NCBI GenBank assembly: GCA_035236585.1
Contig: CP141139.1
Coordinates: forward strand, 21,282,990-21,346,989
Direction: 5' to 3'
From: Warburgia ugandensis
Lineage: Eukaryota; Streptophyta; Magnoliopsida; Canellales; Canellaceae
DNA: 64,000 nucleotides
Shown piece after piece: positions 1 to 64,000 of this stretch. The position numbers were made by a program, and so were the translations under genes. The notes beneath the pieces are model-generated. The model saw only the letters and a list, made by a program, of their open reading frames with translations. It was not told the DNA's origin and ran no database searches. Positions within the stretch are counted from its first letter, which is position 1; each line of letters begins with the position of its first letter.

Positions 1-1745
1 AATGTTTTGACATTGTCCCATGCTACTTCTCAGGTCATAATGTGCTAGTACATTGTACCAAAGATCATCCAATAGCTTTAAAAATTTTGCTGTTGTGTTT
101 GGACATTCCAGAACCTTCGAAGTGATTTTATTTTGTTGTGCCTAAGGACTTCGATGGACATGTAATGTTTTGACATGGCACCATGGGTCTTCGCAGTGCT
201 TCAGTTGCTCAAACAATGAGCCAAAAGCATCATCCAATAGCTTGAAAATTTAAGAAGATGTGTTTGGTAACATACCAGGACTCTTGAAGTGATTTGACTT
301 TGTGCCTAAGGACTTCGTTGGACATGTTAATGTTTTGACATTGCGCCATGGTTTGGCCTAGACATTGTGCCCAACACTTAAAGGGTCCAACATTGTGCAA
401 AAAGGATCATCAAATGGCTTGAAATGTTTAGATGATGTGTTGGGAGACTTGAAGTGATTTGAGTTTGTGCTTGGGGACTTTCAAAGACATGTAATGTATT
501 TGAACATGCTTGGACACTGTGCCAAGGATTATACAATAGTTTGAAAAGTTTAACCGTTGTGTTCGAGAACATTCTTACATTTGGAGTGAGTTGAATTAGT
601 GCCGAAGGATTTCCATGGACATGTAATGTTCTTGTAATTTTCCTTTGAGCTTCCCAAGTGTAACACATGTGCTCTGAGAGCGTGCCAAGGATCATGAGCT
701 TGAATAATTAGGAAGTTTTGTTTGGGAACTTTCCAGAACACTAATTGATTTGACTCCGTGCTTAAGTATGCATTGTTTTGACATTGTGCTTTGTGAGTTT
801 TGAAGTGCTTAAAGTGCTCAAACAATGAGCCAAAAGGATCATCCAATGGCTTCAAAAGTTAAGAGGATGTGTTTGGTAACATCCCAGGACTCTTGAAGTG
901 ATTTGACTTTGTGCCTAAGGACTTCGTTGGACATGTTAATATTTTGACATTGTGCCATGGTTTGGTCCAGACATTGTGCCCAGCACTTAAAGGGTCCAAC
1001 GTTGTGCAAAAAGGATCATCAAATGGCTTGAAAGGTTTAGATGATCTGTTTGGGAAAATCCCAGGACTCGAAGTGTTTTGAGTTTGTGCCTGGGGACTTT
1101 AAGGGACATATAATGTATTTGACAATGTATCTTGGACTTCCCACCATTTAAGTTGCCCAGACATTGTGCCAAGGATCATCCAATAGCTTGAAATGATTAG
1201 GCATTATATTCGGGAACATCCTAGGACTCCAAGTGATTTGACTCTGTCTTTACGAACTTCGAAGGACATATGTGTTGTTTAGACAATGTGCCTTGAGTCT
1301 TCGTGTCATATAAACTGCTTACACATTGTGCCAAGGACCATCAAGTTTCTTAACAAGTTGGACATTGCGTTTGGGAACATCCCATTACCCGAATTGATTT
1401 TACTTTGTGCCTAGGGTACTTCCATGGACATGTAATCTTGTAACAGTTTTGCCTTGTTGTACCATTTAAGTTGTGTCTAGGAACATTGTGCCAAGGATCA
1501 TGCAACGTCCTAAAAAGATTAGCTGTTGTGTTTGGAGACATCCTAGGATTTGTAGTAATTTGGCTTCGTGTCTAGGAACTTCCGAGGACATATATTTATG
1601 TGATAGTGTGCCTTGGGGCTTCGCAACATTTAAATTGCTAGACATTGTGCCAAAACTTCTTAAAATGTTTAGGCACTGTATTTGGGAACATCCCATTATT
1701 TGTAGTTATTTTACATTATGCCTAGGGTACTTCCATGGACATGTG
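1..1745 (+). repeat. Degenerate ~160 bp tandem repeat, block 1
   Basis: A run of diverged monomers, each reading roughly 'gacattgtgccaaggatc', 'cttgaaaagtttagacattg', 'gaagtgatttgactttgtgc' and 'ggacatgtaatg' in fixed order. Landmark spacing further along the array (the 'ggacatgta' word from 3567 to 5441) is mostly 157-164 bp. Neighbouring monomers look only about 70-80% alike by eye. A block at about 247-440 is far more similar to about 857-1050 (offset about 609 bp, near four monomers) than to adjacent units, which indicates higher-order structure. No open frame runs through several monomers, so this is non-coding. It is either an old satellite or the tandem part of a larger element; I do not recognise a named family. 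Confidence 0.85.
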
Positions 1746-2426
1746 ATCCTCCAAAAGAAAAACAATAAGAAGTAAGAGGAGAAATGAAAAAAAAAAAAAA
1801 AAAAAAGCATCGGAAGGACATCAATCTACAGTGAGGTAGGCAGATCTGATTGTTTGATTTTTAGAATATTTGAAAAATTCGTAAACATGAATTTGAATCT
1901 GGTTTAAATGCATGAATGAATGTATTCCTTGTATTTGTGCTCGTCGAAACAGTTATTCTGACAAGCGTCACTAGGATGCACTGCCCAATTGATTCCTTGT
2001 GTGTCCTAGGATCCGAGACGCTACCATGTGCTTAACAATACATAACAGTGCGTAATAGTGAAATTTGATAGTACAGTCACCGTCGGATTGAAGATGTCAT
2101 TTTTCAACTTTAATTTTCCCAACCAAATGATGGTGGAATTTTTATATTTTTGTACCATTTTTCTCCCCTTGAGACAGTGAAAAAGATGAACAGCTTAGAT
2201 TTTCAAAATTCATTTTCTGTAGAATGTCCATCACCATACATTCCACTTGCTATTATTTGCAAATTGACATCCGATCAAAAAGATTTTCATGGATTTGATC
2301 TTGTTACCTCTTTGGAGATAATGAATGGTTTGGATCTTTGTTCCAAGATATCGCGCTCTCCAAATCAGCTCCTATCCTTTTCTTCCTCTCCCTTCTTCTT
2401 CTTCTTCTTCTCTTTCTTCATCGGAT

Positions 2427-2513
<87 letters not shown>

Positions 2514-2766
2514 TTTCAGGTAACAGACCATATGGACTGTCTTGATTTTTCCTTAAGACAAGGCGTGGGGTGCCAATATCAAAATGGCACCTCCTTTACA
2601 AGTAATAAAATTTACTTTTTCTTTAATTCATTATTTAGACTATTAACCTTTTCTAATATGTTTTACATAAATGATTGTATTCCCTACATGATAATGAGTG
2701 CATGTCCCACTTGGGTTCTTTAAATTTCGCATTGGTCCTACATGGTAAATTTACAAAAATACCCTT
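1746..2766. mobile_element. LTR-like fragment interrupting the tandem array
   Basis: The 160 bp repeat stops at about 1745 and resumes at about 2767. The intervening 1 kb has a 20-base A run near 1787-1806, a long TC microsatellite and, at 2564-2594, the GGGGTGCC...ATCAAAAT...CACC dyad that also occurs inside the LTRs at 15023-15052, 17561, 23778, 33161, 57130 and 61927. After it comes 'tttacaaaaatacccttta', close to 'ttacaaaaatgccccta' in the solo LTR at about 15078. I infer a truncated, minus-oriented LTR related to the 12626-15323 family. I found no clear terminal TG/CA or target duplication. Confidence 0.45.
2430..2509. repeat. (TC)n microsatellite
   Basis: About 40 uninterrupted CT/TC dinucleotides preceded by TTC-rich sequence. 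Serine/leucine-alternating frames across it are an artefact of the repeat. Confidence 0.98.
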
Positions 2767-5700
2767 TAGAGTACCCAGACGGATCATGTAATGGTTTGAA
2801 AAGATTAGACATTGCTCTCAAAAACATCATTTGACTTTTTTCCTATGGACTTCCAAGGACATTTATTGTTTCAATCATGTGCCATGGGATTTCACATCAT
2901 TTAATCGGCCCATACATTGTGCCTAGCATCATTTAGCTTCTTTAGTTAAGACATTATATTTGGGAACATCCTGGTGCTCAAAGTGATTTGACTTTGTGCT
3001 AGGGGACTTCCCGGACATGTTTAGACTTTGTGTGTGGGAACATCCTACTTTTGAAAGTGATTTGACTTTGTGCATAGGGACTTTCAAAGATAAGTAATGC
3101 TTTGACATTGTCTTATGGAACTTCCTAGCATTTTATGTGCTCAAACATTTGCCAAGGATCATCCAACAGCTTGAAAACTTTAGATATGGTGATTGGGAAC
3201 TTCCCTTGACTTGAAACAATTTGACCTTATGCCTATGTACTTCGAAGGACATGTATTGTTTTTACATTGTGCCTTGGGACTTTCTAGCCTTTAAGGGGCC
3301 CCAGACATTGTGTAAAGGATCATCCAACCACTGGAAAAGTTTTAGACATTCTGTCCAGGAACATCCCAGGATCAACGTGGTTTTACATTGTGCTTGGGGA
3401 CTTCCAAGGACTTGTAATCTTTTGACATTGTGTCATTAGACATACCAGTGCTTTAAGTTCTCAAACACTGTGCCAAAAGGATCATCCAGTGGCTTGAAAA
3501 TTTATACTTTGTGTTTGGGAACATCCTAGGATTCGAAGTGATTTGAGTTTGTCTATAGGGACTTTCAAGGACATGTAATGGTTTGACATTGTGCCTTGGT
3601 ACCTCCCAGTACTTAAGGTTCTAGACATTGTGCATTGGATTATCCAATGGCTTGAAAAGTGTAAACGTTGAATTTGGGAACATCGCAGGACTCGAAGTGA
3701 CTGGAAGCGATTTGACTTTATGTCTAGTACTTCAAAGGACATGTATTATTTTGACATTGTTCCTTGTGACTTCACAGCATTTAAGATGCCCAGACATTTG
3801 CCAAGGTTCATCCAACGGGTTTAAAGTTTAGATCTTGTCTTATTGAAAACCTTAGGACTCAAAGTGATTTAATTTTGGGCCTAGGGGCTTGCGGGGACAT
3901 GTATGGTTTTGAACTTGGGTCCTGGGATTACGATATTTAAAGTGCTTAGAAATTGTGTCAGGGATCATCCAAAAGATTTAGACATTGTGCTTTAAAACTT
4001 CTTAGGACTCGATGTGATTTGACTAGTTGTTTAGGGACTTTGAAGGACATGTATATTTTGATGTTTTACCATGGGACTTGTCAAGGATTAACTTGCAAAG
4101 GCATTGTAATAAGGATCATCCAATGGGTTGAAAAGTCTAAACGTTGTGTTTAGAAACATCCCAGTACTCGAAGGGATTTGACTTTGTGCCTTGAGATTTC
4201 CAAGGACATGTAATGTTTTAGGATTACACCTTGGGATTCTAACCTTTGAAAGTGATCAAACAATATGCCAAAAGTCATACGGAGGCATTTAAAATTTAGA
4301 ATGATGCATTTGAAAGCATCGAAGGACAAGTAATGTTTTTACATTGTCTTGGGACTTTCTAGAATTTAAGGTTCTTGGACATTGTGCAAAGGATCCTCCA
4401 AGAGTTAGAAAAGTTTTCACATTGTGTTAGGGAATATCCTAGAACTCAATGTGATTTTAGTTTGTGCCTAGGGACTTCCAAGGACTTGTATTTTTTTTTT
4501 TTATGTTGTGTCATGGGACATCCCAACGCTTTAAGTACTCAAACATTGTGCCAAAAAGATCGTCCAATGGCTTCAAAAGTAAGACTTTACGTTGGGAAAC
4601 ATCTCGAGACTCGAAGTGATTTGACTATGTCGTAGGTACTTTTAAGGACTTGTAATGCTTTAACATTGTGCCTTGGTACTTTCCAGCATTTAATGTGCCT
4701 AGACAATGTGCCAAGGATCATCCGACGGCTTAAAAAGTTTAGACATTGTGTTTGGGAACATCCAAGGACTCAAAGTGATTGGACTTTGTGCATTGGGACT
4801 TTTAAAGACATGTAATGCTTTGGCATTGTCCCAAGTGACTTTTCAGCACTTAACGTGCTTAGACATTGTGCCAAGCATCATCCAACATCTTAAAAACTTT
4901 ACACCTTTTGTTGGGAAACTTCCCAGCACCGGAAGCAATTTGACTTTATGTCTAGGACTTTAAAGGACAGGTATTGTTTTGACATTGTGCCTTGCCACTT
5001 CCCAGCATTTAAGGTACCGAGACAATGTGCCATGTATCATCCAACAACTTGAAAAGTTTAGATGTTGTATTTCGGAACAATGCAAGACTTGAAGTGATTT
5101 GACTTTGTGCTTACGCAATTGCAAGGACATGTAATGTTACAACATTATATCATGGTGCTTTTGAGATTTTACTTGCTCAGGCATTGTACAAAAGATCATC
5201 TAACAACTTGAAAAGTCAAGACATTGTGTTTGGTAACATACTGGGACTCGAAGTGATTTAACTTTGGTCCTATGGACTTGCAAGGACATGTATTATTTTG
5301 AAACTATGCCCTTGGACTTCACAGCATTTAAAGTGCCAAACATTGTGCCAGGGATCATCAAAAGGCTCAAAAATTTTAAGTGTTGTGTTTAAAAACTTCA
5401 CCATACTCTGAGTGATTAGACGTGTTGCTTAGGGACTTCCAAGAACATGTATGTTTTGACATTGTACCATGGGACTTGTCAGGCCTTAACATGCTCAAAC
5501 ATTGAGCCAAGGATTATCCAATGACTTGAAAATTTTGGACATTTTGCGTGGGAACATCCTAGTATTCAAAGGGATATGACTTTGTTCCTTAGGACTTCAA
5601 GGACATGTAAACCTTGGGACGCCTCACCCTTATAGTGATCAGCTATTGTGCCAAGGGTCGTACAACAACATTTAAATTTCAACGTTGTGTTTGGAAGCTT

Positions 5701-8110
5701 CCTAGGATTAGAAGAGATTTGCATTTGAGCTTAGGGGCTTCTAAGCACGTGAATTGTTTGGACATTGTGCCTTGGGATTTCCCAGCATTTAAGGTGCCAG
5801 GCCATTGTGCAAAGAACCATCAAATAGCTAGAAAAGTTTAGACATTGTATTTGAAAATACTATGCACAAGTTCAAATCATGAATGACGGGATGCTCCCAA
5901 ACACAAAGTCTTAACTTTTTAGGCCATTAGATGATCTTTTTGGCACAATGTCTTAGCAATTAAAGTTCTAGGAAGTCCCGTGGTACAAGTTCGAAGGACA
6001 TGCATTATTTTCACATTGTGTCTTGGTACTTCCTAGCATTTGAAGTGCTTGGATATTTTGAAAAGGATCATCCAAGAGCTGGGACCATCCCAAGATGAGC
6101 GTGATTTGAATTATTGCCTCGGTACTTCAAAGGACTTATAAAGTCTTGACATTGTACCAAGGGACTTCCTAATGCTTCTACTGCGGAGACATTGTACCAA
6201 AAGGATCATTCCAGGCTTGAATAGTTTAGGCTTTGTGTGTGGGAACATCCCATTTCTGAAAGTGATTTGACTTTGTGCAGAGGGACTTTCAAGGACATGT
6301 AATGCTTTGACATTGTCTCATGGAACTTTCTAATGCTTAACATGCTCAAACATTGTGCCAAAGATCATCCTACAACTTGAAAACATTAGATATGGTGCTT
6401 GGGTACTTCCCTTGACTCGAAACAATTTGACCACATGCCAATGTACTTTAAAGGACATGTATTATTTTTACAATATGCCTTAGGACTTTGTGGCATTTAA
6501 GGTGCCTGAACATTGTGCAAAGATTTTTCCAATAGCTAGAAAAGTTTATACATTTTGTTTGGGAATAGCCTAGGACTCAACGTGATTTTACTTTGTGCCT
6601 AGAGACTTCTAAGGACTATTAATTTTTTTACTTTGGTTCATGGGACATCTCAATGGTTTAAGTGTTCAAACATTGTGCCAAAAGGATCGTCTAGTGGCTT
6701 GAAAAGTTAATTTTATGTTTTGGAACATCCTTAGACTCGAAGTGATTTGACTTTGTATATAGGGACTTCCAAGGACATGTAATGCTTTGACATTGTCCCT
6801 TGGTACTTTCCAGCATTTAAGATGCCCGGACATTGTGCCAAGCTTCATCCAATTGCTTAAAAAGTTTGGAATTTGTGCTTGGGAAATCCTAGGTCTCAAA
6901 ATGATTGTACTTTGTTCTTTGGGACTTTGATGTAATGCTTTGGCATTGTCCCATGTGACTTTTCAGCACTTAACGGGCTCAGACACTGTGACTAGGATCA
7001 TCTAATAGCTTGAAAACTTTAGACTTATCTTGAGAAACTTCACAACACTGGAAGCGATTCGACTTTATGTCTAGGACTTTAAAGGACATGTATTGATTTG
7101 ACATTATGCCTTGCCACTTTCTAGCATTTAAGGTGCCCAGACATTGTGACAGTATCATCCAAAACCTTTAAAAGCTTAGACATTGTGTTTGGGAACATCG
7201 CAGGACTTGAAGTGATTCAACTTTGTGCTTCAAAAATTGCAATCACATGTATTATTTCAACATCCAATGGCTTAAAAAGTCAAGACATTGTATTTGGTAA
7301 CATATTTGGACATGAAGCGACTTAACTTTGGGCCAAGGGACTCGTAAGGACATGTATTATTTTAAAATTGTGCCTTGGGACTTCACAATATTTAAAGATC
7401 CAAACATTGTGCCAGGGATCATCCAAAGGCTCAAAAAGTTTAAATGTTGTGTCTGAAAACTTCCCAATACTCAGAGTGATTTGACTTGGTGGTTAAGGAC
7501 TTCCAAGAACATGTATGTTTTGACATTGTACCATGGGACTTGTCAGGGCTTAACTTGCTCAGATATTATGCCAAGGATCATCCAATGGTTAGAAAAGTTT
7601 AGACATTGTTGCCATATTCAAAAGGATTTGACTTTGTTCCTCAATACTTCCAAGGACATAGACCTAGGGACTTCTGACCCCTTATAGTGATAAGATATTA
7701 TGCCAAGGGTCATACAACAAGATTTAAAATTTTGACTTTGTGTTTGGAAGCTTCCCAGCACTCGAAATGATTTTGGCTTTAAGTTTAGGGACATCCAAGG
7801 ACATGAATTGTTTTGGCATTGTGCCTTGAGATTTCTCAGCATTTAAGGTGGCAGGCCATTGTGCAAAGGATTATCCAATAGTTGAAAAAGTTTAGACATC
7901 GTATTTGGGAACATCTCAAGACTTAAAGTAATTAGACTTATTACCTAGAGACTTCCAAATACTTGTAATTTCTTGACATTGTAGCACGGGACTTCATAAC
8001 ACTTCATGTGCTTTGACATTGTGCCAAAAGGATCATCTAATGGCCCGAAAAGTTAAGACTATGTTCAAGAACACCCCATGACATTGATTTGAACTTGTGC
8101 ATAGTGTTTC
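2767..8110 (+). repeat. Degenerate ~160 bp tandem repeat, block 2
   Basis: About 33 monomers in plus orientation. Long-range matches stand out over the background. The stretch near 3050-3420 matches 6247-6620 (offset about 3.2 kb, near 20 monomers). The region near 5480-5850 matches 7545-7890 (offset about 2.06 kb, near 13 monomers). An unusual monomer containing 'gtgatcaaacaatatgccaa' at about 4245 recurs in altered form near 5635 and 7685. This is the pattern left by block duplication of multi-monomer units. Confidence 0.85.
5861..5985 (-). repeat. Single inverted monomer inside the plus block
   Basis: At about 5860 the array switches strand: 'gcacaagttcaaatca' and 'gatgatctttttggcacaatg' are the reverse complement of the usual monomer words. 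Plus orientation returns at about 5985. The entry junction (truncated 'tttgaaaatac' followed by 'tatgcacaagttcaaatca') closely resembles the junction at about 12270-12290. Confidence 0.75.
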
Positions 8111-8705
8111 CAAAGGCGATGTCTAAATTTGCCAATGTCTAAAATTTTCAAGCTATTGGCTGATCCTTGATCTAGAGTTTGAGCATCTAAATCCCTAGGA
8201 AGTCCTAAGACAGTAGTCCATGGAAGTCTCTAGGGGCAAAGTCAAATCACTTCAAGTCTTGGAATATTTCCAAACACGAAGTCAAAGAACGTCTATGGAA
8301 GTCCCTTAGCAAAAACTCAAAACATTAGATGTCTATAGAAGCCCTAAGGCACAAATTCAAATCACTTGGAGTCTCGGGAAGTAGCAAGGCACAATGTCTA
8401 AACTTTCCATAATATTGCATGATCATTGGCACAATATCTGAGTACATTAACCACTAGGAATTCCATGGGCACATCATGAAAATACTTTGAATCATGGGAT
8501 GTTTGCAAACATGATGTTTAAACTTTTTAGGCCATTAGATAATCCTTGGCACAATGTCTGAGAATTTAATCTTTGAGAAGTCCAAAAGCACACTGACAAA
8601 ATAAGGCATCTCCTTGGAAGCCCTATGCACAAAGTCGATTTCACTTTGTATCCTCGGATGTTCCGAAACACAACATCTAAAATTTTTAAGCCATTAGATG
8701 ATCAT
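8111..8705 (-). repeat. Tandem repeat, inverted block
   Basis: Same ~160 bp family in opposite orientation. Words such as 'gcacaatgtctgag', 'aagtcaaatcacttc' and 'gatgatccttggcacaat' are reverse complements of the plus-block words. The edge near 8110 is imprecise. Confidence 0.8.
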
Positions 8706-8900
8706 TGACACAAGTGCTTTACATCCTCGGTCATTGTGTGGTGGATCATCGAACATATTGAAAAGTTTAGATGCTGTGTTTGGGATTTTGAAGGACTCGA
8801 AGTGATTTGACTTTGTACCTTGGGACTTTTGAAGCCCTTGGACATTGTGCCGAGGATCATTCAATGCCTTGAAAATTTTAGACCTCGTGTTTGGAAACAC
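8706..8900 (+). repeat. Tandem repeat, short plus block (duplicated switch block)
   Basis: A plus-oriented stretch of just over one monomer, containing 'cattgtgtggtggatcatcg' and 'gacctcgtgtttggaaacac'. A near copy lies at about 12090-12280, and both copies end at the same strand-switch junction. Shared rare words show that the two blocks derive from one duplication rather than from independent monomers. Confidence 0.8.
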
Positions 8901-11640
8901 TGTACACAATGGTGGGCACTTTAAATGTTGTGGAGTCCCAAGTCACAATTTCAAAACGATACATGTCCTTGCAAGTTCCTAGGCCCAAAGTTAAATCACT
9001 ACGAGTCCTAGTATGTTACCAAACACAATGTCTTGGCTTTTCAAGCTGTTGGATGATCTTTTGTGCAATTCATGCGCACGTTAAATGAAAAGTCTCACAG
9101 CATAATGTTGAAGCAATACATGTCCTTGCAATTGCCTAAGCACAAAGTCAAATCACTTCAAGTCCTATGATATTCCCAAAGACAATGTCCAAACTTTTTA
9201 AGCTGTGGGATGATCCTTGGCACAATGTCTAGGCACCTTAAATGTTGGGAAGCCGCAAGGTACAATGTCAAAACCTTGGAAGTCCTAGACATAAAGTCAA
9301 ATCACTTCGAGCGCTGGCACATTTTCCAACACTAAGTCTAAAGTTTTCAATCTGTTAGATGATCCTTGGCACAATGTGTGAGTACGTTAAGTCCTGGAGA
9401 GTCACGTGGGACAATGCCAAAGTATTACCCATCCGACGATCCTTTTCACAATATCCACACACTTCAAATGTTGGGATGTGCCAAGACACAATAATGTCAA
9501 AACAATACATGTCCTCTAAAGTGCCTAGGTGGGTGGTCAAATTGTTTCGGGTCAAGGAAAGATCCCAATCACAATATCTAAAGTTTTCAAACTGTTAGAT
9601 GATCCTTGGCACAATGTTTGAGCACTTTAAGCACTGGGAAGACCCATGGGACAATGTCAAAGCATTAGATGTCCTTGAGAGTCCTTATGCACAAAATCAA
9701 ATCACTTCGAGTCATGGGATGTTCCCAAACACAAAGTCTAAACTTTTCAATCCACTGGATGATCCTTTTGGCACAATGTCTGAGCACTAGAAATGCTAGG
9801 AAGGCCATGGTACAATTTCAAGATGCATTTGTCTTAGGAAGTCCCTAGGCAATAAATCAAATCACCTGGAGTCCCCGGATGTTCCCAAACACAATGTCTA
9901 AATTTTTTCAGCTGGTGAAAGATCCTTTGCACAATGGCCTTGCACCTTAAATGCTTGGAAATCCCAGGGTAGAGTGTCAAAACAATACATGTCCCCGGAA
10001 TTCCCTAGGCTCAAACCCAAATCACTTCGAGTCCTAGAAACATCCAAACACATTATTCTAAATTTTAAATGCCTTCATATGACTCTCGACACAATGTCTG
10101 ATCGCTTTAAGCAGTGAGAATCAGAAGGTATAATGCCAAAACATTACGTGTCCTTGGAAGTCCCAAGGCACAAAGTCAAATCCCTTCGAGTACTGGGATG
10201 TTTCCAAACACAACCTTTAGACTTTTCAAGCCGTCGGATGATTCTTCTCACAGTGTCTTTGCATATTAAGCCCTGACAAGTCCCATGGTAAACCATTAAA
10301 GCATACATGTCCTTGGAAGTCCCTAAGCAAGAAGTCAAATCACTTTAAGTCCTGAGAAGTTTTCATGAGCAATGGTTTAATCTTTTGAGCCTTTGGATGA
10401 TCCCTAGCAAAATTTCCACGAACTTCAAATGTAGAAGTCCAAGGGCCCAATTTCAAAACCATACATGTCCTTGCTAGTCCCTAGGCCCAAAGTTAAATCA
10501 CTTCGAGTCGTGGGATGTTCCCAAATGCAATGTCTATACTGTTCAAGCCATTGGATGATCTTTTGTGGAATGTGTAAGCATGTCAAGGGCTGGAAATTCT
10601 GATGGTAGAATGTCAAAACATTTCATGTCCTTATGATTACCTCGGCCCAAAGTCAAATCACTTTGAGTCCAGGTTTCCCCAAGACAATGTCTAAACTTTT
10701 AAGTCATTGGATGATCCTTGGCACAATGTCTGGGCAACTTAAATGCTGGAAAGTCCCAAGGCAGGACATACAATACGTGCCCTTGGAAGTCCCTACACAT
10801 AAAGTCATATAACTTCCAGTGTGGGCAAGTATTCGAACACTAAGTCTAAAACTGTCTAGCTAGCGGATGATCTTTGGCACAGTGGCTGAGCACGTTAAGT
10901 GATGGGATGTCCCGTAGGACAATGTCAAAGCATTACATGTCCTTGAAAGACCCTATGCACAAAATCAAATTACTTCGAGTCCTAGGATGTTGCCAAACAC
11001 AAAGTATAACTTTTCAAGCCATTGGATGATCCTTTTTGGCATAATGGCGGAGCAGTTTAAGCTCTAGCAGCCTTGATACAATGTCAAAGTACTACAAGTC
11101 CTTGGAAGTCCCTATGAACAAAGTCAAATCATGTCAAGTCCTAGGATGTTCCAAACACAATGTCTAAACATTTTCAACTGTTGGACGATTCTTTGCCCAA
11201 TGTTCGGCACAAATAAATTCTGGAAAGGCCCAGGGTGCAATGTAAGTGCAATAATGCCTTCGAAGTACCTAGGCACATGGTGAAGTTGTTTCCAATCCAG
11301 GGAAGTTGTCGGTCGCAATTTTCGACCTGTTGGATGATCCTTGGCACAAAGTCAAAGCATTGCATGTCCTTGAAAGTCCATGTGCACAAACTCAAATCAC
11401 TTTCAGTCATGGAGTGTTCCCAAACACAAAGTCTCAACTTTTTCAAGCCATTTGGATGATCCTTTTGGCACAATGTCTGAGCACTTAAAGTGCTTGGAAG
11501 TCCCATGGTGACATTACAAGTCCATGGAAGTCCTGAGGCAATAAGTCAAATCACGTTGAGTCCTAGGATGTTCCAAACACAATGTCTAAACATTTTTAGC
11601 TGTTGGATGACCCTTTGCACAATGTCTGGGCACCACAAAT
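8901..11640 (-). repeat. Tandem repeat, long inverted block
   Basis: About 17 monomers in minus orientation, with the same degeneracy as the plus blocks. The monomer near 10030-10110 is the inverted counterpart of the unusual unit at about 4245, 5635 and 7685. Confidence 0.85.
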
Positions 11641-12280
11641 GTTGGGTGCATTGGGGCTTTCTAGCATTTAAATTGCCCTATCATTGTTTTAAGGATCATT
11701 CAATGGCTAGACGTTGTGTTTAGGACTTCCATTTACATATAATGTGTATACAGTGTGACTTGGGATTTTCCAGTGCTTAACGTGCTTGGACGTTGTGCGA
11801 ACATTCATCCAATGGCTTGAGAAGGTTCGATGTTGTGCCTGGAAACTTCCCATGACATGAAGTGATTTGAGATTGGACCTGACTTCCAAGGACAAGTAAG
11901 GTTTTCGCATTGTGTCTTTTGACCTGCCATCGCTTAAAGTGCACAGACATGGTGCCAAAGGATTCTCCAAGGACGTGCAAAGTGTAGACATTGAGCCTAG
12001 AAATTCCTAGGACTAGAAGTGATTTGACATTGTGCCTAGGACCTCCATGGACATGTAATGGTTTGAAATTATACCGTAGGGCTTTCCAAGTGCTTTACAT
12101 GCTTGGTCATTGTGTGGTGGATCATCGAACATATTGAAAAGTTTAGATGCTGTGTTTGGGAATTTTGAAGGACTCCAAGTCATTTGACTTTGTACCTTAG
12201 GAATTTTGAAGCTCTCGAGCATTGTGCCAAGGATCATTCAATGGCCTGAAAAATTTAGACCTCGTGTTTAGAAACACTGT
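11641..12280 (+). repeat. Tandem repeat, plus block
   Basis: About four plus-oriented monomers. The last, at about 12090-12280, is the duplicate of 8716-8900. Confidence 0.8.
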
Positions 12281-12533
12281 GCACAAGTTCAAATCACTTT
12301 GGATCATGGGATGTTCCCAAACACAAAGTCTTAACTTTTCAGGCTGTTAAATGGTCCTTTCGGCACAATGTCCAAGCTCTTAAAGTACTACGAAGTCCCA
12401 CAGTTCAATGTCAAGACATATTACAAGTCTTTGGAAGTCCCTAGACTATAGGTCAAATAACTTCAAGTCCTGGGATGTTCCCAAATACAATGTCTAAACT
12501 TTTCTAGCTATTGGATGATCCTTTTGCTCAATG
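12281..12533 (-). repeat. Tandem repeat, terminal inverted block
   Basis: About 1.5 minus-oriented monomers, ending where LTR sequence of gypsy copy 1 begins ('ggacaatactggtgtctaat', identical to 54846-54865 in copy 2). The break in copy 1's LTR therefore coincides with the array edge. Confidence 0.8.
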
Positions 12534-12625
12534 GACAATACTGGTGTCTAATCATAATCATCATAAAGTTAGATGACAGGTGGCCAATCCTGCAACCCTC
12601 CTAGCATAGTACCCATCAAGCAGAA
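12534..12625 (-). mobile_element. Gypsy copy 1, left-truncated piece of the 3' LTR
   Basis: Matches 54846-54942 of copy 2 almost base for base. The first ~1.3 kb of the LTR on this side (the equivalent of 53528-54845) and the LINE flank are missing and replaced by the tandem array. The last five bases, CAGAA (12621-12625), are the left target duplication of the solo LTR that follows. Confidence 0.85.
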
Positions 12626-15323
12626 TGTGACGACCTGGGTTTTGCCATGCATTTTTAAGTGCAATATCTAATTCTCAGGGCAGGATGCATCCCTATTTGA
12701 AAACTATTTTGTAAAAATAATGCAAAGTAGCAGAAAAATCTTTTCATTTAAACTCATTTTGAAAACCCCGAGTGTCATTTGCTTTCACAACAGTCAAAAT
12801 AGTTTTGAAAAATATTGTAATCATAAATGTCTTCCCAGGTCTATCCAGTCACAGCTCACAGTCCAACTGCGAATAAATATAGATACATGTCCACAGGGTA
12901 GAGTATTTACTTACATTCATGCTTGTCTTCTCATCAGTCACTTGATCAACTGCAAATAAATGTGGATGCAATTTCAATCATAGAATCCTTTCTCATAGTC
13001 TAGTATTCAATGATATAAAGATGATCAAGATCATGAAATAGAAATCCATCGATATCAAACCAGCGAGTCAAAAGATGATAGTCATGAAATTCTTAAAATA
13101 GTCATCGTTCAAGTAGATGCTCCTATCATGCACATCAGTCTCTCGGCATACATGTCAGGCCAACTGGTCATGAGTACTTGTATACGACCATCTCAATGCT
13201 ATATGCATATCAATCACACCGAAATCATAGGGTCACTATGCTCACGACCAGAACCACTCTAAATCGTGTGTCTCTGGTATCTAGTGACCAATCCACCATA
13301 GCCTCCATGGTGACTATGGATATGTCCCTGAAAGGGTGCCGTGAACACCTCCAGTGGTCGCCCCTATTTACCACAGCAGTCAGGGAAGGGACAATGCCAT
13401 TTTTGGCAGTGATACCATCCATCTTTTTGGTGGTAGAGGCCGGGAGGCCAAACCCGTACCCCTCAGCATAGTGCCCACTAGGCTCAATAGCCCACAAACA
13501 TACATAATCCAAATCTCAAATCAACATAAATCATGCAATTTATGCATTTGTTTTCAAAGTATGTGAGCATGGCATGCAAAGCCATAACCCTGCCTAGAAG
13601 CCTGACAGCCTAGAAGCCTGTCAGCTCTCTGGCCCGCCCTCATCAGCCCGCCCTCACTGGCCAAGGCTACACTTCTCAAAACATGCTTGTATAAGAACAT
13701 CATAAAAGCATACTAAATGCAATGATAAGTTCAAGTGCTTCAATGCTATAAATCATGCAGACAATTTCGTACACTCATATAAGAATATCATATTTTAAAA
13801 AGCATACTAAATAAGGCAATACAGTTAAGTATATTTGGAATTACATAAAAACATAGCAGTATCAGACTACCTACTAATTAAGTATATTTGGAAAAACATA
13901 ACAGCATCAGACAACCTACCTCGATGTTTTCTGGAGTCGTGTCCTTCATTATTCAACCCGACCCTAGGTCTCCTTTATCAAATCCTAGATACAAATGGAT
14001 AATAGAGTCCTTATCATTTTTCATCTATTTATAAATCCCTATTTAGATATTTAGATTAATGGCTAGATCTGCCTTTTAGGGTCTGTAGGTCCTTAATACA
14101 TTGTCAAGCTAGATCTTGTGTATGGATCTACTATTCAATGGTTAGACCCTATAATTTATCTTATGATCCTAATTTTTATAGTCTCATTAGGTCCGTGTCG
14201 TTAATACGACACGATGGTTCTTTTGAATCGTCAATCGAAGTCCTACAGCCTCCGTAGATGCAGTTTTAGTATCTCAAATCATGGGCAAGCCAATTTCATT
14301 CGCGTTACCATTCTTGGGATGCTTGCCTGCCTTGGTAGAACTAGGACCCGCACCCTCATTCGCATGCGCCCGCATGCCCAAGTAACACTCTATGACGCGC
14401 ATCCTAGATGGCGTAGTGTGGACGCATCTCCTAGATGGCATTGGGTGGACGCGTCTTTGGCGTAGCATGGCGCGTCTCAACTCCCAAGGCACCCCATGCA
14501 TCTTGGTCAAGCCAGGACCCGTGCCCTCCATTACATGCCCGAAGTCCGTCCTAGGGACCACGTGCCAGGCGCCCGTTGTGCACAACATCCTTGGGACACG
14601 TCGGGCTCGATGGGTCGGTAGACCCATCCAAGCTGGGTTTCTTCCTGGCTTTCTCCGGCATTTTCCAGTCGGAGTGTTGTACCCCACAGGCAGTTTCCAG
14701 CCAGGAAATGCCCAGACCTAGCCCAAAACCTGGGGGAAAAGAGGGAGGGAAGAGAGGAGAATGACGTGGGGAAGAGAGGCGTACCTGGAGAGCCCTCCAT
14801 GTGCCGAAATGAGGCCTTGAACACCCCTCCAAACCCCTATTGCAAGATCTGGTTTTGGGAGAAATTGGAGAGGAGAAGCGCGATTTGGAAAGAAGGGGCG
14901 GAGGATATTTATAGAGGGAAGAAGGCGGTTCCCCTCAATGGCAATGCCGTCTTTCCAGCACCGCCCTACAGAGACGATTCTGGAAAGTTCAGGAATGGTG
15001 GTGGTTGGAGGAGGAAGAAGACGGGGTGCCGTTATCAAAATGACCCCTGCGTTTTCTATCTTTTTTGTTTTTAATTATTACAAAAATGCCCCTAATCTTT
15101 AGATGCCCATAACTTTGTCATATGAACTCCGTTTTCGACGTTCTTTGAGGCGCTGGATTCTATTTTTCGAGTAGAATCTAATAGTGCCAAGTTTACTTAT
15201 AAATTCCTTCATTTAATATTTTAAATAAAGTAAAACATTTAACATGGTTCATTTCCTATAGAATGTCCAATTCATTTTTGTCAAATGGATGCAAAAATAG
15301 TGTAAATTGCTTGGGGCATTACA
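12626..15323 (-). mobile_element. Solo LTR, 2.7 kb, nested in gypsy copy 1
   Basis: The plus strand begins TGTGACGACC and ends GGGGCATTACA, so the minus strand has canonical TG...CA ends. It is flanked by perfect 5 bp duplications CAGAA (12621-12625 and 15324-15328). The empty site is visible at about 54938-54945 in copy 2 ('gggcagaagcaccc'), which proves the boundaries. No internal domain or second LTR is present, so this is a solo LTR produced by LTR-LTR recombination. A TATA-like box on the minus strand at 14906-14913 fixes the transcription direction. The GC-rich part at 14350-15050 has open frames on both strands that I regard as chance. Confidence 0.93.
14906..14913 (-). promoter_or_regulatory. 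TATA box of the solo LTR
   Basis: The minus strand reads CTCTATAAATATCC, a strong plant TATA consensus, about 410 bp from the LTR 5' end. Transcription would start about 25-35 bp further, near 14875. It is inferred from sequence only. Confidence 0.6.
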
Positions 15324-17746
15324 CAGAAGCACCCATCATAAATCATAAACAATGAGTCAAGAATCAAAATCCATTTATAATCATTATCGATGAAACCAAA
15401 TCGAGAGAGTAACTCAATATATCAACATCATGTATTGAAAACCAGTGTATAATATCCTCAATAATCCAAATTGATGTAACATAAAATATTAAGAAGCAGT
15501 TTATAAATCATAAACAAAAGGAGTAGGAAACATGTTGACAATGGATGCTAAAAAGTAATCTCATGAAAACATAATAGGGCATAAAGTCCATACTTCAAGT
15601 TCTCAAATAATGCATCATCATTTCAGAAATCATGAAAAAATCTCAAATGTAATCACCTACCTCAGGTAAAGTGCCACTCGTTTATACCTCTCAATCATTC
15701 AGACCCAATTCCAGTGTGATCTACCACAATTTCATTCGCCTAGATACATTTCACTCGAGTCATACTCAAAATCCAATTTATCTAACTTGGATTCTCAAAT
15801 ACACAACATTACGCTTTTGTATATGTTACATTGCATTAAAGACAATCCAATGATTCTCAGCCCAGAAATCTCAAGGTAAGGCCCATCCTCATTGGCTAAT
15901 AATTCAAATCATACTTAATCAAGCCTACTCATAGTCTTTAGTTCTTCTTCTTAATAACATCAATGCATATTTAGAGCTACTAGGCTTAGATCATATCAAT
16001 TTCAGGTAATTATCATTTAAATCAATTAATCAGGCATTACTATATGAATATCATGCTCAATCGTATCTAATTATAATCACACCAATCCATCAAATGACTG
16101 AGACAATAATCTTACCTTGAGCAAGTCAATATGAATAACCTCCAATTGTTTACTTGTTCGGATCATCCACCAATCATCTCGATTGTGCCCGATCATCAAA
16201 TATCCACACTGATCTCATCAAATCCTCACCTAATTGCCCTAGATCATATAACAACTTAGTAATTCTAGTCAATTAATCCAATTAAGAATTCAAAATGGTT
16301 CGAATCATCAAATTGGATCCAATTTCATACATGGATCTTTAGTTGATCTCAGCCATTGATCATGATTAGCTAAATCATCTCCATAAATGCTTTAGACCCC
16401 ATATTTTTGTATAAATCCTTGATCTACACTTCATGAGGATCACTACAAACTACTTGGATCAGAAAAATGAAGTCAGATTATCGCAGATCAGATGATCTGA
16501 CCTTTGATCAAATTTTGGTCAATTCAAAAGTTAAATCTTCCCTGATCGAAGAATGGAAAAATGGGTATCATTCCACACGTTACAAGGATCATGAGGGTAC
16601 TCTCGGATCTCTGAGATTCCTCCTAGATTGGTTAGAATCACGCTTCAAAGTTTAAGGGGTAAAAGGGTCACTGGGTCAACTTATACCCTTCCAAAATGAG
16701 TTAGGGTGAGTTGACTCGGCAAGTCAACTCAACCCTAACTCACCAGAATCAATGGAGGTAGGGGAAAACAAGCGTGGCTGGCTGGCTCAGGCAATTGTGT
16801 TGGCTAGCTGGACTGGTGAGGACAATGATCTGGGGGGAGAGGGCAAGGGTTGGCAGTGGTCGTTGCTCGATAACTGCCTAAAACCCACTTAGAGGAGATT
16901 AGAGGGGGAGTTTTCAAGTGTGTGGCCGGCCTATGGGTGGCCAACCCATGCACTACCAGGGGTCTGATTGGGGAGAAGAAAGAGAGGGAAAGGGAAATGG
17001 AACGCTGGGAAGGTCGATCGAGTCTTTGCCCGTCATCGGCAAACAAAGGGGGAAAAAGGTTGGTGGCCGGCAATGGCCATTGATCCAGGTGCTCGCAGGT
17101 GGCCTACTCATCCCTTGGGGAAAGCTCAATGCATCGGTTTTCTGGTCATGCCAATGGAAACCCGCTAGGTTTCGATCTACCCCATCAGAGGAGAAAAAGG
17201 AAACGGGGAAAAACCCCATGCGTGGCCTGAAGGGGAATCCGATCTAAAGTTCCGTGCTATCGCTGGACAACAAGAGGAAAGGGAAGGTTGCCGAGAAAAG
17301 AGGGGTTTTTGAGGAGGGTAACAGCTATCGGGAAAACCAACGAGGAAGGGAACTATGCTAGAGTTGGGGGAAAGGGGAGATCAGATGGGGGAGAGGAGGG
17401 CTTCTGGGTCGCTGGGTTTTCCGGCAACCCCCCTCTTCTTTTCTATTTCAATAGTGCAATGCGTGGGAGGAGGGGTAGGCAACATGTGGCTACTGGCAGT
17501 CCATGTGTCGTGCCCATTCCGCACATAGCGCTGAACTACTTTCCACAAAATGACAAAACAAGGGGGTGGCATTATCAATTTTAAACCCCCAAATTTGTAA
17601 AACTTTTGAGTTTTTCCACCCCGATCTATGTTTCACACAAAATTAGTGTCATTGCAATCGTATCAATACATACATTCCAAATTTGATAATCCAAAGTCCA
17701 AATTTTGAGTTTACAAGGAGGCTATCTCTATAAAATCACTTTTTAT
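15324..17746 (-). mobile_element. Gypsy copy 1, main part of the 3' LTR
   Basis: Continues the interrupted LTR after the solo insertion and tracks 54938-57312 of copy 2 closely, with the same order of substitutions and small indels. It stops short of the LTR 5' terminus. At about 17746 the sequence jumps from 'aaaatcacttttt' to 'attaaccacacataata'. Compared with copy 2, about 320 bp holding the LTR end, the polypurine tract and the start of the pol side is deleted. Confidence 0.85.
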
Positions 17747-20700
17747 AGTATTAACCACACATAATACAATTACCATAAATCACACTCTCATCCAAGAGTT
17801 AATCATTTGTTTACAACTTGCATAAGTGAATCACCATATCAACAAATTTAAAGTACCACAACTCAGATATAGGTAATTTATGCCAAATCTATTCCAGCGC
17901 ATAGTACCTCATCATTAGGCATTGTATATCAATCACACCATATCATATCAATTCTTGAAGAAGCAATACATGCTAATCAAATTGGAAAATACTTGCTCAT
18001 CAACAGGTAATCCATGCCCAAATAGTAACAAGCAATCATATGCCAATCAGAATTAGAGCACACCGGCTCAGTAATAAGCAATCATATGCCAATCAGAATC
18101 AGAGCATACCAGCTCAATAACAGGCAATCACATGCCAATCAAAATTAGAGCATACCAGATCAATGACAGGCAATCACATGCCAATCAAAATCAGAGCATG
18201 CTAACTCAATAACAGGCAATAATATGCCAATCAATACCAGATCCAGAGCATGATCATACTGTAAGTACTTAGAAGCCTGCCAATGCCTCTCACACTTGCC
18301 CTCATCAGCTACTCATAAGTATATGCCATAATCTAGAACCAAATTACACGTAAGAAAAATTCTTCCATTCTAACATACTCTGTCACACTTCTCACCATCA
18401 TGAGAAATTAGGCTCACATACGTAATATAAACCATCTTTATGTCATTGCTATCTTGGAGAACTCAATACTCCAGCGATAACAGTTTACCAAACTAAGGAG
18501 ACTAACAACCTTAGTCCCTAGTTTGGCTAGTCCCAATTCATCATAGTCTCAATATACAGTCTCTCTATCAATGGAGATATCGCGGTCAAGAAAATTCATC
18601 TTCTTTGACCATAATACATACATACATTTACTGCAAAAAATGAGTCTTTCAGATACTTACAATAATGCACAAGGATTTCTTGTGCTCCTTCCAAGTCACA
18701 AAATATACAAAAATATCATTTGCTACATAATCATGACTCATCTCAATAACCCTTAGAAATTTAGCCCATCATATACATACATACTGTCAATGTACGAATT
18801 TCATCAATTGGTATCACTCAAAACTTGTAACAATCATAACAAGTTCTAAAAGTTGTGTTAAAGACATCTTAGTCACAATGCTCAACCGGTGATAACCAAA
18901 CCTCAAATCAATATCCACTAATACCACGCATCATCCAACATTGATCATATAGATCATCAATACACTTTAGAGAATATCAATTCTCCATTGTGGTGCTATC
19001 AAATAATCATTAATCTGTGCATATCAATGAGGATCTCTCTCTTCTCATGAGGATTAATGCGCCCATTGCAAACCCACCAAGTCTGATCACCCTTGTCAAA
19101 AACTACTATAGTTGGAACCCTTCAGCTCAACAGGGGCCATCCAGTATGGCACCTTAGAAAGTGACACCATGATGCCAAAATGAATATAAATATGAAAAAT
19201 CAATCTATTGCAGTGTAAAATCTTGAAGCTTCATCAAGAACTTTATGAATCCTTGCACACTATATGTGTGCTTAATTTGTGGCCACTCTTAGTCATCCAC
19301 TGTAACACTAACACAAGAGATTTGGCATCTCAAGAAAGTAAAATAAATAGAATCCATCCCAAAGATGGTATCATGATTAGCCCTTTCAAGTAAGATTAGT
19401 TCAACATCCATCCTCTCACTCATCACCAGCATCATAACACCCAACTCAGAGGCTATCATTTATACATGTGTATTAATCAAGGTGCCAATGATTAAGTACA
19501 AAAATGACTAAATCTTAGATTAAGGAGGATTCTAACATAGTTACCAGCAATTAGAACATATTTTTTTCCATCTAATTCAAGGCCTGTACTTGCCTTCAAG
19601 TAATGGTAAAATTTATCACTAATAATGTGGGGGCATGTCTGCCCTGTTCCTAATGTCAGTTAGTCTGACCCATTATCCAATGGGACAATCTTTAAAGGAA
19701 TATCTTGACTCTTTACAGCCAAAACATTTAAAGGATTGCCATTGTGATGGCGGCTACTGATGCTATTACAACTATTGCAGTGGTCTACAACCTTAGGACA
19801 TAATAGTCCAGATGTCTGCCCTTTCAACTAGTATACCTTCTCTCATCCATATCCCGACACTGCCTAATCTAATGTCATTGGTTCAATGGCCTCTACAGTT
19901 GTGTCAATGAAAGGCCTCTTGCCCTTATGAAGCTAACTCGAACTACCCATGTCCGATTCTGTAATCAGCCTTGGTCTTAAGAGAATCCCTCTTCCATGCT
20001 TGCTACCAATGTAGACTGCAACAAAATCACCTGATCCCTCAATACAGGTATCAACATATCACGATCTATCCACAGTCTCCTTCATGATGGTGGAGTTAGG
20101 GCAAGTCTCTTCAACTAAGTATACTGGTTCAATACCATTGAATTGTCTAATTTTTTAGCTCAAGTTGAAACTCTCTTAGTTTTCCAAAAATACTAATTAT
20201 CACAAGCCTTCTCAAGGGCCTTCCAAATAAAAGTCTCAGCTACAGAGGAACACATCTTCCCAAATAACCATCCTTAGTATCCTCGTGATTATGTTTTCAA
20301 TGTCCTCACGTCCACCAGTTCATTTCCTTCAACAAAAGAATTACTTCATGGTCATATCCATCAAATCATTTAAAATTATCAATCTCACACCCAATGTAAT
20401 TGATCTTTCAAAATGACTTTCTTAGCCATTGGAGACCACATTATCATTACAATTTAATAACTATACTTATAAAATAGCCATCATATCCTCCAGGCAATAT
20501 GTATCTCAAAATCATAAATAAAATCCTCAAAAAATTCATAAGCATTCACTTCTCATTGATGATTGGCTATCAATATTTTTATATGCAGAAGAACCCATAA
20601 ATCTTCATCTCATAGTTCAGGTAATTCATCCATAAAATCATTAGGATCTTATTTCATCAAATTTTCAATGATTCTCACCATATTATAATTTATTTTTCAA

Positions 20701-20903
20701 ATAAATCCGCTTCAAGTTTAACTTAATACAATACTTCTTTCAATGTTCCCGCGTTCTCATTAGTTGTAATCATTTATGATTCTCTATTATTCTTATCATA
20801 CTATTGTTATTGTAATAACTATTAGGCTTTTTCCAAGAGTTTATGCACACAATCCAAGTTAGGAACTTGGACTATTAGAAGCATTCCGCATGAATGTATC
20901 TTC
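17747..20903 (-). pseudogene. Gypsy copy 1, decayed gag-pol internal region
   Basis: Minus-strand reading recovers a Ty3/gypsy pol in pieces. Near 19090-19160 there is a relict of the region before RT (pattern KAPYxMAP-ELKELKxQL). At about 18780-18960 lies 'DIDLRFGYHRL', matching the RT KIDLRSGYHQ block. At about 18430-18560 'LLSLVNCYRWSIEFSKIA' matches SFLGLxGYYRRFIxGFSKIA. Near 19330-19390 'ILGMD' matches the end of the protease. Stops and frameshifts are dense, so nothing is translatable. No primer-binding site is recognisable beside the 5' LTR. The same lesions occur in copy 2 (57411-60607). Confidence 0.8.
18032..18245. repeat. 46 bp minisatellite inside the dead pol (about 5 units)
   Basis: The word 'caatcatatgccaatca' or a close variant starts at about 18032, 18079, 18124, 18170 and 18216, giving a 46 bp period with 'agagcataccagctcaataa' between. 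The equivalent in copy 2 has six units. Confidence 0.9.
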
Positions 20904-23900
20904 TATCATAACCCAGGTTCTTGACAACAATATAATAATAATTAATAAAAATAGTCTGGATCCCTGTTTTAGAAATTTGATTTTTAAAGTGACCAAAAAC
21001 AAAACCCGAATAAAAGCATTTATTTCAAAGTCCCAGGAGTCATACAACCACAAAACCACAGATTTAACAGTGAAATGAAATCTCATTCCTATAAAAAATT
21101 CAACAAAGTCTCCTCCGTATTTTGGACTGTTACACATAACACGTGCAATACAAAATTACTTGATAAACACAACACAAGACATGACACATGGGAGACTCAG
21201 TCTCCATGCCCATCCATCTACTCAATTACTATTTTCAATGAAAATGTATACTCCAATAGTGGATAAGAAAATCAAGTCATGACAAATTACCCAAGGTCTG
21301 TCCATATAGCCATCACATCCAACATAATTTTATATTCTCACATCTAGGTTACATTACAATTATAATAACATATAGTCCATAAACAAGAACTAAAGTGAGG
21401 TCCTGAACAAACCTTGTCATCTCTGAAATGGTCTTAATAGTCCATTGGAAGCTATCATAACTTTTGTCTGGTCTATGAGCATGTTAACTTGTACTAACTC
21501 TATATATGAGGCATTGCAAACAAAGCAATGCCTCAGCAAGCTATGCTTGTGTAGGTGATCACATTCAATAAGAAAGTACATCAATGTCAAGACAAATCTC
21601 ATAAGATAAAACATGTACAAGACATGTCAAATCCTCAGACGTCTATGATGAATAACACATGAAAATCATAATCATGATCAAAACATGGATGTGCATTCAT
21701 CAAAAGCAATAAGAATACATCTGCAAATCATAATATGAATGCATGCCATGATAAACAGGGCACTATACATAATCAAGCCCTAAGAGTGTTCCATGACTCT
21801 CAAACACTGGTAATGAGTACTCATACTAATCCTTAGATCCCTCCCATGCAGCTCGCATCAGCCTCCGACGTCACTCGCAGCCTAAGCTTGGCTTACCCTG
21901 AGTCACCCAACATATAAATACTACGTGAGCATATAGAATAAGAGTATGGGATACTATGCTGTAGTGGCAACCACTCAGGGGTCTCAACCACTGCCGCTCC
22001 TCGTCGACACTGGAATAGGATACTCTTTTCATCTAGCATGGGAGAAGATGGACTCGTAGTGTGGACTACCCATGATCCCACCCTTATGGACATCCCTACG
22101 TCTCGCATGGGAGAAGATGGGCTCTTAGTGTGGATTATCCATGATACCACCCCTATGAACAATACTGATGCCTAATCACAATCATCATAAAGTCAGAGAG
22201 CGGGTGGCCAACCCTACTACCCTCCTAGCAACCCACCAAGTAGAAACACCCGTCATAAATCATAAACAATGCGTCAATCATATCTAATTATAATCACACC
22301 AATCTATCAAATGACTAAGATAGTAATCTTACCTTGAATAAGTCAATCTGAATAATCTTCAGGTGTTTGCTTGGTCGGATTGTGCATCAATCATCTCTAT
22401 TATGCCAATCATCAAACATCCACACTGATCTCATCAAAGATGCTCACCTGATTTCCCCAAATCACATAACAACTTACTAATTCTAGTCAATTAATCTAAT
22501 TAAGAACTCTAAAAGGCTCAGATCATCAAATTGGATCTAATTTCATACTTGGATCTTTAGTTGATCTCAGCCATTGATCATGATCGACTATATTAGCTCC
22601 ATAAATGCTTCAAACCCTATATTTTTGTATAGGTCCTTAATCTACACTTCATGAGGATCACTACAGACTACTTGGATCAGAAAAAAGAAGTTAGATTATC
22701 ACGGATCAAACAATTTGACCTCCTATAAAATTTTGGTTAATTCAAAAGTTAGATCTTCCTTGATCGAAGATGGGAAGATGGGTATTATTTCTCGCATTAC
22801 AAGGATTGCAAGGGTACTTTCAGATCTCTGAGATTCCTCCTAGGTTGGTCAGAATCACACTTCAAAGTTCAAGGGGTAAAAAGGGTCACTAGGTCAACTC
22901 AGACCCTTCCAAAAAGAGTTAGGGGGTAAGTTGACTCAATGAGTCAACTCAACCCTAACTCGCCAGAATCAATGGAGGTAGGGGAAGATTGACATGGCCG
23001 GCTAGCTTAGGCAATTACGTTGGTTGGCTGCATTGGTGAGGACAATGATCTGGGGGGAGAGGGTGAAGGTTGGCAGTGGCCGCTGCTTGGTCGCTGCCTA
23101 AAACTCACCTAAAGGAGATTGGAAGGGGGGTTTGTAAGTGTGTGGCCAGCCTATGGGTGGCTAGCCAATGCACTACAAGGGGTCTGATCGGGGAGAAGAA
23201 AGAGAGGGAAAGGAAAATGGAACGTTAGGAAGGTCGATCGAGTCTTTGCCCGTCATCAACGAACAGAGGGGGAAAAGGGTTGGTGACTGGCAATGGCCAT
23301 TGGTCCAGGTGCTTGCCGGTGGCCTACTCATTGCCTGGGGAAAGCTCAATGCACTAGTTTGCTGGTTGCGACAATGGAAACCCACTAGGTTTCAATCTAC
23401 CCCATCAGAGGAGAAAAAGGAAATGGGGAAAAATCCCATGCGTGGCCAAAAGGGGAATCTGATCCAAGTTCTTTTCCATCGCGGGAGAGCAAGAGGGGAG
23501 GGGAAGTTGTCGAGAAAAGAGGGGTTTTCGAGGAGGGTAACAGCCACAGGGAAAACCAACGGGGAAGGGAACTATGCCAGAGTTGGGGGAAAGGGGAGAT
23601 CAAATGGGGGAGAGGAGGGCTTTTGGGTTATCGGGTTTTCCAATAACCCCTCTCTTCTTTCCCATTTTAGTAGTGCAATGTGTGGGAGGGGCAGGCAACG
23701 TGTGGCTACTGGCAATCCACTTGTCGCGCCCATTCCGCAGATGGTGTTGCACTGCTTTCCATAAAATGACAAAATAGGGGGGGTGCCATTATCAATTTTA
23801 CCCCCCCCCCCATCCTCACCCCCGCCTCCAAATTTGTAAAAAATTTGGGTTTTTCCACCTCGATCTGCATTTCGGGCAAAATTAGTGTCGTTACAATCGT

Positions 23901-24068
23901 ATCGATGCATATGTTCCAAATTAGATAATCCCAAGTCCAAATTTTGAGTTTACAATGAGGTTATTTTCATAAAAATCACATTTTCCATGAAATTAAATTC
24001 TCATTTTTCTCTGCGTCAAATGTATAATTTAATGTGTGAAAAATGACCCAAAATTGAGGGTCATTTCA
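20904..24068 (-). mobile_element. Gypsy copy 1, 5' LTR
   Basis: The minus strand starts TGAAATGACCC (from TGTAACGACCC as at 57396) at 24068 and ends near 20904 beside the decayed internal region. It carries 5'-LTR-specific differences such as 'gaactctaaaaggctcag' and 'cagaaaaaagaagt' that are shared with 60608-62090 and not with the 3' LTRs. It is followed directly by GTCGA (24069-24073) and LINE sequence. Confidence 0.85.
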
Positions 24069-24290
24069 GTCGATTCAAGTCAAAATCTCTTAAAGGGCAA
24101 TGGGAAGGCTCATAAGGACATGGATAGAAATAGTGAGAAAAGATTTAAAAACTCTTGGACTTAATGAAACAATGACCCTTGATAGAGCTAAATAGAGGAA
24201 TAAGATTCATGTAGCCAACCCCTAATGGGGATAAGGCTTTGATTATGATAATATAATGATAAAGATAAAAAAATGTGCAAGGGGTATTTT
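24069..24290 (+). mobile_element. RTE-like LINE, 3'-terminal fragment (right flank of gypsy copy 1)
   Basis: Begins with the 5 bp duplication GTCGA. Plus-strand translation gives relics of the C-terminal tail seen in plant RTE-type LINEs ('DLKTLGLNETMTLDRA', 'IHVANP') and ends in the AT-rich 'gattatgataatataatgat' tail. Joined to the LINE fragment ending at 53527, the reading frame continues (ALVRS-x-SIQVKIS), so both pieces were once one LINE interrupted by the gypsy element. Confidence 0.8.
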
Positions 24291-24308
24291 GGGAATTAAA
24301 AAGAATAT

Positions 24309-24332
24309 ATGTAATATATATATATATATATA

Positions 24333-24364
<32 letters not shown>
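24309..24364. repeat. (TA)n-(TG)n microsatellite
   Basis: About 11 TA followed by about 14 TG dinucleotides. A second TA/CA-rich patch with 'acacacacgtacatatatg' lies at about 24505-24541. Confidence 0.95.
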
Positions 24365-24367
<3 letters not shown>

Positions 24368-24542
24368 AACTACCTGAGCTATGAACAATGGAACAAATTG
24401 ACAAAACTTAGAATGAATATATATGTAAAGGGCATTTTTGGGAATAAGTAAGAGGGCATATTGAGAATAGCAGAAGGGTAGGGGAATGATAGATGGCATA
24501 CATGTACACACAAACACACACGTACATATATGTATATATACA

Positions 24543-24722
24543 GGGGACTAGCAATTTCAGCAAGGAGTTACAGGTGTAAAGTGCAGGTGACATTTGATTG
24601 GCCAGAAAAAAGTTTCTAACTACCATTTCCTCTAACTTTTTGTGTTTTTTTACTTTTTTCTAGCTTATCAAATGTTAGCTGCTCCTTGCACCTCCATAAA
24701 ATAGCTGAAATTAACACAACCC
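24543..24722. mobile_element. MITE-like foldback element
   Basis: About 180 bp whose two ends are imperfect inverted repeats. The left end has 'aatttcagc' and 'aggtgtaaagtgcaggtgac' followed by 'atttgat'. The right end, reversed, has the same words with small changes ('aatttcagc', 'aggtgcaaggagcagctaac', 'atttgat'). It is flanked by TATATA-rich sequence on both sides, so the exact target duplication cannot be called. It has no coding capacity. Superfamily unassigned. Confidence 0.6.
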
Positions 24723-24759
24723 TATATATATTCTTAAGGAGTAGAAAAACTATTAGCTA

Positions 24760-27450
24760 CCTTCCTGAATAGACAAATGGATTACAAACTTCTCTTAGAA
24801 CATTATCCCATAAAGTGGTACTTTACTTCAATGTGTTTGGTTCTTAGGAAAAATTGGACATGTGGTAATGTGAGTAGTGCCCTAATTGTTGCAGGAAAAC
24901 TTCATAGTTGTTTTTATTCTAATCTCTGATGATGTTGTAACTAGATGAGCTCACATGTAGTATGAGGTCTTGCTTTATACTTTGCCGTTGCACTTGAATG
25001 AGAAACTACTTTGCTTCTTACTCTTCCATGACACCAACTTTCCACTAATATATGTGCAAATAGTGAGAGGAACCAGCCCTGTCTGCATCCCTATATCATA
25101 TTTAGATGACCGTTCTTCTTAAACTGCAATCCATGTCCTGGAGTACCTTGGATGTTCATAAATTGACATACAACATTAACTACAAAGGTATTATCCCGCC
25201 TTATAACAGTCGGCAAATTAGTTTTCTAACCAGTCATCTACACCTACCTGGATCTTCCATTTATGCATCTTAATGAACTAGAAGAATCAAAATGGGATCC
25301 ATAAAGTATCAATGGGCTTGATAAATCTATTTCTTCAAGTAAATCTAGCACATATTCGTGCTGTGAGAAAGCAATTATTTGATTCGACTATGCTACTTCA
25401 ATTGCGAGAAAATATTGAAGTGGCCTAAATCTTTTGTATGAAATTGTTTCTTCAAAAACTATTTCAAATGCTGAATGCCCTTGCTTTTGACTGGCTACTT
25501 AAGTGCAATATCATCAACATAGGCTACCAAAATAAACCACTCTACTTATGACTGGCCACTAAATACATGGTGATCAATTGAACATCCTTTTGAAACCAAA
25601 CACCACAACTACTCCACTAAATTTCCAAAACCATGCATAAAACCCTGAAGGTTCCTCCATATAGATTTCCTTCTGTGACTCGCCATGTAGGAAGGCATTC
25701 TTGACAACTCACTAATGAAGAGGCTAGTCTAATTTAGAAGCCAAGGAAATAAAAACTCATAGAGATGAATCTTAGCAACTTCAGAAAAGTTTCAGAATTA
25801 TCAACACCATTACACCTGAGTGAAACTTTGGTTGCCAACCAAGCTTTAAGTCTCCCAACCTGTTTAAATAAAGTATGCTTTAGAATTATCCAATATTAAA
25901 ACATGAACAGGTATTTCAAACAAAGTTTTAAATTCAGCACAAATGTTTGAAATATGATAAACAACTCAGAATAGTCATTCATTTAATAAAGCCAGGTCAT
26001 CCTTGAACAGTCATCCACAAAAGTGACAAAGGACTTCTAGTTCAAAGAGGAAGAGACTTGAATAGAAATCCTCATCAGACAATCATCATAAAAGGCCCAA
26101 AAGCTCAACTATCATATGCAGGTAGAAAAGAAACTCAACGATTTTTACATGACTTGCAATTAATAAAAGACAGAACTAAACTTCAGGACTATTGTTCAAA
26201 ATTTCCAAAGATGGATTACTGAAGGGATTATGTCACTGAAGAGGAGAGCTCAAATAATGAAATATCACAGTTTTTGTTCCTCTACGTAGTGCCCATCTAA
26301 CTCATGTCCACGGCAATCTTTTATATCACCTTTAGGTCCTGAAAGATGCATTGAGTTGGAAAACATGTAAGAAAAGAGTATAAGACTTTCATTGGCTTAC
26401 ACATTAATAATAAATGCAAGGAAATTGAGAAAATAAATGAATGGATGGCAAGGTAAGATTGGAATTAGGTTTTGCAACACTCATTATAGATACTTTAATT
26501 GAGTTACCACTACCCAATGTAAAGCTATCATGGTGAGAAGATTGATATGAAGAGAGAACATCTGATATACTAGTCATAAGATGTGACACCCCTGATGACT
26601 CAATTCCCCAGGGTTGAGAAATAGCAAAAAGACAAGGTAGAGCATTATGTTTCTAGGCAAACATACCCGAGTGGCACTCACAAATGGCTTGCAATGAATT
26701 GATATGGCTATGTACTCTGGCACTAAATCAGCTTATCATATTCTTCCTTATAGAGTACAGTTTGCTCTGGATCTTGTTAATGACTATGGATCTGTCATCA
26801 TCTGCAAAGAATGCTAGAGTAGCACCTCGTACACTTGCTACTTCAAAACCAAAGCTTGCTTCAGGATGGATCTATGCATATTTATCATAGCAAAAATAGC
26901 TATTTGACCCTCAAAGCCACTGTTAAAGCACAAATGTTGACCACTGGTGGCACCTTTGCTCCCTTGAACCATGATGTCCATCATGGCAAAATATGTTATC
27001 ACTACATCAGACGCCTCCAAAACCATGTCCTCGACTAGCAAAGCCTTGAGCTGCCAAAGGTGATTTTTCTCCAATGGAACCACTACCCACTAAGAGGAGG
27101 TACATCTCTATATCTTAGAAAAGTCCAGGAACAAAGTAAGGTTAGTATTGCCAAGTATCTGGATTTGTCCAAGTCCATACTTGTGACAAAACCAGTTAGG
27201 AACTTGGCCACTCTTGTACCTTCACATTGTTTTTTCATCACCTTAAGATCAGTTGGCAAGTGTTGATTGACATCTAACTTATTGCTTATACTGATGAGCA
27301 AAGAGTAGTACTCTGTTACGTTCTCTTGACACTTCTGCAAAGTGAAGTATTCATTTGAGATATCATTAATCCCCATCATATTATTCGACCAGGAAAACAA
27401 TATCTTCATTTGATCCCACATTTGATTTGTTGTGTCGATAGTTATCAACG
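24760..27450 (-). pseudogene. Ty1/copia retrotransposon, decayed gag-pol
   Basis: On the minus strand the copia order gag-protease-integrase-RT-RNase H can be followed. There is a gag segment at 27083-27448 and a protease-like 'SSGVSHLMT' near 26575 (from the DSGAS-HMT type, so the catalytic Asp is lost). RT patches at about 25790-25850 ('LATKVSLRCNGVDNSETF', like LVAKGYxQxxGxDYxETF) are followed by 'LVAYVDDIAL' at about 25508-25537, which retains the YVDD catalytic box. RNase H relics 'LVSWKSKKQSSFS' and 'HIEVKYHF' lie at about 24800-25060. Many stops and frameshifts are present. LTRs were not identified. Confidence 0.75.
27083..27448 (-). pseudogene. Ty1/copia gag fragment, 121 codons open
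   Basis: The longest surviving frame of the copia relic. It has 'MWDQMKILFSW', 'EYFTLQKCQENVTEYYSLL' and 'VAKFLTGF', the spacing typical of the copia gag domain (MWxxLKxxF, VxEYYxxLxxLWDEL, VMQFLMGL). It lacks the zinc knuckle before the frame is lost. Confidence 0.65.
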
Positions 27451-28150
27451 ATCCTCTAATTTTAGCATTTCAAAAAAGAAATAAAATGATCCTCCAATTT
27501 TAGGATCCAGTGTTCCATAGAAGTGTCATAATTTCTGCCCTCTCTTTCACCCACACATCATCATATTTTTCTGTAACACTGGGTTATTAAGCACTAAAGT
27601 AGTTCAGTTTAATGTACCTATGAGAAAAACCTCAACAAATTAGCCCATGAGATGAAATTATCTACATATGTTTGATTGATGTCATCTAAGTAATTAGGTC
27701 ATGTGACATTAAACTACTCACATTCTCTCCATGTTAATCAGATCTTGTGATATCAAATCACTCACTATCATTTCCATCACTAATTTCTTGATACCCTGCA
27801 GAAAATGGTGTCACCACTAAAATGAGCATGCTATTAAATCTTCAAACCAATGATCAGAAAACAACTCCACCATAGCCCCTAAAAGCATTACCCATGATTT
27901 TCACAAGAACACAAATCAACACTACTAGTGCTCTACCACCAAAATGTTGCAGTAAGCCATACACCACTTTATAAATCAATGCCAAATGCCATAAAAGAAC
28001 ATATCATGGGCATATCTCAATGTGGACTACTATAACATCACACCCAAGTAAGGACCGAGCAGGTCTAGTTTTTGATACACTTGACTAGCAACAAATGTGA
28101 TTACAAATTCAATCTCCAAATAAAAGAAGATAACCAATACCACTTAATAA
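27451..28150. other. Unassigned, probable 5' part of the copia relic
   Basis: About 700 bp without recognisable coding. It lies where the leader and 5' LTR of the minus-strand copia element should be, but I could not find a primer-binding site or LTR ends. Nothing else is visible. Confidence 0.3.
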
Positions 28151-29952
28151 ATGCACTACAAAAAAACAAGTTGATTCTTTGTAAGTTTTGAGCCACGTCC
28201 ACCTTTAGTGGTTAAAGAAGGACCACCCACATTAGTCCTCAAATCTTTATTGAATCTCAATTTAGAGAAGAAACAATGAGGAAGAGAGATCATGAAACTC
28301 TCTGAAGCCATGTAATTCTTCATTGAAGTAGAAAAGGACTACAAAGAATAAGGGAGAAAGAGGATTTGGGGAAAAGAGACAGAGAGCAAGTCAAAAGGAG
28401 CAGATCAATTAGATCAACTTGATGATCCCTTTAGCTCATTATAAAAGTTGGATTTTGTTTGGAATATCCAAAATACCCCAAAAATTTTGTATTTTGGTCA
28501 AACACTGCAGCTACCCAACTTACATTTAATCCCATGAATAGTTGGAAATGGACAAGAATAAATGTCTCTAAGCAAAAAGATTTAGGTGCATGGCTGTTGT
28601 GGACTCTAGCTCATGATTAGTTCAACAATTAGTTTTAAGATTGGATTGGGTGGCGAAGCCAAGAAGGTTGCAAGGATCTTTAATTAGATTGATCCCCTTC
28701 TTTCATGCATATATGACACTTGTAGGTTTATTCACAAAAGTGAATAAAAGAGTGTTTCTTTGAGCTAGGCAAATGACCGGTAGGTGAGTTAGCTGTTAGG
28801 AGAAATCCTAAAGAAGATTAGGAGTGCATCCCATCCTTAGGAAGTTACCATCTATGTGAATCATGTCTTGTTAATGTGACTAGAATTTGGATTTGGTGAA
28901 GCTAATAATCTTTCTTGTTATTGAGGTTCAAGATCTATTGCTCCACTTGTGTAGGAACCAGTGGTCTTACATGGAGTCAACTATTTTTGTTGACAACAGA
29001 GCCTGATGTATTAACACTTGCGGTGATTAGAAGAAGAATTTCATGTTTCATAACATGTTTTTTCTTTGAAAGAAAGAGAAGGAATATGCTAAATGTTTTG
29101 GTCAGATATGCTAAAAACTTTTTCAGAAATGTTTAAATTTTCCTGGCAATAGTTCATGGACTCTGATTAGAATAGGAAATTGCTTGCCCAGGTGGAGAAA
29201 AGATACAAGAAATTATCCATTGGAAATCACTTCTCTTACCATAGTATGGGGACTGGAAATCTCGAAAACAAAAGAATTTCTAAGCAAGTGATCCACTGCA
29301 TCAAAGATGATGGGACATTGAGCTTTACATTGTCTGTTAAGCCATGTTACAATAGATTGGCTTTGTGACCTATGGTAGTGATCGAAGTTCCTTGGACCTT
29401 TCAATGTTATATAAAATTGAAGCAAGCCTGGCTGCACCTCCCAAAAATTAGCTTGAGATAGAATTGAAGCTTAAGGTGAAATCTAGGCCTGCTAGCATTA
29501 GGAGTGTTAGGAATGAGATTAATAACATTAGCAAGGCATTTCCAGGCACGTGGGAACATAGATTCTGTTGAAGTTATGCATGGTCCACTCCTAGTGGGTC
29601 TCCATGTCTTGGAATTACTACCTAGATCCATTTGAGTGTAAGACAGTTTGCAAACTCTTAAGTCTTGGTTGTTAACATAAAAAACTGATTTGTTGGACTT
29701 TGGAAAATTTTGCATTGTAAATCCAAGGTCTGACTAGTATCTTGTCACCCTGTTATAAAATATACCTACAGATGTTTGGATGGTCCCAGTCTTTCCATCT
29801 CTATCTGTTTCTTCTAATGGCATTCGAAAATTTTAAGGCTATTTGCCAATGCCCTCTGACCTAGTTGTTAGCCCACTAGAGTACTATTTCTCAAAAGTCA
29901 AATGTAGAGCTAAATGATAGATCAAGTTGAGCAAGGGTGTGCAATTTGTTTA
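28151..29952. other. Unassigned intergenic sequence
   Basis: Starts with 'cactacaaaaaaacaag', which resembles a CACTA transposon tip, but no matching second tip was seen. Minus-strand open stretches at 29213-29437 and 29407-29715 have no recognisable motif. The last five bases, GTTTA (29948-29952), are the left target duplication of the following solo LTR. Confidence 0.4.
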
Positions 29953-32900
29953 TGTGACTTCCTGGGTTTTCACAAAAATAAAATAACAATTTTTAAAATG
30001 TGTTGGGATCCCTGTTCTAAAAACGTTGATTTTTAAATTGACCAAAAATAATAAATCAAATAAAAGCATTTATTTTAAAATCTCGGGAGTCATACAACCA
30101 CAAAATCACTACAGAGTCTCATTTGTATTTTGAACCATTGCACATCACGTGCGCAATACAAAAACCACTTGACCCTTAGGAGACTTAGTCTCCATGCCCA
30201 TCCATACAAAGCAAATACTATACTCAATGAAACTGCCATCACTTTTGCTTCATCAACACTTCAAACCTGCTACTATTCTTTGTATTTAAGGCATTGCAAA
30301 TCAAAGCAAGCTATTGCTTGTGTAGGTGATCATATTTAATAACCAATGCAATGCAATAGTGTGGTGTAAGAGTATTGATATAATGGTAATCTCATAGAGT
30401 AAAACATTATATAGTACGTTAAATCATCAGGCATCCAAAGTAAAATAGCATATGAAAGATCATGAATCCAAAACAAACAATAGTGATCAAAGCATGATTT
30501 ATGCCTAAATACAAAAATATCATATCCAATCATCATGGCATGCAAGGCATGAGTAATGCGTGGTCATGCAACCGTCAAAATCAAGTAAAGATCAATCTCA
30601 ACATCAAAATATAAATGCATGTCATGATGAATAGGGTGCTATGCATAATCATGCCCCAAGAGTATCCCAGTACACTCATATCACTGGCAATGAGTACTCA
30701 TTCCAATTCCAGGGTTCCTTACTAGTAGCTCGCACATTAGGTAGCTTCAACCAATATATCAATACCACATGAGATCCTAGGATTCCTCACCTGTAGCTCA
30801 CACACCAGGTAGTTCGCTTAACTAGTAGGCCTGCCCACATAGGCTTCACCCAATATATCAATACCACATGAGCATACATAATAAGAGTAGGGGCTATTAT
30901 GCTATAGTGCCAACCATAACAGGAGACTTCCTCTATCTCACATGGGGAGACGGACCCGTAGTGGGGACTACCCATGATACCACCTCTTAAGTACTTTGCC
31001 CCCTTTTGGGGCAGGTGTCTAATCATCATCATCATCATCATTATAAAGTCAGAGGACAGGTAGCCAACCCTATAACCCTTATAGCATAGTACCCACCGGG
31101 CAGAAATACACATCATAAAACAACAATAAATATGAGATAAATCATAAGAGTTTCCATGCTGGTCAATCTCAAGAAGATCAAATCATGACATGCTAATACA
31201 TCATAAACCGTACCATAAAACAAGGTATAAACCATGTGGATCAAAATGCCATAATGTTAATCATGTACGATGAAGGTAATCTCATGAAAACATGATAGGA
31301 CGTAAAATCCATGCTTCAAAAGTTTCCAAGTAATTATGTTATGATCAATGAAATCAGAAAATTATTAAATATAATCACCTACCTTAGACGAAGTATCACT
31401 TGTTGGTACCTTGCAAATCAGTCGGACACAACTCTAGTGCAGTCCACCACAGTTCGATCACCTGGATACATATCACATCTAGTCGTACTTAGAATCCAAT
31501 TTATCTAACTTGAATTCTTAATTACACAACATTATATTTTATATCTTAATATATCATGTTTAAGACTATCCAATGTTTCCCAGTCATGAAATCTTAAAGG
31601 CCGGGCCTTCCCTAACTAGCTAATAATTCGAATCATACTCAATTGGGCCCACTTGTAATCATCCGGTCCTTCTTAATTATACCAATACCTATTTAGAGCT
31701 ATTAGGCTCAGATCTCATCAATCTTAGGTAATTTATCATTTAAATCAACTAATCGAGGATTATTATATGGATTTCATGTTCAATCATATTCAATTACTAT
31801 CAAATCAACTCATCAAATTATTAACATAGTAACCTTACCGCGTACCAGTCAATTTGAATGACACTCAGTTGTCTGCTTGGTTGGATTCTCCATCGATCTC
31901 CTCAACTATGCCTGATTATTTAGACATCCATGCTAATCTCATCAAAGATCATCACCTGATCGCCCCAAATCACATAACAATTTAATAATTCTAACTAATT
32001 AATCCAACTAAGAATTCTAAACAGTTTAGATCATCAAATTGGATCCAATTTCATACCTGGATCTTCAGTTGATCTTAGTCATTGATTAAGATCAACTAAA
32101 CCATCTCCATAGATATTTTAGATCCAAAATATCTTGCATGGATCTTAATGTACACTTCGTGAAGATCATAATGAACTATTTAGATCTGAAAATAACATCA
32201 AATCTCGAATCAGACGATCTAAAGTTCAATCAATGATCTGGTCAAATCGATGGTTAGATCTTCCTTGATCAATAAATGGAAAGATGGGTATTGTTCCTCA
32301 CTTTGCCAAGATCATGAGGGGTTATCTTGGATCTTTGAGATCCTTCTTAGATTGGTCAGAATCGAGGGTTGAAGTCAAGAGTTACATGGGTCGCATTGGG
32401 GCAACATCTCGGTTCCCCAAAATGAGTTGGGGAACGAGTTGACTCGCTCTGACTGGCCAGGTGGAAGGGGGAAACAGGGGAGGAGGAAGATGACTAGTGC
32501 TTGCCAGGTCATCCCTTGCCGACAAGGGGAAAGATGGGGAATTGGTCCATGGCTCGCCAGCCCACCATGGTTGGTTGAGCTAGTGACAAAAAAAGGTAGA
32601 CAAGGGAAAAAATTAGTGTGTGGCTGGCCTGTGCGCTACACGAAAAAACCATCGAAGAGGAGAAAGAGGAGAGGGAGATGGGAGTGGGACATTGGGGGTG
32701 ATTGGGTTCCTGCTCATGGAGAGAAAAAAGGAAATCCTGGCCTCCCTACATCGCCGGTGGAAACCCAACTAGGGTTTTGGTGATGGGGTTTCTGGGGAGA
32801 GAAATCATGGACTAGAGAACCTGATCTGGAAAAGGAACTAGGTGCCAATGAAACCCGTTTTGGGTTTTCTATCAATGCGGGAGGGGGGGAGATGGGTTAC

Positions 32901-33423
32901 TTGCTGGTGAAAAACCCAATATGGGTTGTTTTTCATTGCTCGAGAGAGAGAAGAGGATGCCAGGGGTGATCAAAATCTCCTCGCATCACCAGTGAAAGCA
33001 AGGGAGTTGCCGTTGGGGGGGGGGAAAGATCTGATGAAAGGGTTTTTGGGTTGGTCGATTTTTTCGGCAACCCTCCCTTTTTCCTTTCCATCTCCACCAT
33101 TACGAAAGGTAGGGGGAACGCATGTCGATTTTGCTATTGCGTCCCCTGTCAAGCAACTAGGGGTGTCAATATCAATTTTGATCCCCTGGTTAGTAAAATC
33201 CCAACCATTTTCTACTATAATGTCTGCTTTATACAAAATTAGTGGTCTTGGAACTGTATCTATATGTACATTCTAAATTTGATAGTCTCAAGTCCAAATT
33301 TTGAGTTTACAAGGAGGTTATTTTCATAAAAATCAATTGTCATGACATTAAATTCTAATTTTTCTCTCTATCAAATTTATGATTTAATATATAGAAAATG
33401 ACCTAAAATTGAGGGTCGTTACA
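29953..33423 (-). mobile_element. Solo LTR of the gypsy family, 3.47 kb
   Basis: The plus strand begins TGTGACTTCCTGGG and ends GGGTCGTTACA (minus TGTAACGACC...GTCACA). It is flanked by perfect 5 bp duplications GTTTA (29948-29952 and 33424-33428). It is a relative of the LTRs of gypsy copies 1 and 2 along its whole length, including the '...catcataaagtcagagga...' block at about 31030 and the G-rich antisense-purine zone at 32400-33150. It is more diverged than those copies are from each other. No internal domain, hence solo. Confidence 0.93.
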
Positions 33424-33549
33424 GTTTATCTAAAGCTTCCAAAGAAAATTAATGGAGGGGAAAAGGTTTGGCAATGAAAATGGGTACACAAGATAAGATC
33501 TTGCTTACTGTTGGATTCTCATATTAACTAGATCAAATGCTTGGTCAGT

Positions 33550-35764
33550 TGGAGTTTTCTCACACCTAAAGGTGGGTGCATTTTTGCTTGCAACTGGAAT
33601 CTATTTGTCAGCTTCAGATGGAATTGGATATTGGTCTTTTCGAGATGATTTAGATGCTTTATTGCCAGGAGATGTGGTGAGTTAAAATATTGAAAGCTGT
33701 GGAATCAGGGACTAGTTTATATTTTTTTTCTCTCCTTCATTGTTGTGATGGCTGTAGTACTATAGACAATGCTGATGTCCTTTCAGTACTTTTTGCATCT
33801 GCATGTCTGGTGTTTCAATGCGTGATCTGTATGTATTTTCTTGTAACCTAAGATTTTAAATATTGTTTCACATCTAGATTGTGGTTGTTCATATCTCTTT
33901 TATCTGTAGCTTATTGATACTGTATTAGCCATATAGTTATGCATGACCGATCTGCTACTGTGATGACTGGGTCCTTACAAAACTTCTTCACAAACATTGC
34001 GTGCTCTGCTGACTTCAGATGAACTGTGGGTACCAAGCGAGGAAAAACGGTCAGTGATGTATCACTTCCCTTAATTAGCTGTGTTGATTGTAACTCGTAA
34101 CCTGTTTGAAGTCTGATATTGCCCTATATTATCTGAAGGTTCGAACTGGCAATGTACACACTACTTGCTAAGGGTGCTTTCTGAAAGGGTGAACATCCTG
34201 AGACAAGTTCGGCTTCTGAAACTGGAGCGATGGTCCTTCTGGTTCGTCTGTGGTGAAAGGAAACAATTTGGTTGGTGGAAATAGGAGTAAACAACTGGTA
34301 GAAACTGAATTAGGAAAGCCAACTTTACAGGATAATCTTGAGGGACATAAAACTGCTCATAATATTCTGGTTGAGCTTGCAAACTCTGTCAAACACTTTC
34401 ACACTGGTGTTCGTAATTCCAAACCACTACAACTGAGACAAGAAACATGCTCTGAACCGATTTTGGAGACATGATAGCCCTGCAAGATGGAACAGTCTGC
34501 TTCAATGAGTAACTTGTTTTCTGACATTGATGCAATTAGAACATCCAATTCTTATGCTGAAATGCATAACAGATGGAAGCAAACAGATCGGGGAGCAATG
34601 GAGCCGTTACAGAAGGACCATCTGAAGAAAGCATATGTTATCATTTAAACAATACCATCTGGTTTTCGAGGGAACAATCAAGACACTGGTCTTTCTTGTT
34701 CTCCTGTAATGGTGTTATGCCCAATGACTGGGGAAGATGCAATACCCCTCCTCCTTCATGGGGTGGCAGGATGTAGGCAGAAAACAAGTGAAAAGCTATG
34801 GTAATGGGAATTCTGGTATGCGTGGTGAAGAGTATGATGCATTTATCAGCATCTTTGACGGTGGTTCTCTTTTATACTGTAGCATGTCTTTTGAGGCACT
34901 TCTAAATGTGAGAAAGCAGCTCGAATAATTGGGGTTCCCTTGCAAAGGTGTAAATGATGGTCTTAGGCTACAGGTCAGGAGTCAGCTATAAAGTCCATAA
35001 GCCTGCAGCTGGAAAACATAACTGGTCATGGACATGTTAACTTTTGCATTGCTAATGATTTCCAGTTATTGGTTGATGAGATTCTGATGTTTGACATTTG
35101 TTTGCTTTCATGCAGATGTTTCTGACCCATAGAGTGCAAGAAATAGGCACTGATACCTGCGAAAGTTGGCATGGTGTGTGCCTGTAGACAACTGTTTGAA
35201 TTTTCACATGGGGGAACCCCACAGGTTATTACAGGCAAGCTTATGACCGAAATAGTGCACCTGGCGTATGTAGGAAATGTGTATCTTACTGAGGCTGAAG
35301 GTGAAGAAAGTGGCGTATTTGGTCCGGTGCGTGTGCATGCAAGAGGACCAATTGATGGACTTGCTGGTATTGGTGGAGGGACAACTTTTGTGCCTGCTGC
35401 AGCATGGCCACCTACACGTTTTGTGTTTTCCCGTGTTCCGGACTTGGTAACAGAAATGGGCAGCAATCACTTTCTAATGATGAGTCAGAAGCCTAAGCCG
35501 ATCTCAATGGGGACCGTCAGGAGATGGATTGACAGCTTTGGTTGGGCTTAGCCAAGGTAACAACAGTATTCCAGCAAGTGAGGAGCAAACGGATAGACCT
35601 TTTGAACCAGATCTGCAGAGCAGAGTAGTTGAATCTGCTGTTCCTGTTCAGTTGCTCGAGTCACAGGAACATGCCCTTGGACTGGATTGGGACAATGGTG
35701 AGGGTTCTTCCATTTCCTTGGATATGAAAACACCACTGCATCATTTTCCTCCCTTCCGCATTGG
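33550..35764 (+). pseudogene. Degraded host gene, 5' and middle exons
   Basis: Plus-strand coding islands with protein-like composition occur in several frames. They are an island ending at a GTGAGT donor at about 33673 ('YLSASDGIGYWSF'); one ending at about 34049 ('LTSDELWVPSEEKR', donor GTCAGT); 34217-34472 ('VVKGNNLVGGNRSKQLVE'); 34504-34639 ('SYAEMHNRWKQTDRGAMEPL'); 34685-34950 ('MVLCPMTGEDAIPLLL' then 'YDAFISIFDGGSLLY'); and 35171-35764 ('FGPVRVHARGPIDGLAGIGG', 'GLTALVGLSQG'-like, 'HALGLDWDNGEGSS'). Frame changes inside coding (at 34472, near 34790, near 35440) show decay. The frame ends at 35764 with GTGGGA and resumes at 38826. The words look strongly conserved in plants. My recollection hints at a BTB/POZ- or MATH-type protein, but I cannot name the family safely. 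Confidence 0.65.
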
Positions 35765-36574
35765 GTGGGATGTCTTTGCCTCTTTCACTTCTCTGGAGAG
35801 ACGATGTCTTCCCATCTTTACTTCCCCGTCACAAGTGGATTCACGCTGCCCACTTTATAGCATGTTAACTTATTCCTGTTTTCAACTTTGTTTCTATTGA
35901 TCCAATCAATACTATGTCTAGTACTTCTTCACTTAGGAAAAGGAGAAAAGTTTTACCGGTTCTCGTGTGCTTCCAACTTCGCACGTGTTGTATGCTCCTG
36001 CCCCGGACCATAATTAAGAAAAAACTATGAGATATCTTGTGTCTAAGAGACTGCCAACAACAGACCCTGAATCAGTGGGGTCCACCTGACAGAATGATCA
36101 TGCCCGATTCAGGCCTTGCGATTTGGAGTTGCAAGACAGTGCCCTATTCTGTGTCCTGCAGGAGGTCTAGGTTAGCTTCTGACTTTGCAGCAGGTCATCA
36201 TCTCTCCTCAGGGATGCCACAATTATGTATTGATTCAATTGTTTCTTTCAATGAGCCAACAATTACATTTCCTATCATCTTTTGCGGCTTCATCAGCATC
36301 ATAGTGACATTTTCATATATATTGCATATAATCTATATGCATATGTATACTCAAAAACACAGATATATGTATCTCTGTTTGTTTAAATAATTATACAATG
36401 ACACATACTACACTCACATCTATATGTACATATATATTCATGCGTACAATTATACCTATTAATAAATGTATGTACATATAATCTTTTGATATGTACGTGG
36501 ACTGGAATTCTTTTCTGAAAGCAATTCTGGGAACTGTAACAGTTGGGAGTACATATATCTTCTTTTCTGTGTAA

Positions 36575-37087
36575 CGTTCTTGGTTCATACTGCCAGGTCA
36601 CATATATAGTACTAATAGTCGTTTATCTGAAAATGATGGACATCAATTTCAGCCCCCTACCAGAACTATCATTAAAAAGAGAGAGGCGGTCCTTTACAAC
36701 CCCCATCCCAAGCCCTCTTTAAAGTCATTCGATGGTTCATTAGGAGCACAGTACCTACTAAAAGTAATGGAGGATATCGACCTCGATGAGGGAGGAGGAA
36801 TGCCATCGGATTTCGGGATGCCTGCGGCCAATGCCCTATCCATACTGAATAAAGTCCGAAAGGATGCTGGTTTGATACACAGAAGTGTGGTGCAGCCTGA
36901 ACAAGGGCTAGTCCATATCATTAGGGAGTGTACCCCAAAAGAAGGTGTAGTATCTCGAAAGAATGAAATCATGCTACACCCGCAGACCAAGGAACACATA
37001 TTACCTAATGATTTATATCAGTCAATAGCACACATTCTGCCGGGTCTAACCAACATTGAATTTTTTCAGCTCCTAAGGGATTTCTAG
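36575..37087 (+). CDS. Unrecognised open frame, 170 codons
   Basis: The frame opens after a TAA at 36572-36574 and ends at TAG 37085-37087. The first in-frame ATG is at 36767 (106 residues), but the upstream 64 codons ('PPTRTIIKKREAVLYNPHPK') also look protein-like, and 'caatttcag' just before 36652 could be a splice acceptor. The predicted product is hydrophilic, with an acidic patch 'MEDIDLDEGGG' and the end 'GLTNIEFFQLLRDF'. I recognise no domain. Unlike everything around it, it has no internal stop. It could be an exon of another gene, a captured fragment or part of an unknown element. Confidence 0.4.
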   Translation, partial: RSWFILPGHIYSTNSRLSENDGHQFQPPTRTIIKKREAVLYNPHPKPSLKSFDGSLGAQYLLKVMEDIDLDEGGGMPSDFGMPAANALSILNKVRKDAGLIHRSVVQPEQGLVHIIRECTPKEGVVSRKNEIMLHPQTKEHILPNDLYQSIAHILPGLTNIEFFQLLRDF

Positions 37088-38487
37088 ATCTTTTTAGCAA
37101 GATGTAAAATGGATTCTGTTTCTATTTCTTGGACTTTATATATGCTTTATGTGACTCATAAATGGTAATTTGGAAAAGCCTGTGTTTTGATCATCTTAGA
37201 TATTTTTGGTTTTCTGTGCATAATCTTCTGATCTGATGTTCCACTCATCTTTGTTAACACCTAGGAATTCCTGAAAGCCTCCTGTGGCAGCTGTAACTGC
37301 AATCTCCAATTTGTTCATCTTACTGTTATATTGTGCTTTTCTTCTCCCCCTGTTTGCAGTTGATCTTTCTTGGCTGTCTCCAATGACCCATAGAAGCTTT
37401 TAGTGACCACATACAGATCTAGAACTGAATCTGAACGCAGAGTAATGACTACAATGATTAGAGAAATCATAAAGCTTCCAGTACCTTTTCTGGTCAAGTG
37501 TAACACAGCAGCAGCATCTATTCTCTTCAATAAGAACAGCTATCAAGAATGCCTCTAATTGGTTCTTGAACAAAAAGGAAAATTGAACTCTCAATTGTTT
37601 CCTCCTTTTTTTCTTTTTCTTCCCTGATATCACAAGGTGGAGACACCCGTTTGGGCTGTGACTAATCCCTGTGGATGCAATGCAATTACTCACAAATCAC
37701 ACACATCAGGTTAAGTCTGGCATTGGGATTTGAACTCGGGTCTCTAGGGAACAAAGCTACGACTACTACTCACTTGCTAGAACCCTTGTAGGTCAATTTT
37801 TTCCTTAACCTCCAAACCCTAAAAAATGGGACTCCTAACTTTAAAGGTGAATCACTATCTATCCATATGAAAATGGCACATTCCATGATATAACTGTCTT
37901 CTGGCTCTGGTAATTGCATCAATGAAATTTCAGCTACAAATAAATTCACATTGCTTTGACGTATTATGCTTGATGTTCATGAATCCGAAATATTTTGTAC
38001 TTCATGTTATAAAGATTCCAGTGAAAACCTTTGCTTGCATCCCCTTCAGAAAAGAAAGTTGAAATTCTTCTGATGAAGTTGTTGCCTTCTATGCTAATTA
38101 GATTATGGCATACGTTAACCATTACTTTGGTATATTTTGCAGAATTTAGACATTGTTTGTCCATAATTAGAACAGATGATCTGTGTCAAAAGCCAATATC
38201 TTCTGTTTCTGTCCATTGTATGTTTCTGTTTGATCCCTGAGTGAACTACTATCTTCCTTTTTCTCAATGAGAAACTTTCTTGTGCCAAAAATGTATCCTG
38301 TGAAGATTGTGTGACCTCTAGTGACAAGTGCAGTGAACAAGTTTAAGTCCACACATTCTTGTTGGACCTTTATCTACTTCACTGGTCAATGTGATTCTTG
38401 CAGTGTACGGGTTTTCTCATTTCTGTCATTTTGCAGGATGTTCCAACATTGCTCCAGTACTATCTACAACTTTTTGGCCAGCTTTCT

Positions 38488-38675
38488 ATAAAAAAAATAA
38501 GGGCAGCCTGGTGGACGAAGCTCCAGCATGTGCATGGTTTGGGGAAGGGATGGACCACAAAGGGTCTATAGTATACAGCCTTACTTTGCATTTTTTATAG
38601 AGGCTGTTTTCATGCCTCAAATCCGTGACTTCCAGGTCACAGGATAACAACTCAGCAGTTGGCCAGGGCTCCCCT
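38488..38675 (-). mobile_element. AU-type SINE
   Basis: The minus strand begins GGGGAGCCCTGGCCAACTG (relic of a tRNA-like box A, TGGCGCAACTGGT) and then 'GTGACCTGGAAGTCACGGAT' plus 'TTGAGGC' (relic of box B, GGTTCGAGCC). It goes on through 'AACAGCCTCTATAAAAAATG', 'CCTTTGTGGTCCATCCCTTC' and 'GGCTGCCCTTATTTTTTTT', the head-to-tail order of the angiosperm AU SINE. It is flanked by a 17 bp target duplication, tttttggccagctttct (38471-38487) and tttttggccacctttct (38676-38692), with one mismatch. It lies antisense in an intron of the degraded gene. Confidence 0.9.
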
Positions 38676-38825
38676 TTTTTGGCCACCTTTCTGGTCTCTA
38701 ATATTTGATAGAATAAATTGTAGCATGAATAAATTCTGGACTTGTGATTTTCTCTCTTTTGTTTGCTCGATCTCTTGTCATTTCATTAATATGCCATTGC
38801 AAATGTCTCTTTGCTGATTTATCAG

Positions 38826-39620
38826 GGCAAAGTTTGAAGATGTTCACAGGCTTACTGATGGCCAAGTGAAACATTCACCAGAAGTATTTTATGCAGGTTC
38901 ACTGTGGAAGGTAAAAGCATTGATCTAAAATGTTTCATTCAAGCAGTTTCCTGTACGTGTTATCAGAAATTGACAGGTAAACAAATTTGTGACCACAACC
39001 TTTTTCGGTTGAGGACCATGCAACTTACCAACAGGCTAGGAAACTCATGCTCGAAAAAGAAGGCTGAGGCGAAAGATTAGGACACAGAACATCATTGTAT
39101 GTGGTCAACAATACAGATATGATAAAGTTGGTTTCTGTCTGCAGGTAAGTGTTCAGGCTTTTAATGATGAAGATCCCCAAGGACGCTGCACCCTTGCTAA
39201 TGTTTCCATGTTTGAGAGACTCATGTTTGTGAACATGTTAGCCCTTGTTGTGAAGATAAAAAAAAATGGAAAATATGTGATTCGTAAGCATTTTGTATTT
39301 CATGATTGTTTCTCCATCGTCATAAGGCAGAGAGATGATGGATCCCGTTAGACAGGTCAAGCCTTTTCCTAATAAAACAAAAGAGTATCTATGCACCACT
39401 CTTCCCTAGAGGATATTTCTTTACTGTTTTTTTATGCAGTTTCATATATATGTAGATTCTAGGGAGAAGGTGACAGCTCGATACCAGGTAAGCCTTTTAG
39501 AGCTGATGTTTCTTTTTTGTTTTCTTTCACTTGTAATGTCCAAGGGAGACAGAACTAGACTGAAACAAAGATTGAATATCTTCTTTCCTTGTCAATCCAG
39601 TTGATTTGTCCATCGAAAAG
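38826..39620 (+). pseudogene. Degraded host gene, 3' exons before the retroelement
   Basis: Exon 38826-38910 ('EDVHRLTDGQVKHSPEVFY') has acceptor ATCAG and donor GTAAAA. Exon 39145-39196 ('VSVQAFNDEDPQGR') has acceptor CTGCAG, but the donor position reads CTAATG where GTAATG would be expected. Exon 39304-39355 ('LFLHRHKAE...DPVRQ') has an acceptor reading TTTCAT in place of TTTCAG and a 2 bp insertion (GAGAGATG) that breaks the frame. Exon 39440-39487 ('YVDSREKVTARYQ') has intact sites. The last exon opens at 39601 ('LICPSK') and is cut at 39620 by the retroelement. One frameshift and two lost splice sites mean the gene was decaying irrespective of the insertion. Confidence 0.75.
39616..39620. 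repeat. Target-site duplication AAAAG (left)
   Basis: Matches AAAAG at 47822-47826. Removing the element and one copy restores an open exon. Confidence 0.93.
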
Positions 39621-39867
39621 TGTAACACCCTGGGGTTCCAACAGTCACAATATTGTCCGTTTTGGGGTGCCCATACACCCATCACAGTTTTGTTCTCCCC
39701 AAGTTTTCTAGGGAAAACGCGTTGTGACCATTAGAGTTCCTCAAACTCTTATAAACAGCCCAGTTTCCTCTCCCCAGGCAATGTGGGACTAACTCTCTAT
39801 CTCTCACCCCAGCCTAGAAGCCTGCCAGCCTTCTCTTGGCCTGCCGTCATCGGTTCAGGGCTTCACA
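39621..39867 (-). repeat. 3' LTR-B (247 bp)
   Basis: The minus strand starts TGTGAAGCCC and ends GGGTGTTACA. It has 'GTTAGTCCCACATTGCC' followed by TTTATAAG (39748-39755), a promoter arrangement common in plant TRIM LTRs. Confidence 0.92.
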
Positions 39868-39880
39868 TCTTCCCCCCTTA
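39868..39880 (-). other. Polypurine tract adjoining 3' LTR-B
   Basis: The minus strand reads TAAGGGGGGAAGA directly before TGTGAAGCCC, the expected plus-strand primer site of the short-LTR element. Confidence 0.85.
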
Positions 39881-39956
39881 GGGAACACGTGTCCCTGCGT
39901 GATAGCCACGACAAGGGGCCCGCGTGCAGCTAGCCATCACACCACGAGGGGAACTA
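39881..39956 (-). other. TRIM-like internal spacer
   Basis: 76 bp of non-coding GC-rich sequence between the second PBS and the polypurine tract. With the short LTRs it makes up a complete TRIM-sized element (LTR, PBS, tiny interior, PPT, LTR). Confidence 0.6.
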
Positions 39957-39968
39957 GCTCTAATACCA
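39957..39968 (-). other. Second primer-binding site
   Basis: The minus strand TGGTATTAGAGC differs by one transition from the initiator-Met tRNA primer site TGGTATCAGAGC at 47561-47572. It sits two bases from the end of LTR-A, the same spacing as at the 5' LTR-B. Confidence 0.8.
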
Positions 39969-39970
39969 AT

Positions 39971-42499
39971 TGTGGCAACCCGGGTTTTAGAAAAGGATTT
40001 TTGAAATAAATTTTGAAAATTTTATCTCTCTTGCAGGATTTTGTTTTTTAAAAACATTTGGAATACAAAATACATATTTATTTTTCTCAATTCCCCCTTC
40101 AACCCGGTGTCACATTAAAACCTTCACATATAATAGAAGAATAAAACATACCACTACAGGATCCCCATGGTCACAGCCCAAACAATAACTAATTAGGTTC
40201 AAATTCAGGTTCAATGTTGCCTGTCTTATTACGTTCATCCTCAAGTGTTCATTATTTCAAAATGAAAGATAACAAATAAAATGTCTAACTAACTACTTAT
40301 ACATACTTCATTCCTCCTTATTCTCCTTATTTAAATTCTCCTAGCCAAGCGTTCAGTCCTCTTACACTTTCCCTGAAATATTTTGTAGGGGTGAGTACAA
40401 CGACTCAATAGGAAAATGCCTAAACCACGACAAAAGTGTTGGCATAAATTAAGTAGTGCAAATAATTAAATGTTCAATCATAATTGTGATATGAATATTA
40501 TACAACATACATGCCTTTATAAAAGTCTAGTGTTTACAATAATTTCTGATATATCCTTCAAATATTATACAAACACCCTCATTAGGACTTATCAAATAAT
40601 GACATATCAAAATCTGTTATATCACTGTGTGGTAGCGTCCTACCACAAACCCATCTGGGCAATGGTTAAATATCCTTAAGGATGATCGACATGTTTGTCT
40701 ATGTCTGATAACTATATGGTATACTATGCACATAGAGGACTCACATCCAACTATGTTCGGCCATGGATACCACACGGGCTACACCAGTCCTCATGGGGGC
40801 ATTGGATTACAAGAGAGCAATCTCCCCATGATACAATACTCTCTACAATAGGCCCTTATTTTTGGGTAGGTGTCAACTTTCAGAAGTCAGCGGCCAACTG
40901 ATCTTCCTAGCATAGCAACCAAAGGGGTCTTAAAATTTGCCCCAGGCTGGGCTCAGCTCTTATGAGTCGCCTGATTTTTTATTAAGTCCTTCCACATTTC
41001 TTAATACATCTTATGAAAATATTCATACTTTTCAATTCACCAGCAATAGGCATAAATCATCTACTACCTGATTCTTGTAAAATATTGGAATATCTGGTGC
41101 TCAATATTTTCAAACTCGAATATTATACCATACCAGGTATCAGGAAGAAGACAATTATTTTGTTTCAAATATCATGACCATCAATTGGTAATTATCTAGT
41201 TGTAATAGAACTTACATAAATAAATTATTGGTGGATTGCCCTTCTAAATTCACATAATCTATAATGACTATAAGTAGCAAACTCATTATCCAAATAGCTA
41301 GCGTGACCCTTCATGGGCTGGTGGCTGAGCACCATGCCCAAGTATATGGCTCCCTACTTATTGTCCATGTGCCATCTGCCAAGTGCATGATCCAAACATC
41401 AGCTATAAGATGCGTGGTTGTTGATGGTTTAGATGTCACACTAGGCGTTAGGTGCTAGCCACCTCATCTTTAGTGTTATGTTCCACGCAAGTTAGCAAAT
41501 ATAAGAGTCATACAAACACATCCACATTCTAAGTGAAAAGTTTGTGTGACCCATGTTAAGTTTCATGCATGCATGCAAATTAAAATTCATGCAGGACATA
41601 AAATACTAAATGATAGATAGATAACTATATTATATAATCCATGTGCCTAAGATGCTTCCCATGCAAAACTATCTTATGCACTAGGTGTTGTACGCCTCAA
41701 CCAATTGCATATTATATTTTATGTTGTTCAAGCAAAGACAACAAAGTAGCGATATGATGGTCAAGATGCAAGATTACAACATGCCAATACCATGCAGTCA
41801 TAGAAACAAGTCATGCGCATGCATGAAACATAAAAGTTGTATCACCCATCAATGGTTCATGTAGAAATAAGAGAGGAAGGTATTAGATTATTTTTATTTC
41901 ATTTTTATTTATTTTCCCATCATGGGTGTGTGCTTATTCCAAAGAAGACCATGTATATCTAAGAACTCAAAACGAGATTTCCTTTCTAAACATAGAAAAA
42001 AATCAGCTCATTCAAAAGTCATGCATAGGTCCATAGTTCATGCATGTATATCTAAGAACTCAAAACGAGAATTTCTATTTAAACATAGAAGAAAATCAGC
42101 TCATTCAAGAGTCATGCATAGGTCCATAGTAAAACCGTAGTTCATACATGCTTTGTTCAGAGTAAAACAAAATCTGCATGCTTATGTTTTCAACACAACA
42201 AAATCAAAACATAAGATGCACAAAATATCATCAGTCAAATGTTCAAATCAAACCATGTGAAAATCTCAATCAAACACATGTTATTCACAGGCCAAGTCAT
42301 GCACCTATCTCGACGAGTTCGATTATATACCAAAAGGAAAATATGGGATCAAATGTGTAGTGACAAATCATCATAAAAAGAACCAATTGATTTAGATTAT
42401 TTCCTATTCCCCTACCTCGTAGACGAGATCTTTTTCTATAGTCTTCTTTTCTGGAATGTAAAATGGATAGCGCAACCTAATTCTCCTCTGCTTCTTCCC

Positions 42500-42576
<77 letters not shown>

Positions 42577-43056
42577 TTTTCTCTCCCTTTCTGTCTTTTC
42601 TTTTCTCTCTCTCTTCCTCTTTCTTTCCCTTTATCTCTCTTTACCTTTCTCTTTGTGTTTCACGCATTCCCTTCTTCTTCTCCCCCTCTTATCCCAATTT
42701 CATTTGACTTCTTCTTTCCTATCCTATCTCCTATCTATCCAATCTAATTTGTTAAGTATCCTATCTTTTCCTAATTCTCTAGATTTATTCTTATCTTCTT
42801 ATCAATTTTATCCCATATCTGATTCTAGTTAGATGTTTGTCTTCATCCTTTCTCAACTAACTAGAATTATCTGTGTTCATTGCACCTAGACACTTCCTGG
42901 CTTTGGGTAGGGAATTTTTCCAAAAAGTTATCTTTGGAGACTTGAACTTTAGTTCTAGAGTTTTCCCCATTCATTCTCTAGCCATTAGGGCATTTAACTA
43001 TTTTGTTGTCAATTCCATACAAGAAATATATATATTATAAAATGCACATTATTACA
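39971..43056 (-). mobile_element. Single internal LTR-A, 3.1 kb
   Basis: The minus strand starts TGTAATAATGTGC right after the gag-pol polypurine tract and ends CCCGGGTTGCCACA right before the second PBS. Large LTRs of this size fit the Tekay chromovirus group. Much of its middle (about 40150-40810) is related to 62091-62700. The stretch at 40865-40920 ('aggtgtcaactttcagaagt', 'cctagcatagcaacc') echoes a block present in the other gypsy LTRs. It contains a long TC tract. Confidence 0.8.
42505..42570. repeat. (TC)n microsatellite in LTR-A
   Basis: About 33 CT dinucleotides followed by 150 bp of polypyrimidine. It reads as GA-rich on the element's sense strand. Confidence 0.97.
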
Positions 43057-43070
43057 ATCTTCCCTACTTC
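43057..43070 (-). other. Polypurine tract adjoining LTR-A
   Basis: The minus strand GAAGTAGGGAAGAT lies directly before TGTAATAATG and follows the 'GACGAAATTTTTGGAAG' sequence usual at the end of Tekay/Del coding regions. Confidence 0.85.
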
Positions 43071-43089
43071 CAAAAATTTCGTCCTTGAA

Positions 43090-43587
43090 ATTTGAAGGTA
43101 GTACAGTGAACAACTCTAGAAACCTCTGTCTCATGTCACTTTTCACTTCCTAGGTAGCTTCTCCAATTGTATGATGATGCCATAAGACTTTGACTAATGG
43201 GATAGTCTTGTTTCTCAAAGTCTTCTCCTTCCGGTCTAGGATCTGTACTGGCTTTGTCTCAAAAGTCAGGTCAGATTGTAGTTTAATTGGCACTTGCTCC
43301 AACACATGGGTAGGATTGGGAACATATTTCCTGAGCATTGACACATGAAATACATTATGTACCTCTAATGGCTGTGGTGAAAGTGCTAGTCGATATGCCA
43401 CCTATCCAATTCTTTCCAGAATTTCAAATGGTTCTATGAATCTAGGTCTCAGTTTGCCCTTAATTCCAAACCTCGTCACTCCCTTAGTTGGTGAGACCTT
43501 CAAGAAAATGTGATGATCTCTAACTATAAATTCAAGATCTCTGTACCTCCTATCCGCATAGCTCTTTTGCCTACTATGGGCAGCCAA
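43090..43587 (-). pseudogene. Chromovirus integrase C-terminus and chromodomain
   Basis: Minus-strand frames 43587-43402 ('SYADRRYRDLEF', 'FGIKGKLRPRFIEPFEIL') and 43401-43150 ('QPLEVHNVFHVSMLRKYVP', 'PVQILDRKEKTLRNKTIPLV') are separated by one in-frame TAG. The second is the chromodomain of Tekay-type chromoviruses, thought to steer integration to heterochromatin. Another TAG replaces the Trp of the final ATWE. The tail 'LPSNFKDEIF' runs to the polypurine tract. Confidence 0.85.
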
Positions 43588-44520
43588 TAACTGCTTCTGG
43601 ATAATCTGTACCTTCTCTGCACAGTTCTCAATTAATTCTAACTTTAGAAATTGTCGTTCGCCAATATCGCTCCAACAAGTTGGTGTTCAACAAGGTCTCC
43701 CATATAATGCCTCATACGGCGCCATGCCAATGCTAGAGTGGTGACTGTTATTATAAGTAAACTCTATTAAGGAAAGATGTTCATCCCAGTGACCTTTCCA
43801 CTCTAAGGTACAAGCCCTGAGCATATCTTCAAGTGTCTGAATAGTTTGCTCAGACTGTCCATCAGTCTGCAGGTGAACAGTTGTACTGAATCTTTGCGAG
43901 GTACCAAGTCCTTCCTATACACTTTGCCAAAAATGTGATGTGAATCTGCTATCCCTATCAGATATGATGGTCAAAGGCACTCCGTGTAAACTTACAATCT
44001 CCATAATATATAACTTTGCCAAACTCTCCAGTGATTGTCTTTGTCGAATAGGGAGGAAGTGCATGGATTTAGTAAGTCTATCTACTATCACCCAAATCAT
44101 GTTGTGTCTACTGGAGGTTCTTGATAATCCCACTACAAAGTCCATCGTAACGTGACCCCACTTCCATTTTGGGAGTTCTAAAGTCTGTAATAGTCCTCCT
44201 AGTCTCTGATGCTCTGCCTTCACCCTTTGACAAGTCAAACACTTTTCCACACACTCACCAATGTTACTTTTCATGCCCTGCCACCAGAAATTTCTTTTCA
44301 AATCTTGATACATTTTTGTACCCCCAGGGTGAATCGTAAACTTTGAGTTATGTGCCTCTTGTAATATTTCCTGTCTTAGCTCGGCTACTGCTGGCACTAC
44401 AAGTCTACCCTGAAAGCGTACTCCTTCATCATTAACCATTGAGAATCCAGTCTTATTATGCATGCCCTGAGTTTCTTCACACTCCCTTTGAGCTCGCAAT
44501 ATACGGTCTGTGAAGGCTGA
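43588..44520 (-). pseudogene. Integrase
   Basis: Within the longest pol frame (44778-43915) are the HHCC zinc site ('[10 protein letters not shown]...CLTCQ'), the first catalytic Asp in '[10 protein letters not shown]' and the second in '[12 protein letters not shown]'. A frameshift and stop at about 43915 follow. In the next frame 'TDGQSEQTIQTLEDMLRAC' keeps the catalytic Glu. All DDE residues therefore survive, but split across frames. Confidence 0.88.
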
Positions 44521-45269
44521 TCTTATAGTGACATTTGCTATCCTTCCTTTCATTTTCCTAGTAAGAACATTAGCTACGACATTGGCCCTACCAGGATGGT
44601 ACTGGATGGTAAAGTCATAGTCTTTTAGGTATTCCATCCAACATCGTTGCCTCATATTGAGATCACTCTGTGAGAATAAGTACTTAAGGCTTTTATGATC
44701 TGTAAAGACTTCAAACCTTTCGCCATACAAATAATGTCTCCAAATCTTTAAAGGGAAGACCACAACAGCCAACTCCAAATCATGCGTGGGCTAGTTTACT
44801 TCATGAATCTTCAACTATCTAGAGGCATAAGTAATCACTTTTCCATGTTGCATTAACATGCATCAAGTCCCTTACCCGAGGCATCACTATATACCATGAA
44901 TCCTCCACTACCGATTGGTAAGGTCAGAATAGGCGCGGTGGTGAGTCTCCTTTTCAACTCTAGGAAACTCCTTTCACATTCATCAGTCCATTCAAATCTT
45001 TTCTCCTTCCTGGTCAGTTGGGTCATGGGTTGTGCTATGCGAGAAAATCCCTCAATAAATCTCCTGTAATACCCTACTGACCCGAGAAAGCTAAGGATCT
45101 TCGATACAGTCTTTGGCCTTTCCCAATTAGTGATTGCTTCTATCTTCTTAGGATCAACTACAATACCGTTTGCAAAGATAACATGCTTGAGAAACTGTAC
45201 TTGGTCAAGCCAAAATTCACACTTTGAGAATTTTGCATATAACTTATGAGTCTGGAGTGTGCTCAACAC
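44521..45269 (-). pseudogene. RT thumb and RNase H
   Basis: Frame 45269-44853 has 'KLYAKFSKCEFWLDQV', 'FLGSVGYYRRFIEGFSRIA' and 'FMVYSDASGKGL', the start of RNase H. A frameshift near 44853 is followed by two stops near 44800. Frame 44778 onward continues RNase H with '[19 protein letters not shown]' and '[16 protein letters not shown]' (usual ADALSRK). Confidence 0.88.
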
Positions 45270-45960
45270 GATTTTTAAATGCTCTCAGTGTTCATCTCTA
45301 CTACTGGAGTATACTAGAATATCATCAATGAATACAATGACAAACCTGTCAAGATATTCTTGAAATACCCAATTCATCAAATCCATAAAAGCTGCAAGTG
45401 CATTTATTAGTCCAAAAGGCATAACCAGGAATTCGTAGTGGCCATACCTAGTTCTGAATGCTGTCTTCGAGATATCCTTGTCCTTTATCCTCAGCTGATG
45501 ATAACTAGATCTCAGATCTATCTTTGAAAATACTTTGGCAGATTGTAACTAGTCGAAGAGATCATCAATGTGTGGTAATGGATATTTGTTCTTAACTGTG
45601 ACCCATTCAACAATCAATAGTCCATGCACAGTCTCATAGATCCATCTTTCTTTTTGACAAATAACACAGGGGCTCCCCATGGTGAGACACTTGGTCAAAT
45701 AAATCCTTGGTCCATCAACTCTTGTAATTGCACCTTTAAGTCCTTTAGTTCAGCTGGTGCCATGCGGTAAGGTGCCTTAGAGATTGGAGTTGTTCTTGGT
45801 AGCAATTCGATAGAAAACTCCAACTCTCTTTTTAGTGGTATCCCAAGCAATTCCTCTAGATAAACATCTTGGAATTCCCGTACCACTTCTATTTCTTGAA
45901 TTTGTGGCCATGAATCCGCCTAAGTGACTACATTGGCTAAATAGGCTGGGCATCCTCCAA
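45270..45960 (-). pseudogene. Reverse transcriptase
   Basis: The pre-RT block '[17 protein letters not shown]' at about 45790-45730 ends at a TGA that replaces the CGA of FIRPS. Downstream the catalytic block '[15 protein letters not shown]' (FIDD) lies at about 45352-45303. Several stops and frameshifts lie between. Confidence 0.85.
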
Positions 45961-45973
45961 CTATAAGTCATCA

Positions 45974-46390
45974 TGCTTGCACTGCTGATATAATGGTCAT
46001 TCTCGAGACATTTAGCATTCCCTGAAAGGTAATGATTTCCCCTCTAGGGTTGCTGAGTGTGACTCTTTTCTTCCCACAGTCAACTATTGCCTCATGGTTT
46101 GCTAGCCAATCCATGCCTAAGATGACATCGAAGTCTGACATGTTCAATAGTATTAAGTTTGCACAAAGTTCTTGTTCTGATATATGTATCAGTACTTCTT
46201 GTAAGAATTCATGTGCTAGAACTAGTTCTCCTACTGGGGTGCTGACTTCTAAACAAATACCTTATTTGTATTTTGTACATTTCATGCATGATGCGAAGTC
46301 ATATGATATAAATGAGTGTGTGGAACCAGGATCAATTAAGACACAAGCAAATCTATCACAAATTTGAAGGATACCTTCAACTATGGAATT
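45974..46390 (-). pseudogene. Aspartic protease
   Basis: The minus strand reads 'ACVLIDPGSTHSFI' at about 46352-46310 and 'FDVILGMDWLANHEAIVDCG' at about 46135-46075. The catalytic triplet, normally D-T/S-G, reads D-P-G here, so the enzyme would be dead even without the TAA at about 46262. Confidence 0.82.
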
Positions 46391-46402
46391 TGAAGCACGT
46401 GC

Positions 46403-46939
46403 CTACTCAGTGGTCAATGCAAAGACTCTTCCCTGACTCCTCTGAACCTGTCCTAGATTTGGTCCTTCATCCCTTCTTTTCTTTGAGCAATCTTTCAGAA
46501 AGTGACCTTTATCACCACAGATGAAGCATCGTCGTTCACGGATATAGCAAGGCTTGCCGGGGTGGTACTTATGGCATGTTGAGCATGTGGTATCTTCCTT
46601 CTCCCTTCTTCTAAAGTTTCCCAGTGCTGGTTTCTGCGGCCGAGCAAACTTCGTTGGGGCAGTATGCCTCTTCCCTTTCCAACTTGGCTTTTGTCCACCA
46701 TATCTTTCACTGTCTCTATTGGAAGCTTTGTACTCCCGTTCCACAATGGCTGCCAACTCCACAGCCTTAGAAAATGAGGAAGGCTGAGCTATCAATATCT
46801 TGCTCTTGACGTGAAAGTTTAATCCTCTAACAAATTTTTGTGTTGCTCTCAAGTCTGTGGGGCATACTTCTGGAGCAAAACGCCTTAACTTAACAAATTT
46901 GGTTTCATACTGTTCCACTGTCATGGAACCTTGCACCAA
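46403..46939 (-). pseudogene. Gag C-terminal half with zinc knuckle
   Basis: 178 open codons. 'MTVEQYETKFVKLRRFAP' and 'FVRGLNFHVKSKI' belong to the retrotransposon gag domain. 'CFICGDKGHFLKDC' is an intact CX2CX4HX4C knuckle. The frame upstream is closed by a TAG near 46960. Confidence 0.88.
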
Positions 46940-47463
46940 TCCTTCGAATTCTTGTTCCTTCTATTCCTTAGCATGTGGTGGAAAGTACTTGTCAGTGAAG
47001 ACTATTTTGAAGTCTTCCCACTCAACTACTTCCATATCACTAAAGTAGGTCCTCTCAGCTCTTGGCCACCAGTGTAGGGCCTCTCCGGTCAGCACGAAGG
47101 TAGCGACTGGTACTCGCCTGTCCTCTAGTGCGTTCATAGCTTTGAAAATCGTCTCTATCTCATAAAGCTAAGTCTCGGTTGCTTCTGGTCCATCTTCTCC
47201 TAAAAACTTTAGAGCTATCTTTTTGAATCACTCAAGCAACGTGTCACCTTTTGGCGCTAATTCCTCATCTCCAACCATTCCTTGAGTTCTCCTCTTTGCC
47301 CTGGGGTCTCCAGTCTTTGTTTCATTCGCTGTAAAAGGAGCTCTATAACATCCTCGACCGTATCATGTTGGGCTTTAGTATTTTCTGGGGCTTCAGAGGA
47401 GGAGGACTCAACAACGTTTGCAGCTCTACGTCTCTTAGGTGCCATCTGAATGTCAAACATCAC
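46940..47463 (-). pseudogene. Gag N-terminal half
   Basis: Starts 'MAPKRRRAANVVESSSSEA', typical of Tekay-like gag, about 150 bp after the PBS. The first frame (47463-47257) ends in a stop. Reading on in pieces gives 'NALEDRRVPVATFVLTGEAL' and 'HWW' with TAG codons at about 47170 and 46960, both explicable as CAG to TAG. Confidence 0.8.
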
Positions 47464-47560
47464 AATCCTAGTAAGTTTCTACTTCTACTTAGCTAATGTA
47501 GACTTATTATTCTATTATTATTTATTATTTTATTATTTGGCTGTGAGCAGAGTGAATCGT

Positions 47561-47572
47561 GCTCTGATACCA
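47561..47572 (-). other. Primer-binding site
   Basis: The minus strand TGGTATCAGAGC is complementary to the 3' end of initiator methionine tRNA, two bases after the 5' LTR-B. Confidence 0.93.
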
Positions 47573-47574
47573 AT

Positions 47575-47821
47575 CGTAACACCCTAGGGTTCCAATAATC
47601 ACAATATTGTCCGCTTTAGGGCACCCATACACCCCTCACAGTTTTGTTCTCCCCATGTTTCCTAGGGAAAACACGTTGTAACCATTAGAGTTCCCCAAAC
47701 TGTTATAAACAGCCTAGTTTCCTCTCCCCAGGCAATGTGGGACTAACTCTCTGTCCCTCACCCCAGCCTAGAAGCCTGCCAGCTTTCTCTTGGCCCACCC
47801 TCATCGGCCTAGGGCTTCACA
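47575..47821 (-). repeat. 5' LTR-B (247 bp)
   Basis: Same length as the 3' copy. The minus strand starts TGTGAAGCCC and ends GGGTGTTACG (final CA mutated). The TATA-like TTTATAAC lies at about 47702-47709. Confidence 0.92.
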
Positions 47822-47826
47822 AAAAG
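47822..47826. repeat. Target-site duplication AAAAG (right)
   Basis: Second copy of the duplicated exon bases. Confidence 0.93.
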
Positions 47827-47983
47827 AGCAATCATAGTATTTGGAAGCTTTAAACAGCCAAGGACTCTCTTGCCCAAAGCTCCAAAGGGATGGGGTTGGT
47901 GTACAGCTTTGCTATTCGGTGAGCTTGCTGACCTCCTTCAAGGTGGAGCCCCGAGAGTGTGTGCAGTGGTTCAAATTGTATGA
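47827..47983 (+). pseudogene. Degraded host gene, rest of the last coding exon
   Basis: After excision of the element and one AAAAG, the exon reads on without a stop: 'LICPSKR' + 'AIIVFGSFKQPRTLLPKAPK' + 'GWGWCTALLFGELADLLQ' and ends 'CAVVQIV' at TGA 47981-47983. The last exon was therefore still open when the element entered, whereas exons upstream carry lesions. The sequence after the stop would be the 3' UTR. Confidence 0.8.
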
Positions 47984-49310
47984 GATTATCAAGGGTAAAA
48001 TTGTGCGTCATAAACAAGGCAACACTTTTCTTTGTTTGTTAAAGTCAATATTGTAGATCACAAATGTGATTTTACTTGTAAATATAAATTTTAGAGTCAG
48101 GATAATACCTAAAATAAAAAATATTGTGGCCATAAATTTTTTAGGTTTCAGTAGCACCTCCAAGGGTCCATTTGATAGGTACAATCAATTCCCTTAATTC
48201 TTTGGCTTTGCATATTTTAAATCTTGAGTGTTTCGTTTGCTATTTTGTATCTGAAAAGATACCATAGTTAAGCTGATCAAGTTTTTGGTGCATGTGACAA
48301 GCAGGTCTTGATGCCTTCTAATGATGCTATCTTTTTGGTGCGTAAGCTCTTTTTTTTTTTTTTTTTACCTTCAACAGTGACATAAGTTATGACACTACAA
48401 TTGTTGCTTACTGAAATAGCATATTGTAAAAATCAAATTGTTTGTAATGATGGCTGGTAAATGATATTTTTTAGATTACAATGTTTTAATTGGACAGCAA
48501 AGTAATAACTCGCTCTTTGGGCCGTGTTGTGGGTAGTTTTTAGGGTATAAATGTGGATAGTTTGATAAATACTGGTTATGAACTTATAACCACAAATGAA
48601 CAATTAGATATTTTTCTTACAATTATTTTGCTTGTTTTAGCATGGAATTTAATAACAGCATTGCAGCTATTCGAAAGATTACGTTTACGTCACAAAGGAG
48701 TTTCTTGCAAACTTATGTTTTAGAAACTCTTGTTATTTCTATTTTGTGATTTCTTCATACTAAAACTAGGCTTCTTTGTGTGTGTGTATGTTATGCGTAG
48801 GAAAAGTCAATGAAATGAATTTTCATGTTTTGCATCTCTTTATGGTATCTGAAGTGTTTATTTTTATTTTTTTTATATGTTATCTAGATAATATCCCAAG
48901 ATATCCTCCTTTTGGTTCTTTTTCTTGACCTTTACACCAGTCTATACCTTGGTCATCTAATATCAGATTGTTACGATTTTTTTTTGCTGTGGAAAGGTCT
49001 CTCGTGCTCTATACGTTGGAGTGGTGCCAATGAACAGTAGCGTTGGGAGCAGCATTTTATGGTATTTCGAGGGAGCTGAAACTTCCATGCCACTTTAAGG
49101 AGACAAATCTCCTTGCAAGACTTAAAATCAATTTTTCTCTCTTCACAATACACAAATAACCTATTTATGATAGATTTGGAACTAACTCTTTTCTAATAAT
49201 CACCTCTCTAAACTACCTAAACTGCTTAAGTAACCATGATCTTTCCACCACAATAACCAACCCAGCCATACAACCCTCACACATGGTATTATTCAAAGAT
49301 GAAGATAGGT
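47984..49310. other. Unassigned flank of the host gene
   Basis: Starts as the likely 3' UTR and downstream region. It is AT-rich, with an 18-base T run at about 48349-48366. No coding relic or repeat recognised. Confidence 0.4.
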
Positions 49311-49760
49311 ATATAGATATATAACAACCAATATGCCAGATGCTCCAAACTAATGCTACCCGTTAAGGTTAATTTTTTAAAACAAGTATCACATACCATT
49401 GGTGGTCCCTTTATGCCTCATACCACTAGTTGGCTCCACTTACGATCATAACATGCCAACTTGCTTGTACGGCTGACATTTGGCGGCCCACTTTGGGCAG
49501 CTCAAAATTGGAACCAAGTAGCCCTCTCCAACTTTTATGGTAGCTTACTGTTTACCTTTTCCACATGTTGCCTGTTCTGGGATTCAAAACCTTGACCTAG
49601 TGGTTGCTGTAATACCAAATGTTAAGAATTCAGCTAATATGCTAAAAGCTCCCTCTTGCCTATACCACTAGTTGGCCTAGTTAGGATCAAAATATAAGTG
49701 CTTTGCTTCAAACACTCAAAGAACTGCTCACTCTTAAATAACTTCATAGCATAGTAACAC
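49311..49760 (-). mobile_element. Possible TRIM-like or LTR fragment
   Basis: 'gctgtaataccaaatgttaa' at about 49601-49620 looks like a degenerate reverse-strand primer-binding site (GCTCTGATACCA) next to an LTR start. The words 'taccactagttggc' and 'atgct...agctcc' occur on both sides (about 49340-49435 and 49640-49680), as expected of two LTRs. The ends are not resolved, so this is tentative. Confidence 0.3.
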
Positions 49761-49943
49761 CAAGCCTCTTGTGCCAACTACAAGTAATACTTAATGTTTC
49801 AACTCCAAAAGGCATTACAAGACTTCTCCAAGTAATCAGCAAAATTTTGAAAATAATAGAAATTATTCTAATAACAATAATAATAACAATCACAGTCATC
49901 ATCCTCCTTTTTGCCAATATTGTGATCAGCAGGAGTTTTTCAA

Positions 49944-50031
<88 letters not shown>

Positions 50032-50050
50032 ATATATATATATATATATT
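49944..50050. repeat. (CTAT)n-(TA)n microsatellite
   Basis: About 21 CTAT units followed by about 10 TA dinucleotides. Confidence 0.97.
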
Positions 50051-51814
50051 GTGATTAACAAGAACTCAAAGCCAATAACTATTCCAAATTTCAAGTACTT
50101 TCTCAAGTTGAGAAGTATTTACAAGTTTTGTTCTTTTTGGGATCTTGAAGTATCATGGTTGATGGCCTCTGCAGTTTCTTTCAATGTAATTACAAACTTA
50201 AGCAATATGTCTTTGAGCGGATTATGAGGGTCTTGTAGCAATACAAATTGGGGATGGCATGGGTTTGCCAATTTCTCTTGAGGGCTTTACTATTGCTTTT
50301 CTTCCTGTCATTAAATAACATCCTATGTGTTCCTTCTATGAAAAGAAATTTTATTTTAGTTACCTAATTCTATGATCTTAACAACACTTTGAATTTTCTT
50401 CCCATCTTTTCTTATTAAGAATAAGCTACCAGCGGTGGAATTTGCGTACAACCCAAATAAAAATGAATTTACCAACTTCCAAGTGTGTTCCTTTCTCCTA
50501 TAACTTTTTTTGTAGATACTTTTGCCTTGTGGTTCATCAAGTCACTAATACAAATAATATACCTTTTATGTCGTATAATAATGATAGGTTATGCAATTTT
50601 GATGTCCAGCCATAAAAGTTAGAAGTCATCAATTTTTTTTATAGAAGTAGCAAAAGTTTGAATTACTATACACAAATGTACAAGGACCTGTCCTAATACC
50701 TGCTTTGAGGATATGTTTGTATGTATTTTTTATTAATGATTTTCAAGATATTGCTAGTTGTTACCAATAAATAGAAAGTTGATGTTCTTAATATTTTTTT
50801 AATTTAAATGAATGATTGAGAATTACTTTAGTTCAATGGCTAGGTAGGCCGCTCACCCCTGAAACCCATCTTCTTCACCATCTCCTAGGGTTGCATTAGG
50901 GTTTGTGGAAAATTACAAAATTGACCCTGTCTCCTACTATGTATTATTCATATTCAATTTACAAACTCAAACTACAAGATGGAGGGCATAGTCAACCTTA
51001 AATTAGTGAGTGTGAAGCGTTCTCTGATTTAAGAAATTTGAGAAGAAAAAAAACATTTGGTGTTATTTAATATTGTAACTATAAGTATTTTCTTGAAGAG
51101 TTTGCATTGTAGACTTGAAACTGAATTCCTTCTTGCCTTTGGCCCTCTTCTAATCAATGTGCAACTGGTTAGTGAAAGGGTGCAAAAGAAGTTGGCTAAA
51201 TGTAAATAGAATAGAGATAAACTTCTCATGGATCTACATTGACGAATACACATCAAAGGATGGGTTTTAAGCTAAAAAGGCGGACTAAGGAATGAGGCAC
51301 TTGTGGACTTTTGGAACTTAGGAGAGGAAAATCTAAGGACTTTAATTGTTGACATATAGGCTGTCGGTTGCTTTAATTGTTTTTTGAAGAAGAATAGGAA
51401 AGAATAGGAGAAAAAGAGTGTTATAAGGCAAAGAGATAAAGAAGAAGTTGAGATAGTGGATCAATTAGCTTTGCTTGTTCTCTACAATTTTATTATAAAT
51501 TCTCTAATTTTTCTCATAATGTCCAGAATACCCATAGAAATCTATATTTTGTTCACTCTCTCGAAAACCAACATGAACCACGAACTCTCTCCTCAAGCTA
51601 GATATATCTATCTATTTGTCTATTTAGAGGAATGATAAATCTAAGTGTAACTTGCAGTTCACCATATCGAGAATGGCTTAGATATATGTTAAGGATAAAA
51701 TATCTTTACAAAATTTCATGATTGTTAGATATTTTATCCCATGTGTTTTCTACATGGAAAATTACAGTCATAGTTTGTCCTATTTTCTTAAGTTAAAAAT
51801 CATAACAAAAATCA
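50051..51814. other. Unassigned AT-rich sequence
   Basis: No coding relic, LTR end or repeat recognised in about 1.8 kb. Confidence 0.4.
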
Positions 51815-51924
51815 TATAGGATAATACATGTACTAATTATTGTGGGATCAAACTTATAAGCCATACAATGAAACTTTGGGAAAGAGTGATTAAGAAGAGG
51901 TTAAGGCATGAGCCATACCATGGA
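51815..51924 (+). mobile_element. RTE-like LINE, RT fragment before the plastid insert
   Basis: Plus-strand 'CTNYCGIKLISHTMKLWE' and '[10 protein letters not shown]' match the N-terminal RT motif of plant RTE-type LINEs (NYRGIKLMSHTMKLWERVIE). It then stops abruptly at plastid DNA. Confidence 0.8.
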
Positions 51925-52446
51925 AGTTATGTGTGTATCATCTTACAAAATACAGTATGGTGTGGATCAACCCAAAGAGGTATGCATAAAAGTATTTGCC
52001 CCAAGGAAGAATCCCAGAATCCCATCTGTTTTCTGGATTTGGAAAAGTACAAATTTTCAAGAACGGGAGTCTTATGATATGTTGGGAATCTCTTATGAAA
52101 ATCATCCACGCCTAAAACGTATCTTGATGCCTGAAAGTTGGATAGGCTGGCCCCTACGTAAGGATTATATTGCCCCCAATTTCTATGAAATACAACATGC
52201 TCATTGAATGAGAAGAAACTAATCTTCACTTCTACGACTCTAGATATTCAAGGAATCTTTTTATTTCTATTCTAGATGAAACAGAGTAACTGGATTCTCA
52301 TTCGTATTATGGCTAGGCTACTAAAAGGACTTCATTGATATTTCCCAACTTGGAAGATATCCATTTCGGATGAGCAAAGCCAGTTGGATGAATCAAAAGA
52401 GTTCTGCACCATGAACTTTGTACCGTGCACATCACTTAGATGGGAA
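51925..52446 (+). pseudogene. Nuclear plastid DNA insertion: 3' part of ndhJ plus downstream spacer
   Basis: From about 51945 to the TGA at 52205 the plus strand encodes the C-terminal part of plastid NADH dehydrogenase subunit J: '[17 protein letters not shown]', '[20 protein letters not shown]', '[20 protein letters not shown]' and '[19 protein letters not shown]'. Only a few residues differ from what I know of plastid ndhJ. The 240 bp that follow look like the plastid ndhJ-trnF spacer. The insert sits inside a nuclear LINE, so it is a plastid-to-nucleus transfer, 5'-truncated and not functional. Confidence 0.9.
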
Positions 52447-53527
52447 CTCTATAGACAATTGATAGAGAAATATAGGGAGAGGGTGAAGGACCTCTACATG
52501 GTCTTTATTGATTTTGAAAAAGCTTATGATAAGGTCCCTAGAGAGTTAATATTATAGATGTTGGGCGAGAAAGGGGTTTCATGAGGATATATAAATATAA
52601 TTAAGGATATATATGAGGGAGCAGTAACAAATGTTAGGACCACTAATGGAGAGACTAATGATTTTCCTATCACCATAGGATTGCACTAAGGATTAGCATT
52701 GAGCTCGTATCTTTTCATATTCGTTATGGGTGAGTTAATGAAACATTTGCATGAAGAGATTCCATAGTACATGTTATTTGCATATTGCATGGTTTTGATT
52801 GATAAGACAAGGGAGGGTATCAACACAAAGCTAGAGTTTGATTTCATGCTTGGGAAGTCTACCATGGAAGCTTTGATCTTGTATCTTTTCACGTTCGTTA
52901 TGGGCAAGTTAATGAAACATTTACATGAAAAGATCCCATGGTACATGTTATTTGCATATGACATGGTTTTGATTGCGGAGAGATGCTATAGAGTTTAAAG
53001 GACTTAAAATTAACCAAACTAAGATAGAATATATAAGCTGTAATTTTAGCATGGGGAGTAATGGTAGTGAAGCACCCGTAAAGATTGATAACCAAGAAGT
53101 GCCACAAAAAGAGCACTTATGATGCTTGGGATAGATAATTCATGCTGGTAGAGAGATTGGGAGGATGTTACTTAGAGAATCTAAGTGGGTTAGAACAAAT
53201 GGAGATGTGTCTCTGGAGTTTTGTGTGATCAGGGAGTGCCACTCAAACTGAAAGAAAAATTCTATAAGATGACTATAAGGCAACCATGCTTTATGGATCA
53301 TAGTGTTGGGTAGCTAAGGAACAACATGTGCATAGGATGAGTGTAGTTGAAATGAGGATGTTGAAATGGATGAGTGATAAGATAAGAAAGGATAGAGTTA
53401 GAAATAAAAACATAGGAGGAAACTTAGGAGCAGCACCAATAGGTAACACGATGGGAAAGGGTAAGACTTGGATGGTTTAGACATGTCCAACGGATATCAA
53501 AAATGGCATTAGTTAGGAGTTAGTCGA
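52447..53527 (+). mobile_element. RTE-like LINE, RT core with internal duplication (left flank of gypsy copy 2)
   Basis: '[20 protein letters not shown]' is the RT block with the catalytic Asp. 'IIKDIYEGAVTNVRT' and a degraded FADD box ('MLFAYCMVLID') follow. About 95 bp at 52709-52802 is repeated at 52881-52975. Between them lies 'FDFMLGKSTMEALI', which normally precedes the RT core, so this part is rearranged. The C-terminal relics 'MRMLKWM' and 'LRWFRHVQRISKMALVRS' run up to GTCGA at 53523-53527. The LINE resumes at 24074 in the other duplicate. Confidence 0.82.
53523..53527. repeat. Target-site duplication GTCGA (left, copy 2)
   Basis: Immediately precedes the LTR start 'tatgataccc'. The matching right-hand copy is at 24069-24073, beyond the 5' LTR of copy 1. 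Confidence 0.8.
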
Positions 53528-56500
53528 TATGATACCCCTAGTTTTTGACAACAATATAAAAATAATTTGTAAAAATAGTCAAGATCCATGTTTCAGAAAC
53601 ATTGATTTTTTAAAGTGACCTAAAACAAAACTCTAATAAAAGCATTTATTTCAAATTCCTGTGAGTCATATAACCACAAAACCACAGATTTAACAGTGAA
53701 ATGAAATCTCATTTCTACCAAAAATCCAACAGTCTCCTCTATATTTTAGACTGTTGCACAAAACACGTGCAATACAAAATCACTTGATAAACACAACACA
53801 AGACATGACATATGGGAGACTCAGTCTCCATGCCCATCCATATGACTTAATTACTATTTTGTATGAAAATGTATACTCCAACAATAGATAAGAAAATCAA
53901 GTCATGATAAATTACTCGGGGTCTATCCATACAACCATCACATCCAACATAATTTCATATCCTCACATCTAGGTTATATTGTAATTATAATAACATACAA
54001 TTCATAAACAATAGCCAAAGTGAGGTCCTAAACAAACCTTGTTATCTCTGAAATGTCCTCAATACTCCACTAGGAACTATCATCACTTTTGTCTGCTTTA
54101 TAAGCGCGTCAACCTATAGCAACTCTCTGTACCTGAGGCATTGCAAACAAACTAATACCTTAGCAAGCTATGCTTGTGTAAGTGATCACATTCAATAAGA
54201 AAGTACAGTGAAATCATGTGGTATGAAATATTAATGTCAAGGCAAATCTCATAAGGTAAAACATGTACAAGACATGTCAAATCCTCATACGTCCATAATG
54301 AATAACACATGAAAATCATAAGTCTGAACAATTCGATTTCAAGTCAAACCATCATGACATTCAAGGCATGAGCAAGGCATGGATGTTCATCCATCAAAAG
54401 CAATAAGAATACATGTCTAAATCATAATATTAATGCATGTCATGATAAACAAGGCACTATACATAATCAAGCCCTAAGAGTGTTCCATGACACTCAAAAA
54501 CCAGTAATGAGTACTCATACCAATCCCTGGGTCCGTCCCGTGTAGCCTAAATTAGGCCCCCGAAGTTACTCACGGCTTAAGCCCCACTTACCCCAATTCA
54601 CCCAACATATAAATACTACATGAGCATACGAATAAGAGTGTGAGCTAATATGCTACAATGGAAACTACTCCAGGGTCTCAACCATTGTCGCTCCTCATTG
54701 GTACTAGAATGGGAGATTCCTGTCTCACATGGAAGAAGACAGACTCGTAGTGTGGACCACCCCGATCCCACCCCTACGGACATATCTCAGTCTCGCATGG
54801 GAGAATACAGGCTCGTAGTGTGGATTACCCATGGTACCACCCTTGTGGACAATACTGGTGTCTAATCATAACCATCATAAAGTTAAAGGACAGGTGGCTA
54901 ATCCTACAACCCTCCCAGCATAGTACCCATCGGGCAGAAGCACCCATCATGAATGATAAACAATGAGTAAAGAATCAAAATCCGTTTATAATCATTCTCA
55001 ATGAAATCAAATCGAGAGAATAACTCAATATATCAACATCATGTATTGAAAACCAGTGTATAATATCCTCAATAATCCAAATTGATGTAACATAAAATAC
55101 TAAGAAGCAGTTTTAAATCATATACAAAAGGAGTAGCAAACATGTTGACAATACATGCTAAAAAGTAATCTCATGAAAACATAATAGGGCATAAAGTCCA
55201 TACTTCAAGTTCTCAAATAATGCATTATCATTTAAGAAATCATGAAAAGATCTCAAATGTAATCACCTACCTCAGATCAAGTGCCACTCGTTTATACCTC
55301 TCAATCAGTCAGACCCAACTCCAATGTGGTCCGCCATAATTTCATTCACCTGGATACATTTCACATCTAGTCATACTCAAAATCCAATTTATCCAACTTG
55401 GATTCTCAAATACACGACATTACGCTTTTGTATTCGTTACATTGCATTCAAGACAATCCAATGATTCTCAACCTAGAAATCTCAAGGTAAGGCCCGTCCT
55501 CATTGGCTGATAATTCAAATCATACTTAATCGGGCCTACTCATAGTCTTTAGTTCTTCTTCTTAATAACATCAATGCATATTTAAAGCTATTAGGCTTAG
55601 ATCATATCAATTTCAGGTAATTATCATTTAAATCAATTAATCAGGCATTACTATATGAATATCATGCTCAATTGTATCTAATTATAATCACACCAATCCA
55701 TCAAATGACTAAGACAGTAATCTTACCTTGAACAAGTCAATCTGAATAACCTCCAGCTGTCTACTTGTTCGGATCATCCACCAATCATCTCGATTGTGCC
55801 CAATCATCAAATATCCACACTGATCTCATCAAATCCTCACCTGATTGCCCTAGATCACATAACAACTTAGTAATTCTAGTCAATTAATCCAATTAAGAAT
55901 TCTAAATGGTTTGAATCATCAAATTGGATCCAATTTCATACCTGGATCTTTAGTTGATCTCAGGCATTGATCATGGTTAGCTAAATCATCTCCATAAATG
56001 CTTTAGACCCCATATTTTTGTATAAATCCTTGGTCTACACTTTATGAAGATCACTACAAACTACTTGGATCAGAAAAATGAAGTCAGATTATCACGGATC
56101 AGATGATCTGACCTTTGATCAAATTTTGGTCAATTCAAAAGTTAAATCTTCCCTGATCAAAGAATGGGAAAATGGGTATCATTCCACACATTACAAGGAT
56201 TGTGAGGGTACTCTTGGATCTTCTAGATTCCTCCTAGATTGGTTAGAATCACGCTTCAAAGTTCATGGGGTAAAAGGGTCACTGGGTCAACTTATACCCT
56301 TCCAAAATGAGTTAGGGTGAGTTAACTCAGCAAGTCAACTCAACCCTAACTCACCAGAATCAATGGAGGTAGGGGAAAACTGGCTGGCTCAGGCAATTGT
56401 GTTGTCTGGCTGCACTGGAGGTAGGGGCCACTGATTGATCACTACCTGAAACCCACATAAAGGAGATTAGAAGGGGAGTTTTCAGGTGTGTGGTCGGCCT

Positions 56501-57396
56501 ATGGGGGCTCAGCCCATGCACTACTAGGGGTCCGATCGGGGAGAAGAAAGAGAGGGAAAGGGAAATGGAACGCTAGGAAGGTTAATCAGGTCTTTGCCCG
56601 TCATCAGCGAACAAAGGGGGAAAAAGGTTGGTCTTCGGCAATGGCCATTGGTCTAGGTGCTCGCCGGTGGCCTACTCATCCCCTGGGGAAAGCTCAGTTC
56701 ACCGGTTTTCTGGTCACGCCAATGGAAACCCTCTAGGTTTTGATCTACCCCATCGGAGGAGAAAAATGAAACAGGGAAAAACCCCATGCGTGGCCTGAAG
56801 GGGAATCCGATCTAAAGTTCTTCGCCATTGCCAGACAGCTAGAGGAGAGGGAAGATCACTGAGAAAAGAGGGGTTTATGAGGAGGGTAACAGCCACCGGG
56901 AAAACCAACGAGGAAGAGAACTGTGCCAGAGTTGGGGGAAAGGGGAGATCAGATGGGGGAGAGGACGGCTTTTGGGTTGTTGGGTTTTTTGGCAACCCAC
57001 CTCTTCTTTTCTATTTCCGTAGTGCAATGCGTGGGAGGAAGGGTAGGCAATGTGTGGCTACTGGCAGTCCACGTGTCGTGCCCATTCCACACATGGCGCT
57101 GCACTGCTTTCCACAAAAGGACAAAACAAGGGGGTGCCATTATCAATTTTGACCCCCCAAATTTGTAAAACTTTTGAGTTTTTCCACCTCAATCTGCATT
57201 TCACACAAAATTAGTGTCATTGCAATCGTATCAACACTTACATTCCAAATTCCATAATCCAAAGTCCAAATTTTCAGTTTACGAGGAGGCTATTTCCATA
57301 AAATCACTTTTTCCACGAAATTAAATTCTCATTTTTCTTTGCATCAAATTTATGATTTAATGTATGAAAAATGACCCAAAATTGAGGGTCGTTACA
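53528..57396 (-). mobile_element. Gypsy copy 2, 3' LTR (3.87 kb)
   Basis: The minus strand starts TGTAACGACCC at 57396 next to the polypurine tract and ends at 53528 next to GTCGA. It is the most complete LTR of the family in the window and shows the uninterrupted form of the site occupied by the solo LTR in copy 1 (about 54938). Confidence 0.9.
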
Positions 57397-57410
57397 TTCT
57401 TCCCTCCTTA
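57397..57410 (-). other. Polypurine tract of gypsy copy 2
   Basis: The minus strand TAAGGAGGGAAGAA lies directly before TGTAACGACC, preceded by 'TTTTGGGGACAAAATTCC'. It is deleted in copy 1. Confidence 0.85.
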
Positions 57411-60400
57411 TAGGAATTTTGTCCCCAAAATTCTTTTCATGTTATTCTTAAAAAATTTGAAAGCATCTCATATCACAGAATCTATAAATTATACCAAAAA
57501 TTTCCAAAGTCAATGCTAATAACAATTTCATGTCCTGTCATCCCCTCAAATAGCAACTCATATGCATAAACGAATGTATATTTTAAACCACCCCAGATCA
57601 AGTAGCTGATTTTATTATTAGAATGTGTCATAACCACACATAATATAATTAGCATGAATCACACTCTCATCCAAGAGTTAATCATTTGTTTACAACTTGC
57701 ATAAGTGAATCACCATATCAACAAAATTTAAAGTACCACAACTCATATATAGTCAATTTATGCCAAATCTATTCCAGCGCATAGTACCTACCTCATCATT
57801 AGGCATTGTATATCAATCACACCATATCAAATCAATTCTTGAAGAAGCAATACATGCCAATCAAATTGGAGCATACTTGCTCATCAACAGGTAATCCATG
57901 CCCAAACAAAATCAAAGCATACTAGCTTAGTAACAGGCAATCATATGCCAATCAAAATTAGAGCCCACCAGCTCAGTAACAAGCAATCATATGCCAATCT
58001 AAATTAGAGCATACCAGCTTAGTAACATGCAATTATATGCCAATCAGAATCAGAGCATACCAGCACAATAACAGGAAATCACATGCCAATCAAAATCAGA
58101 GCATACTAGATCAATGACAAGCAATCACATGCCAATCAGAATCAAAGCATACTAACTCCATAACAGGCAATAATATGCCAATCAATACCAGATCCAGAGC
58201 ATGATCATACTATCAGTACTTAGAAGCCTACAAATGACTCTCACACTTGCCCTCATCGGCTACTCATAAGTATATGCCATAATCTAGAACCAAATTACAC
58301 GTAAGAAAAATTCTTTCATTCTAACATACTCTGTCACACTTCTCACCTTCATGAGAAATCAGGCTCATATACGTAATATAAACCATCTTTATGTCATTGC
58401 TATCTTGGAGAACTCAATACTCCAGCGATAACAGTTTACCAAACTAAGGAGACTAACGACCTTAGTCCCAATTTGGATAGTCCCAGTTCATCATAATCTC
58501 AATATACAATCTCTCCATCAATAGAGATATCTCGGTCAAGAAAATTCATCTTTTTTGACCATAATACATACTCACATACATTTACTGCAAAAAATGAGTC
58601 CTTCAAATACTTAGAATAATGCACAAGGATTTCTTATGCTCCTTCCAAGTCACAGAATATACAAAAACATCATTTGCTACATAATCATGACTCATCTCAG
58701 TAACCCTTAGAAATTTAGCCCATCATATACATACATACTGTCAATGTACAAATTTCATCAATTGGTATCACTCAAAACTTGTAACAATCATAACAAGTTC
58801 TAAAAGTTGTATTAAAGACATCTTAGTCACAATGCTCAGCTGGTGATAACCAAACCTCAAATCAATATCCACTAATACCATGCATCATCCAACATTGATC
58901 ATATAGATCATTAATACACTTTAGAGAATATCAATTCTCCACTGTGGTGCTATCAAACAATCATTAATCTGTGCATAGCAATGAGGATCTCTCTCTTCTC
59001 AAAAGGAGGATTAATGCACCCATTGCAGACCCACCAAGTATGATCACCCTTGTCAAAAACTACTATAGTTGGAACCCTTCAGCTCAACAGGGGCCATCCA
59101 GTATGGCACCTTAGAAAGTGACACTATGTTTGATGCCAAAATCAATATCAATATGAAAAATCAATCTATTGCAGTGTAAAATCTTGAAGCCTCATCAAGA
59201 ACTTTATGAATCCTCGCACACTATATGTGTGCTTAATTTGTGGCCACTCTTAGTCATCCACTGTAACACTAATGCTAGAGATTTGGCATCTCAAGAAAGT
59301 AAAATAAATAGAATCCATCCCAAGGATGGTATTATGATTAGTCCTTTCAAGTAAGATTAGTTCAACATCCATCCTCTCATTCATCACTAGCATCATAACA
59401 TCCAACTCAGAGGATGTCATTGATACAAGTGTATTCATCAAGGTGCCAGTGATTAAAGTACAAAAATGACTAAATCTTAGATTAAGGAGGATTCTAAAAT
59501 AGTTACCAGCAATTAGAACATATTTTTTGCCATCTAATTCAAGGCCTGTACTTGCCTTCAAGTAATGGTAAAATTTATCACTGATAATGCGGGGGCATGT
59601 CTTCCCTGTTCCTAATGTCAGTCAGTCTGACCCATTATCCAATGGGACAATCTTTAAAGGAATATCTTGAGTCTTCACAGTCAAAACATTTAAAGGATTG
59701 CCATTGTGATGGCGGCTACTGATGCTATTACCACTATTGCAATGGTCTATAACTTTAGGACATAATAGTACAGATGTCTGACCTTTCAACTAGTATACCT
59801 TCTCTCATCTATATCCCAACACTGCCTGATCAAATGACATTGGTTCAATGGCCTCTACAGTTGTGTCAATGAAAGGCCTCTTGCCCTTATGAAGCTAACT
59901 CAAACTACCCATGTCCGATTCTGTAATCAGCCTTGGTCTTAAGAGAATCCCTCTTCACATGGAGGTTATGTATGCGACCTCGCTACCAGTGTAGAATGCG
60001 ACAAAGTCACCTGATCCCTCAATATAGGTGTTAACATATCACAATCTATCCTCAGTGTCCTTCTTGGTGGAGTTAGGGCAAGTCTCTTCAACTAAGTATA
60101 CTGGTTCAATACCATTGAATCGTCTAATTTTTTAGCTTTAAGTTGAAACTCTCTTAGTTTTCCAAAAATACCAATTATCACAGGCCTTCTCAAGGGCCTT
60201 CCAAATAAAAGTCTCAACTATAGAGGAACACATCTTCCCAAATAACCATCCTTAGTATCCTTGCGATTATGTTTTCAGTGTCCTCACGTCCACCAGTTCA
60301 TTTCCTTCAACAAATGAATTACTTCATGGTCATATCCATCAAATCATTTAAAATTATCAATCTCACACCCAATGTAATTGATCTTTCACAATGACTTTCT

Positions 60401-60607
60401 TAGCCATTGGAGACCACATTATCATTACTATTTAATAACTATACTTATAAAAAATCCTCAAAAAATTCATAAGCATTCACTTCTCATTGATGATTGGCTA
60501 TCAATATTTTTATATGCAGAAGAACCCATAAATCTTTATCTCATAGTTCAGGTAATTCATCCATAAAATCATTAGGATCTTATTTCATCAAATTTTCAAT
60601 GATTCTC
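57411..60607 (-). pseudogene. Gypsy copy 2, decayed gag-pol internal region
   Basis: Runs parallel to 17747-20690 of copy 1 with the same relics and the same stop codons (for example the 'DIDLR.GYH' block with downstream stops near 58800). One 103-codon frame (59561-59250) holds the protease-end relic 'HNTILGMDSIYF'. It stops at 60607 in 'gattctcacc', where copy 1 continues for about 1.8 kb that is deleted here. Confidence 0.8.
57938..58190. repeat. 46 bp minisatellite in copy 2 (about 6 units)
   Basis: Unit starts at about 57938, 57983, 58029, 58075, 58121 and 58167. One unit more than copy 1. Confidence 0.9.
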
Positions 60608-62090
60608 ACCAAATCACATAGCAACTTAGTAATTCTAGTCAATTAATTTAATTAAGAACTCTAAAAGGCTCAGATCATCAAATTGGATCTAATTTCATAC
60701 CTAGATCTTTAGTTGCTCTCAGTTGTTGATTATGATTGACTATCTTAGCTCCATAAATGCTTTAGACCCTACATTTTTGTATAGGTCCTTGATCTACACT
60801 TCATGAGGATCACTACAGACTACTTGGATCAGAAAAAAGAAGTCAGATTATGACGGATTAGGCGATTTGACCTCCGATCAAATTTTGGTCAATTTGAAAG
60901 TTAGATCTTCCTTGATCGAAGATGAGAAGATGGGTATTATTTCTCGCATTACAAGGATTGCAAGGGTACTTTCAGATCTCTGAGATTCCTCCTGGGTTGG
61001 TCAAAATCACGCTTCAAAGTTCAAGGGGTAAAAAGGGTCACTGGGTCAACTCAGACCCTTCCAAAAAGAGTCAGGGGTAAGTTGACTCAGTGAGCCAACT
61101 CAACCCTAACTTGCCAGAATCAATGGAGGTAGGGGAAGACTGACATGGCTGGCTAGCTAAGGTAATCACGCATGTCGGCTGCACTAGTGAAGACAATGAT
61201 CCGGGAGGAGAGGGTGAAGGTTGGTAGTGGCCGCTGCTTGGTCGTTGCCTAAAACCCACCTAAAGGAGATTGGAAGGGGGGTTTCAAGTGCGTGGCCAGC
61301 CTATGGGTGGCTAGCTGATGCACTACAAGGGGTCCGATAGGGGAGAAGAAAGAGAGGGAAAGGAAAATGGAACGTTAGGAAGGTCGATCAGGTCTTTGTC
61401 CGTCATCAAGGAACAGAGGGGGAAAAAGGTTGGTGACCGGCAGTGGCCATTGGTCCAGGTGCTTGCTGGTGGCCTACTCATTGCCCGAGGAAAGCTCAGT
61501 GCGCTGGTTTGCTGGTTGCACCAATGGAAACCCGCTAGGTTTCGATCTACCCCATCAGAGGAGAAAAAGGAAATGGGGAAAAACCCCATGCATGGCCAAA
61601 CGGGGAACCTAATCCAAGTTCTTTGCCATCGCTAGAGAGCAAGAGGGGAGGGGAAGTTGCCAAGAAAAGAGGGGTTTTCGAGGAGGGTAACAGCCACTGG
61701 GAAAACCAACGGGGAAGGGAACTGTGCCAGAGTTGGGGGAAAGGGGAGATCAAATGGGGGAGAGGAGGGCTTTTGGGTTGTCAGGTTTTCCAGCAACCCC
61801 TCTCTTCTTTCCCATTTTAGTAGTGCAATGTGTGGGAGGGGCAGGCAACGTGTGGCTACTGGTAGTCTACGTGTCTCGCCCATTCCGCACATGGTGCTGC
61901 ACTGCTTTCCATAAAACGACAAAACAGGGGGGGTGCCATCATCAATTCCCCCCCCACCCACCACCCCTGCCTCCAAATTTGTAAAACTTTTGGGTTTTTA
62001 CACCTCGATCTACATTTCACGCAAAATTAATGTTGTTACAATCGTATCGATGCATACTTTCCAAATTTGATAATCCCAAGTCCAAATTTT
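60608..62090 (-). mobile_element. Gypsy copy 2, 5' LTR remnant
   Basis: Matches 22460-23945 of the copy 1 5' LTR, including variants absent from the 3' LTRs ('gaactctaaaaggctcag', 'cagaaaaaagaagt', 'ttagctccataaatg'). It is cut internally by a deletion at 60607/60608 and truncated at 62090 within 'ccaagtccaaattttga', about 125 bp before the LTR end. Confidence 0.85.
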
Positions 62091-62700
62091 GACAAGGTTC
62101 CTTGGTCATAGCCCAAACAATGAATAGCTAAACTTAAACTTAATGTCTATGGTCACCTATTTTGTTCCATTTTAAATTCCAAAGAAATTGTTCACAATCC
62201 AAACACATGATTAAAGAATCCATTACATTATTTTGTTTATAATATTCTTTAATTCCTCCTCAACTCTTCTTGAGCCAAGTCTGTCTAGTCCTATATTGCT
62301 TCACCCAAAATGGTTTGAAGGGGCAAGTATGATGACTTAGTAGGTATATACCTAAACCAACTGTTTGAAATCCATTACTTCAATGTAAGTGTGAAATAAA
62401 AAATACAAACAACCATGCTTTTATGAATTTGGTGTTCCAACTCAATTCAAATTTATCTCAAATCATACATGTGAAAGTTCATTGGAACTTCTGTTAATTA
62501 GTGGCATATCACAACCTATCATATGACTGAGCATTAGCATCCTACAACATTCCCAACAAGTAAGTCAATATCCTCGAGGATAACCGAGATGTTAGTCCAT
62601 GCCCATAAAGGACCCACATCCAATTATGTTTGGGTGTGAATATTGCACAGGCAACACCGGTCCTCAAGTGCACGGGTCTACTATAGTAAGACAAGGCAAA
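62091..62700 (-). mobile_element. Fragment related to LTR-A
   Basis: 'ggtcatagcccaaacaatga' near 62105, 'gggcaagtatgatgacttag' near 62320 and 'acccacatccaattatgttt' near 62610 follow the same order as 40170, 40390 and 40740 in LTR-A. Orientation is taken from LTR-A. Both ends are ragged. Confidence 0.65.
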
Positions 62701-63944
62701 TACGGGTTGATCATATGATGACTCAAATTTTAGAAATTACAAAATTCTAATTAAAAATATATTTAAAATGACTTTAACCTAGCCACCCAATCAATTAATT
62801 ATAAAAAGAGATAAAATAGCTTAAAACTAAGCCTATATTTTAGAATGCACCACATTAGACCTAAATATATCCAAATTCAAGTAACTTGTTTTATTATTAA
62901 AAAGCCCTGATGTCCATATTTTCTTAATTTTATGGTTTTACAAAATTTAATTTAATTTATTATTCTAACCACAATTTGTCTTCTTAGGGCACAAACTCTC
63001 AAAGTTTCTCTTAACTTTAAGAAATCATTAGTTATATAAGTTAATTTGCTAGACTTATAATTGATATTTAAGCACTTAAAACTTAAGAATACTTAAAATG
63101 AATATAACTAACCGTAATATGGTTTCATCCTAACCCTAGGGTGAAATCTAACTTATCATTACTATGCCAAACATTATTAAAATCGTACTAAATAATATAT
63201 CAAACTAATGCTAATGTTAACTAAGCAAGAAATAATAACCAATTGAAAAGGAAAACGAAGATAACATTAAAGCCAGAAAATAAACACTAATGGAAAGGAA
63301 TCAATACTTTCATTAACATCAAAATTAAATGTATTACAAAGTCTTACAAAAATTAAACTAAAGCATGAACAAAAGAAATAACAATTCCTATGGATAGGAA
63401 CAATATCACCTAAGTCTCTTTGTTATGTCACTCCATGGAATCCCTAGTAATCTTGCTCCAACCCACTCTACTGTTGTGCTAACATCATCCAATCGATGTC
63501 TTACCCTTGTTGTGTCACTCAACAAGGTTAGAGGACATCACCCAACAACCATTGACCCTAAAAGAATAAAAAATCACTCAACTATTCATAGGATGCTAAG
63601 AAGAATGAAATGATGCTATGCTTAAGGGAAAGTGAATGGGAAGAGAGTCTAAGAGTTGATGGGGTGTTGGGAAAAAGAGTGAAAGAGGATGGAAAGACTG
63701 TGCATTAAACAAAAAGGAGACAGAAGGCTATGCATGGAATCTCTAATGAGAATGAGAGAGGATGGATAGGATATGTAGGTGTTAGAGGGGGAATGGAGAG
63801 ATAGTATGAGGAAGAGGCTTGAGTGATGGGAGAGGTGTGAGGTGTGAGGTATGTGGAGTTAAAGAAGCTGTAAGGGGATGCATTGAATAAGATGAGATTG
63901 AGAAGATAAGGCATGAGGGAGAGACAGATGATGAGGGAAAGTGC
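62701..63944. other. Unassigned AT-rich then purine-rich sequence
   Basis: 62700-63400 is AT-rich with no relic recognised. 63600-63940 is markedly purine-rich on the plus strand (G/A runs such as 'gggaaaaagagtgaaagagg'). A 62-codon and an 86-codon frame here show no motif. Confidence 0.4.
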
Positions 63945-64000
63945 GTACATTGTGCCAAGGATCATCTAATAGGCTGAAAAAGTTTAGACATTGTTTTAGA
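63945..64000 (+). repeat. Start of another block of the ~160 bp repeat
   Basis: 'cattgtgccaaggatcatct' and 'gaaaaagtttagacattg' are the standard words of the 1-12533 array. The block runs off the window. Confidence 0.85.

Follow-up and report, generated by a model that had tools for sequence, protein, structure and literature searches.

How a one-LTR coding genome came to lie inside a TRIM, joined to it at the primer-binding site (PBS), is the question raised by an element in a 64,000-nt stretch of Warburgia ugandensis DNA (GCA_035236585.1, contig CP141139.1, 21,282,990-21,346,989, forward strand), which is referred to here as the window. For most TRIMs, the autonomous element that moves them is yet to be named, and 278 of 289 TRIM subfamilies were without a related coding element in the study of Gao et al (2016, PMC4717578). 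A sequence-only reading of the window had offered two routes, one in which a one-LTR circle recombined with a TRIM already in place, at the primer site common to both, and one in which reverse transcriptase switched there between co-packaged RNAs.

Layout of the composite element

The composite (39621-47821) is a minus-strand element, the coordinates and features of which were rechecked in the sequence. In minus-strand order, it begins with the 5' LTR-B of 247 bp (47575-47821), followed by a spacer AT of the coding-element type (47573-47574), the first PBS, TGGTATCAGAGC (47561-47572), which is the 5' junction between LTR-B and leader, the coding-element leader from PBS to gag (47446-47560), and a decayed gag-pol (43057-47445; gag, CCHC, protease, RT, RNase H, and integrase) with its own polypurine tract, PPT A (43057-43070). 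These are followed by LTR-A, a long LTR that belongs to the coding element and is present once (39971-43056; 3,086 bp, TG...CA), another spacer AT (39969-39970), the second PBS, TGGTATTAGAGC (39957-39968), which is the 3' junction between LTR-A and TRIM interior, the 76-bp TRIM interior (39881-39956), PPT B of the AAGGGGGGAAGA type (39868-39880), and the 3' LTR-B of the TRIM, also 247 bp (39621-39867). A target-site duplication (TSD), AAAAG, flanks the whole at 39616-39620 and 47822-47826. Each PBS copy sits two bases from an LTR end, and the word TGGTATCAGAGC, with up to one mismatch, occurred exactly twice in the 64 kb, at these two places, compared with 0.23 occurrences expected by chance (two or more in 2 of 100 shuffles). 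The outer LTRs with their TSD, the paired PBS, and the internal parts in between were all located as the sequence-only reading had described them, supporting the view that the element is a one-LTR Ty3/gypsy genome set inside a TRIM at the primer site.

The Pfam matches were RVP_2, RVT_1, RT_RNaseH, Integrase_H2C2, and rve, the last being below the cut-off, and this order of protease, RT, RNase H, and integrase is that of Ty3/gypsy elements (Metaviridae). A Tf2-1-like SH3 domain was also present, and the tail after it, which is interrupted by a stop, is chromodomain-like, so that the element may be a chromovirus of the Tekay/Del type. A search of the integrase piece against viral contigs gave no confirmed match. 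The region of the window is rich in repeats, and no second copy of either element flank was found by an empty-site search inside the window.

Both parents in the host genome

The LTR-B family was present elsewhere in the genome, with at least 44 matches from a search in which 40 of 3808 first-look candidates were scored. Among the fetched loci, there were 38 distinct LTR-interior-LTR units of about 595 bp (579-608 bp), with LTRs of about 247 bp and an interior of about 101 bp, some of them in tandem arrays with a common LTR. The interior leaves no room for a coding region and, hence, the TRIM is without coding capacity. The PBS adjoins the 5' LTR and the PPT the 3' LTR, and a 5-bp TSD matched at all five bases in 12 of the 38 units, compared with 2.6% of 2000 random pairings, when offsets of up to 3 were permitted and array-internal units were counted in. 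The short LTRs, the total size below about 1 kb, the placement of PBS and PPT, and the TSD are those of TRIMs. The TRIM interior of the window was present in them uninterrupted, the stretch 39868-39968, which includes PPT B, being contiguous at an identity of mostly 78-93%. The dinucleotide AA stood between LTR and 5' PBS in 29 of the 30 units in which the motif was found (38 units in all).

The second parent was also found, in the form of Ty3/gypsy copies that carry LTR-A around the same gag-pol. In the two coding-family searches (1804 and 1503 first-look candidates in all; the best 40 scored in each), LTR-A directly preceded leader and gag in other coding copies and directly followed the body in 40 of 40 scored matches, including that of the window. 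The leader was 84-91% identical in most other copies and 80% identical in L059. Two loci (L061 and L092) were without any element parts. An ordinary autonomous element with LTR-B as its true LTR and the 3.1-kb segment as 3' non-coding DNA, which was the condition under which the earlier reading would have failed, agrees with the fact that LTR-B and the TSD flank the whole element. However, LTR-B was joined to the leader only in the window, 1 of 40 scored candidates, among which L076 joins yet another LTR type to it. This explanation is refuted for the copies scored and is almost certainly wrong; the idea that the coding copies carry LTR-B was accordingly rejected. Elsewhere in the genome, the TRIM and LTR-A each form a family of their own. 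No related paper was found among the matches listed by a literature search using LTR words.

Further composites joined at the primer site

Six further insertions were found to join a TRIM of another subfamily to the same coding family at the primer site, a number that is a lower bound, with most of them read at their ends only. In total, seven insertions with PBS junctions lie on six contigs (C3, C4 twice, C11, C12, C13, and C14). The 3' type of junction (LTR-A, PBS, TRIM interior) was present in the window and at C4:31.70M, C3:69.98M, and C12:20.79M, and the 5' type (TRIM LTR, PBS, leader) in the window and at C3:69.99M, C4:37.03M, C13:49.26M, and C11:11.63M, the two C3 junctions belonging to one insertion. 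There were two partial 5' junctions besides (C5:60806555 and C11:45242793). The sequences of the composites are decayed and mutually divergent.

One identical 5-bp TSD was present at the outer ends of five of the seven composites, those with both ends in hand, namely around the window element and four related complexes (AAAAG, TTTAT, ATTAT, CTGTC, and AAAAT). This count leaves out C3 and C13, and C2 (L077) was not counted as a composite; the TSDs of C12 and of L009, in which the motif occurs twice, were read individually. In four composites (C4:31.70M, C4:37.03M, C11, and C12), both outer ends are 3' (U5) ends of LTRs. From the spacing, orientation, and TSD of the ends that were read, C4:37.03M, C11, and C12 would each be one complex, and C4:37.03M is, at 12.9 kb, longer than expected. 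For C3 as a self-contained element, the TSD was mismatched (ACAAT on one side and GTGAC on the other), and its far left end was not found when looked for (L107).

The earlier reading had proposed that further composites with other TSDs would indicate transposition as a unit and a singleton recombination in place. Among the scored candidates, the type B composite was found in the window only, which leaves it a singleton, and the six other composites involve other TRIM subfamilies. Since PBS-joined composites recur with those subfamilies, a singleton versus a unit is the wrong fork. The four 5' junctions of type B'' fell outside the autonomous set in a gag tree, in which node supports were 57-63, with 95 at one node, and the junctions were not resolved as a single clade; a single amplified family of B'' composites was considered and is not resolved by this tree. 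In a region so rich in repeats, it might be suspected that neighbouring insertions were rearranged at a later time or that the assembly is wrong. However, PBS junctions at seven insertions on six contigs in decayed, divergent sequence, together with single TSDs in all five testable composites, make this highly improbable.

Probable joining before integration

The TRIM and chromovirus cDNAs were probably joined at the primer site during reverse transcription. One TSD flanks whole composites, both outer ends are U5 ends in four of them, and head-to-head TRIM pairs likewise carry one common TSD in five of five testable cases, which indicates that composites and head-to-head pairs were assembled before integration. 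There were nine head-to-head places; three TRIM pairs (L020, L055, and L086) and one composite (L095), which are without a usable outer end, stand outside the five, and the right LTR end of L045 has two changed bases.

We infer that TRIM RNA and the RNA of an autonomous, chromovirus-type Ty3/gypsy element were co-packaged and reverse-transcribed together, and that the TRIM family was mobilised by the chromovirus in question. The primer site is common to both elements, and the transfer at the PBS by which an element is ordinarily joined to itself could therefore link TRIM to chromovirus. At its simplest, the minus strand of the TRIM would end in the PBS complement and anneal to the PBS in the chromovirus RNA, in the place of the tRNA primer. 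Its extension would then take in LTR-A and all of the body as far as the PBS of the chromovirus, with closure by TRIM plus-strand strong-stop DNA, although the exact order of transfers may have differed. The product would read LTR-B, PBS, gag-pol, PPT, LTR-A, PBS, TRIM interior, PPT, and LTR-B, and a single integration would yield the AAAAG duplication. Some observations count against strand transfer. It predicts AA between LTR-B and the 5' PBS of the window, whereas AT was seen; the spacer is CT in C3, C4:37.03M, and C13, and is TRIM-like in C11 only. The AT could have come from heteroduplex repair or from cut-and-join at the LTR end. Furthermore, the C3 3' junction, which reads CACACAAG-PBS, fits no simple scheme. 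The mismatched TSD of C3 and the excess length of C4:37.03M also stand against it.

The coding-element-type spacer at both window junctions would be accounted for by recombination in place, in which a resident TRIM took in a one-LTR molecule, either a circle or a linear cDNA ending in PBS, at the LTR-end/PBS homology, through single-strand annealing, alt-EJ, or integrase-independent insertion. Such recombination would give the same part order and keep the TSD of the resident TRIM, and it has precedents in the available part of a review (PMC12786077), namely integrase-independent insertion of Tf1 at PBS homology in fission yeast and PBS-guided formation of one-LTR circles by alt-EJ in fly and mouse. 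However, a resident normal TRIM is ruled out for C4:31.70M, C4:37.03M, C11, and C12, because it is unable to supply two outer U5 ends within one TSD. The ages also stand against it. The LTR-B pair differs at 24 of 246 aligned bases (90.2% identity, K2P 0.107), and the last base differs too. The gag-pol contains at least three frame changes and, in the three coding segments counted (1415 codons; those other than the first), 16 in-frame stops, compared with an expectation of 7.9 for 1462 codons (d = 0.053); stops are, if anything, denser than the age of LTR-B would predict. Tip branches were alike, at 0.044 and 0.039 for the body (two trees) and 0.043 and 0.047 for LTR-B, and the body is not younger than LTR-B. 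In the LTR tree, the two LTR-B copies of the window were not sisters, which would count against strand transfer, and by distance their partners ranked only 32nd and 37th of 77 (the median for TRIMs being 14.5), but this test is weak because just 10 of 39 pairs are sisters in the star-like family. Recombination in place is rather unlikely, although it may still apply to the window copy. Of the two routes first proposed, the relatives favour joining before integration over recombination with a TRIM already in place, given the single TSD in five of seven composites and the odd outer ends in four of five.

When joined at the PBS and flanked by one TSD, a chimera is a fossil of both elements copied together and, as a record of co-copying, would name the partner of a TRIM directly; it also points to a way in which TRIMs may acquire coding bodies. 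We tentatively propose, as a possibility somewhat short of an even chance, that TRIM and chromovirus cDNAs share a particle and an intasome in this plant, that the primer site is a recurrent join giving hybrid insertions, that integrase can use the U5 ends of two different cDNAs, the resulting complexes being head-to-head or hybrid and carrying one TSD, and that such chimeras identify the autonomous partner of a TRIM, here Ty3/gypsy, without LTR homology. Under this proposal, coding elements with TRIM LTRs, such as OsajLTRA10, may be captures and not progenitors. A duplicated PBS with an internal LTR and one TSD provides a cheap genome-wide test for any plant assembly.

Comparison with known systems

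Template-switching complexes of LTR retrotransposons are known from Triticeae, rice, and maize (Sabot and Schulman, 2007, PMC1950507), and have in common with the present composite an internal LTR that two elements share, a single TSD enclosing the whole, similar outer LTRs, which in the window element are decayed and 90% identical, and a formation during reverse transcription, which we likewise propose here. Switching within R, where it is placed for the published complexes, would thus give the same class of product. However, it predicts a chimeric middle LTR with the U5 of the other element, whereas here the middle LTR remains LTR-A up to its final base, with the PBS as the junction. The 3' ends of LTR-A and LTR-B differ, which places the switch at the PBS and not in R, and a switch in R is scarcely credible for the window element. 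The parents of the published complexes, in which the outer LTRs are highly similar, also belong to one family, whereas here a TRIM is combined with a coding element whose LTR is unrelated.

In rice, the OsajRetroS10 TRIM is accompanied by the 8.5-kb OsajLTRA10, which, as far as the available text of Gao et al (2016, PMC4717578) goes, is like the window element in being large and coding and in having the LTRs and the interior of a TRIM. A 25-bp segment with TGGTATCAGAGCC is duplicated on both sides of the breakpoint, which is the PBS geometry seen here. Unlike the window element, OsajLTRA10 is Ty1-copia and has three complete copies, and its authors regard it as the progenitor from which the TRIM was derived by deletion. 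For rice tandem LTR retrotransposons, the available part of PMC11899658 describes single-insertion tandems with common internal LTRs and discusses one-LTR circles as intermediates; those tandems are of the same family, whereas a TRIM and a coding element are joined here. The autonomous/non-autonomous partnership of Cereba and Quinta was inferred from a common PBS and LTR ends, according to the portion of PMC11302176 available, that is from sequence likeness, whereas here a physical chimera documents the meeting. Tandem TRIM arrays and Cassandra arrays of the form LTR-interior-LTR-interior-LTR (PMC4717578 and PMC7215508, in their available parts) and one maize array with a TSD in which two TRIMs are inverted (legend to Fig 2 of Gao et al, PMC4717578) consist, as presented there, of TRIM units only, whereas the tail at C4:31.70M is such an array fused to a coding element.

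Structure of the composite

Read on the minus strand, the composite (39621-47821) begins with the 5' LTR-B (47575-47821), the 247-bp LTR of a small non-autonomous TRIM, which is followed by the spacer AT and the PBS TGGTATCAGAGC (47561-47572) at the junction between LTR-B and the leader, the stretch between PBS and gag. The leader and then a gag-pol remnant (47445 down to 43057), referred to as the body, lead to a purine tract and to LTR-A (43056 down to 39971), the 3,086-bp LTR of the coding element, after which come the spacer AT, a second PBS TGGTATTAGAGC (39957-39968), 76 bp, a second purine tract and the 3' LTR-B (39621-39867). The target-site duplication (TSD) AAAAG was present on both flanks. 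This part order, together with the two PBS and the flanks, bears out the sequence-only reading of a one-LTR coding genome lying inside a TRIM at the primer site. With up to one mismatch allowed, the PBS word occurred only twice in the whole 64-kb window, both times at the junctions (expected, 0.23).

The coding element is Ty3/gypsy, with Pfam domains in the order typical of that group: gag, CCHC, aspartic protease, RT, RNase H, integrase zinc domain and Tf2-1-like SH3. It is a putative chromovirus, the assignment of its chromodomain being tentative. Its reading frame is disrupted along the whole length. LTR-A also carries, at 41950-42130, an 88-bp direct duplication (93% identical, copy starts 93 bp apart).

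Parents of the composite

The 14 contigs of the genome (1.12 Gb; C1-C14), on which the window occupies C14:21282990-21346989, were searched with LTR-B, which gave 44 matches among the best 40 of 3808 candidates scored. The intact TRIMs expected by the sequence-only reading were found, in that the fetched loci held 38 distinct units of LTR-B, an interior of about 101 bp and LTR-B (579-608 bp, some in tandem arrays); this unit is a TRIM. LTR-pair identity was 0.861-0.951 in these units versus 0.902 in the window composite.

The coding element has LTR-A as its own LTR, because LTR-A adjoins the leader elsewhere and follows the body. Two junction-spanning searches yielded 13 leader-bearing loci besides the window; the LTR-A end lay directly 5' of the PBS in 12, nine of which carried over 150 bp of LTR-A with the parts arranged as expected, and the sole exception (L076, on C3) had a different TRIM-like LTR ahead of the PBS. 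A 300-base query over the body end and the LTR-A start was spanned at the boundary in all 40 scored matches, window included. By its coordinates, one C2 element has LTR-A on both sides of the same gag-pol, as had been anticipated: at C2:49217922 (L054) LTR-A stands ahead of the leader and at C2:49213294 beyond the body, both in the same orientation.

Eight body/LTR-A junctions in one orientation at C1:77726811-77805828 (G000), with five of seven gaps of 7.83-7.90 kb, apparently represent coding elements arrayed in tandem with shared LTRs, and a two-unit case was seen at C8:43070091 and 43077726 (spacing, 7,635 bp). A fold-back of the LTR-A 3' end, one copy inverted and one direct, immediately precedes the PBS at L077 (C2:10119966) and L069 (C4:36426975); at L077 an inverted TRIM comes next, without its own TSD. 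An LTR-A-like relic lies outside any composite at 62100-62700 of the window (62379-62666 versus 40473-40793, 66-75% identical).

Further composites and their outer ends

At least seven insertions, the window and six others, join a TRIM and this coding family at the PBS; the counts are lower bounds, the best 40 candidates having been scored per search. A search for further composite copies had been suggested: for type B the window stood alone among the best 40, whereas other TRIM types supplied the six. The query spanning the LTR-A end, PBS and TRIM interior had full-length matches only in the window and at C4:31702195 (83%) among the best 40 of 1816 candidates, the remaining 38 matching one side alone, TRIM or LTR-A, and the query spanning LTR-B, PBS and leader matched fully only in the window (best 40 of 1804). 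Among the loci fetched, a further type of TRIM LTR, B'' (216 bp), was joined to the leader on C3 (L076). This junction was full or nearly full at C3:69991667 (the query itself), C4:37030337, C13:49256214 and C11:11634967, and partial at two further places. The C3 copy has both ends, with the LTR-A end, PBS, B'' interior, PPT and LTR-B'' lying 11.4 kb off (L093). At C12:20791230 (L102, L106), an LTR-A end, CT, PBS and TRIM interior precede a TRIM LTR about 70% like the others; the TRIM types among the seven composites are B, B', B'' and, probably, one more. Upstream of the C12 PBS and leader (L108, C12:20798600-20799800) lies a segment of about 225 bp unlike LTR-A and the query TRIM LTRs, separated from the PBS by AA, a TRIM-like spacer.

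One exact 5-bp TSD was found in all five of the seven composites with both ends in hand, window included, and LTR 3' (U5) ends stood at both outer edges in the other four. The C4:31.70M composite starts with an inverted TRIM whose U3 end abuts the PBS and leader and continues through the body (with a deletion), LTR-A, PBS, TRIM interior, LTR, interior and LTR, with TTTAT at both outer ends. C11 has an inverted TRIM array, a 5'-truncated LTR-B'', leader and gag, with the LTR-A end 7.7 kb further (CTGTC at both ends); C4:37.03M has an inverted end of LTR-B'' (26 bp) and a TRIM array in direct orientation, then LTR-B'', leader and gag, with the LTR-A end 12.9 kb further (ATTAT at both). In C12, the outer ends are a TRIM LTR and an inverted LTR-A end 11.4 kb apart (AAAAT at both). 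C4:37.03M, C11 and C12 were read at their ends, whose spacing, orientation and TSD suggest a single complex in each. In C3, the two LTR-B'' copies of the element itself had no TSD around them, and the 5' LTR abuts an inverted LTR-A start, the far end of which was sought and not found.

Age of the parts and possible mechanism of joining

Instead of joining before integration, a one-LTR form may have recombined in place into a resident TRIM at the primer site. Tip branches were 0.043 and 0.047 for the two window LTR-B copies and 0.044 or 0.039 (two trees) for the body, and 16 in-frame stops were observed (three segments, 1415 codons) versus about 8 expected at the LTR-B age (1462 codons). Because the branches are alike and the stops exceed this expectation, the body is not younger than the TRIM ends, which fits joint insertion of the body and TRIM ends and makes late recombination into a resident TRIM less likely, though still possible.

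Second-strand transfer naturally lands at the shared primer site. A review describes host alt-EJ as exploiting PBS microhomology for second-strand transfer and one-LTR circles in fly and mouse (PMC12786077). In the simplest path, the TRIM minus strand would prime on the chromovirus PBS, and closure would then be made by TRIM strong-stop DNA. This path is complicated by the LTR-PBS dinucleotide, which was AA in 29 of the 30 TRIM units with the motif found, AT in six and CT in five coding copies (n = 11, composite L076 included), and AT at both junctions of the window composite. The cDNA ends may instead have been joined by annealing or end joining.

Head-to-head TRIM pairs

Among 70 TRIM-LTR loci, some overlapping, ten head-to-head rows represented nine places, one being the C13 composite. 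Tail-to-tail pairs were absent from these loci. A single TSD was present in all five TRIM pairs whose outer ends could both be read (CTAAG, ATAAC, GTATA, AAAGG and AAAGG). In a scripted check, own pairings were identical in 8/8 (four composites, four TRIM pairs) versus 2/56 mismatched pairings, both from the two loci having AAAGG. For the U5/U5 complexes, composites included, integrase could pair the U5 ends of two cDNAs, the inner ends being joined afterwards; concerted integration with short donor oligonucleotides is a standard in vitro assay (PMC11054761). The pairs at L005, L009, L017, L045 and L052, on other chromosomes, often combine different TRIM subfamilies. The partners are separated by a few bases or by a truncated U3 end, and each pair has a single 5-bp TSD at its outer U5 ends. 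A maize example, two TRIMs in inverted orientation that have a TSD, has already been published (Gao 2016, legend to Fig. 2, PMC4717578).

Relation to known elements and other repeats

Template-switch complexes with one TSD have been described, the switch being placed in R within one family (Sabot and Schulman 2007, PMC1950507), whereas the present composites combine a TRIM and a coding element at a PBS junction. Gao et al. 2016 (PMC4717578) described OsajRetroS10, a rice TRIM, and the large OsajLTRA10, in which a 25-bp segment ending in TGGTATCAGAGCC is duplicated around the breakpoint, the same geometry as in the present composites; these authors took OsajLTRA10 as the progenitor of the TRIM. 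Among the open-access papers listed in our searches, no title or abstract dealt with a TRIM and an autonomous element that are joined at the PBS and enclosed together by a TSD.

Elsewhere in the window, positions 1-12500 contain degenerate repeats spaced by about 159-160 bp, the second part being inverted relative to the first. Two copies of another repeat, at 15324-24071 and 53528-62092, are differently permuted, with pieces 80-91% identical, and are possibly a tandem LTR element.
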